DNA of 64,000 bases, taken from contig NZ_JAQZAJ010000005.1 in the NCBI RefSeq assembly GCF_028737195.1, forward strand, positions 1-64,000, given 5' to 3'. This document shows positions 1-64,000 of the stretch, piece by piece (the stretch's first letter is position 1; each line of letters opens with the position of its first letter). Both the position numbers and the translations under genes were made by a program. This DNA comes from Pseudovibrio exalbescens (lineage in GTDB: Bacteria > Pseudomonadota > Alphaproteobacteria > Rhizobiales > Stappiaceae). The notes below the pieces were generated by a model. The model searched no databases. It saw only the letters and a list, made by a program, of their open reading frames with translations, and had not been told where the DNA came from.

Positions 1-68
1 CACCCAAAACCCAATGTGGAAACACAAAATCAAAACCAAAACACAACGAGCGCACACACTCCCACAAC

Positions 69-3000
69 CGTCATGCCGGACAAGGCGAGCACAGACAGCG
101 CACACATAACCCCTCCCACAAAACCGCTCTCCCCAGCCCAACCGCAACCGCCCTCACCTGGAGAGCCGCACATCTGGATCCCGGGTCAAGCCCGGGATGA
201 CAACCGAAAAAGGTGGCGGAGACTGAAGCAGAATGACAGGAGCCCTCAACGTGTCGCAGAGGGCGGGACAATCCCACAGACTGAACAAAGGATCATTTAA
301 AACAGCCGTGCACGGCATCCGGAGCGCTATCAGAGATGGCGTGCGGCAGGTTCGACGGCGGCTGGGCAGCCGGCAGCAGGCGGGAGGCCGCTAGGCAGCG
401 GGCCCGCGTTGAAGCAGTCGGCGCACGATGTAACAAGGCGGATTGCTAGCGAGAGCAAAGTAGGGCGAATGTCTGCAAGACAGCCGTGTAGAAAGCCGAA
501 CCGATCGGCCAAACCACCACCGTCATGCCGGACAAGGCGAGCGCAGCGAGACGCTGATCCGGTATCCAGCACAGAGCAACTGCGGAGCGGAGAAACCAAA
601 GCCGCTGCCGGCAGCAACGAGGCCCAAACGGTATTGCTGCCCAAAAAATGGCTGGTAAGCGGACGTGCAGCACGCAATCCGCGGGCGGAAGATCGGCACG
701 CAAACCGCCACCGCGAGACCGGGCAAATGCTCAGGCCCCAGCGCTAAGCCTCCAACCAACCACCGCCCTCTCTCGCCGAACCGCCCATCTGGATCCCGGG
801 TCAAGCCCGGGATGACAGGCAAGCGCGTGGGGCGGAGGACCAATGGGAGGGTGAGGCGAAGGGAGCAGAGTAAGGCCCCCGACGTGCTAACGAAGAATGC
901 CCCCAGCACTCGAACAAAGCGTCATTTAAAACAACCGCGCATGGCATTCGGCGGCCGATCATGGATGACGTGCAGCAGGTGGGAGGGAGCGGGGCAGCGG
1001 GCCGCATTCAAGCAGTCGCCGCACGATGTAACACGGCGGGCCGCAAGCGATAGCAAAGTGGGGCAGAGGACAGCAACACAGCCGTGTAGAAAGCCGAACC
1101 GCTCCCCCCCACCACCGTCATGCCGGACAAGGCGAGCGCAGCGAGACGCAGATCCGGTATCCAGCGCAAAACAAAAAGCAACTGCGGAGCGGAGAAACGA
1201 AGGCCGCCGGCTATGGCGACGTGGCCCAAACGGTATTGCTGCCCAGTCGGTCCGCGAACAGCGGACGCGCAGCACGCAATCCGCGGGCGGAAGATCAGCA
1301 CGCAAACCGCCTCCGCGAGGCCGGGCAAATGACAAACCAGCAAGCGTAATGCCTCTAACCAACAACCGCCCCCTCCTGCCGAACCGCCCATCTGGATCCC
1401 GGGTCAAGCCCGGGATGACAGCCGAGGGAACAAGGCCGGGATGATCGCCGCGAGCGGGAGGCGGAGGGAGACGGGGCGGACGCAGAAGACGCAGAATAGT
1501 AAGAGGCAAAGCTGACCAAGAGGAGCGGCTCCCAAGGCTGGACAGAGCGTCATTTTAAACAGTCGCGCATGGCATTCGGCGGCCGATCACGGATGGCAGG
1601 CTGCAGGTTTGACGGCGGCTGGGCAGCCGGCCTGCGTTCAAGCAATAGGCGCTCGGGCGAACACCGCAGGTTGCCATTGAGGGGACAGAGCTGCTGAATG
1701 GAAAGCCTAACCGCTCAACCCACCCACAACCGTCATGCCGGACAAGGTGAGCGCAGCGAGACGCCGATCCGGTATCCAGCGCAAAATAAAAAGAAACTAC
1801 GGACCAGAGAAGTGTGGCCGCTGGCGGGCGCATCACTGCCCAAAATATGCGGGACCAGCGGACACGCGGCACGCGACCCTGTCTGCGTGGGTCCGGAAAA
1901 GAGTAAAGTCAGCAAACGCTCAGCCAGCCAGCGATCCGCCTCCAAATAACAACCGCCCTCTCCTGCCGAGCCGCACAGCTGGATCCCGGGTCAAGCCCGG
2001 GATGAGAACCCAGAGCATGAGGCGGAGGACGTCGAATAAGAGGAGGCCTCGACGTGTCGCAGAGAGCGGGACAATCCCACAGACTGAACAAAGCGTCATT
2101 TTAAACAGCCGCGCATGGCATCCAGAGCGCTATCAGAGATGGCGAGCAGCAGGTGGGAGGGAGCGGGGCAGCGGGCCGCATTCAAGCAGTCGCCGCACGA
2201 TGTAACACGGCGGATTGCTATTGAGGGGACAGAGGGGCAGAGCGGCGGAATGAAAAGCCGGGCCTGCAAGCCACCCCAACACCGTCATGCCGGACAAGGT
2301 GAGCGCAGCGAGACGCAGATCCGGTATCCAGCGCAAAACAAAAACATCTCTGCCAATCACGCCTCAAATTGGATTAGGAACGCGGAAAACAACTCGCACT
2401 CGTGAGATTAAGGGGGACAGCAAACTCTGGACTGCACCTAACGCCACCCTCACCGTGCGCAGGACGACAAGCATTCTGCAATTACAACGCAGCCGCGGGA
2501 CGCGTCTACTTGTCCCCCTTTCAAGCCAAACCCATGGAAGGCTCGCCTTAGCCAAGCGCGAAAAACTTATCCCCCTCTCCTCCTCTCGCGGCAGGACAAT
2601 GCAATAATGCAGAGGAGAGGAAAAGAGCCGCTGCCCGAACAAAAGATATCCCCTTGCCACGACCGCAACTGACCGCGAGTGTGCCGCACGCAAAACAGCA
2701 TAACCTGCGGGAATAACCCATGCGTTCAATTTGCGTTGCTTTGCACGAAACGCGGATTTTAAGCATCAACGCACGCAAACACAGAAGCGCTCCTGCAAAC
2801 CCCGACCACCAAACGCCCTCACCTGCCGAACCACACAACTGCATCCCGGGTCAAGTCCGGGATGACAACCGAGAGCATGTGGCGCAGGTGGAAGGACCAA
2901 CGGGAGAGTAATGCGGAAGGAGCAGAGTAAGGCCCAATGTGCTAACGAAGAATGCCCCAGCACTTGAACAAAGCGTCATTTTATACAGCCGCACATGACA

Positions 3001-3329
3001 TCCAACAGGCCACTCCGTGGGGTGTGCGGGCACTAAGCCTGCAGTCAACCAGACAGGCAGCGCGCGTTCAAGCAGTCGCCGCACGATGTAACACGGCGGG
3101 CCACAAGCGAGAGCAAAGTGGGGCAGAGCGCAGCAACGCAGCTGAATGGAAAGCCAAGCCGGCAACCACCGCCCCCACTCGCCGAACGCAGAACTGGATC
3201 CCGGGTCAAGCCCGGGATGACAGCCAATAGATGAAGCAGACGAAGAGCTAAACAGATATCCGATAAACCAAACCACAACCGTCATGCCGGACAAGGCGAG
3301 CGCAGCGAGACGCAGATCCGGTATCCCGC
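69..3329. repeat. Family B repeat, five full copies and one partial
   Basis: A 50-bp element begins CGTCATGCCGGACAAGG and ends GATCCGGTATCCAGC. The CCGGA near its left end and TCCGG near its right end could pair around a GAGCGCAGCGAGAC centre. Full copies lie at 521-570, 1116-1165, 1731-1780, 2283-2332 and 3280-3329; a decayed copy starts near 69. Most are followed by GCAAAA and an A-rich tail. All are in the same orientation. Confidence 0.8.
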
Positions 3330-3910
3330 GCAAAACAAAAAGCATCTGCGGTGCCGGGATGACCGACGAGAGACGGGGCGGAGGCGGACGCAGAAGACGC
3401 AGAATAGTAAGAGGCAAAGCTGACCAAGAGCCGTGACTCAAAAGAGCTTAACAGAGCATCATTTAAAACAATCGCACATGACATCCGACAGGCCACTCAG
3501 TAGGGCGGGCAGGCAACACACCCTCAAACGGCGCGGGTCGGAACAAGAGTAAAGTCAGCAAACGCTCAGCCAGCAAAAGCTCTGCCTTCACCCAACCACC
3601 GCCCTCACCTGCCGAACCACACACAACTGGATCCCGGGTCAAGCCCGGGATGACAGCGCTGAGATAGGGCAGTGAGAGCAGAGGTTGGGATGACCAATGG
3701 GAGAGTAAGGCGAAAGGAGCAGAGTAAGGCCCCCGACGTGCTAACGCAGAATGCCCCCAGCACTTGAACAAAGCGTCATTTAAAACATACACACATGACA
3801 TCCAACAGGCCACTCCGTGGGGTGTGCAGGCACTAAGCCTGCAGTCAGCCAGACAGGCAGCACGCGTTCAAGCAATCGGCGCACGATCTAACACGGCGGG
3901 CCGAAAGCGT
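282..3910. repeat. Family C and D repeats linking the A and B elements
   Basis: Family C is about 55-60 bp, with core GAACAAAGCGTCATTT followed by AAACA and GCATGGCATCC or close variants; seven copies start near 282, 911, 1541, 2081, 2964, 3452 and 3760. Family D is about 45-60 bp with core CAAGCAGTCGCCGCACGATG followed by TAACACGGCGG; six copies start near 409, 1007, 1633, 2181, 3066 and 3865. D lies about 100 bp after C in nearly every unit, so the two move as one block. Confidence 0.75.
2410..2520. repeat. REPIN-like inverted repeat
   Basis: AAGGGGGACA at 2410-2419 is matched exactly by its reverse complement TGTCCCCCTT at 2511-2520, 91 bp away. The pair sits where unit four of the array is longer than the others, between its B and A elements. 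Paired short GC-rich repeats at about this spacing resemble REP doublets (REPINs). No REP-associated transposase is seen in the window. Confidence 0.5.
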
Positions 3911-4309
3911 GAGGACAGTGGGACAGAGGGCAGCAAGACAGCTGTGTGAGAAGCCGAGCCGGCAACCACCGCCCTCTCCTGTCGAACCACCTATCTGGAT
4001 CCCGGGTCAAGGCCGGGATGATCGCCGAAAGATGGGGCGGTGAGAGCAGAGGTTGGGATGAACAATGGGAGAGTAAGACGGAAGGAACAGTGCTGAGCGT
4101 CTACTGCCCAAACGCTCAACCAGCCAGCGCTAAGACTCCAAACAACCACCGCCCTCTCCCGCCGAGCCAAACAGCTGGATCCCGAGTCAAGCCCAGAATG
4201 ACAGGCAACAGGGAGGGGTGAGATGACCAACGTTGGAGAGTGAGGCGGAAACAGAGATTGGGATCACGGCCATAGGGCAGCACTTTCCAACCGCTCGCCA
4301 AAACACCTG

Positions 4310-4510
4310 CCCAATTCATAGCCCCACCGCTTACCAAACCGCTTACCAAACCGCTCGCCCAGCCGCCTCCCCAACTGTTCGTCCGACCACTTGCCCAACT
4401 ACTCGCACAACTCCACGCCAACCGCTTGCCCAACTCCACGCCCAACTGCTCGCTCCCCCGCTCAGCCAACTGCACGCCAAACTACTCGCCCAACCGATTG
4501 CGCTGCTGTT
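4310..4510. repeat. Degenerate 12-bp tandem repeat
   Basis: About 200 bp are filled with variants of a 12-bp unit close to CCAACTGCTCGC, with frequent drift such as CCAAACCGCTTA and CCAACTCCACGC. Read on the reverse strand the same DNA gives a four-residue periodic peptide (WASG/LVSG-like). Because the periodicity is in the DNA and the frames are open on both strands, I treat it as a minisatellite and not as a gene. Confidence 0.7.
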
Positions 4511-4984
4511 TACCCAGCAAATGAACAGGCATGCTTCCTGCATTAGCGCCAGAAAGTTCATAGGGCAGTGATCAGAGGGACCCAAAAGACCCCAGAAGCC
4601 CAAGAAAAAACATCGGCGCTACGGAAAAAAAGCAGGGCGCGCCCCGCACAGCCAGCAGAGAGCGGCTTGGCCTTTGCAAAAGGCAAATGGCGCCCAACAG
4701 CCCGCAGAGGCTTTGATAAAAGAGAACAATTTGCCCTGAACGGCGGCAACGGCAACAGGCGCTGTGTGCGCCACAGGTGAACCCAGGTACTTCCGGGCAC
4801 CGGCTCCATGGCAGGCACTTGGGATGTTTCGCGCGCATTGTTGCATCTTGCAAACATCCCCACGAGGCGTGCCTGACAAGGGAGCGTGACAGGAAACACG
4901 GTGAATAGAGATGGGCGAAGGCTTTCTCCCGACAAACAAGTAAACCCAAACAAAACCTTAGAGTACAGTTTCGAGAGTAACAGA

Positions 4985-7900
4985 ATGGCTGATAACAACG
5001 AACAACTTAACGCCACTGAACAGGACCGAGACAACAAGAGCACGCAGGGATCGGTAGACAATGCCGGATCTGCTTACACCAATAGTGCTGTGACCGGCAT
5101 TTTGGAAAGTGAGCAAGGCGTAAAGACTATCGGTATTGGTCCCCTAGTTGATTTTGACTATTACCGCAGCATCACAGAGCAAGGCGGAGAGGCGCACGAA
5201 AGCAGCCTTGGCGACAGGCCCAGCGCAGGCCAGATCATCATTGAGTTTGGCTATTTGCCGCCCTACTCCGCTGTCAACCTGGGCAGCTTGAACGAGAACG
5301 GCATCTGGATGGGCACCCTGGAAGAAGCGGCGGCGCTGGAATTGCAACTGCCCTCTGATTTTACAGGGTTTGTGGTTGGCTCAGTGCCACTGACCCATGA
5401 GGGGGACGTTTCCCGAGGCGTCTTTCACATGGAAGTTGGCAACCCCAGTACAGGAACGCTTGCTGCTTCGGCGGGTCAAGGAGCGGGTGCCGACGGTGCC
5501 GCAACCGTTTCCATGGCAGAGGCCCTCGGTCTTGTTGGAGAACAACTGACAGACCTTGAAAATGCAGAGAGCGTCTCCATTCGCCTGCAAGGCCTACCAG
5601 GTGAAACCAGCTCCAGCGATGGCGAGCAATATGCAGACGGAAGCTGGGTGTTTTCCGGCACAGGCGCGCAAGTTGCAGGCATGTCGCTCACATTCGGCGC
5701 GGGTTCACAGTTTGGGGCGTTCACATTTCAGATTACCAAGGCCTACGCCCATGGCTATGAGGCTTTCATTCCGCTTGAGGCGTTTGATCCTGTAGAGGGT
5801 GATGTGGTGGTGGGCGTGACCGCAGCCATGGACCTTTCCGGTTCCAAGCCGACCATAGCCTTGCAGGAGACCGATGCGGGCAACGCGCCGTTGCAGGTGC
5901 GGCTTTCGGACTATCTTGGCATGCGGGTGGAGGATGACGACGGGTCGGAATCCCTGATCACGGTGGAAGTGCGCCTGAGCGGTCTGCCCGATGGTGCCCG
6001 GTTTTCAACGGATGGGGGGACGAGTTTTTCAAGCGCGGCCATCTCCGGCGGGTCACTAAGCTACAAAGGCCCGGCGGAAGTCTTTGGCAAACTGGTTCTG
6101 GAAATTCCAGCGGACTATGCCAGCGCAGGTGCCATCAAGGGACTGTTCTCGGCCTATTCTGATGAATATGGCCGGGCAACGCAGGGCTTTGACATTCGTG
6201 TCAAGCCAGAGGCGGACATTGAGCTTTCCGCTGAGAACGTGACGGCAGCAGAAGCGGCCAGCGGTGGCACGACGGTGCAACTGGCGATCTCCGCAAACAT
6301 TACCGATGCAGACGGCTCCGAAGGCCATGGCGACACCCCGAACACCGTGACCATTCTGTTTGACCGCCTGCCGGACGGGACCTCCGCCAACACCGGCACG
6401 CTGGACATGGGGGCACTGAAATGGACAGGATCGATCAACGAAGCCAAAGCGTTGGCGCTGACCTTCCCTGAAAACTATTCCACCACCGCCAAGCAGGTAA
6501 CATTTGGCGACAACCTGATTATCAACGGCTCCTTTGAAGACACCTATGTGGAGGCTACCGGTTGGGGCTCTTTCGTGGGCGGAGACGGTGTGCCCGGCTG
6601 GACGGGCGAGCGGGTCGAGATTCAAAACACGCACTGGGGGCACGCGGCCTCCAACGGCCAGCAATGGATGGAGCTGGACGCGGAACGAGGGGTGGACTCC
6701 GTCCACCAAGACGTGAAAACCGAGGCAGGCACGCAATACCAGCTTTCGTTCGATGTATCGACGCGGTTTTACAACACCAGCACCTTTGATGTGAGCTGGA
6801 ATGGCGAGGTGATCTCCACCGTTGTGCCGGAAGGGCGGCAATGGGAAACCATTACGCTGACCGTGGAAGGCACGGGCGGAATGGACCGGCTGACCTTTAC
6901 AGAGCTTGCCTCACAAAACAGCGCGTTCGGAGCGTTCATCGACAATGTGAAGCTTTTTGAAGCGGTGGTGATGGAAGATGCGCCCATCGTGATGCGCACC
7001 ACGGTGATGACGCCGGAAGGGGCAGAGCGCACCATTTCAACGCTGGAAGTCACCCCCACGCAGGACATCAAGATAGAGGCCAAAGACGCAGCCTACACCG
7101 AAGGAGATGCACCGCTGACGGTGATGGTTGGCGACCTTGTCTCGGTGAAGGTGACCGATGCGGATGGCTCGGAAGTACTGGAGAGCATTTCCGTCACGCT
7201 CAACGGCCTTCCAGAGGGCACTCAGGTGAGCGCAGGTACTTTGGCCCCAGATGGCAGCTTCAGCTGGACCGGCACACAGGTAGAATTTGCGGACCTGAGC
7301 CTGACATTGCCCAAGGATTTTTCAACGGCAAATCCCGCCGCAACACTCAGCGGCACGGCCTCTGCAATCTCCAACGAAGGCACAAGCAGTGTGACGCCGT
7401 TCAGCCTGACAGTGGCTGCAGAAGGAGACATTTCGGTTGGGCTGACAGATGCGGTGGATACCTCTGGCGGCTCCCCTGTTATTGCGCTTAGCGAAACGGA
7501 CAGTGGCGCAGATGCCCTTCTGGTGCATCTGGGTGACTATTTCACCGCGCAAGCGACAGACACTGATGGCTCCGAAAGCCTTGCCACCATCGCCTTTGAG
7601 ATCTTCGATCTGCCGGAAGGCACGCTGCTTTCCAAGGATGGCGGCGAGACGTTTTCCAGCGCAAACATGCTGGGCAACTCACTGAGCTACCATGGTGCGG
7701 CAAGCACACTGGCCAATCTGGTGTTGGCGCTGCCAGCGGATTATTCCAGCACAAACCCGTTGAGCGACATTCAGGGTGTTTTCACCGCGACCACAGATGA
7801 AGGCGGCGAGGAAAGCATCAGCTTTGGGGTGACTGTGGCCCATGAGGCGGACATTGAGCTGACTTCTGATGATGTGAGCGGGACGGAAGATGCCTCTGGC

Positions 7901-10900
7901 GCAGGCACCGCGGTAAAGCTGGGTATCTCAGCAGCGATTACGGACCGCGACGCATCTGAAGGTACGGCGGACACGCCGGATACGGTGACCATAACCTTTG
8001 ATCGCTTGCCGGAAGGCACCACCGCAAACGGCGGCGCGCTGGATGTGGCTGGTCTGACGTGGACCGGCTCCGTGAACGAAGCCAACGCGCTGACCCTGAC
8101 GTTTCCGGAACACTTTGCAAGCACACACCACTGGGAGGCGACCGGCGAGAACCTGATCGTCAACGGTTCTTTTGAGGCAGACAGTCTGGATGGACAAGTT
8201 TGGAAGGCGTTCAGCGCTGAGCAGAACCTGACGGGCTGGTCGGGTGGCGATATGGAGCTACAAAAGACCAGCTGGATCGGTACGGCCAGCGACGGCGAGC
8301 AATGGCTGGAGCTGGATGCAGAACGGGGTCTGGACAGCATCTCGCAGGAAGTGCAGACCGAAGAAGGCCAAGTCTACCTTCTGAGCTTTGACGTTTCCGC
8401 CAAGTTCCTCTGGACCAGCACTTTCGATGTGAGCTGGAACGATACGGTGATTTCAACGGTGGTGCCGGAAGGGCGCGACTGGGTGACAATCACCTTGCAA
8501 GTGGAAGGCACCGGCGGCCTGGATCGGCTGACGTTCTCGGAACTGGACACCCAGAACGATGCCCTCGGGGCGCTGTTGGACAACGTGCGGCTTACCAAGG
8601 CAGAGTTGATTGAAGATGGGCCGATCCGCTACACCACCACGGTAACGACCCCGGAAGGGCAAATGACAGCGGACGCAACGCTGACGGTGGAAGCGACCCA
8701 GGACATTTCCGTGGTGACAGAGGACGTGCGGCTTTCGGAGAGCGATGAGGCAATCCGCTTCACGCTTTCGGACCACGCGCGGGTTGCGGTGCTGGACAGC
8801 GACCTTTCCGAGAACATTACGCGGGTAGATGTGGAGCTTCACGGCCTGCCCGCAGGTTCGGTGCCCAGCGCCGGAGAGATTTCTGCTGAGGGTGTCTTCA
8901 CATTCTCAGGGAGCCTTCACGACTATTTGGCCCTTGAGTTCACCCTACCCAAGGACTTTTCGACGGAAAATCCGGCAACACAAATTACGGGTAGCATCTG
9001 GGCCCAGTCCAATGAAGGGTCAAGCGCAACCCAGCCCATCAGCATTTTTGTGAGTGCGGAGGCAGACCTTGCCTTCGACTATACGCAGGCCATGGACACC
9101 TCTGGCGAGGATGCGCAAGTGATGCTTGCGGAAACAGACAGTGGCGGCGACGCGGTTTTGGTGACGCTTGCCGATTACTTTTCTGCCGCAGCAACAGATG
9201 CGGATGGCTCTGAAGCGCTCACCACGCTGACGCTGAATCTCACCGGTTTGCCTCACGGAACGCAGTTCTCCACCGACGGCGGGGCCACGTTTATGGAAGG
9301 TGTGGTTTCGGACGGCGCGGTGAATTACACAGGACCAGCAGCGACCCTTGCGGGTCTGGTATTGGCTCTGCCGCCGATTTCACCGCAAAGCGATGAGCTA
9401 TCCGTCTTTGGTGATTTGACCATGCGCACGGATGAGGGCGGCGAGAAAACGCTGGCCTTCAAGATCGGCAATGATCGGATCATGGAGGACGCAACCGGAA
9501 CAGAAGACGGAGATGGTCAGGGCGTTACCATTGACGTTGGCTTTTCGGCAAGTGCAGTACACCTTGGCCAATTGGGCGCGGACTGGAACGCGGAGGATGC
9601 GGTCACCATTACCTTTGACCGCTTGCCCGATGGCACCACCGCCAATGGCGGAACACTGGACCTTGGCGCGCTCACATGGACCGGCACCGTGAACGAGGCC
9701 AACGCCCTCGCCCTCACCTTCCCTGAAGACTATTCCACCACCAACCGGGGCGATATCTCCGGTGAGAACCTGATATTCAACGGCTCGTTCGAAACTGTTG
9801 ATCTGGGCGGCAAGGTGTGGGGCTCCTTCGTGGATGGTGTTGGCGTAGCCGGCTGGAGCGGTGGCCGAATTGAGATCCAGAACACCGGGGTTGGCATCAA
9901 CGCGACCGACGGCAACCAGTTCATGGAGCTGGATGCGGAACGGGAGGTGGACACGGTCTATCAGGACATTCAAACCGAGGCCGGTGGCACTTATCAGCTT
10001 ACCTTTGATGTGGCAACGCGGGTGTGGGAATCCAGCGCCTTCGATGTGACGTGGAACGGCGAGACCATTGCCTCTGTGAACCCGCAATGGGGCAAGGGCT
10101 GGTCAACAATCAGCTTGCAGGTGGAAGGCACCGGCGGGCTGGACCGGTTGGCGTTTACAGAACATGCAGCGCTGAACAACGCCTTTGGCGCACTGATCGA
10201 CAACGTGGAGCTTTATCGAACCGGGTTGGTCGAGAGCAAGCCCATCGCCCTTTCGACGGTGATTGAAGGGGCAGAAGGCCAGCTGGCCTTCGAAACATCG
10301 CTCTCGATTGAGCCGACCGTTGACATCAACATCGAGACCCGTGATTTCCACCTGACGGAAACGGACAGCGCGATCACCGTGAACCTTGCCGACAACATCG
10401 CCGTGATTGCAACGGACGCGGACGGCTCGGAACTGATCGAGAGCATCACCCTTGTGATGGAAGGCCTGCCGTCTGGTGCCGCGGTAAACATTGGCGAGAT
10501 CGATGGCAGCGGCACTTTCCGCTTTACAGGTTCGCCAAGCGCGTTCGACACCATCGTGCTGACGCTCCCGGCTGACTATGCCACACAGTCGGACAAGGGG
10601 CCGCTGGTGGGTGAAGTCACCGCAACTTCCAACGAGGGCATCAGCACCGCAACGCCGTTCAAGCTGCGTGTTGACGTGGAAGGCGATGTTTCTCTTGGGT
10701 ATGCGCAAGCGATGGAGACCTCAGGCGAGGTGGCGACCATTGCCCTTACAGAGACGGATCGCACCGGCGCGGGCCTTGAAATCAAGCTCGACGATTACTT
10801 CGACGGAGCGGCGACGGATCTTGATGGCTCGGAGAGCATTGAAACGATTGCGCTGGAGATGTCAGGGCTGCCGCAGAGCACCCAGATCTCCACCAATGGA

Positions 10901-13900
10901 GGCCAGTCTTTCGAGGCTGCGCCACTGACGGATGGCAAGCTCACTTACCTTGGCAACCACGCGTCCTTGAGCGAAGTGATCGTGAAGCTGCCTGCAGACT
11001 ATTCCACCACCAACCCGGGTAGCGTGATCGACGGCCAGCTGACCATAACCACTGACGAAAACGGCATCGCCTCACTGCCGTTTGCTGTTACCGTGGCGCA
11101 TGAGGTGGATATTGACCTTTCAGCACGAAACGTGACGGCATACGAGGACGCAAGTAGTGAAGGTGTTCTGGTTGACCTGAAGCTTTCGGCCAACATTACT
11201 GACCGTGACGGCTCGGAAGGGACGAACACCACTCCGGACACGGTAACCATCGCTTTTAATGGCCTGCCGGAAGGCACCACCGCCGACAGAGGTACACTGG
11301 ACATCGAGACGGGCATCTGGACCGGCAGCGCGAAGCAGGCAAGTGACTTGCGCTTGAGGTTCCCGAAGGACCACAGCACGACAAGTGCGCCTGAGGGCCA
11401 GCCAGAGACACCCGTCACCTATGACGTGACGGTGGTGACCAGCGAGGGCACCAAAACCGCCAGTGGCCGTGTGACCATCCGCGCGCGCGAGGACATATCC
11501 TTGACGGCGCAGGATGAAACAGTGAGCGAAGACACCTTTAGCGCCATCCCTTTGAACCTCTCCGTCTCCGTTTCGGACAGCGATGGGTCTGAGGTACTGA
11601 ACGAACCCGTCAGCATCCAGTTTTCCGGCTTGCCGCAAGGGGCCACGTTCAATGGCGGCCGCTACGATGCTCAGACTGGCCTGTGGCAAGGGACGGAAGC
11701 TGAACTGGAAGCTCTGGTGCTCGCTGGTGTACCGCAGCATTTTTCCGGAAAGGTCACCGGCACCTTGTCCGCCAACACCAACGAGGGCAGCGACACCACT
11801 GCCTTTACCGTGCGCGTGTTGCCGGTTGCCGAGCCAGAAATCGCGCTATCGGTTGTGGCGCACAGCTCCAGCGGCGATACCCAGATCGTCAAGGAAGGTG
11901 CTCCGTTTACGGTGCACATTGAAGCAAAGACCGCCGATACGGATGGCTCAGAAAGCCTCACAACCATCGTGCTGCAAAATGTGCCCGATGGCTGGCCAAC
12001 CCTTTCCGGCGCAAATGCTGTAGACCTTTCGACCTTCACCACAGGCGCCGACGACATTCAGTCCGCAAGCTACAATGGGTCGACAGGTGCCCTGACCATT
12101 GCCCTGAAGGCGGGCGTTACCAACTGGGTCGGTGATCTGATCCTGACGCCAGACAGTGGACAGAGCCTCGACATCGCCTCGCTTACAGGCGGCGAACTGA
12201 CCGCCACCGTAACCGCGGTGGATGTGGCCAGCGGCCTGCCCTCCTCTACCGCAACTGTCAGTGATGCCGTTGATGTTGACGTGGATGCGGTGGCGGGTGA
12301 TCCGACGCTTACTGCGCAGGATGAGGTTCATAGTGAAGCATTGGAGGGCGCAGGAAGCTCAAAGTTGCGGATCACCAGCCTCAGCCTGTCGGACACGGAT
12401 GGCTCTGAGCGCTATGGTCCGCTGATCCTGACCATTGCCACGGGTGAGAGTGGCAGCGATGAGTTGTCGGTTGCAAACGATGTGACCCTGTTCTCCTCCA
12501 AGTCTGCTGAGCACGGCACCATTACCCGTGGCCTCGCGGAACAGGGCAAGGCCGTTTATGTGGTAAGCCAGCCGGAGGGCGTGAGCAACGCAGACTATGA
12601 AGCGTTCGTGAAGAACCTCGGCATCACCTACCCTGAGCATCATAGCGGTGTGTTTGAGGTGACCGGTGTGCTTGAAGTCTTTGAGACGGTTCAAGCTAGC
12701 GACAACGAATATGACACCTCAGACAACACGGTGACCATCACCTTTGAAACCGAGATCACCGTGAACCCGGTTGCTCAGGCGAACCTGACCGTCACTCTGA
12801 CCCCATCCGATGATGGCTTTGACACAACACCCCATAACGACCCGAACACGCCGGTTTCTGTGAGCGTTGGCGAAGACGTGCCAACCGTTGAAATTTACGA
12901 GGACCGCTCGATCAGCTTGGGTCTTGAAGCCTCAACGCCGGACCTTGATGGCTCCGAAGAGCTGACGAGCCTTGTGGTGAACAATCTGCCGAACCTTTGG
13001 TTTGCCTATGATGCAGAAGGGACTGTCGACCCAAGCTTGTTTGGTGCAGAAGCCAGCAAGATTTCCAGCGCGGTTTATGATGCGCAGACGGGCCAGCTAA
13101 CCGTGACGTTCACCCCGGAAACAAAGAGTTTCGAGGGAAGCTTGCTTCTGACCCCGATTGCCCACGATGACCGGGATGTGGATGCAAGCGACAGCTTGCC
13201 AGGCCAAGACTCCTCCGGCTTCTTTGGCGACATAACCGTCGATCTGAATGTGACCGATGCGCGGGACATGCAGAATGCAACGGAAGCCACCACAACCGTT
13301 TCAGTTGGCGTTGATATTGACGTTGAAGCGGTTAATGACCTTTCCACCCTGCCTGATGCGTTTGTGGTGAGCGAAGCCACAGTGGATGCCGCAGGCGGTT
13401 GGGTGGACGTGCCGCTGTTCCCGACCAACCCGGATAGTGAGGGCAGTGAAACCATAGAAACCCTTGGGATCTATGGCATACCCAAGGGCGTGGTGGTGTT
13501 TTATCGCACCGAAGACGGTGAGTTGACGCCCGCAAAATTGATGGGTGTGGAGCCGAAGACCGGCATGACCAACTGGGCGCTTGAAAACGGCCAGTGGGAG
13601 AGCGCCGTGCTGCGCGGAATTCCGCAGCACTTCTCCGGCGTTTTGACGGCCAATGCCGAAACAGGAGAAGTGGAGCGCAGTGTTGATGGCACGACCACGA
13701 TTACGGCCCGCGTTTTAACGCGCGAACTCAACGATAGGGAAACCGGGCAAACTGATACCGGTGAGCTGGTCATTCGCATTTCGCCCTCCATTGACGGCGG
13801 CAACCCGAATGAGACCCATCACCTCTTGGAGGATGTGGCGTATAACCCGTCGATTGACGGGAACCTGATCGACATACGGGATGGCTCGCCGGAAGAGTTG

Positions 13901-16900
13901 ACAGGCGATGTGATCCTGACACTCGGCGAGGGTCTTCCCAACACAGTTGGACAGCAGGCACGGTTCTTCCTTGGCGACCCGGAAGCGGGTGGTATCGAGA
14001 TTTTCGCTGATGGCAACGGGCAGTTGACTGTGGACTCTGCCGTGGTTGGCACCCTTCACATCCTGTCTCCCCGTGACAGCAACGAGGACTACACACTGGG
14101 CATTCAATATCAGGTGCGCGAAGCGACCGATCCCGACGGCCCGGTGAAGACGGAAACCGGCACCTTGACCATGAAGGTGAGCGGTGTTGCGGATACACCA
14201 ACGGTGATTGTGCCGGATGCGGCCTATATCGGTACGGACGCGCAAGCCTTCACCCTGGACACCGTTGTGAATGGTGAAGATGGCGCGGCAGTGCGCCTTG
14301 GCGGCCTGATGACCGAAATGATGCCCGATGGCATCAACTACGATGGGTCGGAGAACCTTTACTTCATCATTTCCGGTGATGCGCTTTCTACCATGGCAAC
14401 ACGCACGGGAAGCATAACGGCCGCGCCATCCGTTTCCTTTGCGAACGGTGTGGACACGGGCGCTGGTGCCGTGATCGTGTCCGCCGCCGACATTGGCAAC
14501 CTGAAGTTCATTCCGGTGAACGTGTCTGAGACAACGGATTACCAGTTCACCCTTTCTGCCATTGTGGTGGAGAACGATGAGCGCATTCCAACGGGCACCA
14601 ATGTGGCAGACGCAGCGGCCCTGCAAGGCGTTGCCATTGCTCAGGCGGACTTTTATGTGCGCGTGGAAGAGAAAACCCCGCAAGGTGAAGGCGGCTCACC
14701 GCCGGAAATCACCCTTCCCGAGCCGCCGGACGTAACCATCTCTCCCCTTGTTGGCGTGGAAGATCAGGAAGCCTCCTTTACCATTACGCTGAACAACTAT
14801 GACGGGGAGTTTGCCAAGATCCCGCAGCAGGGTTCCATTGAGATCACGGGAGTGCCGACGGGATCGGTGCTGCGCGCAGAGCCAGCGGATGCGCTTTCCT
14901 ATAACCCGGTGACAGGTTCCTATTTCCTGAACCATGCGGTGGCGGATGCGCAGACCACCTACTTCATCACCTTCCCGAAGCACATGTCGAGCGCTGACAC
15001 ACCGGTTGATGGGCTGGACCAGCTCACAGTGACCTCCATGTCCATGGATGTGCGCTACGGGCTGGCAGAAGTGGTGGAACAGGTGACAACCGTTTACGTG
15101 GACCCGGTTGCCGATGCGCCGCGTGTGCGGGTTACCAGCCCCGGCGGCGGCGAAGACACCGCCATTCCGGTGTTCATCAATGTGGGCTTGGTGGACCCGG
15201 GCGAAACGCTGGCAGACACCATGCTGCTGTCTCTTTCTGCAAGCCAAGGTGTGTTGGCGGATGCGAGCGGCGAAGTGCTTGCGCCCATCTCTCAAGCTGG
15301 CGGAACTCTCACCTACGAGATCTCAAGTTCCGTTACCAGCCTGAAGCTGATCCCAACCCAGCATCTTCACGGGGACATCCCGATCAAGGTGACCGTCAGC
15401 TCAACGGAGCCCAATGGCTCCAGCGCGAGCACCACAAGCACCGTGACGGTGCCCGTGGAAGCCATTGCGGATGTGGGCCAGATTTCATTTGACCCCGGCC
15501 TGGAACAAGGCTCCGACAGCGGCGAAGAGCTGCCCGTGGTAACCGCGCTTGAAGACATGACGGCGCTCCTTGAAAGCGTGATTGAAACGGCAACGCCAGA
15601 CACGGATGGATCGGAGATTTACACCATCACGCTCTCTGGCCTCCCCGATTTCATGAGCGTGAATGTGGGGGCGGACAATGGGCTTGATAGTGAAGGCTTG
15701 CGCAGCTTCACAATGTCGCCTGCCGAATATTCCCGACTGGAGATTGGGCTGAAGGACGCCAACGCCCGTCTGGATGGCGTTGTGTTGCCCGAACAGGTGC
15801 GGTTGACGCTGGAGGTAAACACGCTGGAGCTTTCCAACGGCGACACCAATGCAGGGACTGCGGACTTCCTGTTCAAGGTGACCCCGGATGCGGATGCGCC
15901 GACCCTTACTGTTGAAGATGCCGCCGGCCTTGAAGACACGGCGGTGGCACTGAACATTCTAGCCGAGGTGACCGACCCCGCCGAGGTGATCTCGCACTAC
16001 ACCATCTCTGGTGTGCCAGATGGCGCGCAGATCCTTGTTGATGGCACTGCGGTGGCCACAGGACCGGACACCGCAGAGATTGCGGCTGATGACATTGGTG
16101 CGGTGAGCTTCTTGCCGGCCAAAGACAGCGCGGCACCTGTCACGCTGACTGTCGTTGCGGTCTCTTCCGAGCCGACCGTTGCCGATCAGAGCGCGGACAA
16201 TGCAACGGAAAGTTCTGAGGCCCAAAAACTGGCCATCACCATCACACCGCAAGCGGATGTGAGCGTTCATGTTGAAACTCAGGATACCGCCCAAACCGGC
16301 GAAGTGCTTCCGGTGACGCTGAACCTCAGCGCAACCATTACAGACATGGTGGGGCCATCCACCGAGACACTGGAGGAGGTGAGCCTCACCTTTGCCAACC
16401 TGCCCAAGGGGACGACCTTTAACGCGGGAACGCTCTCACCGGATGGTCGCAGTGTCACCATCGCACGCAGTGCCTATGGCAGCGAGGCCGCGTTTGTAGC
16501 AACGCTTGCGGGCCTTGTGGCCATGTTGCCTGCCGACTTCGACGGTGTACTTTCGGGCACGGCCACGGCCAAGACAACCGAGGGCACGGGTGATGGCACT
16601 GCGTTCTCCGTCAATGTGAATGCCCAGCCCGAGGCAACGGCACCTCTGACCCTGAACAAGGAAGGCGCAGCTCAGTTTACTTTGACTGAGGCTGAGCTGC
16701 TTACCAACATTGCGGACGCGGATTCCACGCAGCTCTCCGTTCTGGAGGTGGGGACGGAAGATGCGCAGGCGCAAGTGACAACCGGTGCCACACCCGGAAC
16801 TTGGCTTGTAACCGTGGCCGATGGTTATGAGGGTTCCCTCACCCTCTCCTACACTGTGAGCGATGGGGAAGCGCAGCCTGCGACCTTGCAGACCACAGCC

Positions 16901-17560
16901 TTGGTAAGCGTTGACAATGAGAACGAGCTGACCCTGACCCAAACCGGAGAAACGGTTGAACTCGCAAGCGGCGAGACGGCCCAACTCATGGGTGATGTGA
17001 CCGGCACCTCAGACACCCACGATGTGGCGTTGGGCAGCGATGCAAATGAGGCTGTGGTGTTCACAGATGCCCGCTCCTACGCCGACGTTGAGGGCTTTTT
17101 CATGATGGGCGGCCATGACATCGTGGATCTGACCCTTTCCTACAAGGGATACACTGTGGACCTGGGCACAGGCAATGACTTTGCCATTGGCTCGGAAGGC
17201 GCTGATGTTTTGATGGGAGGAAGCGGCAATGATCGACTAGACGGTGGGCTTGGCGCGGATACCCTGTTCGGCGGTGAAGGCGCGGACACCTTCGTGATTT
17301 CAAGCTTGAGCGCGGCCGACATGATTGCCGACTATTCAGGCGCAGAAGGCGATGTGGTGGACCTGACCGGCTTGTTTGAAGTGGCAACGGACGTGCAGGA
17401 CTATGTCAACTACAACAGCCTGACCGGCGAGCTGAAGGTGGATGCGGACGGAGCGGAGAACGGCCAGAACTTCCAGCTTGCGGCAACGCTTGACGCCATC
17501 CCCACCAACCTGACTGTTCAGGTGGACGATGGCACAGACAGCGGGACGGTGACGATCTAA
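4985..17560 (+). CDS. Giant secreted RTX adhesin with Ig/cadherin-like super-repeats
   Basis: Predicted 4191-residue secreted or surface adhesin. ATG 4985 (MADNNEQLN) is preferred; the frame also opens at GTG 4886. There is no Sec signal peptide. Most of the length is Ig/cadherin-like modules of roughly 90-130 residues carrying a DxDGSE signature. A super-repeat of about 540 residues begins near residues 271, 813, 1359 and 1899. The first three copies contain an inserted module of about 150 residues starting with NGSFE and rich in Trp and Gly (near residues 509-660, 1055-1207 and 1594-1747), resembling DUF642/carbohydrate-binding folds. The C-terminus has RTX nonapeptides (GSGNDRLDGG, GLGADTLFGG; near 4060-4103) and a short tail, as in type I secretion substrates. 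No HlyB/HlyD/TolC homologue lies nearby. The role in attachment is inferred from architecture. Confidence 0.9.
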   Translation: MADNNEQLNATEQDRDNKSTQGSVDNAGSAYTNSAVTGILESEQGVKTIGIGPLVDFDYYRSITEQGGEAHESSLGDRPSAGQIIIEFGYLPPYSAVNLGSLNENGIWMGTLEEAAALELQLPSDFTGFVVGSVPLTHEGDVSRGVFHMEVGNPSTGTLAASAGQGAGADGAATVSMAEALGLVGEQLTDLENAESVSIRLQGLPGETSSSDGEQYADGSWVFSGTGAQVAGMSLTFGAGSQFGAFTFQITKAYAHGYEAFIPLEAFDPVEGDVVVGVTAAMDLSGSKPTIALQETDAGNAPLQVRLSDYLGMRVEDDDGSESLITVEVRLSGLPDGARFSTDGGTSFSSAAISGGSLSYKGPAEVFGKLVLEIPADYASAGAIKGLFSAYSDEYGRATQGFDIRVKPEADIELSAENVTAAEAASGGTTVQLAISANITDADGSEGHGDTPNTVTILFDRLPDGTSANTGTLDMGALKWTGSINEAKALALTFPENYSTTAKQVTFGDNLIINGSFEDTYVEATGWGSFVGGDGVPGWTGERVEIQNTHWGHAASNGQQWMELDAERGVDSVHQDVKTEAGTQYQLSFDVSTRFYNTSTFDVSWNGEVISTVVPEGRQWETITLTVEGTGGMDRLTFTELASQNSAFGAFIDNVKLFEAVVMEDAPIVMRTTVMTPEGAERTISTLEVTPTQDIKIEAKDAAYTEGDAPLTVMVGDLVSVKVTDADGSEVLESISVTLNGLPEGTQVSAGTLAPDGSFSWTGTQVEFADLSLTLPKDFSTANPAATLSGTASAISNEGTSSVTPFSLTVAAEGDISVGLTDAVDTSGGSPVIALSETDSGADALLVHLGDYFTAQATDTDGSESLATIAFEIFDLPEGTLLSKDGGETFSSANMLGNSLSYHGAASTLANLVLALPADYSSTNPLSDIQGVFTATTDEGGEESISFGVTVAHEADIELTSDDVSGTEDASGAGTAVKLGISAAITDRDASEGTADTPDTVTITFDRLPEGTTANGGALDVAGLTWTGSVNEANALTLTFPEHFASTHHWEATGENLIVNGSFEADSLDGQVWKAFSAEQNLTGWSGGDMELQKTSWIGTASDGEQWLELDAERGLDSISQEVQTEEGQVYLLSFDVSAKFLWTSTFDVSWNDTVISTVVPEGRDWVTITLQVEGTGGLDRLTFSELDTQNDALGALLDNVRLTKAELIEDGPIRYTTTVTTPEGQMTADATLTVEATQDISVVTEDVRLSESDEAIRFTLSDHARVAVLDSDLSENITRVDVELHGLPAGSVPSAGEISAEGVFTFSGSLHDYLALEFTLPKDFSTENPATQITGSIWAQSNEGSSATQPISIFVSAEADLAFDYTQAMDTSGEDAQVMLAETDSGGDAVLVTLADYFSAAATDADGSEALTTLTLNLTGLPHGTQFSTDGGATFMEGVVSDGAVNYTGPAATLAGLVLALPPISPQSDELSVFGDLTMRTDEGGEKTLAFKIGNDRIMEDATGTEDGDGQGVTIDVGFSASAVHLGQLGADWNAEDAVTITFDRLPDGTTANGGTLDLGALTWTGTVNEANALALTFPEDYSTTNRGDISGENLIFNGSFETVDLGGKVWGSFVDGVGVAGWSGGRIEIQNTGVGINATDGNQFMELDAEREVDTVYQDIQTEAGGTYQLTFDVATRVWESSAFDVTWNGETIASVNPQWGKGWSTISLQVEGTGGLDRLAFTEHAALNNAFGALIDNVELYRTGLVESKPIALSTVIEGAEGQLAFETSLSIEPTVDINIETRDFHLTETDSAITVNLADNIAVIATDADGSELIESITLVMEGLPSGAAVNIGEIDGSGTFRFTGSPSAFDTIVLTLPADYATQSDKGPLVGEVTATSNEGISTATPFKLRVDVEGDVSLGYAQAMETSGEVATIALTETDRTGAGLEIKLDDYFDGAATDLDGSESIETIALEMSGLPQSTQISTNGGQSFEAAPLTDGKLTYLGNHASLSEVIVKLPADYSTTNPGSVIDGQLTITTDENGIASLPFAVTVAHEVDIDLSARNVTAYEDASSEGVLVDLKLSANITDRDGSEGTNTTPDTVTIAFNGLPEGTTADRGTLDIETGIWTGSAKQASDLRLRFPKDHSTTSAPEGQPETPVTYDVTVVTSEGTKTASGRVTIRAREDISLTAQDETVSEDTFSAIPLNLSVSVSDSDGSEVLNEPVSIQFSGLPQGATFNGGRYDAQTGLWQGTEAELEALVLAGVPQHFSGKVTGTLSANTNEGSDTTAFTVRVLPVAEPEIALSVVAHSSSGDTQIVKEGAPFTVHIEAKTADTDGSESLTTIVLQNVPDGWPTLSGANAVDLSTFTTGADDIQSASYNGSTGALTIALKAGVTNWVGDLILTPDSGQSLDIASLTGGELTATVTAVDVASGLPSSTATVSDAVDVDVDAVAGDPTLTAQDEVHSEALEGAGSSKLRITSLSLSDTDGSERYGPLILTIATGESGSDELSVANDVTLFSSKSAEHGTITRGLAEQGKAVYVVSQPEGVSNADYEAFVKNLGITYPEHHSGVFEVTGVLEVFETVQASDNEYDTSDNTVTITFETEITVNPVAQANLTVTLTPSDDGFDTTPHNDPNTPVSVSVGEDVPTVEIYEDRSISLGLEASTPDLDGSEELTSLVVNNLPNLWFAYDAEGTVDPSLFGAEASKISSAVYDAQTGQLTVTFTPETKSFEGSLLLTPIAHDDRDVDASDSLPGQDSSGFFGDITVDLNVTDARDMQNATEATTTVSVGVDIDVEAVNDLSTLPDAFVVSEATVDAAGGWVDVPLFPTNPDSEGSETIETLGIYGIPKGVVVFYRTEDGELTPAKLMGVEPKTGMTNWALENGQWESAVLRGIPQHFSGVLTANAETGEVERSVDGTTTITARVLTRELNDRETGQTDTGELVIRISPSIDGGNPNETHHLLEDVAYNPSIDGNLIDIRDGSPEELTGDVILTLGEGLPNTVGQQARFFLGDPEAGGIEIFADGNGQLTVDSAVVGTLHILSPRDSNEDYTLGIQYQVREATDPDGPVKTETGTLTMKVSGVADTPTVIVPDAAYIGTDAQAFTLDTVVNGEDGAAVRLGGLMTEMMPDGINYDGSENLYFIISGDALSTMATRTGSITAAPSVSFANGVDTGAGAVIVSAADIGNLKFIPVNVSETTDYQFTLSAIVVENDERIPTGTNVADAAALQGVAIAQADFYVRVEEKTPQGEGGSPPEITLPEPPDVTISPLVGVEDQEASFTITLNNYDGEFAKIPQQGSIEITGVPTGSVLRAEPADALSYNPVTGSYFLNHAVADAQTTYFITFPKHMSSADTPVDGLDQLTVTSMSMDVRYGLAEVVEQVTTVYVDPVADAPRVRVTSPGGGEDTAIPVFINVGLVDPGETLADTMLLSLSASQGVLADASGEVLAPISQAGGTLTYEISSSVTSLKLIPTQHLHGDIPIKVTVSSTEPNGSSASTTSTVTVPVEAIADVGQISFDPGLEQGSDSGEELPVVTALEDMTALLESVIETATPDTDGSEIYTITLSGLPDFMSVNVGADNGLDSEGLRSFTMSPAEYSRLEIGLKDANARLDGVVLPEQVRLTLEVNTLELSNGDTNAGTADFLFKVTPDADAPTLTVEDAAGLEDTAVALNILAEVTDPAEVISHYTISGVPDGAQILVDGTAVATGPDTAEIAADDIGAVSFLPAKDSAAPVTLTVVAVSSEPTVADQSADNATESSEAQKLAITITPQADVSVHVETQDTAQTGEVLPVTLNLSATITDMVGPSTETLEEVSLTFANLPKGTTFNAGTLSPDGRSVTIARSAYGSEAAFVATLAGLVAMLPADFDGVLSGTATAKTTEGTGDGTAFSVNVNAQPEATAPLTLNKEGAAQFTLTEAELLTNIADADSTQLSVLEVGTEDAQAQVTTGATPGTWLVTVADGYEGSLTLSYTVSDGEAQPATLQTTALVSVDNENELTLTQTGETVELASGETAQLMGDVTGTSDTHDVALGSDANEAVVFTDARSYADVEGFFMMGGHDIVDLTLSYKGYTVDLGTGNDFAIGSEGADVLMGGSGNDRLDGGLGADTLFGGEGADTFVISSLSAADMIADYSGAEGDVVDLTGLFEVATDVQDYVNYNSLTGELKVDADGAENGQNFQLAATLDAIPTNLTVQVDDGTDSGTVTI

Positions 17561-17577
17561 CGCCCCTTGATGAAAGT

Positions 17578-17621
17578 GGTGGCTGCCCCTTCCCACTACC
17601 GCTTGGGATGGGGCAGCCACC
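17578..17621. terminator. Bidirectional hairpin between convergent genes
   Basis: GGTGGCTGCCCC pairs with GGGGCAGCCACC, and the stem continues with TCCCA/TGGGA after one T-T mismatch. It lies just after the giant gene's stop and before the stop of the convergent gene at 17651. There is no clear T run, so the call rests on stem strength and position. Confidence 0.65.
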
Positions 17622-17650
17622 TTCACACGCACCACGGGGCGTTGGGTGCG

Positions 17651-18256
17651 TTAGCTGTTGGCGTCCTTTTCCAGAGCGGCAACCACATCCGGATGCTCGG
17701 CGAGCCAACTGTCATGGAGCCACTTTTCCGTGCGACGACGACCCGGGATCGTGATCCAGTAAATGTCGCGCTCAAACACCATCACCTGCTCGTTGGGGCC
17801 GACAATCACCCAGAACCAAAGCTTGTCTGAAGTTGTGGCGCGCATCTTGACCTTCATGCCTGTCAGGGTGAGGGTTTTGCGTTCACCGTTTTCCATGACC
17901 GTGATGGTTTCATCATGTGGCGCGATCCAGTGCACCTTGTGAGCCTCCAGCAGCTCTGGGGCATGCTCGCGCAGAACTTCCATCGCAACGGCGTGGGCGG
18001 TTTCTTGATCCGGCAATTTGGCAGGCTGAGCCATTTCCTTGGTCATGCGCACATAGCCAAGCAGCTTGCCGTTTTCCGAAACCACTTGAGAGATGTGTTC
18101 TCCGCCGATGCCTGAGTTTTGGCCGTCAGTCCGCTCGGCGCGGGTGATGGTGGCTGGCACGCCATCTGCGGTGATGGCGGCTTCGCCAACAGTGCGGAAG
18201 TTTTCCGGCAGTTCGCCGTTGAGGAACAAGAGGGCAAGCAGAGTTGCGGTCTTCAT
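17651..18256 (-). CDS. Unrecognised protein coupled to MFS transporter
   Basis: 201 residues starting MKTATLLALL. I do not recognise the family. The N-terminus is hydrophobic for only about 12 residues, too short for a convincing signal peptide. The rest is soluble in character, with a beta-rich C-terminal half and a basic GRRRTEKW stretch. The start at 18256 follows AGGAGAACGTTGAT, and the stop of the MFS gene (TGA 18260-18258) lies one base before it, so the two genes are almost certainly cotranscribed and translationally coupled. Through that operon it shares the operator-like motif at 19429-19446 and presumably serves the same pathway as the transporter. Its function is unknown. Confidence 0.75.
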   Translation of the reverse strand: MKTATLLALLFLNGELPENFRTVGEAAITADGVPATITRAERTDGQNSGIGGEHISQVVSENGKLLGYVRMTKEMAQPAKLPDQETAHAVAMEVLREHAPELLEAHKVHWIAPHDETITVMENGERKTLTLTGMKVKMRATTSDKLWFWVIVGPNEQVMVFERDIYWITIPGRRRTEKWLHDSWLAEHPDVVAALEKDANS

Positions 18257-18257
18257 A

Positions 18258-19421
18258 TCAACGTTCTCCTGTAGCAGGTTGCAGGGAATGGGCTTTTGCG
18301 CGTCTTGAGACGGCTAGCGTCAGGATGAGGGCGGCAATCAAGAGCACGGCGGCGGGAAGCCCGAACAGAGCCGCAGTGCCGATGCCGGACAGGCTGAGTG
18401 CCAAGGGAGGGGCGACACTCGCCCCGACGAACAGGCAGAAGGTGTAAACCGACATGGCCAGACCGCGGTTGTGATCTGCTGCTGCACCGGCGATGGTGGC
18501 AATCAAGCCGGGGACGGCCAGTGCGACACCTGCGGAAATGATGGCGGATGCGGCAATCATTGCCCCAGGAATGACGGCAACGGCCAAACCGAGCGCGGCC
18601 ACAACCATGCCAACCCGGCCGGTAACGGATGGTGTCCAGCGCTTGGACAGATAGGCAGCAAACAAGCTGAGCGCCAAGGGAGGCAAGCCCGCCAGGCGCA
18701 CTGTCTGCGCGCTGATCCCACCGTCTTGCGCCAACAATACAGTCCCGACCTGGAAGGACACGAACCCGAGCAGAACGGTGAGCGCTGCCAGCCAGCTGGT
18801 TGAAACCATGGCATTTGCAAACATTTCCGAGAGGTGGCTGTGCGGCTTGCCTGCAGCGTTTGGCTTTGCGCGCTGATCACGTGGGACGACCATGAGGAGC
18901 GCTGCGGCCATGATCACATAGAGCGGCGATAGCATGAACATGATTGAGGTGGCGGTCTCAGAGATCCCTGCACCGAAAAACTGCGAGAGCGGCGCTGCAA
19001 TCAAGAACGCAAAACTCATCAAGGAGATACCAAATGCACGCTTTTCCAACGGCAAGGCCTCGGCGATCACCGTGAGTGCTACCGGAGGAAAGCTGGCTGC
19101 AAGAAATCCTTGCACCACGCGCCCGGTGAGGAACTGGGAGATATCTGCGGACAGGCTGAGCAGGAAGGTGGCCAGCCCCACTGCCACGAGCCCTGCAACC
19201 AGAACAACACGCCGACCTAAACGGTCTGACAGAGGGCCAAACACCAGAAAGCCGCAGGCATAGGCAAAACCAAAAGCTGTACCCGCCCAACTTGCAGTTT
19301 GCGTTTCGGCCGAAAACTCGGCGGCAATGGCACTGATCATGGGAATGGTGAGATATAGTTGGCCCACCACGATGATGCCGGTCAGCATCAAAAGGGCCAT
19401 CAGTAAGTTGGAACGGGTCAT
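18258..19421 (-). CDS. MFS transporter (YnfM/AraJ-like efflux)
   Basis: 387 residues with about 12 hydrophobic helices. The loop after helix 2 holds the MFS signature (GPLSDRLGRR), as in drug:H+ antiporter-type efflux pumps. Length and helix count are normal for 12-TM MFS exporters. It is transcribed leftward with the unknown protein at 17651-18256 following one base after its stop. Its start (19421) lies only 8 bp from an 18-bp motif that also occurs in front of the merR gene and the afsA-like operon, which suggests MerR control and export of the same small molecule. The substrate cannot be read from sequence, and the export direction is inferred from the family. Confidence 0.9.
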   Translation of the reverse strand: MTRSNLLMALLMLTGIIVVGQLYLTIPMISAIAAEFSAETQTASWAGTAFGFAYACGFLVFGPLSDRLGRRVVLVAGLVAVGLATFLLSLSADISQFLTGRVVQGFLAASFPPVALTVIAEALPLEKRAFGISLMSFAFLIAAPLSQFFGAGISETATSIMFMLSPLYVIMAAALLMVVPRDQRAKPNAAGKPHSHLSEMFANAMVSTSWLAALTVLLGFVSFQVGTVLLAQDGGISAQTVRLAGLPPLALSLFAAYLSKRWTPSVTGRVGMVVAALGLAVAVIPGAMIAASAIISAGVALAVPGLIATIAGAAADHNRGLAMSVYTFCLFVGASVAPPLALSLSGIGTAALFGLPAAVLLIAALILTLAVSRRAKAHSLQPATGER

Positions 19422-19428
19422 TTCTATA

Positions 19429-19446
19429 CCTTACGTGAAGTGTAGA
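19429..19446 (-). promoter_or_regulatory. Shared MerR operator-like motif (MFS promoter)
   Basis: On the minus strand this reads TCTACACTTCACGTAAGG. It matches the sites at 22002-22019 and 19907-19924 with consensus TCTWCAYYTNACGTWWGR. A TAAAAT hexamer that could be the -10 lies immediately upstream of it, so the motif would overlap the transcription start. The partly symmetric extension CTACAC...GTATAG (19424-19445) fits a dimeric regulator. Confidence 0.6.
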
Positions 19447-19494
19447 TTTTAGGTAAAAATGAACACGCGCATTTCCGCGCGTGCCCAGAAGAAA

Positions 19495-19896
19495 TCAGCT
19501 TTTTGTAGGCTTGGCCTCTTCGTAGAGGCGCTCCATGTGGCGGATGTTCCGGATCAGATCACTGCGAAAATTGGAGAGCTCGTCAATCTGATCGTCAACC
19601 TTCTTCAACTGCGCCTGCAGCATTTCAATGACGCGCTTCTTGCCGTCCAGCATGCCGTCTTCAGACTGGAAATACAGATCAATAACATCCGCGATTTCCT
19701 CAAGAGAGAGCCCGAGACGCTTCAAGGCTGCGATCTTTTCCAAGCGGAGCAGAGCCTCTTCCTCATACATCCGGTGGCTGCCGCCTTCGCGGGTCACCGG
19801 AAAGATGAGACCACGGTTCTCGTAGTAGTGAACCGTTCTGTGGCTTACACCTGCCCGCTTGGCGAGTTCGCCGATTTTCATGAGCTGAGTCGACAT
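19495..19896 (-). CDS. MerR-family transcriptional regulator
   Basis: 133 residues. Residues 6-75 form the MerR winged helix-turn-helix (KIGELAKRAGVSHRTVHYYE, then RLEKIAALKRLGLSLEEI), and the remainder is the antiparallel dimerisation coiled coil. The protein has no cysteine at all, which excludes the metal- and thiol-sensing branches (CueR, ZntR, SoxR) and points to an organic ligand or a partner protein. It has no separate effector-binding domain. The start at 19896 follows GGGAAGG; an internal ATG five codons on is possible. The gene sits between the transporter operon and the afsA-like operon, all on one strand, and its own promoter carries the shared motif, implying autoregulation. Confidence 0.9.
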   Translation of the reverse strand: MSTQLMKIGELAKRAGVSHRTVHYYENRGLIFPVTREGGSHRMYEEEALLRLEKIAALKRLGLSLEEIADVIDLYFQSEDGMLDGKKRVIEMLQAQLKKVDDQIDELSNFRSDLIRNIRHMERLYEEAKPTKS

Positions 19897-19906
19897 GCCT
19901 TCCCTT

Positions 19907-19948
19907 TCTAACGTAAGATGAAGATATGACTCCTCAGCTCGCTGTCAA
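19907..19948 (-). promoter_or_regulatory. merR promoter with shared operator motif
   Basis: Minus-strand reading: -35 TTGACA (19948-19943), a 16-bp spacer and -10 TATCTT (19926-19921). The operator-like motif TCTTCATCTTACGTTAGA occupies 19924-19907, overlapping the -10 and the expected start point. That position favours repression of merR by its own product. The core TCTTACGTTAGA is symmetric at ten of twelve positions. Confidence 0.55.
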
Positions 19949-19970
19949 TAGGACCAATCAGATTTAGTGG

Positions 19971-20483
19971 TCAAAGGTCCGTATCGCTGCCCTGAAGCGG
20001 TTGGTTCAGATAGGTCAAACTCATCAAGGAAACGATGACCAACGTCAGATGAACGCCTTGAATAGCCCCCTGCTTCATCCAGTAGCCAAACCAGAGCCCA
20101 CCGCACAAGAACACAAGCCACAGACCGAGGAACATCGAGAGCGCCAGGTTGACAGCGCGCAGGCAAGCTTCATCCCGCCCACCCTTCATGAACGCCCCGA
20201 TCATGTTGACAGCGGCCCACCACAACGCGGCGGCTGTGAGGACCTGCCAACAGATCACAATCCAGAGAACCGCCTGAGCAGGAACGCCGTTCCATGCTCG
20301 CCATTCCAGCCCATTCCCGAAAATGGGATCCTCAATGAGCAAGCGCATGGACAGCATGTTATCAAGGTGAATGAGGTTGGTCCCTGTGTCCGTTATGTTA
20401 TTCAAGACAGCGACGGTCATCCACGCGGCAAGGCCCGTAAGAAGAACGGCACGTGGCAGCAGTTGAGAACGCGTCCCAAACAT
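19971..20483 (-). CDS. DUF2165-type small integral membrane protein
   Basis: 170 residues with about four hydrophobic segments, resembling the DUF2165 family of predicted small integral membrane proteins of unknown function. The longer frame from 20507 is rejected because AAGGAGG lies seven bases before the ATG at 20483, and that ATG overlaps the stop of the upstream phosphatase gene by one base (TAATG). It is therefore the third gene of the afsA-like operon and is translationally coupled. An RWAxNG-like stretch (EWRAWNGVPAQA) lies in the predicted second loop. A role in handling a lipophilic product at the membrane is only a guess from context. Confidence 0.8.
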   Translation of the reverse strand: MFGTRSQLLPRAVLLTGLAAWMTVAVLNNITDTGTNLIHLDNMLSMRLLIEDPIFGNGLEWRAWNGVPAQAVLWIVICWQVLTAAALWWAAVNMIGAFMKGGRDEACLRAVNLALSMFLGLWLVFLCGGLWFGYWMKQGAIQGVHLTLVIVSLMSLTYLNQPLQGSDTDL

Positions 20484-21205
20484 TAAGCAACCTCCTTTGC
20501 AGGCCAATCGTTATCGATGAGTGTCCAATTGTGCTGACGGGCCAAGCGCTCGGACTCGGCGTTGCCGGTCAGCATCGCCCCGCTCCCAAGTAGTGAGATG
20601 AAGTCAGCATCCGATGGGTGGTCGCCAATGCCGAAGCACAACGCAGGATCCATGGCCCGCGCCGCCAGAAACTCGGTCACCGCTTCTTTTTTGCCATGAC
20701 CGATCATGCAACGCCCTGCGATTTCACCGGTGTAATGCCCCGATTCAGACAAAAAGAGCTTCGTCGCCAAAACATGCTTCACCTCAAGGTGCTCAGCAAG
20801 CGCCTCCAGGAAGTCACAGGCCGAGCCGGACACGAACACGGGTTCAACCCCCTTGTGCCGCAAGGCCTCCAATTGCGCGATCGTGTTTCGAATGAAGAAA
20901 CGCCGGTATCCGTCTTCTGCAATGCGGTCGCAAATATAGGAGCGCGCTGCAGCTGCAACTTCATTTCTGGGCAGCCCGGCAAGTCCCTTGTAAAAATGAC
21001 GATTTACTTCCGCCCGCTCACGACCCAGCGACCGAAGTTGATGCAGCTGCTCGATCAAACCGCTTGCATCAAGGTCTTTAAACCTTTCTCCAAGAACATG
21101 GAGAATGGTGAACATGGTCTTTTCAACGACAATGGTTTCGTCAACATCGAAGAAAGCATAGCCCGCAGGCTGAGCTTCAGAATTCACTGGTGCTGCCGAA
21201 GTCAT
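20483..21205 (-). CDS. HAD-superfamily (HAD-IB, SerB-like) phosphatase
   Basis: 240 residues. HAD motif I is FFDVDETI with catalytic Asp20 and Asp22, motif II is FVSGSA, motif III includes the Lys of GHGKKEAV, and motif IV is GIGDHPSDADF. The helical cap of roughly 60-110 residues between motifs I and II fits the HAD-IB group of phosphoserine-phosphatase-like enzymes. All catalytic residues are present. Its ATG overlaps the stop of the afsA-like gene (ATGA, 21205-21202), and its own stop overlaps the next start, so the trio is tightly coupled. Actinobacterial butyrolactone synthesis needs a phosphatase to remove the DHAP-derived phosphate after AfsA action. I infer that role here from position. 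Confidence 0.88.
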   Translation of the reverse strand: MTSAAPVNSEAQPAGYAFFDVDETIVVEKTMFTILHVLGERFKDLDASGLIEQLHQLRSLGRERAEVNRHFYKGLAGLPRNEVAAAARSYICDRIAEDGYRRFFIRNTIAQLEALRHKGVEPVFVSGSACDFLEALAEHLEVKHVLATKLFLSESGHYTGEIAGRCMIGHGKKEAVTEFLAARAMDPALCFGIGDHPSDADFISLLGSGAMLTGNAESERLARQHNWTLIDNDWPAKEVA

Positions 21206-21966
21206 CCTGCTTTCCTCTGAGTCAAGCCTTCTTCAACAATGGTGAGCTCAGCGTCTTCAGCCCGGCGCATGACAGATTCAACCGCCTTGCAGGCCAACTT
21301 TTCTTCCTTCGGCTTCAAGGATGCGGCTTCGAAAATAGTGTACTCAACATAGGTGCTCGCAACGCGGCCCTGCTCTTGAAACAGCTCGATGTGCGCGGAG
21401 AAGCTGGTCCGATCGCTGCGCGGCTGCTCGATGTTCGTCACCGACTGGCGGATGACGGTTGGGATCGGGAAGGCGAACTGTTCAAAGCGCGTATCCAGAC
21501 GATTGAAGACCACATAGCCCCCTTTTGGAACGCCCAGATGAGAATACTGAGTTTCGCCAACGGCGATGAACATCTGACGTGTAGCTTCAATCAGCAGCAT
21601 GCCTTGCAGATGCAAGCCTGTCAGGTGGTCAGACATGATCTCGTTGCGATCATCCATGAGCATGTCTGCTTCAAAGACGTTTTCCTCTACCTTACGCGGC
21701 ATGGAGATCAACTCGTTGACCGGGTCATGTTTGTGGCAGACAGAGCGCCCAGCCCGCAGGCCATCCTCTTCAAACACATGAACGTCTACACCGGTCGCTT
21801 GGCCCAACACCCGAATTACACGGGCATCTTCGTCGCGAACACCCTGACCAATAACAAATCCACCCTCAACACTCTTCTGAGCGAGACGCTCAATGGCGGC
21901 CTGTGCAGTGATGGCACCAGTCGCTTCCGCGAAATCTGTCAAACGATTCCCTACAATTAACTGCAT
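21202..21966 (-). CDS. AfsA-like (A-factor biosynthesis) hotdog-domain protein
   Basis: 254 residues. The middle region (about 75-210) resembles the AfsA hotdog domain: His-Asp-Pro near 80-82, MSDH at 111-114, and GMLLIEATRQ at 122-131, which closely parallels the DH...GMLLLEAARQ signature of Streptomyces AfsA/ScbA. The N-terminal 75 residues are different and I do not recognise them. Only one hotdog is clear, whereas actinobacterial AfsA has two, so it may dimerise. AfsA joins a beta-ketoacyl thioester to dihydroxyacetone phosphate, the first step to gamma-butyrolactone signals. ATG 21966 has AAGGAG upstream; the longer frame to 22005 lacks a good site. It is first in an operon with a HAD phosphatase and a DUF2165 protein, next to merR and an exporter. 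Activity is inferred. Confidence 0.75.
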   Translation of the reverse strand: MQLIVGNRLTDFAEATGAITAQAAIERLAQKSVEGGFVIGQGVRDEDARVIRVLGQATGVDVHVFEEDGLRAGRSVCHKHDPVNELISMPRKVEENVFEADMLMDDRNEIMSDHLTGLHLQGMLLIEATRQMFIAVGETQYSHLGVPKGGYVVFNRLDTRFEQFAFPIPTVIRQSVTNIEQPRSDRTSFSAHIELFQEQGRVASTYVEYTIFEAASLKPKEEKLACKAVESVMRRAEDAELTIVEEGLTQRKAG

Positions 21967-22001
21967 GTCATTCTCCTTAGGTTGGGAGGTGAAAAATACA
22001 A

Positions 22002-22019
22002 CCATACGTTAGGTGTAGA
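22002..22019 (-). promoter_or_regulatory. Shared MerR operator-like motif (afsA-like promoter)
   Basis: The minus strand reads TCTACACCTAACGTATGG, preceded directly by a -10-like CATAAT. It matches the transporter site at 14 of 18 positions, including all of TCTACAC and ACGTA. It lies 36 bp before the start codon at 21966. Confidence 0.6.
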
Positions 22020-22047
22020 TTATGACAGTTCATTATAGGTGTTTTTG

Positions 22048-22299
22048 CTACTTTAGATATACGTGGACGATGACATCGGCAGACTGTCCGGACTTGGCGC
22101 CACCAACAGGATACCAAATACCTTCAAATTTGAGGGCTTGTGCGGGCTTATGGCAACAAGGCCAACGTGACGGGGCAGAGGCCTCACAGCGCGCATCTGC
22201 AGCGCTCATTACCCAAAAGAATGAGTGGCTTAAGGACAAAACCATCCAGAATGTGGAAATCACACACACGAGAAGGATGACAAACAGACAATCCCGCAA
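22048..22299 (-). CDS. Possible small membrane-anchored protein (uncertain)
   Basis: An 83-residue frame with a TTG start has a hydrophobic N-terminal segment (about residues 4-30) followed by a Cys-rich soluble tail. GAGG lies a few bases upstream of the start. It lies on the same strand as, and directly upstream of, the afsA-like promoter. I cannot match it to a family, and a frame of this length could arise by chance. Confidence 0.22.
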   Translation of the reverse strand: MRDCLFVILLVCVISTFWMVLSLSHSFFWVMSAADARCEASAPSRWPCCHKPAQALKFEGIWYPVGGAKSGQSADVIVHVYLK

Positions 22300-22350
22300 T
22301 GCCTCATGTCATGAGACGCGGGAAACATGTAACTTTTCAAGGGAGAAAAA

Positions 22351-22426
22351 TGGTGCCCGGAGGCGGATTCGAACCACCGACACGCGGATTTTCAATCCGC
22401 TGCTCTACCAACTGAGCTATCCGGGC
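22351..22426 (-). tRNA. tRNA-Phe (GAA)
   Basis: 76 nt including an encoded CCA. The acceptor stem is GCCCGGA/TCCGGGC, the D arm is AGCTCAGTTGGTAGAGC, and the anticodon loop TTGAAAA gives GAA. The T arm has the canonical GGTTCGAATCC. It lies alone between the afsA-like promoter and the hydrolase gene. Confidence 0.97.
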
Positions 22427-22728
22427 TTTTGCTGGCCGGCTAATGTCCGTGCCGCGAAAGTGAGCGTGTTATAGAAAGGGATTTCGGTTCTGTCCAGCAC
22501 CTCTTGTCAGTTTTTCAACATTAAAGCTGAAGACGCGCTTTTTCCACACGTCTTGATGGCGACAAACAACCGGTTGCCGCTGCGTTTTTCGATTTACATC
22601 GATTTCACAGGAGGTTAGTTTGCGCCTTGTGCAGTCGTTAGAGTGCACCGGCAGCGGCACATCCCTCCCCTTTTTAGCTGATTTGATCAGCAACCCTTCC
22701 CCATACCCAATTTTTGAAAGGCGACCTT

Positions 22729-23583
22729 ATGCAGGTTTCCAACGTGTTCCGTCGTGACGGATTTGAGTTCTCCGTTAAATCTGAAGGCACAGGCCCAAAC
22801 CTTCTCGTGATTGGCAGCAGTGCTTATTATGACCGTGTGTTCTCAAGGTGTTTGCGCTCGACCTTCCGCCTGCACCTTGTCGACCACCGAGGCTTCGCGC
22901 CCTCCAGCCGCCCGGTGACACTGGAAGACGCCGCGCTTGAGGTGATCAGCGCGGACATTGACTGGCTGCGGGCAGAACTTGGGCTGGAACACACCTTTGT
23001 TCTTGGCCACTCCGGTCACGGCTATATGGCACTTGACTACGCCCGCCGCTATCCCGGCCCTGTGCAAGGGCTCGTTCTGGCTGGTCTTTCTCCAGACCTT
23101 GGCACGGCTCATCAGGCAGAAGCCGAAGCCAGGTTTGCCGCAGAAGCAAGTGAAGAGCGCAAAGCCCAGTTCGGCAAGGAAATTGCGCAGCTTGGTGCCA
23201 TGATCGAGAACGACCCGGCGCGCAAGTTTGCTCACATTTGCTGCGCTTTGCAGGCGCGCCGATGGGCTGACCCCACTTATGATGAGAGCTGGCTGTGGGA
23301 GGGCTTGACCATGCACACCCCGCTTTTTGATGCGCTCTGGGGCGATGTCTTCGCCAATTTCGACATGGCTGACGCTGCGGGGCAGATCACATGCCCGGTT
23401 CTGCTGGTGATGGGCAAGAAGGACTTCAGCGTGGCACCCACGCGGTGCTGGGAACCCGTGTCAGACCACTTTGCCAACTTGACCATCAAGGAACTGGCTG
23501 AAAGTGGCCACACGCCCATGCTGGAACAGCCAGCGGAGTTTGATCAGCTACTTGCAGACTGGGCCCGTTCCACCAGCAGTTGA
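22729..23583 (+). CDS. Alpha/beta-fold hydrolase
   Basis: 284 residues with a typical alpha/beta-hydrolase layout: an oxyanion-side segment VIGSSAYYDR near 27-36, nucleophile Ser95 in VLGHSGHGYM, an acid in VMGKKDFSVAP and a catalytic His in AESGHTPMLEQP. No signal peptide is seen, so it is cytosolic. It resembles proline iminopeptidase-like and general esterase members, but the substrate is not predictable. ATG 22729 with AAAGG upstream is preferred over the TTG at 22714. Its stop faces the stop of the acetoacetate-decarboxylase-like gene two bases away, so the pair is convergent and not an operon. Confidence 0.88.
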   Translation: MQVSNVFRRDGFEFSVKSEGTGPNLLVIGSSAYYDRVFSRCLRSTFRLHLVDHRGFAPSSRPVTLEDAALEVISADIDWLRAELGLEHTFVLGHSGHGYMALDYARRYPGPVQGLVLAGLSPDLGTAHQAEAEARFAAEASEERKAQFGKEIAQLGAMIENDPARKFAHICCALQARRWADPTYDESWLWEGLTMHTPLFDALWGDVFANFDMADAAGQITCPVLLVMGKKDFSVAPTRCWEPVSDHFANLTIKELAESGHTPMLEQPAEFDQLLADWARSTSS

Positions 23584-23585
23584 AG

Positions 23586-24353
23586 CTACTTGAGATAGTC
23601 GTGCAAGACACGGCCATAGGGCAAGGTGAGGTCTGTAATGAAGTGCAGACCTCCCACCACCTTTTTCACCGGCAAGCTGGCGAGCGGCGCATTGGCATGG
23701 TGAAAGAGCTGCAAACCGGCAGGGCCAGACCATGCGCCCTTCACCGTGATGTCGGCAACCTCATAGGCCACGAGCTGAGCAATGGCGAGCGAGCCATCAA
23801 CATCCGGGATGATCTTCAGGTTTACCTGGGTTTTCTGCAGCTTCTTCAAGATCGCATCCGGGTGGCATTTGGTGCCATGCTCCACATCATAAAGCAGATG
23901 CTGATACTTGTAGCCCATGGTGCCAATGGCGATGGTGGTGCCATCAAACTCCAAATGACCGGTCAGCGTTGCCCCTTCGACGAACAATCTGGGATAGCCA
24001 AGTTTTTTCGGAAAACCCCAAATCTCGCGCCCGCCGTAAATGGGCGGTGAGCAGTCCAAGAACATCTGCTGAGTGAAGTTGACGGGATGATCGCCAAACC
24101 TGGCCGGGATAACCAACCCCGCCTCGGTGTAGTCACCAAACCCGGCGGAATCCGGCATACGGATGGTTTCGAACATCACCGTATTGGAGCCATCCGGCTC
24201 CAGCGGCTCTGGCAACGCCTCGCGAATGGCATCCGGATCGCTCTCGTAGATGATGGTCAGAAACTCGCGATTGATAAAGCGGTACGGCCCCTTGGGATAG
24301 GCGGGAGCCGCGATGGGCATGGAGGCTTGTTTCAGAATGTCTTCAGCGTTCAT
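23586..24353 (-). CDS. Acetoacetate decarboxylase family protein
   Basis: 255 residues, the usual length for the ADC family. The Schiff-base lysine region is present as REIWGFPKKLG, matching the paired-Lys motif of clostridial acetoacetate decarboxylase, preceded by the conserved NFTQQMFLD strand. The start at 24353 (MNAEDILKQ) is chosen over the frame's earlier codon because it has AGAGGG upstream and fits family length. True ADC forms acetone and CO2 from acetoacetate, but many ADC-fold proteins act on other beta-keto acids or aldehydes, so the exact substrate is open. No acetoacetyl-CoA transferase lies beside it. Confidence 0.88.
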   Translation of the reverse strand: MNAEDILKQASMPIAAPAYPKGPYRFINREFLTIIYESDPDAIREALPEPLEPDGSNTVMFETIRMPDSAGFGDYTEAGLVIPARFGDHPVNFTQQMFLDCSPPIYGGREIWGFPKKLGYPRLFVEGATLTGHLEFDGTTIAIGTMGYKYQHLLYDVEHGTKCHPDAILKKLQKTQVNLKIIPDVDGSLAIAQLVAYEVADITVKGAWSGPAGLQLFHHANAPLASLPVKKVVGGLHFITDLTLPYGRVLHDYLK

Positions 24354-24526
24354 GAGCGCGCCCTCTTGCAATGTGGCCGGGGTTATGGCGCGCACACCTT
24401 ACACGGCGGCCAGAAGAACCGGCTCCCTGCAATTTGGGAGCATCTTGAGGTTAGGTTGCTCAATCCTGAATGAGGCGGGAGAACCGGCAAGCGCGATGAC
24501 GCCTCGCGCTCCGCTGGTCTGCCTAC

Positions 24527-24555
24527 AAAAAAGGCGAGCCTGAGCCCGCCTTTTC
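24527..24555. terminator. Rho-independent terminator, usable in both directions
   Basis: GGCG-A-GC...GC-C-CGCC forms a stem flanked by six A and four T. It lies just downstream of the 5'-nucleotidase stop at 24574. Confidence 0.75.
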
Positions 24556-24573
24556 TGGTTCATTTGAACATGC

Positions 24574-26187
24574 TTACTTCACCTGGGTGATGCGGCCGTC
24601 AGTGAAAGGCTTGTAGTCGCCGTTTGCTGCCAGATAGTCAGCAACAACGATTTCAAGACCTGGACCGTAGTCGTAGGCGTTCAGGCCATGCTCCGCGAAG
24701 ACCTTGTAGCCATCACCGCCACCACGCATGTAGTTGTTGGTTGCAACGCCGTAGACCTTGTCCATGTCGAGCGCAGAACCGTCCGCCATCTCGATGGAGA
24801 CAATGCGCTCACCAGCTGGCTTGGATGGATCGAAGCTGTACTTGATGCCAGCAACCTGCGGGAAGCGACCTGCGCCCTCTTCCAGTTTAGAGACGCCGTT
24901 TTCCAGCGCATCCTTGATGTAGGATCCTTTGAGCTGGAAGGTTGCCAGCGTGTTCTGGAACGGCAGAACGGTGAGAACTTCGCCCATGGTGACTTCGCCA
25001 GCGTCGATGGAGGCGCGCAGACCGCCACCGTTCTGAATGACGATTTCAACGCCCTGATCCTTCACACGGTCAAGGATCGCGTCGGCCACAAGGTTGCCCA
25101 TTGAACATTCGCCGGCGCGGCAGGAGCCACGGTCGCCGTCGATGAGTTCGGAAGTAGAACCGATGACCTTGGACTTCAGCTCTTCAATAGGCGCTGCCAG
25201 CTCTTCAACGCGGGCCTGGAAGGTTTCATCCGGAGCAACAGAAGCATCGAGAAGGATTGGCTCACCTTCTGCCTTGATGACATTGCCTTCATCATCCCAA
25301 GTTACTTCGATTTCGCCAAGGAACTTGCCGTAGGCATATGCCTGAACGATTGGCACTTCAACGCCTTCCGGGTTCTTTACGAGAACCGGATAAGGGCCTT
25401 CTGCACGTTCCTGCGTGTTGGACAGAAGCGTGTGAGAGTGGCCACCCACGATGATGTCGATGCCCGGAACAGCCGCCGCAATCTGCTTGTCGCGGGTCAG
25501 GCCTTCGTGGGTGAGCGCGATGATCTTGTTGACGCCAGCGGCTTCAAGCGCTTCAACGGCACCCTTCAGGTAGTCTTCCGCCATGATGAAGCGTACGCCT
25601 TCACCCGGAGAAGAGGTCTCGCTGGTGTCTTCAGCCAGAGCAGAAACAATGCCGATTTTCTCACCGCCCTTTTCAAGGATCAGGATGCCTGGCACCTTGC
25701 CCTTGAGAAGCGGCTCGTTATTGACGTCAATGTTGCCCGACAGGACCGGGAAGTTTGCCGCATCGATGAACTTGGCCAGTGCTGCAGGACCATCGTCAAA
25801 CTCGTGGTTACCCACTGCCATGGCATCAATGCTGAGGCCGTTCATGAACTCAACGGCTGCCTCACCCTTGTAGGTGGTGTAGAACAGTGAGCCTTGGAAC
25901 TGGTCACCAGCGTCGAGCGTAACGAAGTTCTTGCCTTCGCCCTCAAGCGCGGTGCGGCGCTGATCAAGCATTGTCTTGATGCGCGCGATGCCACCGAAGC
26001 ACTTGCCTTCGGCTTCGTCTTCAGCGCCGCAGGTTGAATCGTACTTATTGATCGATTCAATGCGCGAATGAAGATCGTTGAGGTGCAGGATGGACAGAGA
26101 ATAATCTGCCAGCGCTGTGCCGGTCAGCCCAACCGTCAGTGCAAGAGCAGGTACGCCGCCCAAAAGAACTTTCTTAAGATTACGCAT
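24574..26187 (-). CDS. Periplasmic 5'-nucleotidase / metallophosphatase (UshA/YfkN family)
   Basis: 537 residues. A signal peptide (LLGGVPALALTVGLTGTALA, cleaved near residue 27) directs it to the periplasm. The N-terminal metallophosphatase domain holds the two-metal ligands: LHLNDLHSR, GNHEFDDG and VVGGHSHTLL. The C-terminal nucleotidase domain holds NLVADAI, QNGGGLRASI and PFQNTL, which shape the substrate pocket. The family removes phosphate from extracellular nucleotides (UshA) or 2',3'-cyclic nucleotides, for nucleoside and phosphate salvage. A Cys pair in the GSCRAGECSMG linker could form a disulfide. It stands alone, with a terminator downstream and an 8-bp inverted repeat just upstream of the start. 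Confidence 0.93.
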   Translation of the reverse strand: MRNLKKVLLGGVPALALTVGLTGTALADYSLSILHLNDLHSRIESINKYDSTCGAEDEAEGKCFGGIARIKTMLDQRRTALEGEGKNFVTLDAGDQFQGSLFYTTYKGEAAVEFMNGLSIDAMAVGNHEFDDGPAALAKFIDAANFPVLSGNIDVNNEPLLKGKVPGILILEKGGEKIGIVSALAEDTSETSSPGEGVRFIMAEDYLKGAVEALEAAGVNKIIALTHEGLTRDKQIAAAVPGIDIIVGGHSHTLLSNTQERAEGPYPVLVKNPEGVEVPIVQAYAYGKFLGEIEVTWDDEGNVIKAEGEPILLDASVAPDETFQARVEELAAPIEELKSKVIGSTSELIDGDRGSCRAGECSMGNLVADAILDRVKDQGVEIVIQNGGGLRASIDAGEVTMGEVLTVLPFQNTLATFQLKGSYIKDALENGVSKLEEGAGRFPQVAGIKYSFDPSKPAGERIVSIEMADGSALDMDKVYGVATNNYMRGGGDGYKVFAEHGLNAYDYGPGLEIVVADYLAANGDYKPFTDGRITQVK

Positions 26188-26210
26188 AAAAAACCCCCAT
26201 CTACTTTACG

Positions 26211-26245
26211 GCCACGCAGGGTTTTGCGCCGAGGCAGTGCGTGGC
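26211..26245. promoter_or_regulatory. Inverted repeat in leader of the 5'-nucleotidase gene
   Basis: GCCACGCA at 26211-26218 and TGCGTGGC at 26238-26245 are exact reverse complements 19 bp apart. They end 24 bp before the start codon, followed by a G5T6 stretch directly at the ATG. It could be a leader hairpin or an operator, and sequence alone does not decide. Confidence 0.35.
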
Positions 26246-26381
26246 TCTTAAAGATGCGGGGGTATCTTGTTGAAAGTTGATGAAGGGAACAAGACACGGT
26301 TACGTTGCAAAGCGCCTTGTCACCGCTTAAATCCGGTTAACCGACACACCAAAACGCATCCAGTGCGCATAGTGAGCGCGA

Positions 26382-26582
26382 CTAGTGACGCAACTGAGGT
26401 GGTATATCCGATTCCAACTCATCAAGATCTGGCTCCTGCTCCACCGCGGGAATCGAATAACGATCCGACAACCATCGATTGAGATCCACCTTTTGGCATC
26501 GGGCCGAACAAAACGGCGCGAACTCTTCTTGAGCAGCCTTCTCACAGATGGGGCATTCTTTGGAAGTGTGTTTCGTTGCCAT
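26382..26582 (-). CDS. yacG: DNA gyrase inhibitor YacG, zinc-binding
   Basis: 66 residues. The zinc knuckle is CPIC near the N-terminus and CSARC about thirteen residues later, followed by the family hallmark KVDLNRWLSDRYSIP. The acidic C-terminal tail is typical. YacG binds gyrase GyrB and inhibits its activity in E. coli. The start at 26582 has GAGGAGAGG upstream and is preferred over the frame start at 26606. In many alphaproteobacteria yacG follows maf directly; here a 119-aa gene on the other strand has been placed between them. Confidence 0.93.
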   Translation of the reverse strand: MATKHTSKECPICEKAAQEEFAPFCSARCQKVDLNRWLSDRYSIPAVEQEPDLDELESDIPPQLRH

Positions 26583-26769
26583 AACCCTCTCCTCAGATTG
26601 GCTCATTTGCTTCCGGTAGACAGGTTGTTTAACCTCTCAGCGAGTAAAGAGATAGGTCAAGCCGTCACGGTGCCCACAGAACGAAAGCTTAAGTGGGACA
26701 AACATGAAGACAAGTGCGGGACGACGCGGTTTTGAGGGGCCAGTACCGCGTAGGAGTTGGGAGTTGCCT

Positions 26770-27129
26770 ATGACCTCTGAGATTTCCTGGATACTGACCA
26801 GTCGCGTAACCACGACCGACCCTTCAGCCTTTGAAGGGCTGATGCAAGAAATGTGTGGTGCCTACAAGGAGAACCTGCCCGGCACACTCGCCATGATCTG
26901 GTATCTGTCGGAAGATAGCCAAACATGCCAACTGTTTGTTACCGTCGATCGCAATGAGACCGCCCTGATTTACCACGAGCGCTTTCTGACCCACTTCAAA
27001 GCACGGTTCGAGGCTTTGATGATCCCTGAAGCCATGGTGGTTTATGGGGACGCGTCAACAGACTTGAAAGCCATGCTTTCAAGCTACGACGCAACCTATG
27101 TCAAAACGGTGGGTGGTTTTGTGCGTTAA
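26770..27129 (+). CDS. Small conserved protein, possibly dimeric alpha/beta-barrel
   Basis: 119 residues starting [13 protein letters not shown]. Size and the alternating strand/helix pattern suggest a ferredoxin-like dimeric alpha/beta-barrel of the antibiotic-biosynthesis-monooxygenase type, but no catalytic signature confirms this. ATG 26770 has GGGAG upstream; the longer frame from 26704 looks artefactual. Its stop overlaps the stop of maf on the opposite strand: both use the TTAA at 27126-27129. It interrupts the usual maf-yacG neighbourhood, which suggests insertion into a conserved cluster. Confidence 0.6.
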
Positions 27130-27758
27130 GCGGGAACGCCTGCCTGCGCCCACGTGGCCTGCGTATCATAACCGTTGCCTTGCAGCAGGCTTGCCGTCTC
27201 ATAAAGAGGCAAGCCAACGACGGATGAATAGGACCCGATGATGCGGGCCACAAAACCACCTGCATAGCCCTGAATGGCATAGCCACCTGCCTTGCCCCGC
27301 CACTCGCCGGAGGCCAGATAGTTTGCCATGTCCTGCTTGGACAGCCGCCGAAAACGCACGCGCGTTTCAACAAGCTTGGTGCGGTTCTTGCCCGCCGGGG
27401 TGTTGACGCACAACCCAGTGTAGACCCGGTGCACGCGGCCGGACAAAAGCGCCAGACAGGCAGATGCCTGTTCGGTGCTTTCCGGTTTTGGAAGAATGCG
27501 GCGCCCCACTGCCACGACAGTGTCTGAGCCGAGGATCAGAGAGTTTTTCTTTGCCTCGTCCCGCTCCACCATGATGCGGGCCGCAGTTGCCTTTTCACGG
27601 GCCAGACGCAACGCCAGAGCTCGGGGGCTCTCGCCCCGCTCCGGTGTCTCGTCAATATCGGCTGGAAGCAGGAAGTCCGGTTCAATGCCGATCTGTTGCA
27701 ACAGCGCCAGACGACGGGGAGACCCGGATGCCAGAACGAGCGTTGGTTTGTCGCTCAT
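27126..27758 (-). CDS. maf: Maf-family nucleoside triphosphate pyrophosphatase
   Basis: 210 residues. The N-terminal [16 protein letters not shown] is the Maf nucleotide-binding signature, followed by the conserved DETP, KA and GSDTVVA motifs. The later [10 protein letters not shown] motif is also present. Maf proteins hydrolyse dTTP/UTP or modified nucleotides to monophosphates, giving house-cleaning or division-inhibitor roles. The gene follows infA with a 61-bp gap containing a (TATGGG)3 tract at 27777-27798. The infA-maf order is the conserved alphaproteobacterial arrangement. Confidence 0.95.
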
Positions 27759-27819
27759 GAATGCTCCTCAAAACCGATGGGTATGGGTATGGGTATGACC
27801 AAGGGCCATACGCAAACTA

Positions 27820-28038
27820 CTACTTGTAACGATATGTGATTCGACCCTTGGTCAGGTCGTATGGTGTCATTTCTACGAGCACCTTGTCGCCCGCCAGAAC
27901 ACGGATGCGGTTCTTGCGCATACGGCCAGCAGTGTGAGCAATGATCTCGTGATCGTTTTCAAGCTTTACGCGGAAAGTCGCATTTGGAAGGAGTTCGGTC
28001 ACAACGCCCGGAAACTCCAAGACTTCTTCTTTCGCCAT
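27820..28038 (-). CDS. infA: Translation initiation factor IF-1
   Basis: 72 residues, the exact family length. It is an S1/OB-fold protein with the conserved [13 protein letters not shown] start and the [15 protein letters not shown] and RITYRYK segments. It binds the 30S A site with IF-2 and IF-3 during initiation. It lies between the low-MW phosphatase gene and maf as in many alphaproteobacteria. Confidence 0.98.
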
Positions 28039-28233
28039 TAGGATTCCTGATAGTTCTCTCGTAGTTGCGCGGAACCTAACGGATTAGTCACCGAAAGGGA
28101 ACCGCAAACTCTGAATTGTTAGAGGTGGATTGCCGCAGTTTTACCCGGATTTCGCGGCGTTGTCACAGGTTGTTTTTACCAATATCCGCCGGAAGGCCTA
28201 TTAATCCGCCTCAGCTTTCAAACTGCCGTAGGG

Positions 28234-28689
28234 CTAGCCTGACGGAGCAGGTTGCCAACCCAGCCTTTTCTTCAGCCTTAGTTGCAACGCATCGCGCACT
28301 TCGCGATAGGCGTTCATGATCTGCTCGCGGCTGCCGGTGACGATTGTCGGGTCAATCGTTGGCCAGTATTCGACCTCGACCGCCTGTGTGCGATGGGTAT
28401 CGAGCGCCATATGGTGAGCTTCTGGTGCGAGCGTGATGATGAGATCGAACCCCTCCTCCGCCAAGTCTTCGAAGGTCTTGGGTTCGTGAAAGCTCATATC
28501 AATGCCCGCTTCGTCCATGACCGCATCCACGAACGGGTCTCGCTCGCCGGCAAAGACACCACAGGAGCGGACATAGACCTGTTTGGGAAACAGCATTTTG
28601 GTGAGCGCCTCAGCCATGGGCGAACGCACCGCATTCATACGGCATATGAAAAGGACCGCACTGGGCCGGATCTGCAATTCATGCTCCAT
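28234..28689 (-). CDS. Low-molecular-weight protein tyrosine phosphatase / arsenate-reductase-like
   Basis: 151 residues. The phosphate-binding loop is CRMNAVR, with nucleophile Cys16 and Arg22, a correct CX5R. The acid loop is EYWPTIDPT, which carries an Asp near residue 114. The fold is shared by low-MW tyrosine phosphatases and thioredoxin-type arsenate reductases. The lack of extra redox cysteines and the housekeeping neighbourhood favour a phosphatase. It starts three bases after the UPF0262 stop, so the two are cotranscribed. The physiological substrate is unknown. Confidence 0.88.
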   Translation of the reverse strand: MEHELQIRPSAVLFICRMNAVRSPMAEALTKMLFPKQVYVRSCGVFAGERDPFVDAVMDEAGIDMSFHEPKTFEDLAEEGFDLIITLAPEAHHMALDTHRTQAVEVEYWPTIDPTIVTGSREQIMNAYREVRDALQLRLKKRLGWQPAPSG

Positions 28690-28692
28690 GTG

Positions 28693-29160
28693 CTACCCCT
28701 TTGGATGCAGGGAGCACAACAGAGTGAAGAGGCGCCGGGAGGTCTGATGGTCAACATCAATTTTCCCGTCCAGCCGTTCCTTCAAAATGCCCGCACCTTC
28801 GTTATGGACACCACGACGGCCCATATCTATGGCTTCAATTTGGCTTGGTGACGCCGATCTGATCGCCTCATAATAGCTTTCGCAAATCATGAAGTAGTCG
28901 CGAACGATCTTCTTGAACGGCGTCAACGACAAGATGTGCGTCGTCAGCTCCTGCCCGTCCTCTGTTCGCACAATGAGGACGAGGCGGCGCTTTATCATGG
29001 CCAAATCCAAGCGATATGGCCCTTCTGGAGCCCCAATTGGCGAAAAGAAGTTCTCCTCGACAAGGTCGAAGATGGCTATTTTCCGCTCCCGCTCCACGTC
29101 TTTGCTGGCGCGCTGGATGGAATCGGGGTCCAGCACGACCTCGATGAGGCGCTGTGTCAT
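28693..29160 (-). CDS. UPF0262 family protein
   Basis: About 155 residues from [15 protein letters not shown], with the family's conserved [17 protein letters not shown] segment and the central [14 protein letters not shown] stretch. A GGAGG lies ten bases before ATG 29160; the frame extends to 29202 without a better site. UPF0262 is an uncharacterised family found almost only in alphaproteobacteria, always near hisD and the low-MW phosphatase gene. The position between them here fits that pattern. Confidence 0.9.
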
Positions 29161-29238
29161 CTGTTGACCGCCTCCATCGACCGTTGGCACCTGCTCTTCC
29201 ATCAGTGTCTTACTCCAGTCAGGCAGGGCGAACTCTGC

Positions 29239-30534
29239 CTATCGATTCAATCTAATTGCCACTGAGCGAGCGTGAGCGCCCAGTCCTTCAGCTTCAGCAA
29301 GCTTGACAGCCGCCGGACCAATCTGAGCCAGATTATCCGGATTGCAACGAAGAATGGAACTCCGCTTGACAAATTCTAGCACGGATAGGCCCGATGAAAA
29401 CTTGGCCGAACGTGCGGTTGGCAGCACGTGGTTTGAGCCCCCCACATAGTCGCCAATGGCTTCAGGTGTATACCGGCCCAAGAATACAGCGCCAGCGTTA
29501 CGCATCAATGGCAGCAGTGCGTCTGGATCTTCAACCGAAAGCTCGAGGTGCTCCGGTGCGAACCGGTTTGAAAGTTCCATTGCCTTTTCAAGGTTTTCAA
29601 CGCAGATGATTGCGCCAAAGTTCTTCCAGCTCTGACCGGCAACTTCTGCGCGCGGCAATGTCTCAAGCTGCTTTTCAACGGCAATCGCCACCTCATCAGC
29701 CAAGGTTTCACTGTCGGTGATGAGGATTGATTGAGCAACCGGATCATGCTCTGCCTGAGACAAGAGGTCCACTGCCACCCAATCCGGGTTGCAGTCCTTG
29801 TCAGCCACCACGAGGATTTCAGAGGGTCCGGCAATCATGTCGATACCGACGCGGCCGAACACCCGGCGCTTTGCAGCGGAAACAAAGGCATTCCCCGGAC
29901 CAACAATCTTGTTCACCGGAGCAATTGTTTCGGTGCCATAGGCCAGCGCGCCCACGGCCTGCGCGCCGCCGATCCTGTAGATCTCCGTGACCCCAGCGAG
30001 CTTTGCGGCGGCCAGAACCAGCGGGTTCAGAACGCCATCAGGGCTTGGCACCACCATGACGATGCGCTCAACGCCTGCAACCTTTGCCGGCACCACATTC
30101 ATGAGAACGGAAGAAGGATAGCTGGCAAGTCCGCCCGGCACATATACACCCACGGCCTCCACCGGCGTCCAGATGCTGCCCAGTTCTACGCCAATCGGGT
30201 CGATGTAGCTTGAGCTTTCCGGAAGCTGTTTTTCGTGATGCGAGCGGATGCGGTCGCAAGCAAGTTTCAGTGCATCAAAGGTTTCCTCGGGAACCTTGGC
30301 CACTGCTGCTTCAATTTCATCCGCTGTCACAACCAGCTCAGACATGCCTTTTGCAGGCAAGCGATCAAACTTGGCCGTGTACTCGAGCACGGCAGCATCA
30401 CCACGCTCTTCAACATCCCGCAGGATATCGCGGACGATATGGTCAACATCCTCAGAAATTTCGCGCTTGCTCATGAGCAGGCGGTTGATCTCTTCTTCGA
30501 AATTCAGCGATGCTGAGGAGAGTTTAACGGCCAC
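29239..30534 (-). CDS. hisD: Histidinol dehydrogenase
   Basis: About 431 residues. It catalyses the last two steps of histidine synthesis, L-histidinol to L-histidine with two NAD+. Recognised segments are [18 protein letters not shown], the substrate- and zinc-site AGPSEILV and LLSQAEHDP, and GGSNHVLPT near the C-terminus. GTG 30534 is proposed as the start: TTAGGGA lies just before it and the reading frame upstream would overlap the DUF2948 gene by 46 bp. Other his genes are absent, as expected for the alphaproteobacterial murA-hisD cluster. Confidence 0.95.
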
Positions 30535-30574
30535 GATCTTATTCCCTAACTTCAGTTCCTGGCAGTGGCGCGGC

Positions 30575-31000
30575 TCAGTCCAGCTCGTGATGAGGGCGAT
30601 TTTCAGTGCCCCAAGCTGCACCCAAGTCGGTCAACTGCGCTTCAATGCATTCCACCTTCGCTGCCATGACCGCACCGCCGGAGAACTCGAGAGTGAGACG
30701 CCCGGCCGGATCTTCATCCGGGTCAAATGTGATGGCAAGCAACGACAGAATGCCGTCCTTATTCTCTTGCTTTATATTGCGAACCTGCAGAGCTTCAACA
30801 CGTGATAGTGCAAGAACGGATCTGCGGCGCTCATTTTTCTGTTGTTTTGCCGTGTCAGCATCCCAAGCGAAGCGGTTCATGGCAACGATAAGCCGCTTTT
30901 CTTTTGGCAGGTACTGAATGTCACCAACCTTCAGGACACTATCCTGGCACATCGCGGAAATTACAGTCAGGTCTTCACTGTCAAGCGCGAGAAGCTTCAT
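30575..31000 (-). CDS. DUF2948 family protein
   Basis: 141 residues from MKLLALDSEDLTVISAM. The family is uncharacterised and alphaproteobacterial; the conserved features are the LLALDxEDL start and a central KRRL-like basic strand with FAWD. ATG 31000 fits family length; earlier in-frame codons lie at 31006 and 31018. It lies between murA and hisD, its usual place, and the 40-bp gap to hisD suggests cotranscription. No catalytic motif is visible. Confidence 0.88.
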   Translation of the reverse strand: MKLLALDSEDLTVISAMCQDSVLKVGDIQYLPKEKRLIVAMNRFAWDADTAKQQKNERRRSVLALSRVEALQVRNIKQENKDGILSLLAITFDPDEDPAGRLTLEFSGGAVMAAKVECIEAQLTDLGAAWGTENRPHHELD

Positions 31001-31125
31001 TATCATACCCCGAGTCATGTGAAAGACGGCGATTCCGGAACTCCGATATCGCCGCCTCGCGTTCTACATGTACAGGTAACGTCAGAGCCCGCTGAAAACA
31101 ATCGGGTGACTCTGTATTTTATGAA

Positions 31126-32415
31126 TTAGCCGGAAACACGCTCGATCTGAGCACCACAGCGGGACAGTTTGTCCTCAAGACGCTCAAAACCGCGATCAAG
31201 GTGATAGACGCGGTTCACGGTTGTTTCGCCTTCAGCTGCAAGGCCCGCGATAACCAAAGAAACGGAAGCACGAAGGTCCGTTGCCATAACTTGAGCGCCG
31301 TGAAGCTGTTCCACGCCTTCAACAGTTGCCACCTGCCCGTCCAAATGAATATTGGCACCAAGGCGGGCCAGTTCCTGAACGTGCATGAAGCGGTTTTCGA
31401 AGATAGTTTCCGTGATGCGGCTGGTGCCCTTGGCGCGGGTCATGAGAGCCATGAACTGCGCCTGAAGGTCGGTCGGGAAGCCCGGGAACGGATCGGTGCG
31501 CATGTCGACAGGCTCAATGCCATCACCGTTTCGGTAAATGCGCAGGCCGTTTTCGACACTGGTGATTTCGGCCCCTGTCTGAACCAGCGTATCCAGAGCG
31601 CTTTGCAGAAGCTCCGCACGCGCACCTTCCAGAACCACATCACCGCCGGTCATGGCCACTGCCATGGCGTAGGTACCGGTTTCGATGCGGTCCGCCACGA
31701 CCGGGTGTCGGTAAGCACCGAGCTTTTCGACGCCCTGAATGTGAATGGTGCCTGTACCAGCGCCTTCAATCTTCGCGCCCATGCCGATGAGGCAGTTCGC
31801 AAGATCTGCAACTTCTGGCTCGCGCGCGGCGTTTTCAATGACGGTCTCGCCCCTGGCCAAGGTTGCAGCCATCATGACTGTGTGGGTGGCCCCCACAGAT
31901 ACCTTTGGGAACACAACGCGGTTGCCAATGAGGCCGCCCGGGGCCCTGGCCACCACATAACCTTGATCAATGTCCATCTGGGCGCCAAGCGCCTTGAGGC
32001 CATCTATAAAGAAATCGACTGGGCGCGTGCCAATGGCACAGCCCCCCGGCAGGGAAACGCGCGCTTCGTGCATCCGGGCAAGCAAGGGGCCGATAACCCA
32101 GAAGCTGGCACGCATTTTAGAGACGAGCTCATAAGGCGCGGTGGTGTCTACAACATCGCTTGCGGACAAGTGCAAAGTCTGACCTCGCATTGAATCCTGA
32201 CCGACCCGCTTGCCATCGACAGAATAGTCGACACCGTGGTTGGAGAGGATCTGCGTCAGCTGGGCCACATCGCGCAAGCGCGGAACGTTTTCCAGAGTCA
32301 GAGTTTCATCCGTCAGAAGGGATGCGATCATCAAAGGCAAAGCGGCATTCTTCGCGCCAGAAATTGGGATCACACCATTGAGCCGGTTGCCACCGACGAT
32401 TTTAATTCTGTCCAT
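31126..32415 (-). CDS. murA: UDP-N-acetylglucosamine 1-carboxyvinyltransferase
   Basis: 429 residues, normal MurA length. It transfers enolpyruvate from PEP to UDP-GlcNAc, the first committed step of peptidoglycan synthesis, in the cytosol. The catalytic cysteine is Cys126 in [11 protein letters not shown], so the enzyme should be fosfomycin-sensitive by this criterion. The N-terminal [20 protein letters not shown] loop and the [12 protein letters not shown] strand are conserved. It heads the murA-DUF2948-hisD block. Confidence 0.97.
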
Positions 32416-32587
32416 TAATCAAATTACCCTAAAAGACCGCCCGAAACTCCGGAGGAGATATTATGGTCCTCTATAAGGATGGATATGGCCTTAACATGAC
32501 GCCCCATCAGTGACGTGCTCGTCATGTGAACAACATAGCCCCCACCCAGCTATGATGATTTACCGGTTTTTCTAAGCCGGAAAACCG

Positions 32588-32746
32588 TTAGTTCTCGGAG
32601 GAACGCCCTGTCTTTTGAGCCTTCTTCCGTCGTTTCAAATTGTCTCGCAAAGCTGCAGCGAGGCGCTCAGCACGCGCATCCTTTTCGCTTTGCTTTTTCT
32701 CCAACCCATCCGGATCGGCGGTTTTTGGCTGTTTTTCCTCGTTCAT
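32588..32746 (-). CDS. Small Lys/Arg-rich conserved protein
   Basis: A 52-residue gene starting MNEEKQPKTADPDGLEKK, with AGGTGAG seven bases before its ATG. It is highly charged, with an ERLAAALRDNLKRRKKAQ helix. Short proteins with an xRLxxALRxNLxRRK pattern are frequent hypotheticals in alphaproteobacteria, often near murA, which supports this call. Function is unknown. The helix could bind nucleic acid or ribosomes, but that is speculation. Confidence 0.7.
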   Translation of the reverse strand: MNEEKQPKTADPDGLEKKQSEKDARAERLAAALRDNLKRRKKAQKTGRSSEN

Positions 32747-32994
32747 GACGGTCTCACCTACACTAATGCCCTCTTGATGCCAAGCGTCCTTCAGTAAGCC
32801 AACGTATCATTCACCCATGAGATTTCCCCAGCCATGACAAATTCCACAGAATTGGAAATTTTAGCTCTTGCGCCCCCCCGGTCGTTATGGCAAAAGCCTC
32901 CTCGTTCCGGGGCGACACGGCCTCGCAACACAGAACAGACTGGAAAAACTCAGTAAGTTCAGTAGAATGGAAGGCTCTAAAGCCTTCAGATTAA

Positions 32995-33069
<75 letters not shown>

Positions 33070-33774
33070 TTCTCCTCCCCCCTTTATCCCTCTTTGATTT
33101 TGGTTCGATCGCTGCGGCAGAAGTTGTCGTTGTTTTTGTCAATCATCCTGTCCGCAAGGCTCTATCGCAGCCGGTGGAGAGCAAGAGATGGACAGGCAAC
33201 CTCACGTCACGCAACAGTCCCGTCATTGTGTTTGTCAGATGTAAGACACTCAGAGAGCAACCTGACCTTGCGCTGTGTTTCAAGTTGAAACAGGTGAATT
33301 GTTTTCAAATATACGTCTCTTGCTTGCAACTACTTTGCAATTCGCAAAACGCTACAGTTTAAGCGGGAGATACTACAAATCACACGCCAACAAACACTTT
33401 ATTTTGCCGCATTCGAATCGATGAAATTAACAAGACATTAACCATGGTAATCCTCGTATTCCACAGTAATTCACGGCTTCAATACACGCAGGAGCAGAGC
33501 GCAGCGCGTGGTAACTAACCAAGAGTGAGTCCCTCCCGCTTGGTTAGTGTGACCATTGTTCCACTTCACGGCCTCTCCCGACGATCAGCGCCTTTTGTGA
33601 GTTTACAAGAAAAGGGCTGCTTGCCACCCTGAGCTTGCAATCGGGGCAAGCGACAGGAAATCCCCCCGCCCTGTCGAATTTCATGTAGCACCACCACCTG
33701 CCAATTTCAGGCATGTGGCCGTCTGCGCTTAGTGAGTAGCGGTCCCAGAATGGGACTTGCTGAGGAGAGTTCGA
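33070..33774. other. Intergenic region with one palindrome, no gene recognised
   Basis: About 700 bp after tRNA-Thr. A perfect 10-bp inverted repeat, ACTAACCAAG (33514-33523) and CTTGGTTAGT (33539-33548), stands out; it lacks a T run. The only longer frames overlap the ribosome binding site of the next gene or show no coding character. A small RNA cannot be excluded. Confidence 0.5.
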
Positions 33775-33960
33775 ATGGAACAAGTAACGAGTGAGTACGA
33801 ATACTCTCAGGACGACGGCTTTTCAGAAGCCGAACTGATGCTGTTGAAGTACCAACTGGAAGAAAATGACTTTGCAGAGCTGATCCGCCTTGCAACCAAG
33901 CTGCCCTCTGAAAAGTGGGCAGAGGCGAGAACCCAGCTTTCTGCGCTTTCAGCGAACTGA
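33775..33960 (+). CDS. Small acidic protein, unrecognised
   Basis: 61 residues from MEQVTSEYEYSQDDGF, with GAGGAG eight bases upstream. It is acidic and largely helical in pattern, with the segments AELMLLKYQLEENDFAEL and KLPSEKWAEAR. No family is recognised. It is followed by a strong terminator at 33986-34019, which supports a real short transcript. The frame opens earlier at 33757 but without a ribosome binding site. Confidence 0.6.
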   Translation: MEQVTSEYEYSQDDGFSEAELMLLKYQLEENDFAELIRLATKLPSEKWAEARTQLSALSAN

Positions 33961-33985
33961 TTTTTTCAGAAAGTATCGCTAATTA

Positions 33986-34024
33986 CGCCGCCATCTCGCC
34001 CCCATAAGAGATGGCGGCGCGCTT
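33986..34024 (+). terminator. Strong hairpin terminator
   Basis: CGCCGCCATCTC (33986-33997) pairs perfectly with GAGATGGCGGCG (34008-34019), followed by CGCTTTCTT. It ends the small-protein transcript and may also serve the convergent response-regulator gene. Confidence 0.8.
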
Positions 34025-34064
34025 TCTTAAGTCCCTCTCCAACCTGACGTCGAAGCCAAGCCAA

Positions 34065-34553
34065 TTACGACCCGGCTGAGGGTTGAGGCTTCCAAGCTTT
34101 CTTATGGTTGCGTATCGCCCGCGGCGCCGGTCCGAAATAGCCTGCCGTCTTCACAAAATCTCTAGGCTGCAAAATGACCGACATGATGCGCTGATGAAGC
34201 GACTTGGCGGAGATCGGTTTGCACAACAGCTCGTGAACACCAAGCTTGCGCGCTTCGATGATGCGGCTGCGCTCGGTATGAGCAGTCACCATGATGATTG
34301 GAATGTAGGCGAACGGATTATCCGGCGTGCGGATCATGCGAACCATGTCCGGCCCATCAAGAATGGGCATGACCCAATCCAAAATCAGGATGTCCGGGTT
34401 CGCGCGCTCCATGGCTTCCAGGCCAGAGGCACCGTCTTCTGCTTCGACGATTTTGCGCGCACCAAAGCCCTGCAGCATGGTGCGCAGAATCGTTCTCATG
34501 TAGGCACTGTCTTCCACAACCAGAAACGACAGCGATGCCAGATCGATACTCAA
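34065..34553 (-). CDS. Single-domain CheY-like response regulator
   Basis: 162 residues with a TTG start at 34553 preceded by AAGGAATAG. Receiver features are VVEDS (acidic pair), phosphoacceptor Asp59 in LILDWVMP, Thr in VTAHTE and Lys in LLCKPIS. After the receiver comes only a basic tail of about 35 residues with no DNA-binding or enzymatic domain. The frame continues to 34784, but the extra N-terminus is unlike receivers. Related stand-alone receivers with a MRTLLRTML-like helix 1 are widespread in alphaproteobacteria. No kinase gene is adjacent, so its partner is unknown. Confidence 0.85.
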   Translation of the reverse strand: MSIDLASLSFLVVEDSAYMRTILRTMLQGFGARKIVEAEDGASGLEAMERANPDILILDWVMPILDGPDMVRMIRTPDNPFAYIPIIMVTAHTERSRIIEARKLGVHELLCKPISAKSLHQRIMSVILQPRDFVKTAGYFGPAPRAIRNHKKAWKPQPSAGS

Positions 34554-34754
34554 CGGCCTATTCCTTAGCTTACGCAGGGAGTTTAGCAGCGCTTTTTTAA
34601 CAAACTCAATCTTGCGGGGAAATGACCCGTGGATGTTCTCCAGAATTTTGCTGGCGCCTTGAGGAATATCAGCTTTTTTATGCCAACGAGGGGCAAATTG
34701 TGGTAAGTGCGTAAGGCTAATCCGCATATCCACAGCGCACGGGCTTGCGGCAAC

Positions 34755-34768
34755 TTGTCCTACGACAA
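34755..34768 (+). promoter_or_regulatory. FNR/FixK-type box upstream of hemA
   Basis: TTGTC-CTAC-GACAA is a perfect dyad with the TTGNN-N4-NNCAA layout. It ends 69 bp before the hemA start. hemA is a known FNR/FixK-class target in other alphaproteobacteria. The inner bases (TC/GA in place of AT/AT) are less typical of the consensus. Confidence 0.6.
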
Positions 34769-34837
34769 TTGCGTATGAAAGCACTAATAGTAGTTTAGCA
34801 ATGCTCTAAAGTACCCGGTATCAGCAAGGAACAGAAA

Positions 34838-36109
34838 ATGAATTACCAGAGTATCTTCGAAGAGGCGATCTCGTCCCTCAAGGAGGAAAAACGATATCGG
34901 GTATTCGCGGATCTGGAGCGCATCACGGGCAGACATCCACACGCAATCTGGCGCCGCAATGGCGAGAAACGCGAGATTGTTGTTTGGTGCTCCAACGACT
35001 ATCTGGCGATGGGCCACCACCCAAAGGTGATCGAGGCCTCTGCCAATGCCATTCACACCATGGGCGCAGGTGCGGGCGGCACCCGCAACATTTCGGGCAC
35101 AAACAACCCACTCGTTCAGCTTGAAGCAGAACTGGCAGACCTACACGGCAAAGAAAACGCCCTGGTCTTTACTTCTGGCTTTGTCTCAAACGAAGCGGCA
35201 ATTTCAACGCTGGCCAAGCTGCTGCCTGATTGCCTCATCCTGTCTGATCAACTGAACCATGCTTCCATGATCGCCGGTGTACGCAATTCCGGTGCTCAAA
35301 AGAAGGTTTGGCGCCATAACGACGTGGAACATCTGGAAGATTTGCTGCGCGACGCCGGGAATGAGCGCGCGAAGCTGATCGTCTTTGAATCCGTTTACTC
35401 CATGGATGGTGACATCGCGCCGATCGAAAAGATCGCTGACCTGGCCGAAAAGTACAACGCCATGACCTACATTGATGAGGTTCACGCCGTTGGCATGTAC
35501 GGTCCTCGTGGCGCTGGCATTTGCGAACGCGACGGCGTCATGGAACGCATGGACATCATCGAAGGAACGCTGGCAAAGGCATTTGGCGTGATGGGTGGCT
35601 ACGTTGCAGGCAGCAATGCTGTTGTGGACGCGATCCGTTCCTACGCACCGGGCTTCATCTTCACCACTGCCCTGCCGCCAAGCCTGGCTGCAGCTGCCAC
35701 CACATCCATTCGCCATCTGAAGCAGTCTTCCGTAGAGCGCGACGCGCAGCAGCGCCAGACGCAGGTGACAAAGGACAAGTTGAGTGCGGCTGGTCTGCCG
35801 GTCATGCATTCCGACACCCACATTGTGCCGATCCTCGTAGCTGATCCTGACCTTTGCAAGAAGGCCTCTGACATGCTGCTCGAAAAGCATGGCATCTACA
35901 TTCAGCCGATCAACTACCCAACTGTTCCTCGGGGCACTGAGCGCTTGCGCATTACCCCCGGCCCTGCTCACACCGACGAGCTCATCAACAACCTCACTGA
36001 GGCTCTGGTTGATGTATGGAACGAACTGGGCATCTCCTTCAAGCAAAGCACCAATGTGGTTGACGAAGAACAGCCAACGGCAATTCTTCATCATGCGGCG
36101 GGTGGTTAA
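34838..36109 (+). CDS. hemA: 5-Aminolevulinate synthase
   Basis: 423 residues. This PLP enzyme condenses glycine and succinyl-CoA to 5-aminolevulinate, the first step of heme synthesis by the C4 route of alphaproteobacteria. The PLP lysine is Lys247 in EGTLAKAFG, matching Lys248 of Rhodobacter HemA. Also seen are the glycine-rich [13 protein letters not shown] loop, VYSMDGD and YIDEVHAVG. It lies beside the cbb3 assembly genes, which fits the heme demand of cytochrome synthesis. An FNR/FixK-type box lies upstream and a terminator downstream. Confidence 0.98.
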
Positions 36110-36129
36110 GCCCTTTGCATCAAGACAAC

Positions 36130-36158
36130 AAAAAACCGGCCTTTGCGCCGGTTTTTTT
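36130..36158. terminator. Rho-independent terminator between hemA and ccoS
   Basis: AAAAACCGGC and GCCGGTTTTT form a stem around CTTTGC, with seven T downstream. It can work for both convergent genes. Confidence 0.88.
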
Positions 36159-36185
36159 GTGCCTGTAGTACGGATGTCTTGTTTC

Positions 36186-36368
36186 CTACTTCGGATCAGA
36201 CCCCACGGTCGGGGCATGGCCATCGGGCAGATCCCCATCATCCAGAATGCGCCATTTGGCCCCTTCCAGATCATCATACTGACCGTTCTTCATGGACCAC
36301 ATGAAGGCTATGAGGCCAGAGCCACCAAGCACCAATGCAGCTGGGATCAGGTAGAGCAATACTTCCAT
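36186..36368 (-). CDS. ccoS: cbb3-type oxidase assembly protein CcoS
   Basis: 60 residues: one N-terminal membrane helix (LLYLIPAALVLGGSGLIAF) followed by the family motif WSMKNGQYDDLEGAKWRIL. CcoS/FixS is needed for cofactor insertion into cytochrome cbb3 oxidase. It is last in the ccoG-ccoH-ccoI-ccoS run, six bases after the ccoI stop. Confidence 0.95.
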   Translation of the reverse strand: MEVLLYLIPAALVLGGSGLIAFMWSMKNGQYDDLEGAKWRILDDGDLPDGHAPTVGSDPK

Positions 36369-36374
36369 TGGTTG

Positions 36375-38585
36375 TTAGTCCTCTTTCTCCGACTTGGACA
36401 TGAACTGCAGGCGCACGGCATTCAGGGTCACTATAACCGAGGAACCTGCCATGGCCAACGCCGCCACCAATGGCGTTACATACCCAAGAACAGCTATTGG
36501 TACAGCAATCATGTTGTAAATCACGGACAGACCCAAATTCTCCTGCATGAGACGATGGGACTTGCGCGCAATATCAAGGGCGTTGGCCACTGGGCGCAGA
36601 TCCTCGCCCAGGAACACCGCATCTGCTGCGGCCTGACTGACGTGTACGGCGGAAACTGGCGACATGGACACGTTTGCGGCCGCAAGAGCTGGCGCGTCAT
36701 TGAGGCCATCACCCACCATCAACACGTTATGCCCTTCCGCCTTCAACGCTTCGATCCGGGCGATCTTGTCCTGTGGTTTCACTTCGGCTTGCCACGTATC
36801 GATGCCAAGCTGGCTGGCGATGTCGGCCACAGCATCCACGCGATCACCTGACAGCATCTCCAGCGTGTACCCCATGGCCTGCAGGCGCGTCACGGTCTCA
36901 ACTGCGTCGCTGCGCAGGTACTGGCCAATTGCAAGCAAGGCAAAGGTCTCTTCTCCTTTGCGGAACGCAATCAGCGAACTGCCGGGGTTCTCTCTCCGCT
37001 TAGCCTCAACCATGTCCTGCGGGATGCGGCAGTAGGCAGGTGCGCCAAGCAACAGCTCTTGCCCCTCAAAGACAGCCCGCACACCTTTGCCCGTTTCCTC
37101 ACTTGCTCCCGGGATTGGTTTCAGCTCGCCGGTCGCCTTGGCCAAAGCCTTGGACAAGGGATGCTTGGAACTGAGCGCCAAGCGGCCTGCGAGAGCAAGA
37201 TCCTCTGCGCTCATGCCTCCAGCATCACCAAGAGCTGGTTCAGGCAGCGTCAAAGTGCCGGTCTTGTCGAAGACGATGGTTTTCACCGCTGCCAAGCGCT
37301 CGATCGCATCGCCTGAGTTCAAGAGCACGCGTGCGCGGAAGAACAGACCACTTGCCACAACCTGAACAACAGGAATGGCAAGTCCCAATGCGCAAGGACA
37401 CGTGATGATCAGCACCGATATGGAAATGACCAGGGCATACTGCCAGTCTGCGCCGACGGCAAAGGTCCAGCCAAGGAATGTGGCCAGCGCAGCAAGATGC
37501 ACAACAGGCGCGTAGAGCTGGGAAGCGCGATCGGCGATCTGTACGTAGGAAGAGCGCCCCTCAAGAGCGGTTTCCAAGAGGCGGTTGACCTCGTCCAGCA
37601 GAGTTCCCTTGGCAGACGCCGTGACCCCGAGAGTGAGCGTGCCATTGGCGTTCATGGTGCCTGCAAAAACCGCATCCCCAGCCTCCACTGGTTGCAGCTG
37701 GGTTTCTCCCGTCACAAGGCTCTGGTCAATCTCGCTTGTGCCTTCCAGGACCACGCCGTCAACGGAAACTCGCTCACCAGCCCGCACCAACACCTTGTCG
37801 CCGGGCTCCAGCTTTGACAGCGGCACATCCTTGGTGGAGCCGTCAGGTAACAACTTGGCGGCGCTCTCGGCCTTCAGCGTGGCGATATTCTCGGCAAAGG
37901 CGCGCGTCTTGCGGCGCATCATGTGATCGAGATAACGACCGGCCAACAGGAAGAACAGCAGCATTACCGCGCTGTCGAAATAGGCATGTTTGGCGGATTG
38001 AAAGGTTTGCACCACCGACAAGCCGGTGGCGAGCAGAACACCGATGGAAATCGGTACATCCATGTTCAAGCGGCGGCTTTTGATGGCGATGATCGCACTA
38101 CGAAAAAACGGCCGCCCTGCATACACAACCGTTGGCAAGGCGATGAGAAAAGAGATCCAGTGAAAGAAGTCGCGCGTTTCAACGTCGATGTCGGAAGTGT
38201 TGCCAGACCAGACGGAAATGGACAAAAGCATGATGTTCATGGCAGCGAAGCCGGAGACTGCCAATGAACGCAAGAGCTCATTACCGATGCGATCGCCGCG
38301 GGCCTTCACCTGCGCAGGATCGAACGGGTACACCTTGTACCCCAGCATCTCCATGATTTTGACAAGCCGCGACGGCTCGTATGTGCTTTGATCCCAGTCT
38401 ACGGAGAGGCGCTGACTGGACATGTTAACGCGGGCGTGTTTGACGCCCTCTTCCTTGGTCAGAGCGCGTTCAATCTCAAAAATGCAAGCGGCACACGTAA
38501 TGCCATCGACGGCAAGCTCCATGTGAGCTGTGCCGTCGTCTTTCTGGGTGACAAAGGCCTCCCAGTCTTTGGTGTGAGCGTTCAT
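36375..38585 (-). CDS. ccoI: Copper-exporting P-type ATPase for cbb3 assembly (CcoI/FixI)
   Basis: 736 residues. The N-terminal metal-binding domain has GITCAACIF (Cys31, Cys34). The transmembrane metal site is CPC in ITCPCALGLAIP. Phosphorylation occurs at the Asp of DKTGTLT, and MVGDGLNDAP is the hinge. About eight membrane helices are visible. CcoI-type P1B ATPases move copper toward the periplasm so that cbb3 oxidase can assemble its CuB site. It lies between ccoH and ccoS with gaps below 10 bp, so it is cotranscribed. Confidence 0.96.
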   Translation of the reverse strand: MNAHTKDWEAFVTQKDDGTAHMELAVDGITCAACIFEIERALTKEEGVKHARVNMSSQRLSVDWDQSTYEPSRLVKIMEMLGYKVYPFDPAQVKARGDRIGNELLRSLAVSGFAAMNIMLLSISVWSGNTSDIDVETRDFFHWISFLIALPTVVYAGRPFFRSAIIAIKSRRLNMDVPISIGVLLATGLSVVQTFQSAKHAYFDSAVMLLFFLLAGRYLDHMMRRKTRAFAENIATLKAESAAKLLPDGSTKDVPLSKLEPGDKVLVRAGERVSVDGVVLEGTSEIDQSLVTGETQLQPVEAGDAVFAGTMNANGTLTLGVTASAKGTLLDEVNRLLETALEGRSSYVQIADRASQLYAPVVHLAALATFLGWTFAVGADWQYALVISISVLIITCPCALGLAIPVVQVVASGLFFRARVLLNSGDAIERLAAVKTIVFDKTGTLTLPEPALGDAGGMSAEDLALAGRLALSSKHPLSKALAKATGELKPIPGASEETGKGVRAVFEGQELLLGAPAYCRIPQDMVEAKRRENPGSSLIAFRKGEETFALLAIGQYLRSDAVETVTRLQAMGYTLEMLSGDRVDAVADIASQLGIDTWQAEVKPQDKIARIEALKAEGHNVLMVGDGLNDAPALAAANVSMSPVSAVHVSQAAADAVFLGEDLRPVANALDIARKSHRLMQENLGLSVIYNMIAVPIAVLGYVTPLVAALAMAGSSVIVTLNAVRLQFMSKSEKED

Positions 38586-38593
38586 GGCCGCCC

Positions 38594-39124
38594 TTACTGT
38601 TCTTTAAAGAAGACCTTGTTGCGCGAGCGGAAGACAGGTGTCTCGGCGCTTTCTGCACTGAAGGCTTCTACCACCACGGTCCAATTGCCGTGGCCAAGCT
38701 CGGCGATATTGCCAACATAGCGCCCAGCTTCCTGCTCCTGAAGGGTGAGTTCGGTGTCGGTGTTGGTGCTTGTTGGACGTTGGAACTTGACCGTGAATTC
38801 ATCGCCGTAGACTGGCGCGCCATTCTTGTCCTGCGCCAGAACCAGGATCTGAACGGAGCCATCTGAAGCCTGCTTGATATCAGCTTCAACCTTCCAGGCT
38901 TTTGCCTTCATGGTTTCGGCCAGGGCGATTTCATCATTATAGCCCTGACTCACTTCGTAGGTGCTCTCGACTTCCAGCCCTGGGAAAGTGCCGATAGCCA
39001 AGTACATCATGATTGCATTGGCGGCGAAGATGACGCCGAAAAAGACAATAAAGCAAACGAGTACGAACCGGCCAGTGATCTGGCGTGGCTTCTTGGTTCC
39101 TTTGTTATCCATGGTCAGCGTCAT
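38594..39124 (-). CDS. ccoH: cbb3 oxidase assembly protein FixH/CcoH
   Basis: 176 residues: a basic N-terminus, one membrane helix (FVLVCFIVFFGVIFAANAIM) and a periplasmic beta-sandwich domain, including the YEVSQGYNDEIA segment typical of FixH. CcoH associates with the cbb3 subunits during assembly. The start at 39124 has AGGTGAGGCA upstream. It follows ccoG after 44 bp and precedes ccoI by 8 bp. Confidence 0.95.
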   Translation of the reverse strand: MTLTMDNKGTKKPRQITGRFVLVCFIVFFGVIFAANAIMMYLAIGTFPGLEVESTYEVSQGYNDEIALAETMKAKAWKVEADIKQASDGSVQILVLAQDKNGAPVYGDEFTVKFQRPTSTNTDTELTLQEQEAGRYVGNIAELGHGNWTVVVEAFSAESAETPVFRSRNKVFFKEQ

Positions 39125-39168
39125 TGCCTCACCTTTTGCAGAAATGGGGATGGGCTCTTTTAAGAGCC

Positions 39169-40638
39169 CTATTGTGTTGTGTGTTCCGCCGTACGGAAGA
39201 AGTCCGTAATCAAGACACTCTCGCCCGTCTCATTGTTTGTGAGAACGAAGTCCAGCGCACTTGAAACCGGCAGGGTTGCATTTGGTTCAGAGAACACAAG
39301 AGCACGAACCTGACGGGTACGGTCTGCACCAACCTCGAGAGTGATAGACCCATCTGAGTTGGTGTCTGCACCCACGACCTCAGCGCGGAAATTGCCGTCC
39401 TGACTGCGCACCATGAGCGTGAAGTCCTGAGCCGAACTTTCCTTGTTGAGCAATCTCAAAGTGTAGCCATTACGGACCACACCCTCGTTCTGCGTTACAT
39501 AGAGCGGGTTACGGTCATGTACAACAGACAGGTCCATCATCTGGCGGTTGATCAACGTGTAGAGCATGATGCCTGCTGCAATCACGATGATGCCCACATA
39601 GATGATCGTACGAGGACGAACAAACCTGTAGATTGGGTCCAGACCCTGCTCACGGCGGTCCATATTGATGTCTGTATCATAGGCGATCAGACCGGTTGGC
39701 TTGCCGACCTTGGTCATGATGTTATCGCAGGCATCAATACACAGACCGCACTGGATGCACTCCAGCTGACTGCCCTTACGAATATCAACGCCGGTTGGAC
39801 ACACAGCCACACACTGGTGACAGTCAATACAATCACCGGCTGGCAAGCCTTCTTCCAGACGCTTCTTGTTTTCCTTCAGGTGACCACGTGGCTCACCGCG
39901 GTCGGCGCGGTAGGTCACGTTGAGTGCGTACTCATCGGTAAGAGCTGCCTGAATGCGCGGCCAAGGGCACATGTAGGTACAGACTTGCTCACGCATGTGA
40001 CCGGCGAGCGAATAGGTCGTGAAGGTCAGGATCGCAATCCAACCATACACAATAAGGGAGGCCTGACCGGTCGCAAGTTCATAGACAAGAGTTGGTGCAT
40101 CAGCAAAGTAGAGCACCCAGGCACCGCCGGTCCACCAGGCAATCAGCAGCCAGACGGTGTGTTTGCCGGTCTTGCGTGCGATCTTGGTGCCGGTCCATGG
40201 CTCCTTATCCAGATTGATGCGGTCACGGCGATCGCCTTCAAAGAAGCGCTCGACCTTCATGAACAAGTCTGTCCAAACGGTCTGCGGACACAAGTAGCCG
40301 CACCACACACGGCCAGCGACCGCATTCATTAGAAACAGAGCAACAGCAGCAATAACAAGAAGACCAGTGAGGTAGTAGACCTCTTGAGGCCAGATTTCGA
40401 TAAAGAAAAAGTAGGCGCGGCGAGCTTCAAAATCGATCAATACCGCCTGATCAGGTGCCCCAGCACCCCGGTCCCAGCGGACAAATGGAAGAAAGTAATA
40501 AATGCCCAGTGTGACGAACAAGATCGCCCACTTAATAGTTCGAAACCGCCCTTTCACCGCTTGAGGATAAACCTTCTCAGCCGAGACAAACCAAGTGTCT
40601 TCATCTAGCTGAGCAGTGGGATCCGCGTTCGTTTTCAT
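39169..40638 (-). CDS. ccoG: cbb3 oxidase accessory ferredoxin-like protein CcoG/FixG
   Basis: 489 residues from MKTNADPTAQLDED. Several membrane helices surround WCGYLCPQTVW. Two cysteine clusters, CIDCHQCVAVCP and CIQCGLCIDACD, match a 2[4Fe-4S] ferredoxin domain. CcoG has been described as a cupric reductase supplying Cu(I) for cbb3 assembly. The frame runs on to 40797, overlapping ccoP, so the internal ATG at 40638 is chosen; its ribosome binding site is weak (ACGGG). A GC-rich hairpin separates it from ccoP. Confidence 0.95.
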   Translation of the reverse strand: MKTNADPTAQLDEDTWFVSAEKVYPQAVKGRFRTIKWAILFVTLGIYYFLPFVRWDRGAGAPDQAVLIDFEARRAYFFFIEIWPQEVYYLTGLLVIAAVALFLMNAVAGRVWCGYLCPQTVWTDLFMKVERFFEGDRRDRINLDKEPWTGTKIARKTGKHTVWLLIAWWTGGAWVLYFADAPTLVYELATGQASLIVYGWIAILTFTTYSLAGHMREQVCTYMCPWPRIQAALTDEYALNVTYRADRGEPRGHLKENKKRLEEGLPAGDCIDCHQCVAVCPTGVDIRKGSQLECIQCGLCIDACDNIMTKVGKPTGLIAYDTDINMDRREQGLDPIYRFVRPRTIIYVGIIVIAAGIMLYTLINRQMMDLSVVHDRNPLYVTQNEGVVRNGYTLRLLNKESSAQDFTLMVRSQDGNFRAEVVGADTNSDGSITLEVGADRTRQVRALVFSEPNATLPVSSALDFVLTNNETGESVLITDFFRTAEHTTQ

Positions 40639-40675
40639 GGTCGTGCCCGTACCAAATTTATTATTTGAAGTGGCA

Positions 40676-40707
40676 GAACGGAGGCGCCGTTCAGGACGCC
40701 CCCGTTC
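40676..40707 (-). promoter_or_regulatory. Intercistronic hairpin between ccoP and ccoG
   Basis: GAACGGAGGCG and CGCCCCCGTTC pair at ten of eleven positions around a 10-bp loop. It lies in the 88-bp gap after ccoP with no T run. It may stabilise or terminate part of the ccoNOQP message and set the ratio of oxidase to assembly proteins. Confidence 0.5.
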
Positions 40708-40726
40708 CTCGTTTTCGGATAAGCTG

Positions 40727-41605
40727 TTACTGACCGCCGCCCAGAGAGTGAACGTAAACCGCCAGAGACTTAACTGTGGTCTCGCCGAGGCGGTCAATCC
40801 ACGGAGGCATGACGCCGTGACGTGGGCTGTACACCTGTGCCTCGATGGCTTCTACAGAGTTGCCATAGAGGTAGTTCGGTGAGGTCAGGTTCGGCGCGCC
40901 CAGCTCAGGACTTCCCAAGCCTTCATCGCCATGACATGCTGCGCAGTTGTCGACGTAAACAGTTTCACCCAAAGCCAGATCAGCACCCTCTTCCGGGGTG
41001 GAACCAGCAAGGTTGGCTGCAACGTAGTTGGCAACTGCTGCGATTTCTTCCTTGTTCAGGATTTCATCGCGACCAAACGCCATCATCTCGCCAAAGCGTG
41101 TGTCTTCATGTTCAGAACGCACACCGTAAGAAATCGTCTGAGCGATATCGTCCATGGTGCCGCCCCAAATCCAGACGTCGTCCTGCAGGTTTGGATATCC
41201 CACAAAACCCGTAGCACCGGTGCCGTGACATGGCGCACAGTTGTCAGCAAATGCTGCGCTTCCGCTTGCCATGGCGAACTCCAGAAGCTCTGGTGTGCTG
41301 CGAATTTCGTCCAGCGAAGCTTCAAGAAGCTTGGATCCAGTTTCTGCGCGCTCTGCCATTGCCGTATCGAACTCACGGGTGGCGACTTCGCGCTGGCTGT
41401 AGCCAATTACACCTGCGGTGTAGGAGGAGACCAGCGGCCAAGATGGCATGACAATCCAGTAGCCAATCGACCATACAATCGAGGCGTAAAAGATGTAGAG
41501 CCACCACTTTGGCAGAGGGTTGTTCAGTTCTTTCAGGCCGTCCCACTCATGACCAGTGGTTTCAACGCCGGAAAGCTCATCGACTTCTTTTTTCAGCTCA
41601 CCCAT
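40727..41605 (-). CDS. ccoP: cbb3 oxidase diheme subunit III (CcoP)
   Basis: 292 residues: a short cytosolic N-terminus, a membrane helix near residues 33-55 and two class I cytochrome c domains. The hemes bind at CAPCH (123-127) and CAACH (221-225), each with a downstream Met ligand candidate (MMAFG and MPPW). It passes electrons from cytochrome c to CcoO. The ATG overlaps the ccoQ stop by one base (TAATG). The gene order ccoN-ccoO-ccoQ-ccoP is standard. Confidence 0.97.
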   Translation of the reverse strand: MGELKKEVDELSGVETTGHEWDGLKELNNPLPKWWLYIFYASIVWSIGYWIVMPSWPLVSSYTAGVIGYSQREVATREFDTAMAERAETGSKLLEASLDEIRSTPELLEFAMASGSAAFADNCAPCHGTGATGFVGYPNLQDDVWIWGGTMDDIAQTISYGVRSEHEDTRFGEMMAFGRDEILNKEEIAAVANYVAANLAGSTPEEGADLALGETVYVDNCAACHGDEGLGSPELGAPNLTSPNYLYGNSVEAIEAQVYSPRHGVMPPWIDRLGETTVKSLAVYVHSLGGGQ

Positions 41606-41763
41606 TAGTCGTCCTCCCGAAGCGGGATTTGAGCTGCATCGTCGAAGCGCTCCTTATTCCCCGGCCAAACGGCATAGATTACAACACCGGCGAAAATCGC
41701 CATGAAATACAGAAGGCCACCTGTCTGCGCGAAGTTGGCCAGAAGGTTATAGGTTGACTCCAT
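41605..41763 (-). CDS. ccoQ: cbb3 oxidase subunit IV (CcoQ)
   Basis: 52 residues starting MESTYNLLANFAQTGG, with one membrane helix (LLYFMAIFAGVVIYAVW) and an acidic tail. CcoQ stabilises the oxidase core. The start follows AAGGAGGCATC. The stop and the ccoP start share a base, so the two are translationally coupled. Its size, single helix and place between ccoO and ccoP make the assignment safe. Confidence 0.93.
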   Translation of the reverse strand: MESTYNLLANFAQTGGLLYFMAIFAGVVIYAVWPGNKERFDDAAQIPLREDD

Positions 41764-41772
41764 GATGCCTCC

Positions 41773-42507
41773 TTAACGCAGGTTCGCGTTGTTGTCGTAG
41801 AGTTCGAAGTCTACGAGAGTGCCGAGCATCTGCAGATAGGCAATCAACGCGTCCATTTCGGTGATCTGAGAAGGATCACCGTCAAATGAACGTGCCAATG
41901 CACCTGGGTAGCGCTCCTCGAAGCCATCGATGTCACCGCGCTCTGGATCCGCCTGTGCAATCAGGTCCGCTCGTGCGTACTTGATCTGATCTTCAGTGTA
42001 CGGCACGCCATACATTGCATTCAGCTCAAGGTGATCCTGAATGTCACGGGTGTTCAACTTGTTCTCAGCCAGGAATGGGTAGCCAGGCATGATGGAAGTT
42101 GGAGACACGGACCGCGGGTTGATCAGGTGGTCGCGCTGCCATTCGTCAGAGTACTTGCCACCGACACGAGCGAGATCCGGACCGGTACGCTTGGAGCCCC
42201 ACTGGAACGGACGGTCATACATGGACTCCGCTGCCAGAGAATACATGCCGTAACGCTCCAGCTCATCGCGCAATGGGCGGATCTGCTGTGAGTGACAGGT
42301 ATAGCACCCTTCACGCACATAGATGTTGCGACCAGCAAGCTCCAGAGGGGTGTAAGGACGCATCCCCTCCGTCTTCTCGATGGTGCTCTTGAGGTAGTAA
42401 AGTGGAACGATTTCCACCAGACCGCCGATGGACACCATGACCACGATGCCAATGGTGAGGATCAGCGAGTTCTTTTCGAATATTTCGTGTTTTTTCCAAG
42501 CAGACAT
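41773..42507 (-). CDS. ccoO: cbb3 oxidase monoheme subunit II (CcoO)
   Basis: 244 residues. An N-terminal membrane anchor ([20 protein letters not shown]) is followed by a cytochrome c domain with heme site CYTCH (68-72) and the family segments [11 protein letters not shown] and MPGYPFL, the latter supplying the axial Met. It transfers electrons from CcoP to CcoN. It lies 15 bp after ccoN and 9 bp before ccoQ in one operon. Confidence 0.97.
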
Positions 42508-42522
42508 TAGCTGTTCCCCTGA

Positions 42523-44181
42523 TTACTCGGCTGCTGCCAGACGGCCATCTGGCTGTGCGGCAACGGCTTCTGCGCTCTCACCATGGCGTGCAGTCATGTA
42601 GAGGTTGTAGACCATGATAAGTGCACCAAGGAGGAACAGACCGCCGCCCAGAGCACGCATCACATAGAATGGGTGCATGGCGTCCACGGTTTCGATGAAG
42701 GAGTATTCAAGGAAGCCGAGGCTGTCGTATGCGCGCCACATCAGGCCCTGCATGATGCCGGATACCCACATCGCACAGATGTACAGAACGATACCGAGGG
42801 TAGACACCCAGAAGTGCCAGTCCACCAGTCTGAGGGAGTAAACGTCCTTCTTGTTGTAGAGCCACGGAATGAGGCAGTACAACGCGCCGAAGGAAATGTA
42901 ACCAACCCAGCCCAGTGCGCCAGCATGTACGTGACCGATGGTCCAGTCTGTGTAGTGAGACAAAGAGTTCACTGCACGGATGGACATGACCGGACCTTCG
43001 AAGGTGGACATGCCGTAGAACGCTACGGACACAACCATCATGCGCAGTACAGGGTCGGTACGTAGCTTGTCCCATGCGCCGGAAAGCGTCATCAGACCGT
43101 TGATCATGCCACCCCAAGAAGGCATCCAGAGGATAATGGAGAAGGTCATGCCAAGGGTAGATGCCCACTGTGGCAGGGAGGTGTAGTGCAGGTGGTGTGG
43201 ACCTGCCCAGATGTAGATGAAGATCAGTGCCCAGAAGTGCACGATAGACAGGCGGTAAGAGTATACCGGACGGTCAGCGCGCTTCGGGATGAAGTAGTAC
43301 ATGATGGCCAGGAAGCCTGCGGTCAGGAAGAAGCCCACCGCGTTGTGACCGTACCACCATTGCACCATCGCATCCTGCACACCAGCCCAGACGATGTAGG
43401 ACTTGGAGGAGTACATTGAGATCGGCAGCGCCATGTTGTTGAACACATGGAGAACCGCGATCGTTACGATGAATGCGAGGTAGAACCAGTTGGCCACGTA
43501 GATGTGCGGCTCTTTACGCTTCCAAAGCGTACCGAGGAACAGCAGCAGATAGAACACCCACACAACGGTGAGAAGGTAATCTGCATACCACTCTGGCTCA
43601 GCATACTCTTTGCCATGGGTGACACCGAGGAGATAACCGGTACCAGCCACGACAATGAACAGGTTGTAACCCAGAACCACAAACCAAGGCAAAATGCGAC
43701 CAGGCATTCTTGCGCGGCAGGTACGCTGCACCACATACATGGAGGTAGCAAGGAGTACGTTACCACCGAACGCAAAAATCACTGCAGAGGTGTGCAGTGG
43801 ACGCATGCGACCGAAGTGGGTCCATGGGAGATCAAGATTGAGTGCCGGGTAAGCCAGCTGGAGAGCGATGATCAGGCCTACGAGGAAGCCTGCGATACCC
43901 CAGAAAACTGATGCCCACGCAGCGAATTCGACCGGCGCCATGTTGTAGTTTGGCTTACCGTCGACCTCCTGCGGGATCGGCATGGTGTCGCCATCGAAAT
44001 AGCGACGGAAGATGAAGAAGGTGCCGACTGCTGCCGCAAGCGAAATCAAGCTGGCGTGGAACGCCAACACTTGGTCAAAGGTCTTTCCTGCGATGATCAA
44101 ACACAGGAAGGCTGTTGCAGCGAGAAGAAGAGCAAATCCCCCCTCCTCTAGCGACAGGTATCTGGCTCTTCGTTCTGACAT
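42523..44181 (-). CDS. ccoN: cbb3-type cytochrome c oxidase subunit I (CcoN)
   Basis: 552 residues from [10 protein letters not shown]. This is the heme-copper catalytic subunit that reduces oxygen to water with high affinity and pumps protons. About 12 membrane helices carry the metal-site His residues: [35 protein letters not shown] and [10 protein letters not shown] are visible. The ATG at 44181 is preferred over an in-frame GTG at 44199. It is the first gene of ccoNOQP, with an FNR/FixK box 80 bp upstream. Confidence 0.97.
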
Positions 44182-44260
44182 ATTGCTAGCCCCATCCACT
44201 GTGACAAAACTTAGATTTGGAATCTCTCGGTATATTTAGTTACCGCGCCATACGACGCCC

Positions 44261-44274
44261 TTGATCGAAGTCAA
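44261..44274 (-). promoter_or_regulatory. FNR/FixK box upstream of ccoNOQP
   Basis: TTGAT-CGAA-GTCAA matches the TTGAT-N4-ATCAA consensus except for one base. It lies 80 bp before the ccoN start, a normal class II activator distance for a promoter with a short leader. Confidence 0.8.
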
Positions 44275-44351
44275 AAACCCCGGGGCGCCCTAAGATAAAA
44301 TTGCTCTAAATCGAAATATTTTTGAGGTCTAGAGGCTATAAGGGGAAAACC

Positions 44352-45413
44352 CTAAACTTTAGTCTTAGGCCCTAATACCAGTCGGGTCGCAAATGGCAAA
44401 ACGAACAGCATCCCGATGTAGCGAAGAATCTGGTGCGTTGCGACGAAGGCCGGGTCTAGATTGAGTACGAACGCAAGCAGCGTCATCACCTCCAGCCCCC
44501 CCGGCGAATAGGCCAGCACAAGCTGCCCAAAGGACAAATCCAGAAAGTAAGACGCGACAGCAGATACGGCGACACAGACTGCAAAAACGATCATAAACGA
44601 GCCAATGGAAACCCGTAGCCAGCTCATAACCTGAGCCGGAGAGGTGGACCCAAAACGAGCCCCGATCATGGCCCCGAAGAACATGAAGACCGGCACCTCA
44701 ACCCATGAGGGCAAATGAACCGGAACTGTCGCCGTGACGTTGAGCGCTGAGCTGACAATAAAGGCGCCGGTGAGCAGACCTGCGGGTATACCAATTCGGT
44801 CGGCAATTAGAGCCATTGGGACGCATGCAGCAACAAGGATGAGCATTTGAAAGGGCGTTGAGTATGGCACCGATGCCACAACCGCTCCCGTAACTGGCTC
44901 TGAGGTGGAAACCAACAGACTTGGCAGAAATGCGAGCAAAACAAACAACCGGAACACCTGCACGGTCATTATGCGCGGCAAATCGGAGTTCCGCTCTTCT
45001 GCCAACACCGCGACCAGCCCCAGAGTGCCGGGAATCGACGAAAAGTAAGCGGCGTCCTTGCGCCAGTGGCACAACTTGCTCAGAAACTGGTAGGCAGCAA
45101 AGACCATCAGCCCCATGGTTGGCCCGATGAGCAAAATTGTGATCGGCCATGAACCAACACGCTCAAATGCCTCCGGGGTCACACCCGCTCCCATGGATAT
45201 GCCAAGAACGACCATGGCGACCTTTTTCAGTAGCTCCGGAAACTCCAGCGGAACACTGAGAAAGGCGGCAGCCGCGACGGCGATCATTCCCCCTGAAAGA
45301 TAAGGGGCAGGCAGACCGAGAAGGTCGAAAAAAGCACCGCCCAAACCGGCGATGACAAGGGCGTTGAACGTCTTTGTTGCAGTGCCAAAATGAACGCCAT
45401 CAAACAGCTTCAT
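44352..45413 (-). CDS. AbrB-family integral membrane protein (putative transporter)
   Basis: 353 residues with about ten hydrophobic segments in two similar halves, each ending in a glycine-rich helix (GMIAVAAAAF; GALIVSSALN-like). It belongs to the membrane family often annotated as AbrB or putative ammonia monooxygenase, although it is neither the AbrB DNA-binding protein nor a monooxygenase. No function is established for most members. It lies between ccoN and hemN but has a different promoter from both. A link to respiration is possible only by location. Confidence 0.82.
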   Translation of the reverse strand: MKLFDGVHFGTATKTFNALVIAGLGGAFFDLLGLPAPYLSGGMIAVAAAAFLSVPLEFPELLKKVAMVVLGISMGAGVTPEAFERVGSWPITILLIGPTMGLMVFAAYQFLSKLCHWRKDAAYFSSIPGTLGLVAVLAEERNSDLPRIMTVQVFRLFVLLAFLPSLLVSTSEPVTGAVVASVPYSTPFQMLILVAACVPMALIADRIGIPAGLLTGAFIVSSALNVTATVPVHLPSWVEVPVFMFFGAMIGARFGSTSPAQVMSWLRVSIGSFMIVFAVCVAVSAVASYFLDLSFGQLVLAYSPGGLEVMTLLAFVLNLDPAFVATHQILRYIGMLFVLPFATRLVLGPKTKV

Positions 45414-45539
45414 AAAACCTCCGATTTTTGTGAATATTGAAAGGATTTTGCGCTGCGGCGCCAGAGAGTGTTCCCCGCCAGCAAAAATCGCGAGTCACAC
45501 GGGATGAGAGAGGTTCTAATCTACGAAATTTCGGGGAGC

Positions 45540-45553
45540 TTGATAAGGATCAA
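45540..45553 (+). promoter_or_regulatory. FNR/FixK box upstream of hemN
   Basis: TTGAT-AAGG-ATCAA is an exact match to the FNR/FixK consensus, ending 33 bp before the hemN start. It also lies 127 bp from the start of the divergent AbrB-family gene and could affect both. Confidence 0.88.
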
Positions 45554-45586
45554 AGTTATTGAAACGGTTCTGCGTATTTTACCGAT

Positions 45587-46936
45587 ATGACTTCGCTCGA
45601 ATTACGTTACGCAACGCAAAGCGTTCCTCGTTACACCTCATATCCAACCGCTCCTCACTTTTCTGAGGCCGTTTCCGGCGCAGATTACGAGGGCTGGCTT
45701 GCAGCCATACCAGAGGACACACCCCTCTCGCTGTATCTGCATGTGCCGTTTTGCCGTGAGATGTGCCACTATTGTGGCTGTAACACGAAAGCCACAAAGC
45801 AAGATGAGCCGGTGGTCGCTTTTACGAAGACACTTCGAAAAGAAATCTCAATTGTGCTGCAGAAGCTAGGAAGCAAACGCCCTGTTCAACACATTCACTG
45901 GGGTGGTGGCACGCCGAGCCTTTTGCCGCGAGAAGCGTTCTTGGCGACATTCGAGCTGCTGAAGTCCGGCTTCGAATTTCTGCCAGATCTTGAACATGCC
46001 ATTGAACTGGACCCGCGCACCGTCACTCCCTACCTTGCTGAGACACTAACGATGGCCGGCGTGAACCGCGCCTCCCTTGGTGTGCAGGATTTTGACCTGA
46101 CCGTTCAGGAGAGTATCGGCCGGGTTCAGTCATTCGAGTGCGTCGAAGAAGCCTGTAAGGCCCTGCGGGGTGCTGGCATCAGCGAGATCAACTTTGATCT
46201 CATGTACGGGCTTCCGCATCAAACATCCGAGACCATTCTCAGAACCGTGGACCTGACCAAACAGCTAGCACCGGGCCGCATTGCCCTGTTTGGCTATGCT
46301 CATGTGCCATGGTTCAAGAAACACCAAAAGCTGATAAGCGAAGATGCTCTTCCAAAAACACAGGAGCGTATCGAGCTTTCAGATATCGCAAGAGATGCGC
46401 TTATCGCTGCAGGATACACCGCGATTGGGCTGGACCATTTCGCGCTGCCAGAAGACAGCATGGCCGTCGCCTTGAATGACGGAACGCTAAAGCGGAACTT
46501 CCAGGGCTACACGACCGACAAGGCCGAAACCCTGCTCGGCTTTGGACCCAGCTCCATTGGCTTCCTGCCAAAGGGCTATGTCCAGAACATACATGAGACC
46601 CGCGAATGGACCCGTCAGGTTGAAGATGGCGCACTGCCAATCAAGAAAGGGATTGCCGTCGACGCGGACGATCTATGCCGGGCTCACATCATTGAACGGC
46701 TGATGACCGCCTACGAGGTGGACATCGCAGAGGCTGCAGAACGGTTCGGGCTGAACCTCAACGGCTTTGCTGAAAGCTTTGCGCAGCTTCAACCGTTGCA
46801 AGCCGATGGACTGGTGTCCATTGATGGAAGTTTGGTGAAGGTGACCCAAGTGGGCGAGCGCTACGTTCGGGTAGTGGCAGCGGCATTTGACGCTTATCTG
46901 CACGCCAACGCTGCGCGGCATTCTGTGGCCGTGTGA
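45587..46936 (+). CDS. hemN: Oxygen-independent coproporphyrinogen III oxidase
   Basis: 449 residues. This radical SAM enzyme converts coproporphyrinogen III to protoporphyrinogen IX without oxygen. The cluster motif is CREMCHYC (Cys56, Cys60, Cys63), followed by CGC as in HemN proper and unlike HemW. Also seen are HWGGGTPSLL, the ASLGVQDF segment and GLDHFALPED. It keeps heme synthesis running in low oxygen. The perfect FNR/FixK box just upstream agrees with this use. Confidence 0.96.
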   Translation: MTSLELRYATQSVPRYTSYPTAPHFSEAVSGADYEGWLAAIPEDTPLSLYLHVPFCREMCHYCGCNTKATKQDEPVVAFTKTLRKEISIVLQKLGSKRPVQHIHWGGGTPSLLPREAFLATFELLKSGFEFLPDLEHAIELDPRTVTPYLAETLTMAGVNRASLGVQDFDLTVQESIGRVQSFECVEEACKALRGAGISEINFDLMYGLPHQTSETILRTVDLTKQLAPGRIALFGYAHVPWFKKHQKLISEDALPKTQERIELSDIARDALIAAGYTAIGLDHFALPEDSMAVALNDGTLKRNFQGYTTDKAETLLGFGPSSIGFLPKGYVQNIHETREWTRQVEDGALPIKKGIAVDADDLCRAHIIERLMTAYEVDIAEAAERFGLNLNGFAESFAQLQPLQADGLVSIDGSLVKVTQVGERYVRVVAAAFDAYLHANAARHSVAV

Positions 46937-46978
46937 TCCGGCCACTTTGCTTTGCGGGGAGCCTTTTCCGCTCGGTCC

Positions 46979-47698
46979 TTAGTGCATTCCGGTAAGCTGG
47001 CAAATGCCGCAGACGTTCTGGATCTGGATGCTGTCCTGCTTTTCTACCTTGATCAGACCCTTACGCTTCAGCTGCGAGATGACGCGGCTCACCGTTTCAA
47101 TTGTCAGGCCGAGATAGTCAGCGATTTCCTGGCGTGTCATGGAAAGAACAACGGACCGCGCATCAGGCACATCGGGGTTTGCGGGGCCTGAGCAGTTTGC
47201 GCCACCGCGATCCGGCACAAGGCTCATCAGAAACGTCGCAACGCGCTCCATGGCAGACTTGCGGCCCAACAACACGGTGTGATCGTGCAGGTGCTCCATC
47301 TGGGAAAGCAGGCATCGATTGACGTAGTGCTGAAGCAGCGGTGACGTTGCCACCTCACGGGTTTCGTAAACCTGAAGCTCTACGGCGGTGAGCGCCTCTG
47401 CGGTGCAGTCGAATGTGTCGTGATTGGTGAAGCCCAGCATGTCGCCAGCGCGCAGGACATAAACCACCTGTCGGCGGCCATCCGGCAGCAGCTTGTAGAG
47501 CATCATCACGCCTTCCAGCACTTCGTAAATGCGGTCTGCGCGGTCGCCCTCGTAAAACAGGACTTCGTGTGAACCCAAGCGATGTTTGCGACCTGAGCCG
47601 CTCTTGGAGCCACTCTCACGGTGCATGTCATTATCGATGTCAGTCAAGGAAGTAGCACCATCCGCCGCACAAGACCCAGCGTACAAAACCCGTTCCAT
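46979..47698 (-). CDS. fixK: Crp/Fnr-family regulator, FixK-like
   Basis: 239 residues: a cyclic-nucleotide-binding-like beta-roll (about 35-140), dimer helix and helix-turn-helix with TRQEIADYLGLTIETVSRVISQLKR, whose recognition residues E..SR fit TTGAT-type boxes. The N-terminus has only Cys10 and lacks the clustered cysteines that hold the 4Fe-4S centre of Fnr, so it is FixK-like and probably not a direct oxygen sensor. The C-terminus carries an unusual CGIC motif. The ATG at 47698 follows GAGGAGGGAAA. Its likely targets are the boxes before ccoN, hemN, hemA and perhaps fixL. FixLJ encoded 0.8 kb away probably controls it. Confidence 0.9.
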   Translation of the reverse strand: MERVLYAGSCAADGATSLTDIDNDMHRESGSKSGSGRKHRLGSHEVLFYEGDRADRIYEVLEGVMMLYKLLPDGRRQVVYVLRAGDMLGFTNHDTFDCTAEALTAVELQVYETREVATSPLLQHYVNRCLLSQMEHLHDHTVLLGRKSAMERVATFLMSLVPDRGGANCSGPANPDVPDARSVVLSMTRQEIADYLGLTIETVSRVISQLKRKGLIKVEKQDSIQIQNVCGICQLTGMH

Positions 47699-47709
47699 TT
47701 TCCCTCCTC

Positions 47710-47729
47710 GCACCTGAACTCTCAGGTGC
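47710..47729 (-). promoter_or_regulatory. Leader hairpin touching the fixK ribosome binding site
   Basis: GCACCTGA and TCAGGTGC form a perfect 8-bp stem with a 4-nt loop. In the transcript it ends at the base before GAGGAGG, so folding could limit ribosome access or protect the 5' end. Confidence 0.55.
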
Positions 47730-47788
47730 ATAATGCACTCCGAAAGCAACATCCAAGATATACCTTATCTCGAAAAGCCTTCGAAATA

Positions 47789-47822
47789 CAGAGCATCGAC
47801 ACCCGTCAATATCGACGCTCTG
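47789..47822. promoter_or_regulatory. Dyad upstream of fixK
   Basis: CAGAGCATCGA and TCGACGCTCTG match at ten of eleven positions around a 12-bp centre. It lies about 90-125 bp before the fixK start, in the range of an activator site. It could instead be a terminator for the preceding receiver gene, though it has no T run. Confidence 0.4.
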
Positions 47823-47944
47823 TTGTTACGAGCATGAATTGCAGAAGTACGCGGCTCTTGGCAACGTCAAAATCCGCAAGACCACTTAACTTGGAGATTT
47901 TTGGGAAGTTTTTTTGATGTGGCGCAAAGCTTTGCCCGCTAAAA

Positions 47945-48286
47945 TCAAACCGGAATAAATTGCAATAAGCTCTTTTCTTCCAATGGCTTACGTACAATTT
48001 TCGGCACAAAACCATCAATAAAAATTTGATCTAGATCTCTCCGCGGCAAGCCAGTCATTGCGACAATTTGCGGCGGCCCACCTTCTGCGGATAACTTGCG
48101 AATGATGTCGCGACCCGCCATTCCTGGCAGGGCAAGATCGACAAAGACAATATCGGATTGCTTGGGGCGCGAGGCCTCAAAAAAAGATTCGCCATCAATG
48201 TATGTTTTGGTGTTCAGTCCCAGTTCCTCAAAGAGGCAGCTGATCGCATCCCGGACTGAAGCATCATCTTCGATGACGTAGATCAC
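47945..48286 (-). CDS. Stand-alone receiver domain protein in the fix cluster
   Basis: 113 residues, only a receiver: acidic pair EDD (6-8), phosphoacceptor Asp50 in VFVDLALPG, Thr in AMTGLP and Lys104 in IVRKPLEE. No output domain exists. The start is GTG 48286 with a weak ribosome binding site. It lies between fixJ and fixK on the same strand. In Caulobacter a single-domain receiver, FixT, inhibits FixL as feedback; this gene could do the same, or drain phosphate from FixL. It has one cysteine (Cys17), so an iron-sulfur cluster like that proposed for FixT is unlikely within one chain. The role is inferred from position. Confidence 0.85.
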   Translation of the reverse strand: MIYVIEDDASVRDAISCLFEELGLNTKTYIDGESFFEASRPKQSDIVFVDLALPGMAGRDIIRKLSAEGGPPQIVAMTGLPRRDLDQIFIDGFVPKIVRKPLEEKSLLQFIPV

Positions 48287-48466
48287 TGATTACACCAAGT
48301 CTTTCTTTACGGAAGCGCCACCGGTTTATACAGAATACAGCGCTTAGTCGTAGTTTAGGCTCTACGCCTTTATATACAACACAGACAATGGTGTAGTGCG
48401 TAATTACCCACTCAAGGGTGATCACGCACTTTTATTTGACAGATTCTAAGTAAATGTACGTCAGTA

Positions 48467-49078
48467 TTACTGCGCAGGCGGCTCGCCGGTCAGTACAATA
48501 CGAACGAGATCTGCCGCATTACGCGCACCAAGCTTTTCCATGATGCGAGCGCGGTGAACTTCCACCGTACGCGGAGAAATCTTGAGATTGCGGCCAGCTT
48601 CCTTGTTGGAAGAACCTGCAGTGATCTCTGTCAACACCTGACGTTCACGAGGCGTGAGATTTTCAGCGCCCGGGAAATTGAACTGGCCATGTGCGCCAGC
48701 GCGGGTCACAGAAGAGATCGCCTCACGCACGCGAGAGATGATTGCATCAACATCGAATGGCTTTTCGATGAAGTCATATGCGCCATACTTGATCGCCTCC
48801 ACGGCCATTGGGATATCGCCCTGACCGGAGATGATGAAGATTGGTGCTTCAAATTTTTCAGCGTTCAGCGTTTTCAGGATATCGATACCTGAACGTCCAG
48901 GCATATGCACATCGAGCAGTACGCAGTTTGGTACAGTCGTTTCAACGGCACTCAGAAATTCTTCTGCGTTTGCATAAGCCCCGACCTCGAAGCCTTCGGT
49001 TTCGAAGAGCAACGAAAGCGCGTCACGAACCGCGGGATCGTCGTCAACGATATGGATCACAGACGGTGCAGACGTCAT
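48467..49078 (-). CDS. fixJ: Response regulator FixJ
   Basis: 203 residues. The receiver has phosphoacceptor Asp56 in VLLDVHMPG, the FixJ-type ISGQGDIPMAVEAIK segment and Lys in FIEKPFD. The C-terminal LuxR/GerE helix-turn-helix is LTPRERQVL...SNKEAGRNLKISPRTVEVHRARIMEKL. FixJ activated by FixL turns on fixK under low oxygen. ATG 49078 with GAAGGA upstream is preferred over the GTG at 49081. It lies 63 bp after fixL, in the same operon. Confidence 0.96.
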   Translation of the reverse strand: MTSAPSVIHIVDDDPAVRDALSLLFETEGFEVGAYANAEEFLSAVETTVPNCVLLDVHMPGRSGIDILKTLNAEKFEAPIFIISGQGDIPMAVEAIKYGAYDFIEKPFDVDAIISRVREAISSVTRAGAHGQFNFPGAENLTPRERQVLTEITAGSSNKEAGRNLKISPRTVEVHRARIMEKLGARNAADLVRIVLTGEPPAQ

Positions 49079-49141
49079 CACTTTGGTCCTTCAGTTCTCT
49101 TGTCTTTGTTTGTGCCACCAAATCAAGAAGAGTGGCACTGG

Positions 49142-50233
49142 TTACTTTGACGGAAGCCGAAGAACGAAAGTGGCACCCTTGCCCTCTTCCTTCGGCTCTA
49201 CAAACAAATCCCCACCGTGGTTCTGCGCTATACTGCGAGAAATCGCAAGTCCTACACCCAAACCGCGCCGCTTTGTCCCAGAAAATGCTTTGAATAGCCC
49301 ATCAATTGCTTCCGGACTGAGACCTGGACCCGTATCGGTTACACGAATGAAGACGTTGTCTTCAGAAAGCTCGACGTCGATGAGGACACGCTTGACCGGT
49401 GACTTGGCAACGGCCTGAGCCGCGTTTCTGATCAAGTTCACCAGGATCTGCTGGACCTGTACGCCGTCAATGTTCGCCTTATATGAGTAATCATCAAAGG
49501 TTGACGTAATTTCAACATCTTCAACATCGATGCCGACGCTCACCAGTTCGATGCACTCATCAACCACTGTTGCAAGCGTTTCATCTTTGCGGCGCAAGTC
49601 TTGCTTTTCGACGAAGTTGCGCATGCGCTGGATGATCTTGCTGGCACGCTCCGCTTCAACGACCGTTTTTTCCATCAGCTTGACGAGCTGAGCGTCCGGA
49701 TTTTCCGCAGTGCGGGCACGCCGGGCAGCGGTCTGCAAGTAGAGCATGATTGCCGTGAGCGGCTGATTGACCTCGTGCGCGATGGCAGCGCCCATTTCAT
49801 CGAGCGCGTTAACACGGGTCATCTTGACGAGATTTGCCTGCAATTCTGTCAGACGGGCTTCAATCTCCTTGCGGGAGCGCAGGTCGCGAACAATCCCGAT
49901 AAATTGGTGATCGTCAGCCGTTTTTGCCTCGCCGATGGACAGATCAAGCGGGATTGGCGTCCCATCCTTGTGCTGGCCCATTACCTCACGCCCGATACCA
50001 ATGATACGGCGCTCGCCGGTATCCAGATATCGCTGCATGTAGCTGTGGTGCGCGTGTGCGTCCTTGGCCCCCATCAGGATGCTCACGTTTTGCCCGACGG
50101 CCTCATCGCTTGAGTAGCCGAACATTTTCTCGCAAGCCTTATTGAAGAGCAGGATCTTACCGGCCTTATCGGTCACAACAATGCCGTCTGCGGCCGTGTC
50201 GAGTACGCTATCTAGACGCGCACTTGAATCCAT
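49142..50233 (-). CDS. fixL: Oxygen-sensing histidine kinase FixL
   Basis: 363 residues with no membrane helices: one PAS domain (about 5-118), then HisKA with His153 in IAHEVNQPL and the HATPase boxes DTGPGL and GLGVGLAIS. Aligned by eye to Bradyrhizobium FixL, the heme ligand His200 falls on His62 (AHHSYMQRY), Arg206 on Arg68 and the signalling Arg220 on Arg82 (RIIGIGR), so a heme PAS is expected. His214 is replaced by Arg76. Heme-bound oxygen should inhibit the kinase. Being short and soluble, it resembles a trimmed Bradyrhizobium FixL. A degenerate FNR/FixK box lies upstream, suggesting feedback. Confidence 0.93.
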   Translation of the reverse strand: MDSSARLDSVLDTAADGIVVTDKAGKILLFNKACEKMFGYSSDEAVGQNVSILMGAKDAHAHHSYMQRYLDTGERRIIGIGREVMGQHKDGTPIPLDLSIGEAKTADDHQFIGIVRDLRSRKEIEARLTELQANLVKMTRVNALDEMGAAIAHEVNQPLTAIMLYLQTAARRARTAENPDAQLVKLMEKTVVEAERASKIIQRMRNFVEKQDLRRKDETLATVVDECIELVSVGIDVEDVEITSTFDDYSYKANIDGVQVQQILVNLIRNAAQAVAKSPVKRVLIDVELSEDNVFIRVTDTGPGLSPEAIDGLFKAFSGTKRRGLGVGLAISRSIAQNHGGDLFVEPKEEGKGATFVLRLPSK

Positions 50234-50263
50234 GATGTGGTTCCTTGGTACATACTGCGTCCT

Positions 50264-50277
50264 TTGACTTACGCCAA
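50264..50277 (-). promoter_or_regulatory. Degenerate FNR/FixK box upstream of fixL
   Basis: TTGAC-TTAC-GCCAA lies within the larger dyad CCTTTG...CAAAGG (50261-50280), 30 bp before the fixL start. The inner bases deviate from consensus, so binding may be weak. Confidence 0.4.
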
Positions 50278-50325
50278 AGGTGGATGGGTATTTTGACTAG
50301 GTGCTACCGTATGCAGACTCTCCGG

Positions 50326-51504
50326 TCAATCACCTATCCAGCGACATAATAGTCTTGATGCATCGTTTAACTGCCCTATATCGCGGGCGAAACATAACCG
50401 AAAGAACGGTTTCCCGCCCGGCCCGAAGGCTGTACCGGGAGCCAACCCAACCCCTGTTTCACGGAGGATTGCGAAAGCAGTTTCACGAGAGTCAGCCAAG
50501 CCATCTATCGAGAAAAACAAATAAAACGCCCCGTCAGGCATAGAGAGGTTTAGCCGCGAGTGTTTCACAAAACGCTCGGTCAGGAGCGCGCGACCCCTTT
50601 GCGCCTTCTCCACCTGAAATTGCAGAAACTCATCCCCGTTCTGTAATGCGGCAACTGCCGCGCGCTGCATAAATGCCGCAGTGCCAGAAGTGGAATATTG
50701 GACAAGGTTTTCCACTATTTGGCCCATCCCCTTAGGGCAGGAAAGCCACCCGATTCGCCATCCTGTCATGGCCCAGTTTTTCGAAAACGTGTTCACATAG
50801 AGAATTGGGTCATCATCCTGAGCCACATCGTAGAAAGATGGCGCACGTTTTTCCTCGCCGAATACGAACCGGCCATAGACCTCATCGGCTATGATCCAAA
50901 GGTTGTTCTTCAGAGCGAATTCACGGAGTTCGGCGAGGGTTTCGCGGGTAGCAACCCAGCCAGTCGGGTTGCAAGGAGAGTTGATGAACAGGGCCTTGGT
51001 TTTTGAGGTAACCGACGCCTGGAGAAGCTCCATATCGAGCTCCCACCGCCCCTCAGAAAACTGCATTGGGACAAAGACAGGATGCGCTCCTGCTATCCCG
51101 GCACAGGCAGCCAAATTTGGCCAAACAGGGCTTGGAACGAGAATCTCTTCCCCTGCGGATACAGTTGCTTGGAGCGCAATGAGGATTGCATGCATACCTG
51201 ACCCGGTGACGAAAAAGCGATCAGACGAGAAAGGCCGCCCGTACACGTTTTCATGGTAGTTCGCCAGAGCCTCTCGCAACTCTGGAAGGCCACGCTGATA
51301 GGTATAAAAGGTCTCGCCATCCCGAAGGGATTTGTAGGCTGCCTCGCAAATGAAATCCGGTGTTGGAAGCTCTCCTTCACCCACCCAAAGAGGAATGAGA
51401 TTTTCCTGCTCCCTCCCTGCATTGACGAGCTCGACAATGCCACTTTCTGGCGCACTGAGCGCCTGCGAACGCAACGTTCCCAGCACCCCCTCAATTCCTT
51501 GCAT
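50326..51504 (-). CDS. Class I/II PLP-dependent aminotransferase
   Basis: About 392 residues. The PLP lysine lies in NTFSKNWAMTGWRIGW, preceded by NSPCNPTGWV and ADEVYGRFVF, all typical of the aspartate/aromatic aminotransferase fold type I. The C-terminal Arg for the substrate carboxylate is in FFRLCFA. The natural substrate is not clear; aspartate, alanine or aromatic amino acids are possible. ATG 51504 has a G6 run nine bases upstream, while the ATG at 51513 lies directly against it, so 51504 is preferred. It is not clearly in an operon with fixL, which ends its own promoter region 90 bp away. Confidence 0.92.
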   Translation of the reverse strand: MQGIEGVLGTLRSQALSAPESGIVELVNAGREQENLIPLWVGEGELPTPDFICEAAYKSLRDGETFYTYQRGLPELREALANYHENVYGRPFSSDRFFVTGSGMHAILIALQATVSAGEEILVPSPVWPNLAACAGIAGAHPVFVPMQFSEGRWELDMELLQASVTSKTKALFINSPCNPTGWVATRETLAELREFALKNNLWIIADEVYGRFVFGEEKRAPSFYDVAQDDDPILYVNTFSKNWAMTGWRIGWLSCPKGMGQIVENLVQYSTSGTAAFMQRAAVAALQNGDEFLQFQVEKAQRGRALLTERFVKHSRLNLSMPDGAFYLFFSIDGLADSRETAFAILRETGVGLAPGTAFGPGGKPFFRLCFARDIGQLNDASRLLCRWIGD

Positions 51505-51683
51505 GCGATGCATCCCCCCGTATCAAACGGCCGTGTTTTTTCCGGCTCACAGACTAACCCATTCGTCAAGGAACGGAAGAGCCCTCATTAGGGGCAAGAC
51601 TTAGTTTATTGCGTTATTCTCAACATTTAGAACGCAAATGCTCCAGTATTTGTACAGCGTAGAATTGCAAGGCCCACACACGC

Positions 51684-52454
51684 TCAATGCCGGGGTTTGG
51701 GCGGCTCTCGCTTGGGTTGTGCGCACGACGATGTTGGAGAGACAATAAATGCCTCCAAGGCGTAGGCATCGCTGCGCCAGCGAAACTCATCGTGCATCTG
51801 ACTCAAGTGAACGCGCATGCTGTTGAGCAAAGTGAGTTCATCATGACCGCCGAGCTTGCAGTGGATGGGTAGATTTTCGAAGAACTCTGAGAACCGACCT
51901 GCCGGAATATCCTGAACAGGGCGCGCATTGACCATTGCAGCCGTACGAAGACGATAGCGCGTGTTCAACGTCATCTTGCGCCACTCCTCACAGGGCATGG
52001 CAGTCATGTCGCCATAGCTCTGCATTATGGTATTTGCGCATTTCCCCAAAAAGCCTGCAATTTCCTGCGGCGGATGCTTGCTCTTTCGGCGCAAAGAGTT
52101 CAGCGCCATTTCGCTAACATAGTCCAATGCAATGGCGTAGTTGGACCACCGTGCCTTTTCCAAGGCATAAAGGAATGCTCTGTCCTCCGACAAAACCGGC
52201 CAGTGCCGCCCCGCTCGGTATCGGGTGTATTCCAGCACAGACTTCTGCACTAGAAATGCCGCCCTGTGATCGAGATAGACCGACACAGCCCTCGGGTCAC
52301 TAATGTCCCGATTTGAACGTAAAAACAAAAGGATACGTTGCCAAAGCTTCGGTTTTTCTATTTTAATTGGACTGGAATCACGAAAATCCCGGTGAGCGAG
52401 CTTTTTGATTTCTTCTTTGTTATTGCTCAAGTCCGGCCTCCACAAACTTATCAT
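51684..52454 (-). CDS. Unrecognised helical cytosolic protein
   Basis: 256 residues, no signal peptide or membrane helix, Arg-rich and mainly helical. Segments such as SVYLDHRAAFLVQKSVLEY and YRAGRHWPVLSEDRAFLYALEKARW look conserved but match no family I know. The C-terminus is Pro/Lys-rich. It is divergent from the hybrid kinase gene, sharing a 120-bp promoter region, so a functional link with that sensor is possible but unproven. Confidence 0.75.
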   Translation of the reverse strand: MISLWRPDLSNNKEEIKKLAHRDFRDSSPIKIEKPKLWQRILLFLRSNRDISDPRAVSVYLDHRAAFLVQKSVLEYTRYRAGRHWPVLSEDRAFLYALEKARWSNYAIALDYVSEMALNSLRRKSKHPPQEIAGFLGKCANTIMQSYGDMTAMPCEEWRKMTLNTRYRLRTAAMVNARPVQDIPAGRFSEFFENLPIHCKLGGHDELTLLNSMRVHLSQMHDEFRWRSDAYALEAFIVSPTSSCAQPKREPPKPRH

Positions 52455-52573
52455 GTGCGTGGTTATGCGCTCGAGTTCTCTTTATATGGCAAGACTCTTG
52501 CCTTTCCATGAAGTTCGGTCAACTGTGATTTTCGAAAAGCCTAAAAATAACCCATTAAAGACGCGGGGTAACT

Positions 52574-55500
52574 ATGCTTCAGGGCTGGGTGGTCGTGCTT
52601 GTGGCACTGGCCTACATACTGCTCCTCTTTCTCGTCGCCAGCTATGGAGACAGAGCAGCAAGGCTCAAGGGTTTTTCGGGTGCAGGCCGACCGCTGATCT
52701 ATGCATTATCCCTGTCAGTCTACTGCACTTCCTGGACCTTTTTCGGCTCCGTCGGGCTGGCGACACGGAGCGGCATCGAGTTTCTGGGCATCTATATTGG
52801 CCCGATCCTGATGTTCTTTTTGGGCTACCCGCTTTTACGGCGCATTATCCATCTTGCCAAAAGTGAGCGCATTACCTCGGTAGCGGACTTCATTGCGGCC
52901 CGATACGGCAAGAGCCAGATGGTCGCCGCCATGGTGACGTTGATCGCCGTCATCGGCATGACGCCTTACATCGCCCTGCAACTGAAAGCACTGTCCCTTT
53001 CGGTCAGCACCATTGTGCAGAACCCGATCATGGCCACCTCGGTAGCACCGGAATACGTGTTCGGTGACGAGACCCTCCTGATTGCCATCTTCATGGCGGT
53101 GTTCACCTGGCTTTTCGGCACCCGCCACACCGATGCCACCGAGCATCAGGAAGGCCTCATGCTGGCCATTGCCATGGAGGCGATGGTAAAGCTGATTGCC
53201 TTCCTTGCGGTCGGCATCTGGGCCACATTCGTGCTGTTTGACGGGCCGGGCGAACTGCTGGCAAAGGCCAGCGAAGAAGGGGTGAAAAGCGCCCTGATCT
53301 TTGACAGCGCAAACCTCAGCAACTTGCTGATCCTGACCATGTTGAGCCTGTTCGCCATCGTCTTGTTGCCGCGCCAGTTCCACGTGACGGTGACTGAAAA
53401 CAACAGTCCCGACGAGCTGCGCCGCGCTTCCTGGCTGTTTCCAAGCTATCTGATTGCAATCAACCTGTTTGTGATCCCCATTGCGCTGGCCGGCATGGCT
53501 CTCTTTTCGTCTGGCGTTAATCCGGACATGTTCGTGCTTGCACTGCCCCGCACTTTTGATGCGCCTCTGCTTACCCTCGTGGTTTTCGTGGGCGGGCTTT
53601 CTGCCGCAACTGCCATGGTGATCGTTACAACGGTGGCGCTCTCCATCATGGTCTCAAATGACCTTGTGATGCCTCTTATTCTGCGGCGCCGGACAGAAGA
53701 TGAAATCATCGCCTCTTCCGGTGAGGACATGAGCCAGCTGATCTTGAACATTCGGCGAATGTCGATCTTCATCATCATACTGGGGGGCTACATCTACTAC
53801 AGGGTTGCAGGCGATAGCGCAGCCCTTGCCTCAATTGGCCTGCTGTCGTTTGCGGCGATTGCCCAATTCGCGCCCTCGTTCTTTGGCGGACTGATCTGGC
53901 GCCGGGCAACGGCGCGGGGTGCCAAAGCCGCCATGATGGGCGGTTTCTTCCTGTGGTTCTATACGCTGCTGCTGCCGGTGTTCGCCAAGGAAGGCATTTT
54001 GAATCCCGAACTGCTGGAAACAGGCCTTTTCGGCATTGCGGCCCTGCGCCCTGAAGCGCTGTTTTTCACGGACATCTCTGATCCCTTCATCCACGGCGTG
54101 TTGTGGAGCTTGGGTTTCAACATCTTCTGCTACGTAGCGTTTTCACTGAGCCGCCAGCCAACGTCCATCGAGCGGTTGCAGGCAAATGTTTTCGTTCCAG
54201 CGGAGATCCACACCCCTCCTGCTCTCAGGCTCTGGCGCACCGCGATTACGACCGGCGATCTTCAGGCCACCATCGCGCGGTACATTGGTGAGGAACGCAC
54301 CCAGCGCTCGTTTGATACCTATGCCCGCGACAACGGCATTGAGCTGAACGAGTATCAGGAGGCAGACGCCCGTCTCATTCGTTTTTCCGAACAGCTGCTT
54401 GCAAGCGCCATCGGCTCGGCTTCCGCCCGCCTCGTGCTTTCCCTGCTCTTCAAGCGCCGAGATCCGAACACCAAAGGCACCATAAAGCTTCTGGACGATG
54501 CCACCGAAGCCATCCAATACAACCGCGACCTGCTACAGGTGGCGCTTGACCAAGTGCGACAGGGCCTTGCGGTGTTTGACCGCGACCTGCATCTCATTTT
54601 TTGGAATCGCAACTTCCGCGAGATCCTGTCCCTGCCCATCGAATTCGGTCAGGTGGGGGTGCCGCTGGAGCGTATTCTGACATACAGCGCGGAACGAGGA
54701 GAGTTTGGCGACGGTGTGGTGGCCGACCTTGTCAGCGATCGTCTAAGCAACTTCATCGGCGCTCAAGACACCTATCAGGAACGCATGATGATGTCCGGCA
54801 ACGTGCTGGAAGTGCGCACCAGTCCGATGCCTAATGGCGGATTGGTGATCACCTACAGCGACATCACAGAGCGCGTGATGGCGGAAGATGCGCTTGCTCA
54901 CGCAAACGAGACGCTAGAGCGGCGCGTGCGCCAGCGAACAGCAGAGCTCACAAGCGTTAATGACGAACTCATGGAGGCCCGGCAAAAGGCTGAGTTGGCA
55001 AACCAGGACAAAACACGGTTTCTGGCTGCGGCGGGGCACGACATCTTGCAACCACTTAATGCGGCAAAGCTCTACTCCTCAGCGCTGAGCGACAAGTTTG
55101 CCACCCAGAACAATCCCAACAGTGATCTGGTGCGCAATGTTGAAGCCTCTCTTGAATCGGTAGAGGAAATCATCGGCACCGTCCTTGAGATCTCTCGGCT
55201 CGATACGGCAACGTTCCAACCTGAGTTCTCGGTGTTCCGTTTGGACGACATTCTGAAACCGCTGGAGACCCAATTTCGGCCGATTGCAGAGGAGAAAGGA
55301 TTGCGCCTTAAGGTCATGCCAACGGACCTTACCTTGCATTCCGACAGGCGCCTGATGCGACGCCTGCTGCAAAACCTCATCTCCAACGCCATCAAGTACA
55401 CTGAAACCGGTGGGGTATTGGTCGCCACCCGAAAACGAAAGCCTTCACTTGGAATTGTGGAGGTGTTTGACACGGGGCTAGGCATCCCCGAAGAACAACA

Positions 55501-56125
55501 GAAAGCCGTATTCAAGGAGTTCCAACGGCTCGACTCGGGCGCACGTATCGCCTCTGGACTAGGTCTTGGCCTCTCCATCGTAGAGCGCATCAGCCGCGTT
55601 CTCGATCACAAGGTCTCGCTTACTTCTAAGGTTGGTAAGGGGACCCGTTTTTCGGTCCAGTTCAAGGCTGCTGGCAACCTGCCGAAGGTGGCGGCTTCAC
55701 CTGCAGCCAGCAAAACTGCAGGTCAGCTGGATGGACTGGTGGTACTGGCCATCGACAATGAGCCGAAAATCCTTGAGGGCATGACCACCCTCCTCAACAC
55801 GTGGAACTGTACTGTCATCGGCGCTGAAAGCGGGATAGCCGCTGCCAAGAACGTTCACAAGACCGGCAAACTGCCAGACATCATCCTTGCGGACTATCAT
55901 CTTGATGAGGGAACCGGCATTGAAGCCATTGGCCAGTTGCGGTGGAAGTTTGGCAATGACCTTCCGGCCATTTTGATCACGGCTGACCGCAGCAAAGACG
56001 TACGCGGTGAGGCGGAGGAGAAAAACATCCTGATCCTCAACAAGCCACTGAAGCCAGCAGCACTTCGGGCCCATCTTGCAAGGCGCAAGTCCGAGCTGGA
56101 TGAAGCGGCTCAGGAAACCGTCTGA
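52574..56125 (+). CDS. Hybrid sensor histidine kinase with solute-symporter-like sensor
   Basis: 1183 residues. Residues 1-480 hold about 13 membrane helices of the sodium/solute symporter (PutP) type. A linker and PAS-like domain follow (about 650-770), then a coiled coil with RRVRQRTAELTSVNDEL. HisKA has AAAGHDILQPLNAAK near residue 820; HATPase has DTGLGIPEEQQ and GLGLGLSIVERI. The C-terminal receiver (about 1050-1175) has its phosphoacceptor Asp near 1105 in LADYHLDEG. The layout equals the NahK/ErcS/CbrA-like hybrid kinases that couple solute uptake or sensing to metabolism. The ligand is unknown. The convergent LuxR-type regulator at 56209 is the likely partner. Confidence 0.93.
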   Translation: MLQGWVVVLVALAYILLLFLVASYGDRAARLKGFSGAGRPLIYALSLSVYCTSWTFFGSVGLATRSGIEFLGIYIGPILMFFLGYPLLRRIIHLAKSERITSVADFIAARYGKSQMVAAMVTLIAVIGMTPYIALQLKALSLSVSTIVQNPIMATSVAPEYVFGDETLLIAIFMAVFTWLFGTRHTDATEHQEGLMLAIAMEAMVKLIAFLAVGIWATFVLFDGPGELLAKASEEGVKSALIFDSANLSNLLILTMLSLFAIVLLPRQFHVTVTENNSPDELRRASWLFPSYLIAINLFVIPIALAGMALFSSGVNPDMFVLALPRTFDAPLLTLVVFVGGLSAATAMVIVTTVALSIMVSNDLVMPLILRRRTEDEIIASSGEDMSQLILNIRRMSIFIIILGGYIYYRVAGDSAALASIGLLSFAAIAQFAPSFFGGLIWRRATARGAKAAMMGGFFLWFYTLLLPVFAKEGILNPELLETGLFGIAALRPEALFFTDISDPFIHGVLWSLGFNIFCYVAFSLSRQPTSIERLQANVFVPAEIHTPPALRLWRTAITTGDLQATIARYIGEERTQRSFDTYARDNGIELNEYQEADARLIRFSEQLLASAIGSASARLVLSLLFKRRDPNTKGTIKLLDDATEAIQYNRDLLQVALDQVRQGLAVFDRDLHLIFWNRNFREILSLPIEFGQVGVPLERILTYSAERGEFGDGVVADLVSDRLSNFIGAQDTYQERMMMSGNVLEVRTSPMPNGGLVITYSDITERVMAEDALAHANETLERRVRQRTAELTSVNDELMEARQKAELANQDKTRFLAAAGHDILQPLNAAKLYSSALSDKFATQNNPNSDLVRNVEASLESVEEIIGTVLEISRLDTATFQPEFSVFRLDDILKPLETQFRPIAEEKGLRLKVMPTDLTLHSDRRLMRRLLQNLISNAIKYTETGGVLVATRKRKPSLGIVEVFDTGLGIPEEQQKAVFKEFQRLDSGARIASGLGLGLSIVERISRVLDHKVSLTSKVGKGTRFSVQFKAAGNLPKVAASPAASKTAGQLDGLVVLAIDNEPKILEGMTTLLNTWNCTVIGAESGIAAAKNVHKTGKLPDIILADYHLDEGTGIEAIGQLRWKFGNDLPAILITADRSKDVRGEAEEKNILILNKPLKPAALRAHLARRKSELDEAAQETV

Positions 56126-56147
56126 AACATACACGCCAAGACGAAAA

Positions 56148-56175
56148 AGGCTCCGAACCAGCAGGTCCGGAGCCT
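56148..56175. terminator. Hairpin between convergent kinase and regulator genes
   Basis: AGGCTCCG and CGGAGCCT form an 8-bp stem with a 12-nt loop, followed by ATTGTTT on the plus strand and preceded by AAAA. It serves both genes. Confidence 0.75.
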
Positions 56176-56208
56176 ATTGTTTCAAGTCCTGTGCGCCACG
56201 ACGGCTGA

Positions 56209-56892
56209 TCAGGCCAGAGCGTTCGCCATCTGCTGCCACTGGCCAGCTTCAATCTTAGCGGCGGCAATGACAGCCTGCGTCCGGCTCTCAACACCGAGCT
56301 TCTGCAAAATTGCAGATACGTGGGCCTTAACGGTTGCTTCCGACACGGACAGCTCATAGGCGATCTGCTTGTTCAGAAGCCCTTGACTTAGCATCATCAA
56401 CACACGCACCTGCTGCGGCGTGAGGCTCGCCAAGCGCCTTGCCATTTTTGAGGCTTCGTCTTCCACGCTCAAGTCAATATCCGGCGGCGTCCAAACACCC
56501 CCAGCCATGACCGTGGAAACAGCCTCCTGAATAACGTCTACCCCAAGGGACTTCGGAATGAAGCCCGATGCGCCAAACTCAATACAGCTGCGGATGGTTG
56601 CAGGATCTTCTGTGGCAGATACCACCAACACCGGGACGCCTACATATTGAGCGCGAAGATACATAAGGCCTGAGAACCCTCTCATGCCGGGCATCGTCAA
56701 GTCCAGAAACACCAGATCCACGTCCTCCTCGCGGTCCAGCGTTTGGGTAACCTCTTCAAGGCTGCCAACTTCGATAATTGATGCGCCAGTGAAGAGCTTT
56801 TCGATTGTCTGTCGCATTGCCCCGCGGAAAAGCGGGTGATCATCTGCGATGACGAAGTTCTGCTTTTCGGTTTGCACGCCGTGCTCCTTCAT
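56209..56892 (-). CDS. LuxR/NarL-family response regulator
   Basis: 227 residues. The receiver has ADDHPLFRGAM, phosphoacceptor Asp in LVFLDLTMPG, Ser in VVSATED and Lys in FIPKSLG. The C-terminal helix-turn-helix is LTPQQVRVLMMLSQGLLNKQIAYELSVSEATVKAHVSAIL. It resembles AgmR/ExaE-type regulators, which are often encoded beside symporter-type hybrid kinases, as here. The start at 56892 is the first codon of the frame. Its regulon cannot be read from this window. Confidence 0.92.
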   Translation of the reverse strand: MKEHGVQTEKQNFVIADDHPLFRGAMRQTIEKLFTGASIIEVGSLEEVTQTLDREEDVDLVFLDLTMPGMRGFSGLMYLRAQYVGVPVLVVSATEDPATIRSCIEFGASGFIPKSLGVDVIQEAVSTVMAGGVWTPPDIDLSVEDEASKMARRLASLTPQQVRVLMMLSQGLLNKQIAYELSVSEATVKAHVSAILQKLGVESRTQAVIAAAKIEAGQWQQMANALA

Positions 56893-57627
56893 AGCTTAGC
56901 TTGCACGACCTCTTTCAGACGTCAGGTCTCCCTAGTCTCAGGTCCAGCAAACACGGACGTTGCCCTCCTCAACATTTTGAGTAAGTGCAACTGACGTTCC
57001 TCCTCGTGCTGCGGTTGCTGCGCCGCAACACCCTTCCCTATAAGTAATAGGGCATTACCAACGAAAGTAGCAAGCAATAAGTCAATAATTTTCACTTAGA
57101 ATTGCATAAGGCAACCACTAATGCACATGGAAACAATTGATTTCAATTTATGTACTTTCAAATGAAACTCATATAATCCGAAAATTTCCAATAGAAGATA
57201 ATCTGTTCTGTTTGGTAAACATCCCAAATCGTTGAGATTTAGATCTTTGAAAATCGCCCCTCCTCAGCCGAAGACTTAGCTCATCAAAGCCGAGTGACAC
57301 ATCTGAGGTAGCGCTTTTATTGTCTGGATACGCGACTTTGCGTCAGATGTGAATATTCGCAAAAAATCAACATCTTAACAATCTTGAAGCGACTACTACC
57401 CCACTCACACGAATATCAACTTTTAGTTGTGTATTTTAAGCATAGTCCGAGCCGAGTTGTCTCAACGACTCTATTCACAGCAACTCACGGGATAAGAACT
57501 ACTTTGATTTCAAGTGCTCGCAACCATGTGAAGTGGATTTTTACATCAATCAAAAAATCCAATTGCGTTTTTCACCCCTACTAGGGTTATGATTGGATGT
57601 TACCGTAACGTCACTGTGGAGCACACA
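56893..57627. other. A+T-rich intergenic region, no gene recognised
   Basis: About 730 bp, visibly richer in A and T than the flanking genes. Frames here are short and lack ribosome binding sites. It must contain the promoters of the response regulator (leftward) and the small membrane protein (rightward). The drop in GC content could mark acquired DNA or simply a long promoter region. Confidence 0.5.
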
Positions 57628-57993
57628 ATGAACAACGACGGACATACAGCAGCAATGACTGTTGCACGCACTTGCATATTGTATTCGACCGGCACCCTCC
57701 TCATCATGGCCGGACTGAGTTTCGATCCAGCAGTGTCTTTCAAGTATGGCGCGCTCTTGACCTTCCTCCTTGCTGGCTTTTTGTTGATCAAAGGAACTGA
57801 AACCACAACGCAGACACAGCACTCAGATGCAACGGTTCCATCTTCCAGCCAATTGACCAGCCGCGACGTAGAGGATAACCAAAACCCCGAAACCGAGGCG
57901 CTGACCGCCGCCTATCTTAAAGGTTGCCAAGTCACTCTCATTTCAGCCCTTCTGTTGTGGCTGGTTTCTATCTGCCTGGCGGGGATGAACTAG
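57628..57993 (+). CDS. Small two-helix membrane protein, unrecognised
   Basis: 121 residues from MNNDGHTAAMTV. Hydrophobic stretches near 15-60 (GTLLIMAGLSFDPAVSF and LLTFLLAGFLLI) and a C-terminal helix (VTLISALLLWLVSICLAGM) flank a polar linker rich in Thr, Ser and Gln. No family is recognised. The start has GTGGAG upstream; the frame opens earlier at 57589. It is followed by pip 55 bp later, possibly in the same transcript. Confidence 0.65.
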   Translation: MNNDGHTAAMTVARTCILYSTGTLLIMAGLSFDPAVSFKYGALLTFLLAGFLLIKGTETTTQTQHSDATVPSSSQLTSRDVEDNQNPETEALTAAYLKGCQVTLISALLLWLVSICLAGMN

Positions 57994-58048
57994 TCCCGTC
58001 AGGTGGGAAGGTACGACTATTTCATTTAGTTTTTGCGGAGCGTTGCGC

Positions 58049-59032
58049 ATGGGCTCATTCATGTTTCCAGCCATCCAGCCCTTTAACAGTGGCTATTTGA
58101 ATGTGAGCCCTCTTCATCGGATCTATTTCGAGGAGTCAGGCAACCCCGAGGGAAAACCGGTTGTTATTCTTCATGGTGGACCGGGAGGCGGTTCAAGCCC
58201 GGCGATGCGCCGTTTCCACGATCCCCGGCACTATCGCATCGTGATCTTTGATCAGCGCGGCTGCGGCCGTTCCACGCCCTATGCGGAGCTGCGTGAAAAC
58301 ACCACGTGGGACCTCGTCGCTGACATCGAACGTTTGCGGCTTCATCTTGGTGTTGAAAATTGGCAGGTTTTTGGAGGGTCTTGGGGCTCAACGCTCGCGC
58401 TTGCCTATGCCCAAACCCACCCCGGTCGGGTTGCGGAACTCATACTACGCGGCATCTTCTTGCTGCGCCGGCAAGAGGTAGAGTGGTTTTATCAAAAGGG
58501 AGCCAGCGCGTTGTTCCCGGACTACTTCGCAGCCTACCGTGATTATATCCCAGAGGAGGAGCGGGCCGACCTCGTTGCGGCCTATTACAAGCGCCTGACC
58601 GGGGATGACAGAGATGAGCGCCGGGAAGCAGCGCGCCGTTGGGCTCAGTGGGAAGGCAGCACGCTCTCCCTAATGCCAAACCCTAGCCGCATTGACCAGT
58701 TCGGCGAAGAGAGGATGGCAATCGCCTTTGCCCGGATTGAATGCCATTTCTTCCAGCATCGAGGCTTTTTTGAGGTAGATGGCCAGCTCCTGAGAGATAT
58801 CGATCGCATCCGCCATATCCCCGGAAGTATCATTCAGGGGCGCTACGACGTGGTAACGCCGGTGGAAGCCGCATGGGATCTGCACCAAGCCTGGCCAGAA
58901 GCCGACTTTACTATCGTGGATGACGCGGGTCACACAATGAGCGAGCCCGGTCTGACCGAAGCTCTGATCGCGGCGACGGAAAAATACAAATCCTGCTACG
59001 TCCCAGCACAGCGCGCTCACTCTGCTTCTTAG
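58049..59032 (+). CDS. pip: Prolyl iminopeptidase (S33 family)
   Basis: 327 residues. It removes N-terminal proline from peptides in the cytosol. The oxyanion segment is LHGGPGGG, the nucleophile Ser111 is in FGGSWGSTL, the Asp is in QGRYDVVTP and the His is in DDAGHTMSEP. The conserved DQRGCGRSTP is present. Length is typical for the monomeric proteobacterial enzyme. The ATG at 58049 with GGAG nine bases upstream is used; a TTG two codons earlier is unlikely. It converges with the YjbQ-family gene six bases downstream. Confidence 0.95.
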   Translation: MGSFMFPAIQPFNSGYLNVSPLHRIYFEESGNPEGKPVVILHGGPGGGSSPAMRRFHDPRHYRIVIFDQRGCGRSTPYAELRENTTWDLVADIERLRLHLGVENWQVFGGSWGSTLALAYAQTHPGRVAELILRGIFLLRRQEVEWFYQKGASALFPDYFAAYRDYIPEEERADLVAAYYKRLTGDDRDERREAARRWAQWEGSTLSLMPNPSRIDQFGEERMAIAFARIECHFFQHRGFFEVDGQLLRDIDRIRHIPGSIIQGRYDVVTPVEAAWDLHQAWPEADFTIVDDAGHTMSEPGLTEALIAATEKYKSCYVPAQRAHSAS

Positions 59033-59038
59033 CGGTAT

Positions 59039-59542
59039 TTATAGGGGCGCATCGGCGATATGGGTCCCTTGATAAACAAAGGTTAGCGAACGCCGGTGCG
59101 GCGGTCTGCGATATTCTGCCACGTAGATGCCTTGCCAAGTGCCCAAATCCAACTGGCCTACAAGAACAGGGATTTGCAGCTGCACGCCAGTCATCACACT
59201 CTTGATGTGGGCGGGCATGTCATCAGGCCCTTCGATGGTGTGCCTCCACGGACCATTTTCCGGCGCAAGACGATCCATAGCGGTTTTAAGGTCGAACAGC
59301 ACATCAGGATCAGCGTTTTCCTGAATGGTAAGCCCAGCAGATGTGTGACGCATGAAAATGGTCAGCAATCCATCACGAACACCAACTTGCCCCAACCAAT
59401 CAGAGACTTCCTGACTTATATCATAGAAGCCGATGCCATCAGTTTGTACCAGCAAACGACCCATGCTTTGGCGAAGCGGTGCTTCGGCACTATCCAGTGT
59501 CCAGACCTCAGTTGAGGCAACGTTACCCTTCCAACTTCGCAT
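59039..59542 (-). CDS. YjbQ / UPF0047 family protein
   Basis: About 167 residues from MRSWKGNVAS. Family motifs are ISQEVSDWLG, IFMRHTSAGLTIQENADP and a C-terminal LGTWQGIYVAEYR with the preceding HIKSVMTG histidine; these residues form the conserved His-rich pocket. Some members show weak thiamine-phosphate-synthase-like activity, but the physiological role is unsettled. The frame extends to 59617, but family length and an AAAGG upstream favour ATG 59542. Confidence 0.92.
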   Translation of the reverse strand: MRSWKGNVASTEVWTLDSAEAPLRQSMGRLLVQTDGIGFYDISQEVSDWLGQVGVRDGLLTIFMRHTSAGLTIQENADPDVLFDLKTAMDRLAPENGPWRHTIEGPDDMPAHIKSVMTGVQLQIPVLVGQLDLGTWQGIYVAEYRRPPHRRSLTFVYQGTHIADAPL

Positions 59543-59647
59543 GGGTTTACTAACCTTTCTCACGTAGTCTTCACGTTTGAAGCAACAAAATGGCAGCGTC
59601 GGCACACTACAGCCCACAAGTGCTTTTGCCTAGTTAAGGGACCAGTC

Positions 59648-60616
59648 ATGACATTCTCATTTCCTCACATTTCGATCTCCACAGAACTTGAGGAAGAGGC
59701 CCGTCAATTCAATGCAGCTTTGGAAGCGCAAATGACAGCCCTCCCCGATCAGTGGAGCTTTCCACCGAGTGTGTCGCGGGAGCGCCGCCTTCAAGGACTG
59801 GGAGCTTTTCCCGCGCCACAAATGAGCCCGACAGCCATCATGCTGAGCATCAACGGCCCCAAGGCACCGATACCGCTGCGCCTGTTCAAGGCCCCATCAG
59901 GAAACCCTCAGGGCGTCTTGCTGCATATCCACGGCGGCGGCTTCGTATTTGGATCGTGTGCTCACCAAGACCCGTACCTTGAAGCCCTCGCCGCCAGCGC
60001 CGACATTGACATCGTGTCAGTCGAGTACCGGCTGGCACCGGAGTACCCTTTCCCTGCGGGCCTGGAGGACTGCGAGGCTGCGGCCCTATGGATTACAGGG
60101 GAAGGTGCGAAACAGCACCAATGGCAAAAAATACTCATCGGCGGTGAAAGTGCTGGGGCAAATCTCGCGCTCGCCACCATGATCCGACTTCGCGACAGCC
60201 ACAAAAAGGCGCCGTTCGAGGGGGCAATCCTGTCAGCTGGTTTCTATGATCTCAACTTGACGCCGAGTGCTCGAAACTGGGGCACTCGTCCATTACTTCT
60301 GAATACTAGAGACCTTGAGCTATTTGCCAAACACTACGTTCTGAGAGGACCGGATAAAACCCACCCGGAAGTTTCACCTTTGTATGCAGAACTCCATGAC
60401 TTACCACCTACGATTGTAACTGTAGGCACAGAAGATCCTTTACTTGATGATAGTCTTTTCCTGGCGGCGCGATTACAGGCCACAAACTGCGAAGTTCACG
60501 TGGAAATCTATCCAAACGGATGTCACGTGTTTCAAAGTTTTGATCTCGGACTTGCCAAACTTAGCGGGGAAAGTATAGATACATTTATAAAGGACCGGCT
60601 TGGTCCACGGCGCTGA
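59648..60616 (+). CDS. Alpha/beta hydrolase, hormone-sensitive-lipase type esterase
   Basis: 322 residues. The HSL-family oxyanion motif is HIHGGGFVFG (HGGG at 95-98). The nucleophile is Ser168 in IGGESAGANLAL, the acid is the Asp of GTEDPLLDDS and the His is in PNGCHVFQSF. No signal peptide is present. Family members hydrolyse short- to medium-chain esters. A double-hotdog thioesterase-like gene follows 68 bp later on the same strand, so the pair may act together on an acyl substrate. The substrate is unknown. Confidence 0.9.
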   Translation: MTFSFPHISISTELEEEARQFNAALEAQMTALPDQWSFPPSVSRERRLQGLGAFPAPQMSPTAIMLSINGPKAPIPLRLFKAPSGNPQGVLLHIHGGGFVFGSCAHQDPYLEALAASADIDIVSVEYRLAPEYPFPAGLEDCEAAALWITGEGAKQHQWQKILIGGESAGANLALATMIRLRDSHKKAPFEGAILSAGFYDLNLTPSARNWGTRPLLLNTRDLELFAKHYVLRGPDKTHPEVSPLYAELHDLPPTIVTVGTEDPLLDDSLFLAARLQATNCEVHVEIYPNGCHVFQSFDLGLAKLSGESIDTFIKDRLGPRR

Positions 60617-60684
60617 CCGCCTACATATAAAGAAAATTGTCTATTTGCCGGATTTCTGGCCAAATCTATTCAAAAGGATAAGCA

Positions 60685-61554
60685 ATGCCTGCCCTTGAAA
60701 CACTATTGTCTTTCGTGAACACATGGGAGTGCGATGAGAACGACCATCTTAATGTTCAGTTTTACTTTGCAAAGTTTGAAGAGGCAGATCGTCAGTTCCG
60801 CTTGTTGACAGGTTTCAGTGATGCTGTTGCCGGTCCGCGTCGGGTACGCCATGTGCGCTACCACGCTGAATTGCGCTCAGCGGTTCCAATCAAGATCCGG
60901 TCGTACATTGCTTTCGACGGCCCGCATATGCTCAGTGTTGTCCACGAGATGATCGAGACATCCACCAACGAAATCTCAGCAACGGCCATTGATGGCTACA
61001 CGCCGAACCAAAGCGCCGCCAAACAGCTCCGCACCCGGTTCAAGGATGTTGAGGACACCATGAACGCCAAGGCGAATCCAAGGGGTGTGTCGCCTTCACC
61101 GTTCGTCGGCAAGCCCACAATTGATGACCTAACATCCAACGGCTCCACCGTGACATGCCGCGGCACCGTTCTGTCTCGCGATGTAACTCCAGAGGGCAAA
61201 GCGGATGATGGCTTTGCCATTGGCCTGATCAGTGATGCAGTGAGCCATGCTTGGGAACGCACGCCCATGAAAACGTCTTGGCTTGATGAGAACTACTATG
61301 GCCGTATTGCCATGGAGCAGAAGTTGACCTGGATCAGCCCATTGAAAACTGGTGACGCTGTTGTGGTGCTTTCCAGCTTCACCGGTGTGCAGAACAACGT
61401 GTTCAGTCTGCGCCATCACATTTATGAGTCACGCACCAACCGACTTGCTGCGGTTTGCGACATGGTCGCGCTGACGATGGATCTTGAGAAGCGCAGTATT
61501 GTGCCGATCGAGAACGATGTGCGAGAGAAGATCCTGTCTCTTCAAGCAAGTTGA
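60685..61554 (+). CDS. Double-hotdog acyl-CoA thioesterase-like protein
   Basis: 289 residues with two hotdog-like halves. The N-terminal half has WECDENDHLNVQFYFAKFEE, matching the D-x-x-x-H-x-N pattern of 4-hydroxybenzoyl-CoA/YbgC-type thioesterases, including the catalytic Asp candidate. The second half, from about residue 185, contains YYGRIAMEQKLTWISPLKTGD and a strand-rich C-terminus. Hydrolysis of an acyl-CoA is the likely activity, but the chain is unknown. It follows the HSL-type esterase and is closed by a terminator at 61580-61612. Confidence 0.82.
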   Translation: MPALETLLSFVNTWECDENDHLNVQFYFAKFEEADRQFRLLTGFSDAVAGPRRVRHVRYHAELRSAVPIKIRSYIAFDGPHMLSVVHEMIETSTNEISATAIDGYTPNQSAAKQLRTRFKDVEDTMNAKANPRGVSPSPFVGKPTIDDLTSNGSTVTCRGTVLSRDVTPEGKADDGFAIGLISDAVSHAWERTPMKTSWLDENYYGRIAMEQKLTWISPLKTGDAVVVLSSFTGVQNNVFSLRHHIYESRTNRLAAVCDMVALTMDLEKRSIVPIENDVREKILSLQAS

Positions 61555-61579
61555 TCCAAAGATACCTACCGAATGTAAA

Positions 61580-61612
61580 GAGGCCGCAGAGAAGTTCCGC
61601 GGCCTTTACTTT
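61580..61612. terminator. Bidirectional terminator
   Basis: AGGCCGC (61581-61587) and GCGGCCT (61599-61605) form the stem, with AAAG on the left and TTACTTT on the right. It lies between two convergent genes. Confidence 0.78.
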
Positions 61613-61633
61613 GCCAAGGCTGGAACACCCAAA

Positions 61634-62167
61634 CTACTCGCTTGAAGGCTCCTGAGGCGCAGGATTATCAAAATCCTGGCGCAGGCCTTCCACCATATTG
61701 AAGAAGCGGCGCATCGCTTTCTCTGTAAAGTCAAGCGCCTGATCCAGCTTTTCCTCTTCATCAGGACCAAACCAGCCGTTCGATGAGGTGGTGGTTTCCT
61801 TCTCTTTCAAGACCGGCTTTATACCCTTGGCATCTGCAATGGTCGCAAGCTCGCGCAGTTTGGTGCTGATGTCGGCAAGGTCTTCGCGCAACTGCCTGTT
61901 CTCCGCTTCCAGAACCGCGATTTCCGCCTCATAGGCCAACACGGCATCTGCTGACGGTGTACACACCAACTTGCCCTGCCGTTCCTCGCAGAACGATATC
62001 GTACCGTCCGATTGGTCGAGGCGCATGACACCCGTGGCCGTCTCGGTTAGCACAAAGCGCGCGTCGCGAGCCTGAGCTGTTACCTCTTCTGCGCTAACGC
62101 CAAAGGAAACTCCCGCACTGGCAGCAAGCAGCGCTATCGCGATCAGGGATGTGAGTGGCTTTGCCAT
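61634..62167 (-). CDS. Periplasmic coiled-coil protein, unrecognised
   Basis: 177 residues. A signal peptide ends near residue 26 (LLAASAGVSFGVSA). The first mature part has SFCEERQGKLVCTP, whose two cysteines could form a disulfide. A coiled coil follows (about 78-115: EAEIAVLEAENRQLREDLA). The C-terminal portion is acidic, with LDFTEKAMRRFFNMVEGL. Proteins of this layout are conserved hypotheticals in alphaproteobacteria. Its single gene and envelope location suggest a structural or scaffolding role, which is an inference. Confidence 0.8.
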   Translation of the reverse strand: MAKPLTSLIAIALLAASAGVSFGVSAEEVTAQARDARFVLTETATGVMRLDQSDGTISFCEERQGKLVCTPSADAVLAYEAEIAVLEAENRQLREDLADISTKLRELATIADAKGIKPVLKEKETTTSSNGWFGPDEEEKLDQALDFTEKAMRRFFNMVEGLRQDFDNPAPQEPSSE

Positions 62168-62256
62168 AGTCTCTCTTCAGTGTGTTCAACCGCATCTGTC
62201 AGAAATGCATGTTTGCATCCAACTACCTTAGGTCAGTTTAAGGTCCATTGAAGATT

Positions 62257-62877
62257 CTACAAAGGACTATAGGGTGCACGCGAAGACCGGAGTGCATCCT
62301 CAAGTAGATCCAACCGATCTTGGCCCCAGAAAGGCTCGCCTTTCAGAACATAAGCCGGTGACCCTACTACTCCCATTGATATTGCAAGTTTTTTGTTCTC
62401 TTCGAAAGCCTCCAAGATGTGGGGATCACGCGTCTTCTCCATGACCTCCTCCGCCTTGAGGCCCATCTGCAAGAGAATGTCGGATACAACTTGCTCGTCC
62501 CCAATATCCTTGTCTTCCGCCCATATTGCCTGAAACACCCTTAGGGAAAATTGCCCCACTGGCCCATCGGTTTCCTGCAAAACAACCGCCGCCAGATCAG
62601 ATGGCAAAGGATTGGTAGGAAAGAAAGCTGGTTTGAAATTGAGCGCAACCTGACGCTTCTCCTTCCAGCGCTGTAGCTCGATCCAGCGGTAGGCCTGACG
62701 TGCTGGGTGGCGCTGACCAAGTGGCAAACCTCCGGTTTGCTCAAAGACCTGACCAAGCGCGACAGGACGAAAGTGAACTTTCACTTGGTATTGCTTCGTC
62801 AAACGAAGAAAATCCTGATGCCCGAGATAGGCCCAAGGCGACATATGGGTATAGAAGTAATCGATTTGCTCAGACAT
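62257..62877 (-). CDS. DsbA-family 2-hydroxychromene-2-carboxylate isomerase
   Basis: 206 residues starting MSEQIDYFYTHMSPWAYLGH, with GGAGGAACC directly upstream of ATG 62877. The thioredoxin/kappa-GST-like fold of the HCCA isomerase group is indicated by SPWAYLGH (the active-site Ser replaces the DsbA cysteines), the helical insert and GVVGSPAYVLKGEPFWGQDRL near the C-terminus. HCCA isomerase acts with glutathione in naphthalene breakdown, but most genomic members are of unknown substrate. No aromatic-degradation genes are nearby, so a general isomerase or glutathione role is more likely. Confidence 0.9.
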   Translation of the reverse strand: MSEQIDYFYTHMSPWAYLGHQDFLRLTKQYQVKVHFRPVALGQVFEQTGGLPLGQRHPARQAYRWIELQRWKEKRQVALNFKPAFFPTNPLPSDLAAVVLQETDGPVGQFSLRVFQAIWAEDKDIGDEQVVSDILLQMGLKAEEVMEKTRDPHILEAFEENKKLAISMGVVGSPAYVLKGEPFWGQDRLDLLEDALRSSRAPYSPL

Positions 62878-62950
62878 GGTTCCTCCGGATTCAAGCGCTG
62901 CCGCCACATTGGTGCCCCAAGGGAATCCGCTTAGCAACAGTTTTAGACTA

Positions 62951-64000
62951 CTAGAGGCCCAATCGGCGTTTTAACACTGTCAAATTATCGGGATCAGCGT
63001 CGGGTAGAAACTCCTCAAGCTGCAAGTCAGAAAGCTCAATTCCTGCTTTGCGGCGCGGGGCAGCGTGACCATCGCTAAAGCTAAGCTGAAAGACCATCTG
63101 CGTTTCAGGCAACTGCTCCAGCTCCCGCAATGGGCCAAACCGCGCCAATGTATGCTCCTTGAAGACCCTGGCAACAATCCGCCATGCCTCTGGTCTCTCA
63201 GAAAGCAGCGCCTTACCAATTGGAAGCAGCGACCCGCCAGCCGCGTCGCTGGGAACGCCAAACGACAACAGAACCGGGCCGGGTCTGGTCAGCCCCTTGG
63301 CGAATTCCGCATGCATGACTTGCGCACGCACTTGTTGGCTCGGGCGTTTCAACAGGTAGCAAGGCAGCCCTGCCTCCCTGTCCAATGGCACCAGTGTAAT
63401 GGCTTCAGTGTCCGCAGATCTCCAGAAAGCCTCAATTGCGTCCGCCCCCAAGCCAACAGCTGTCACGTAGCCTAGCGCCTCAGGGGAAGAGCCCGAAAGC
63501 CCCAGAGGCACGAACGACCACCTGCACTGTTGTGTGTTTGAGCCAAGCGCCCTTTCAATCTCTTTTGCAGGCAGCAGCCGGTTCTTGTTCCGACAGCACA
63601 AAATTCCTTCATAGGCACCAGATGCCAATGAGTTTGGCAACTCGACCTTCCCAGGAGGTTTGATCAGGTTGCCTTCAAGGTCATGAAACTCCGTGTTCTC
63701 TGCGCGAAGCACGATACATCTCATCCCTCTCGGCTGGCCTTTATAGGCATAGCGAGCAAGATCCAGCCTTCCGATGTCCTCAGCTTCCAGCGGCTGCCAG
63801 GCAACCCCGTGAACCTTAGGCACGCTGCCAGTCGTTATTGGCTGCTCGGCCTCACCGTTTAACCAGCGCATTAAGGAGACGGGAGGGTGCGGGTGTTGCC
63901 GCCATACTTGCGAAATGGCCTCAGCACTCTGATTTGAATGCTCGGAAAGCGCCTGCCAGATAAACACAGGCGGCAAGACTGGAAGCTTTGTCCCTCGCAG
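62951..64000 (-). CDS. Unrecognised protein, 5' end beyond the window
   Basis: At least 349 codons are open from the right edge to the stop at 62951. The first possible start inside is TTG 63976, but no ribosome binding site is evident and the frame stays open to the edge, so the gene probably begins outside. I do not recognise the family. Visible features are YAYKGQPRGMRCIVLRAEN, ILCCRNKNRLLPAKEIE with adjacent cysteines, and a C-terminal segment ending LTVLKRRLGL. No signal peptide or membrane helix is seen in the available part. Confidence 0.7.
   Translation of the reverse strand: MRGTKLPVLPPVFIWQALSEHSNQSAEAISQVWRQHPHPPVSLMRWLNGEAEQPITTGSVPKVHGVAWQPLEAEDIGRLDLARYAYKGQPRGMRCIVLRAENTEFHDLEGNLIKPPGKVELPNSLASGAYEGILCCRNKNRLLPAKEIERALGSNTQQCRWSFVPLGLSGSSPEALGYVTAVGLGADAIEAFWRSADTEAITLVPLDREAGLPCYLLKRPSQQVRAQVMHAEFAKGLTRPGPVLLSFGVPSDAAGGSLLPIGKALLSERPEAWRIVARVFKEHTLARFGPLRELEQLPETQMVFQLSFSDGHAAPRRKAGIELSDLQLEEFLPDADPDNLTVLKRRLGL

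Follow-up and report, generated by a model that had tools for sequence, protein, structure and literature searches.

Genes and operator-like sites of the locus

Six genes on the reverse strand, in the order AfsA, HAD, DUF2165, MerR, MFS and YcdB-like, span 22018-17651 of the window (the whole 64,000-nucleotide stretch of Pseudovibrio exalbescens DNA that was analysed), and all six reading frames are open there. The first (21202..21966, reverse strand) encodes an AfsA-like hotdog protein of 254 aa whose start codon is the ATG at 21966; a longer reading from an in-frame ATG at 22005 is also possible, the former being preferred because homologues begin at the position matching it. The second (20483..21205, reverse strand) encodes a HAD-IB phosphatase of 240 aa (Pfam HAD, 85.9 bits), and at the junction between the two, GGATGACT, the stop of AfsA shares 4 nt with the start of HAD. 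At the next junction, TTAATG, the HAD stop is overlapped by 1 nt by the ATG of the DUF2165 gene. The initial annotation had reported the first of these overlaps, with a complete phosphatase, and it is confirmed. The coupled pair that it singled out is real and conserved, while the true unit is the six-gene cassette, with four further genes and three operator-like sites.

The DUF2165 product (19971..20483, reverse strand; Pfam PF09933, 76.9 bits, scored on a longer reading from 20507) is a small membrane protein with four hydrophobic stretches by Kyte-Doolittle hydropathy. It is followed by a MerR-family regulator of 133 aa (19495..19896, reverse strand; Pfam MerR_1, 73.3 bits) that is devoid of cysteine, as are all seven of seven orthologues (the Salipiger mucosus copy, L003, covers only 104 aa). 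Metal- and redox-responsive MerR subfamilies carry metal-binding or cluster cysteines. Assignment to any of them (ZntR, CueR, SoxR, CadR) is unsupported, with all equivalog scores below cut-off: none of 18 NCBIfam matches attains its threshold, the best being a Zn-responsive family at 74.4 against 143. Downstream are an MFS transporter, a putative exporter conserved in the cassette (18258..19421, reverse strand; Pfam MFS_1, 143.9 bits), and a YcdB/DUF4901-like small protein of 201 aa (17651..18256, reverse strand), a weak assignment (DUF4901, 16.8 bits where the cut-off is 27) to a gene that is nevertheless kept in 7/7 cassettes.

Reverse-strand operator-like 20-mers lie at 21999..22018 upstream of AfsA (52 nt from the start codon), at 19904..19923 upstream of MerR (27 nt) and at 19426..19445 upstream of MFS (24 nt), the latter two having been found with a matrix trained solely on AfsA-upstream sites. 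Such a 20-bp site precedes the three transcription units in six of seven cassette loci, the L018 cassette being the one without a good site. On leave-one-out ranking all 18 sites came in the top 4 of 12,940-37,964 positions. Exact matches to the pattern, which was drawn up after the sites had been seen, number three genome-wide, all inside the cassette. For experimental purposes the three sites are a ready reporter.

The identical six genes recur in six further loci, three of them in genomes of the genus and the others in Salipiger, Rhodobacter and a distant alphaproteobacterium, so that with the window included the set is complete in 7/7. Pseudovibrio exalbescens DSM 16456 (L002) is among the carriers. 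A tRNA-Phe gene (22351..22426, reverse strand; ARAGORN; Rfam tRNA, 71.7 bits) is immediately upstream of the cassette and is possibly its integration site. The cassette appears to be self-contained, horizontally moving, patchy among distant relatives and apparently self-regulated. No prior description of it was found in the open-licence PMC literature, as judged from titles and abstract openings among the matches listed.

The AfsA-type protein and its phosphatase partner

The initial annotation had identified the AfsA-type protein from the motifs MSDH and GMLLIEATRQ. Both are present, and the assignment stands on profile comparison: Pfam PF03756 matches at 62.4 bits (cut-off 24, E 5.9e-17) in one stretch, residues 78-207, and on a profile search this is the sole PF03756 match in the genome at E <= 0.001. 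Membership of FabA/FabZ or another hotdog family, a rival that the annotation itself had named, is ruled out, there being no Pfam match to one at E <= 0.1. (A related Streptomyces AfsA, L071, has a FabA match below cut-off, 19.7 against 23 bits.) Also ruled out is the ScbA/BarX gamma-butyrolactone synthase family (NF041195), on which the protein scores 19.4 bits (cut-off 200) and from which it differs in having one AfsA domain instead of two.

That the protein is single-domain, as first proposed, is supported by comparison with three classical AfsA controls, the Streptomyces plasmid loci L069, L070 and L072, whose ScbA/BarX proteins each have two Pfam AfsA stretches against its one. Motifs that are split over two domains in these tandem proteins lie within one in the window's, which makes it a compact structure target; that it may form a dimer has also been raised. 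A sequence search of PDB chains gave no usable relative. The N-terminal 75 or so residues, earlier considered an unfamiliar peculiarity of this protein, are instead a subfamily trait marked by an invariant GQG. Residues G40, Q41, G42, K79, N84, D113, H114, H119, E127, R130, Q131, P167, Q197 and E221 are invariant in all 36 aligned AfsA proteins, a set that includes Ruegeria pomeroyi and two Streptomyces plasmid proteins. The count of 36 loci omits those that repeat a place already counted (such as L002 and L007 for L016, and L028 for L018), L045, which sits at a contig edge, the remote AfsA-domain proteins L009/L026, L010/L027 and L066, and the later additions L069-L072.

The partner enzyme belongs to HAD-IB by TIGR01488 (69.4 bits, cut-off 45), and its residues D20, D22, T24, S128, K172, D195 and D199, which we take to be the DxDxT motif I, Ser, Lys and two Asp of the active site, are kept in 32 of 32 aligned HADs. 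The gene-pair survey that the initial annotation had called for came out in its favour: the HAD gene is directly 3′ of AfsA in 7/7 cassette loci, and the pair is also found in other gene sets beyond the cassette. Among the 36 loci, 27 have it on the same strand, starting no more than 38 nt past AfsA, and five have it within 2.5 kb. Four (L019, L023, L064, L065) have no linked HAD of the same type, and none is listed near AfsA in L071, L070 or L072 in the PLSDB gene tables, themselves incomplete; AfsA enzymes can thus work without it. Tree distances for AfsA and HAD correlate (r 0.924, n=32, 0/2000 permutations), also when the sensor group is removed (r 0.902, n=14), which suggests that the two have evolved in parallel. 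The window HAD has no second match in its own genome at E <= 0.01.

Proposed product and alternative readings

Butyrolactone and butenolide hormones have been studied mainly in actinomycetes. Sequence comparison lends support to the family assignments, cassette conservation, operator-like sites and AfsA/HAD parallel evolution, and with reasonable confidence we read the whole as a transferable MerR-controlled operon whose product, of butenolide type, would be made from a beta-ketoacyl thioester and dihydroxyacetone phosphate and then exported. The likely product is a small lactone, hormone-like and of a type met chiefly in soil actinomycetes. AfsA would join the two substrates, ring closure of the ester would then give a butenolide phosphate, from which the co-translated HAD-IB enzyme would remove the phosphate, and the MFS protein would export the product. 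No reductase, ketosynthase or ACP is present among the cassette genes, and since the last two are lacking the thioester would probably be supplied by host fatty acid synthesis. Elsewhere relatives have what a beta-ketoacyl donor would need added: KASIII and ACP in Streptomyces sp. YIM 121038, an AMP-ligase, SDR and ACP in L014, and a thiolase in L061. AfsA domains also serve as polyketide chain terminators, according to excerpts of PMC7756420, so fatty acids need not be the source of the acyl donor, and excerpts of PMC6604932 have the phosphatase step as unproven even for MmfP. The butenolide or butyrolactone-like product initially proposed is retained as the best inference, given the AfsA family, the single domain and the conserved HAD-IB pairing; in place of a butyrolactone, the molecule could also be a furan, a butenolide left unreduced or some other C3-derived ring. 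As to control, the cassette MerR would bind one operator type before the AfsA-HAD-DUF2165, MerR and MFS-YcdB units, such that production and export change together, and would probably respond to the product or a precursor.

What the exported molecule is for is where readings diverge. It may, though we would hold to this only tentatively, be an antimicrobial rather than a signal, with the DUF2165 or YcdB-like protein giving self-protection and MerR merely matching efflux to production. A single exporter and exact operator matches confined to the cassette suit a self-contained weapon, and in R. pomeroyi DSS-3 the AfsA cluster, which carries immunity genes, is needed for killing, a weapon being one option proposed in excerpts of PMC7426152. 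Against this, SPOA0341, SPOA0343 and the aldo/keto reductase of DSS-3 match no cassette protein, no recognisable immunity gene is present in the cassette, and Streptomyces AfsA products are signals. A plausible reading, of which we are less than half persuaded, has the product as an extracellular autoinducer and MerR as its receptor, with positive feedback leading to population-level switching. The genes for synthesis, regulator and exporter are all preceded by one operator type. In DSS-3, killing depends on afsA and so does transcription of the greater part of the cluster to which it belongs, again on excerpts of PMC7426152, and in another class of the phylum the neighbours of AfsA-HAD include a GGDEF-EAL regulator, a periplasmic binding protein and a CHASE5 sensor kinase. 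However, the MerR is short and without a known ligand domain, and the restriction of exact operator matches to the cassette would leave such a hormone without other evident direct target through MerR.

The TIGR01490 HAD-IB subfamily has frequent links to lipid acyltransferases. The window HAD scores 94.7 bits on it (cut-off 98.3) and DUF2165 is a membrane protein, which are points for an improbable reading as membrane-lipid turnover, where AfsA would make a ketoacyl-DHAP lipid, HAD-IB would act on acyl-glycerol-phosphate type substrates and membranes would be remodelled; a transporter and patchy distribution are ill-suited to such housekeeping, and the HAD closely resembles the one in an MmfLHP-like operon and has a tree paralleling that of AfsA. 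That the cassette has degraded to a remnant or gone silent, as the MerR and MFS of Salipiger mucosus (L003), each matching as two out-of-frame pieces, might suggest, is very hard to credit in view of the six open frames in the window and the retained invariant residues and operator-like sites.

Relation to known AfsA systems

The finding of AfsA in a Gram-negative is not new in itself, such clusters being in print already (PMC7426152, PMC7756420, PMC8719888, PMC5563371), among them alphaproteobacterial ones (PMC7426152); it is the variant that is new. The DSS-3 ‘GBL’ killing cluster (SPOA0341-0343 and neighbours, L022; PMC7426152) resembles the window in having a single-domain GQG AfsA, 27% identical to the window's, with a HAD-IB hydrolase and MFS nearby. 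SPOA0341, SPOA0343, a tautomerase, an aldo/keto reductase and LysR regulators are what it has where the window has DUF2165, MerR and the YcdB-like protein. With partners so different the two are ruled out as the same cluster, homologues of SPOA0341/SPOA0343 being absent from the six cassette proteins (E <= 0.01) and matched, among the proteins compared, by those of L014 and YIM 121038 alone.

The phosphatase resembles that of a methylenomycin-furan (MmfLHP-like) operon on a Streptomyces anthocyanicus plasmid, L069, taken as Mmf type by inference from its gene order (ScbA/BarX, acyl-CoA dehydrogenase family, HAD). This operon too has an AfsA-type enzyme and then a HAD phosphatase, but with a tandem AfsA domain, an acyl-CoA-dehydrogenase-like enzyme between and TetR/ScbR regulators. 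Its HAD is 34% identical to the window's (110 bits) and, as query, matches 32/32 HADs of the set at E <= 4.3e-19. The A-factor/SCB butyrolactone synthases (AfsA, ScbA, BarX) share PF03756 with the window protein but have two domains to its one, and the cassette is without their TetR receptor and reductase. No ScbR/ArpA-type (TetR) receptor was found beside the window AfsA, a scan of eight neighbouring proteins having turned up MerR as the regulator.

A more speculative and on balance doubtful reading treats single-domain AfsA and an MmfP-type HAD as a portable ‘butenolide maker’ of two genes, to which Gram-negatives have attached several different modules for sensing or export. In the window the module would be a MerR-operator circuit that includes an exporter; in another class of the phylum it would consist of a GGDEF-EAL regulator, a CHASE5 histidine kinase and a periplasmic binding protein. 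No description of the latter neighbourhood appeared in the open-licence PMC literature (titles and abstract openings among the matches listed). If this reading is true, Gram-negatives would have butenolide hormone systems whose receptors differ from the TetR ones of Streptomyces. With a cassette that is small, regulated and carried by marine alphaproteobacteria that can be cultured, Gram-negative use of the same chemistry, the receptor, and signal versus weapon become testable.

Two further Gram-negative cases are pertinent. The gladiofungin AfsA domain of Burkholderia, for which excerpts of PMC7756420 propose DHAP-mediated release and a candidate phosphatase, ends a modular polyketide synthase, which the window is without. 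The Pseudomonas Ps664 ‘A-factor-like’ cluster, comparable by description only, shares with the window an AfsA-like protein, a hydrolase, an MFS transporter and lack of a reductase; it has a P450, and excerpts of PMC8719888 name no MerR, DUF2165 or YcdB-like protein. Within the genus, ‘butyrolactone x2’ is among the 129 clusters predicted in 21 Pseudovibrio genomes (PMC5563371).

Composition and proposed control of the gene set

The AfsA gene (21966-21202) and the HAD phosphatase gene (21205-20483) open a run of six minus-strand genes that continues with DUF2165 (20483-19971), MerR (19896-19495) and MFS (19421-18258), these five placed by Pfam and frame reading, and a YcdB-like gene (18256-17651). 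Stop-start coupling is present at both junctions of AfsA-HAD-DUF2165 (ATGA, then TTAATG), and the MFS and YcdB-like genes are in near contact. The overlapping pair described in the initial annotation is real, but its extent was understated, the gene set being larger than the pair. Directly upstream is a tRNA-Phe gene (22426-22351, minus strand); no tRNA is present in the examined stretches of six other cassette loci. Convergent with the cassette is a gene (4886-17560, plus strand) for a giant repetitive protein of 4224 aa with two DUF642 stretches, a cadherin-like domain and RTX calcium-binding repeats.

All six proteins are matched by tblastn, giving complete cassettes, in P. exalbescens (L002/L016), Salipiger mucosus (L003), Rhodobacter capsulatus SP108 (L004), two loci from the same genus as the window (L015, L017) and one from another family of the class (L018, AfsA 33% identical to the window's). 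The P. exalbescens AfsA, at 77% identity, is the best of three named relatives. In S. mucosus MerR and MFS (10057-11677) each appear in two mutually out-of-frame pieces, reflecting either frameshifts or draft errors.

The AfsA upstream regions have a common motif, CTACA-N-YT-N-ACGTWAG. A matrix built from six such sites located a further site before MerR and before MFS in all six loci, in L015, where the positions of these two genes are swapped, before the YcdB-like gene; L018 has a weak operator-like site only. On leave-one-out, with the window and L016 omitted together and the window scanned as an 18-kb stretch, each locus' three sites rank 1-4 among 12,940 to 37,964 positions. The pattern CTWCANYTNACGTWWG, composed after the sites were known, has exactly three matches in the 4.39-Mb genome, all in the cassette (within the window, 3 observed vs 0.07 expected); with up to one mismatch there are 9 genome matches vs 23 for a reversed control pattern. 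Given the co-conservation, MerR presumably binds these sites. MerR lacks cysteine in 7/7 orthologues (the S. mucosus copy read over 104 aa only) and is therefore unlikely to respond to a metal or to an iron-sulphur signal.

Horizontal transfer of the cassette is likely, because in the trees the Salipiger and Rhodobacter copies group inside the genus: in the AfsA tree they join those of the window and P. exalbescens, with SH-aLRT support of 96-98 on the two pairs and on the six and of 85 on the fork that decides the placement; in the HAD tree the pair has 98 and that fork 88. In the few kb compared per locus (L017 being a 6.5-kb contig), the flanking alpha/beta hydrolase, acetoacetate decarboxylase and nucleotidase genes of the window have no match in other cassette stretches. 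Distribution is patchy in genomes sampled from larger groups, query genome included: PF03756 occurs in 7/87 of the family, among them 4/16 of the genus, and the window AfsA protein in 3/385 of the class (E <= 1e-10), while profile A1 is found in 2/398 of the phylum, 1/17 of L018's family and 1/394 of that of S. mucosus.

The AfsA and HAD proteins

That the window encodes an AfsA-type protein with a single domain, as first proposed, was borne out by a Pfam check: PF03756 scores 62.4 bits (cut-off 24) in one stretch, residues 78-207, vs two in each of three ScbA/BarX controls from Streptomyces plasmids. As a ScbA/BarX equivalog the protein is rejected (19.4 bits vs a cut-off of 200). Ten of the 36 single-domain proteins compared, aligned with either half of the three tandem controls, showed the H-K motif of the first half and also the second-half features D-H, H, G-M, E-x-x-R-Q and Gln; we infer that a homodimer could do the tandem enzyme's work. 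Invariant in 36/36 are G40, Q41, G42, K79, N84, D113, H114, H119, E127, R130, Q131, P167, Q197 and E221. In ScbA a Glu and an Arg of this motif are reportedly essential.

The residues expected at a HAD active site are kept in 32/32 HADs of the 36-locus set. A single-sequence search of the window's own genome, where distant HADs are possible, gave no second match at E <= 0.01. The window HAD shares 34% identity over 225 positions (110 bits) with a HAD encoded on a Streptomyces anthocyanicus plasmid, in an operon with the order ScbA/BarX, acyl-CoA dehydrogenase family, HAD; from this order we take the operon to be mmfLHP-like, a name the database record does not carry. Its HAD matches 32/32 HADs of the set (E <= 4.3e-19). 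According to a review, the annotation of mmfP is that of a putative phosphatase, and its exact role still awaited in vitro proof (PMC6604932).

Published systems and other settings of the pair

Among the matches listed, no description of the six-gene cassette was found in open-access literature. AfsA chemistry itself is already known, and the gene set around it is the new part: apparently a self-regulated, transferable set with putative AfsA-type chemistry. The Ruegeria pomeroyi DSS-3 AfsA cluster is required to kill competitors, and transcription of most of it requires afsA; its authors do not decide between an antimicrobial and a signalling molecule (PMC7426152). In Burkholderia, an AfsA domain is required to end a polyketide as butenolide, DHAP and a phosphatase being proposed for this ending (PMC7756420). 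Also described are a Pseudomonas A-factor-like cluster with AfsA, hydrolase, P450 and MFS protein, without reductase (PMC8719888), Rhodococcus GblA with two AfsA repeats and a pathway phosphatase thought unspecific (PMC5735094), and two predicted 'butyrolactone' clusters in Pseudovibrio genomes (PMC5563371).

Linkage of AfsA to HAD was largely borne out by a survey: HAD follows within 38 nt in 27/36 loci (in L033 the frames overlap 52 nt, given starts as set), is found up to 2.5 kb away on that strand in 5/36 and is absent in 4/36. AfsA and HAD distances, from quick trees with several long branches, correlate at r = 0.924 (n = 32; 0/2000 permutations); leaving out the sensor group gives 0.902 (n = 14). 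Counting against generality, HAD of the cassette kind is missing in S. clavuligerus (L023), S. violaceusniger (L071), L065 and L064, the last with two HAD-like genes under the Pfam cut-off.

Besides the cassette (7 loci), a sensor type joins the pair to an SBP_bac_3 protein, a CHASE5-HAMP-HisKA kinase and a receiver-PAS-GGDEF-EAL protein (L025, in genome G632, 6414-12641; L029-L045, L047; L019), domains being from Pfam for G632 and partly L019 and otherwise assigned from tblastn matches to proteins of G632 and G459. Of 100 genomes from one family of another class of the phylum, 26 carry AfsA, and 19 of these 26 are of the sensor type; in the DNA examined, 15/19 have all three partners and the others part, L034 having no GGDEF-EAL gene even within 17 kb (L068). 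The alphaproteobacterial L019 has the kinase, SBP and a GGDEF-EAL-like protein with AfsA, without HAD. A butenolide-to-c-di-GMP signalling module is possible.

An R. pomeroyi type has SPOA0341-AfsA-SPOA0343 homologues plus HAD (L022, L060/L046, L014), with a different gene order in Streptomyces sp. YIM 121038. On the plasmid of the latter (L024, 4520-10859) are KASIII, ACP, TauD, AfsA, HAD (overlapping AfsA by 8 nt), SPOA0341-like, SPOA0343-like and an AKR sharing 50% identity with its R. pomeroyi counterpart; parts of the killing-type cluster are common to different phyla. L014 (genome G001, window's family; 5987-12871) has AMP-ligase, SDR, ACP, SPOA0341-like, AfsA, SPOA0343-like, HAD and EamA transporter genes, a set that by similarity is a relative of the DSS-3 cluster.

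In L061 the order is thiolase, SDR-like, TauD, YcdB-like, DUF2165, membrane protein, LysR-like, AfsA, HAD (SDR-like and LysR-like assigned by eye), with no MerR or MFS of the cassette kind in the stretch examined, a layout indicating that DUF2165 and YcdB-like genes travel with the pair. AfsA of a different kind is present in the window's family: L026 (8244-9818) has a frame of over 500 aa with the domain mid-protein, and L010, from another genome, a larger frame of over 500 aa with a partial AfsA match.
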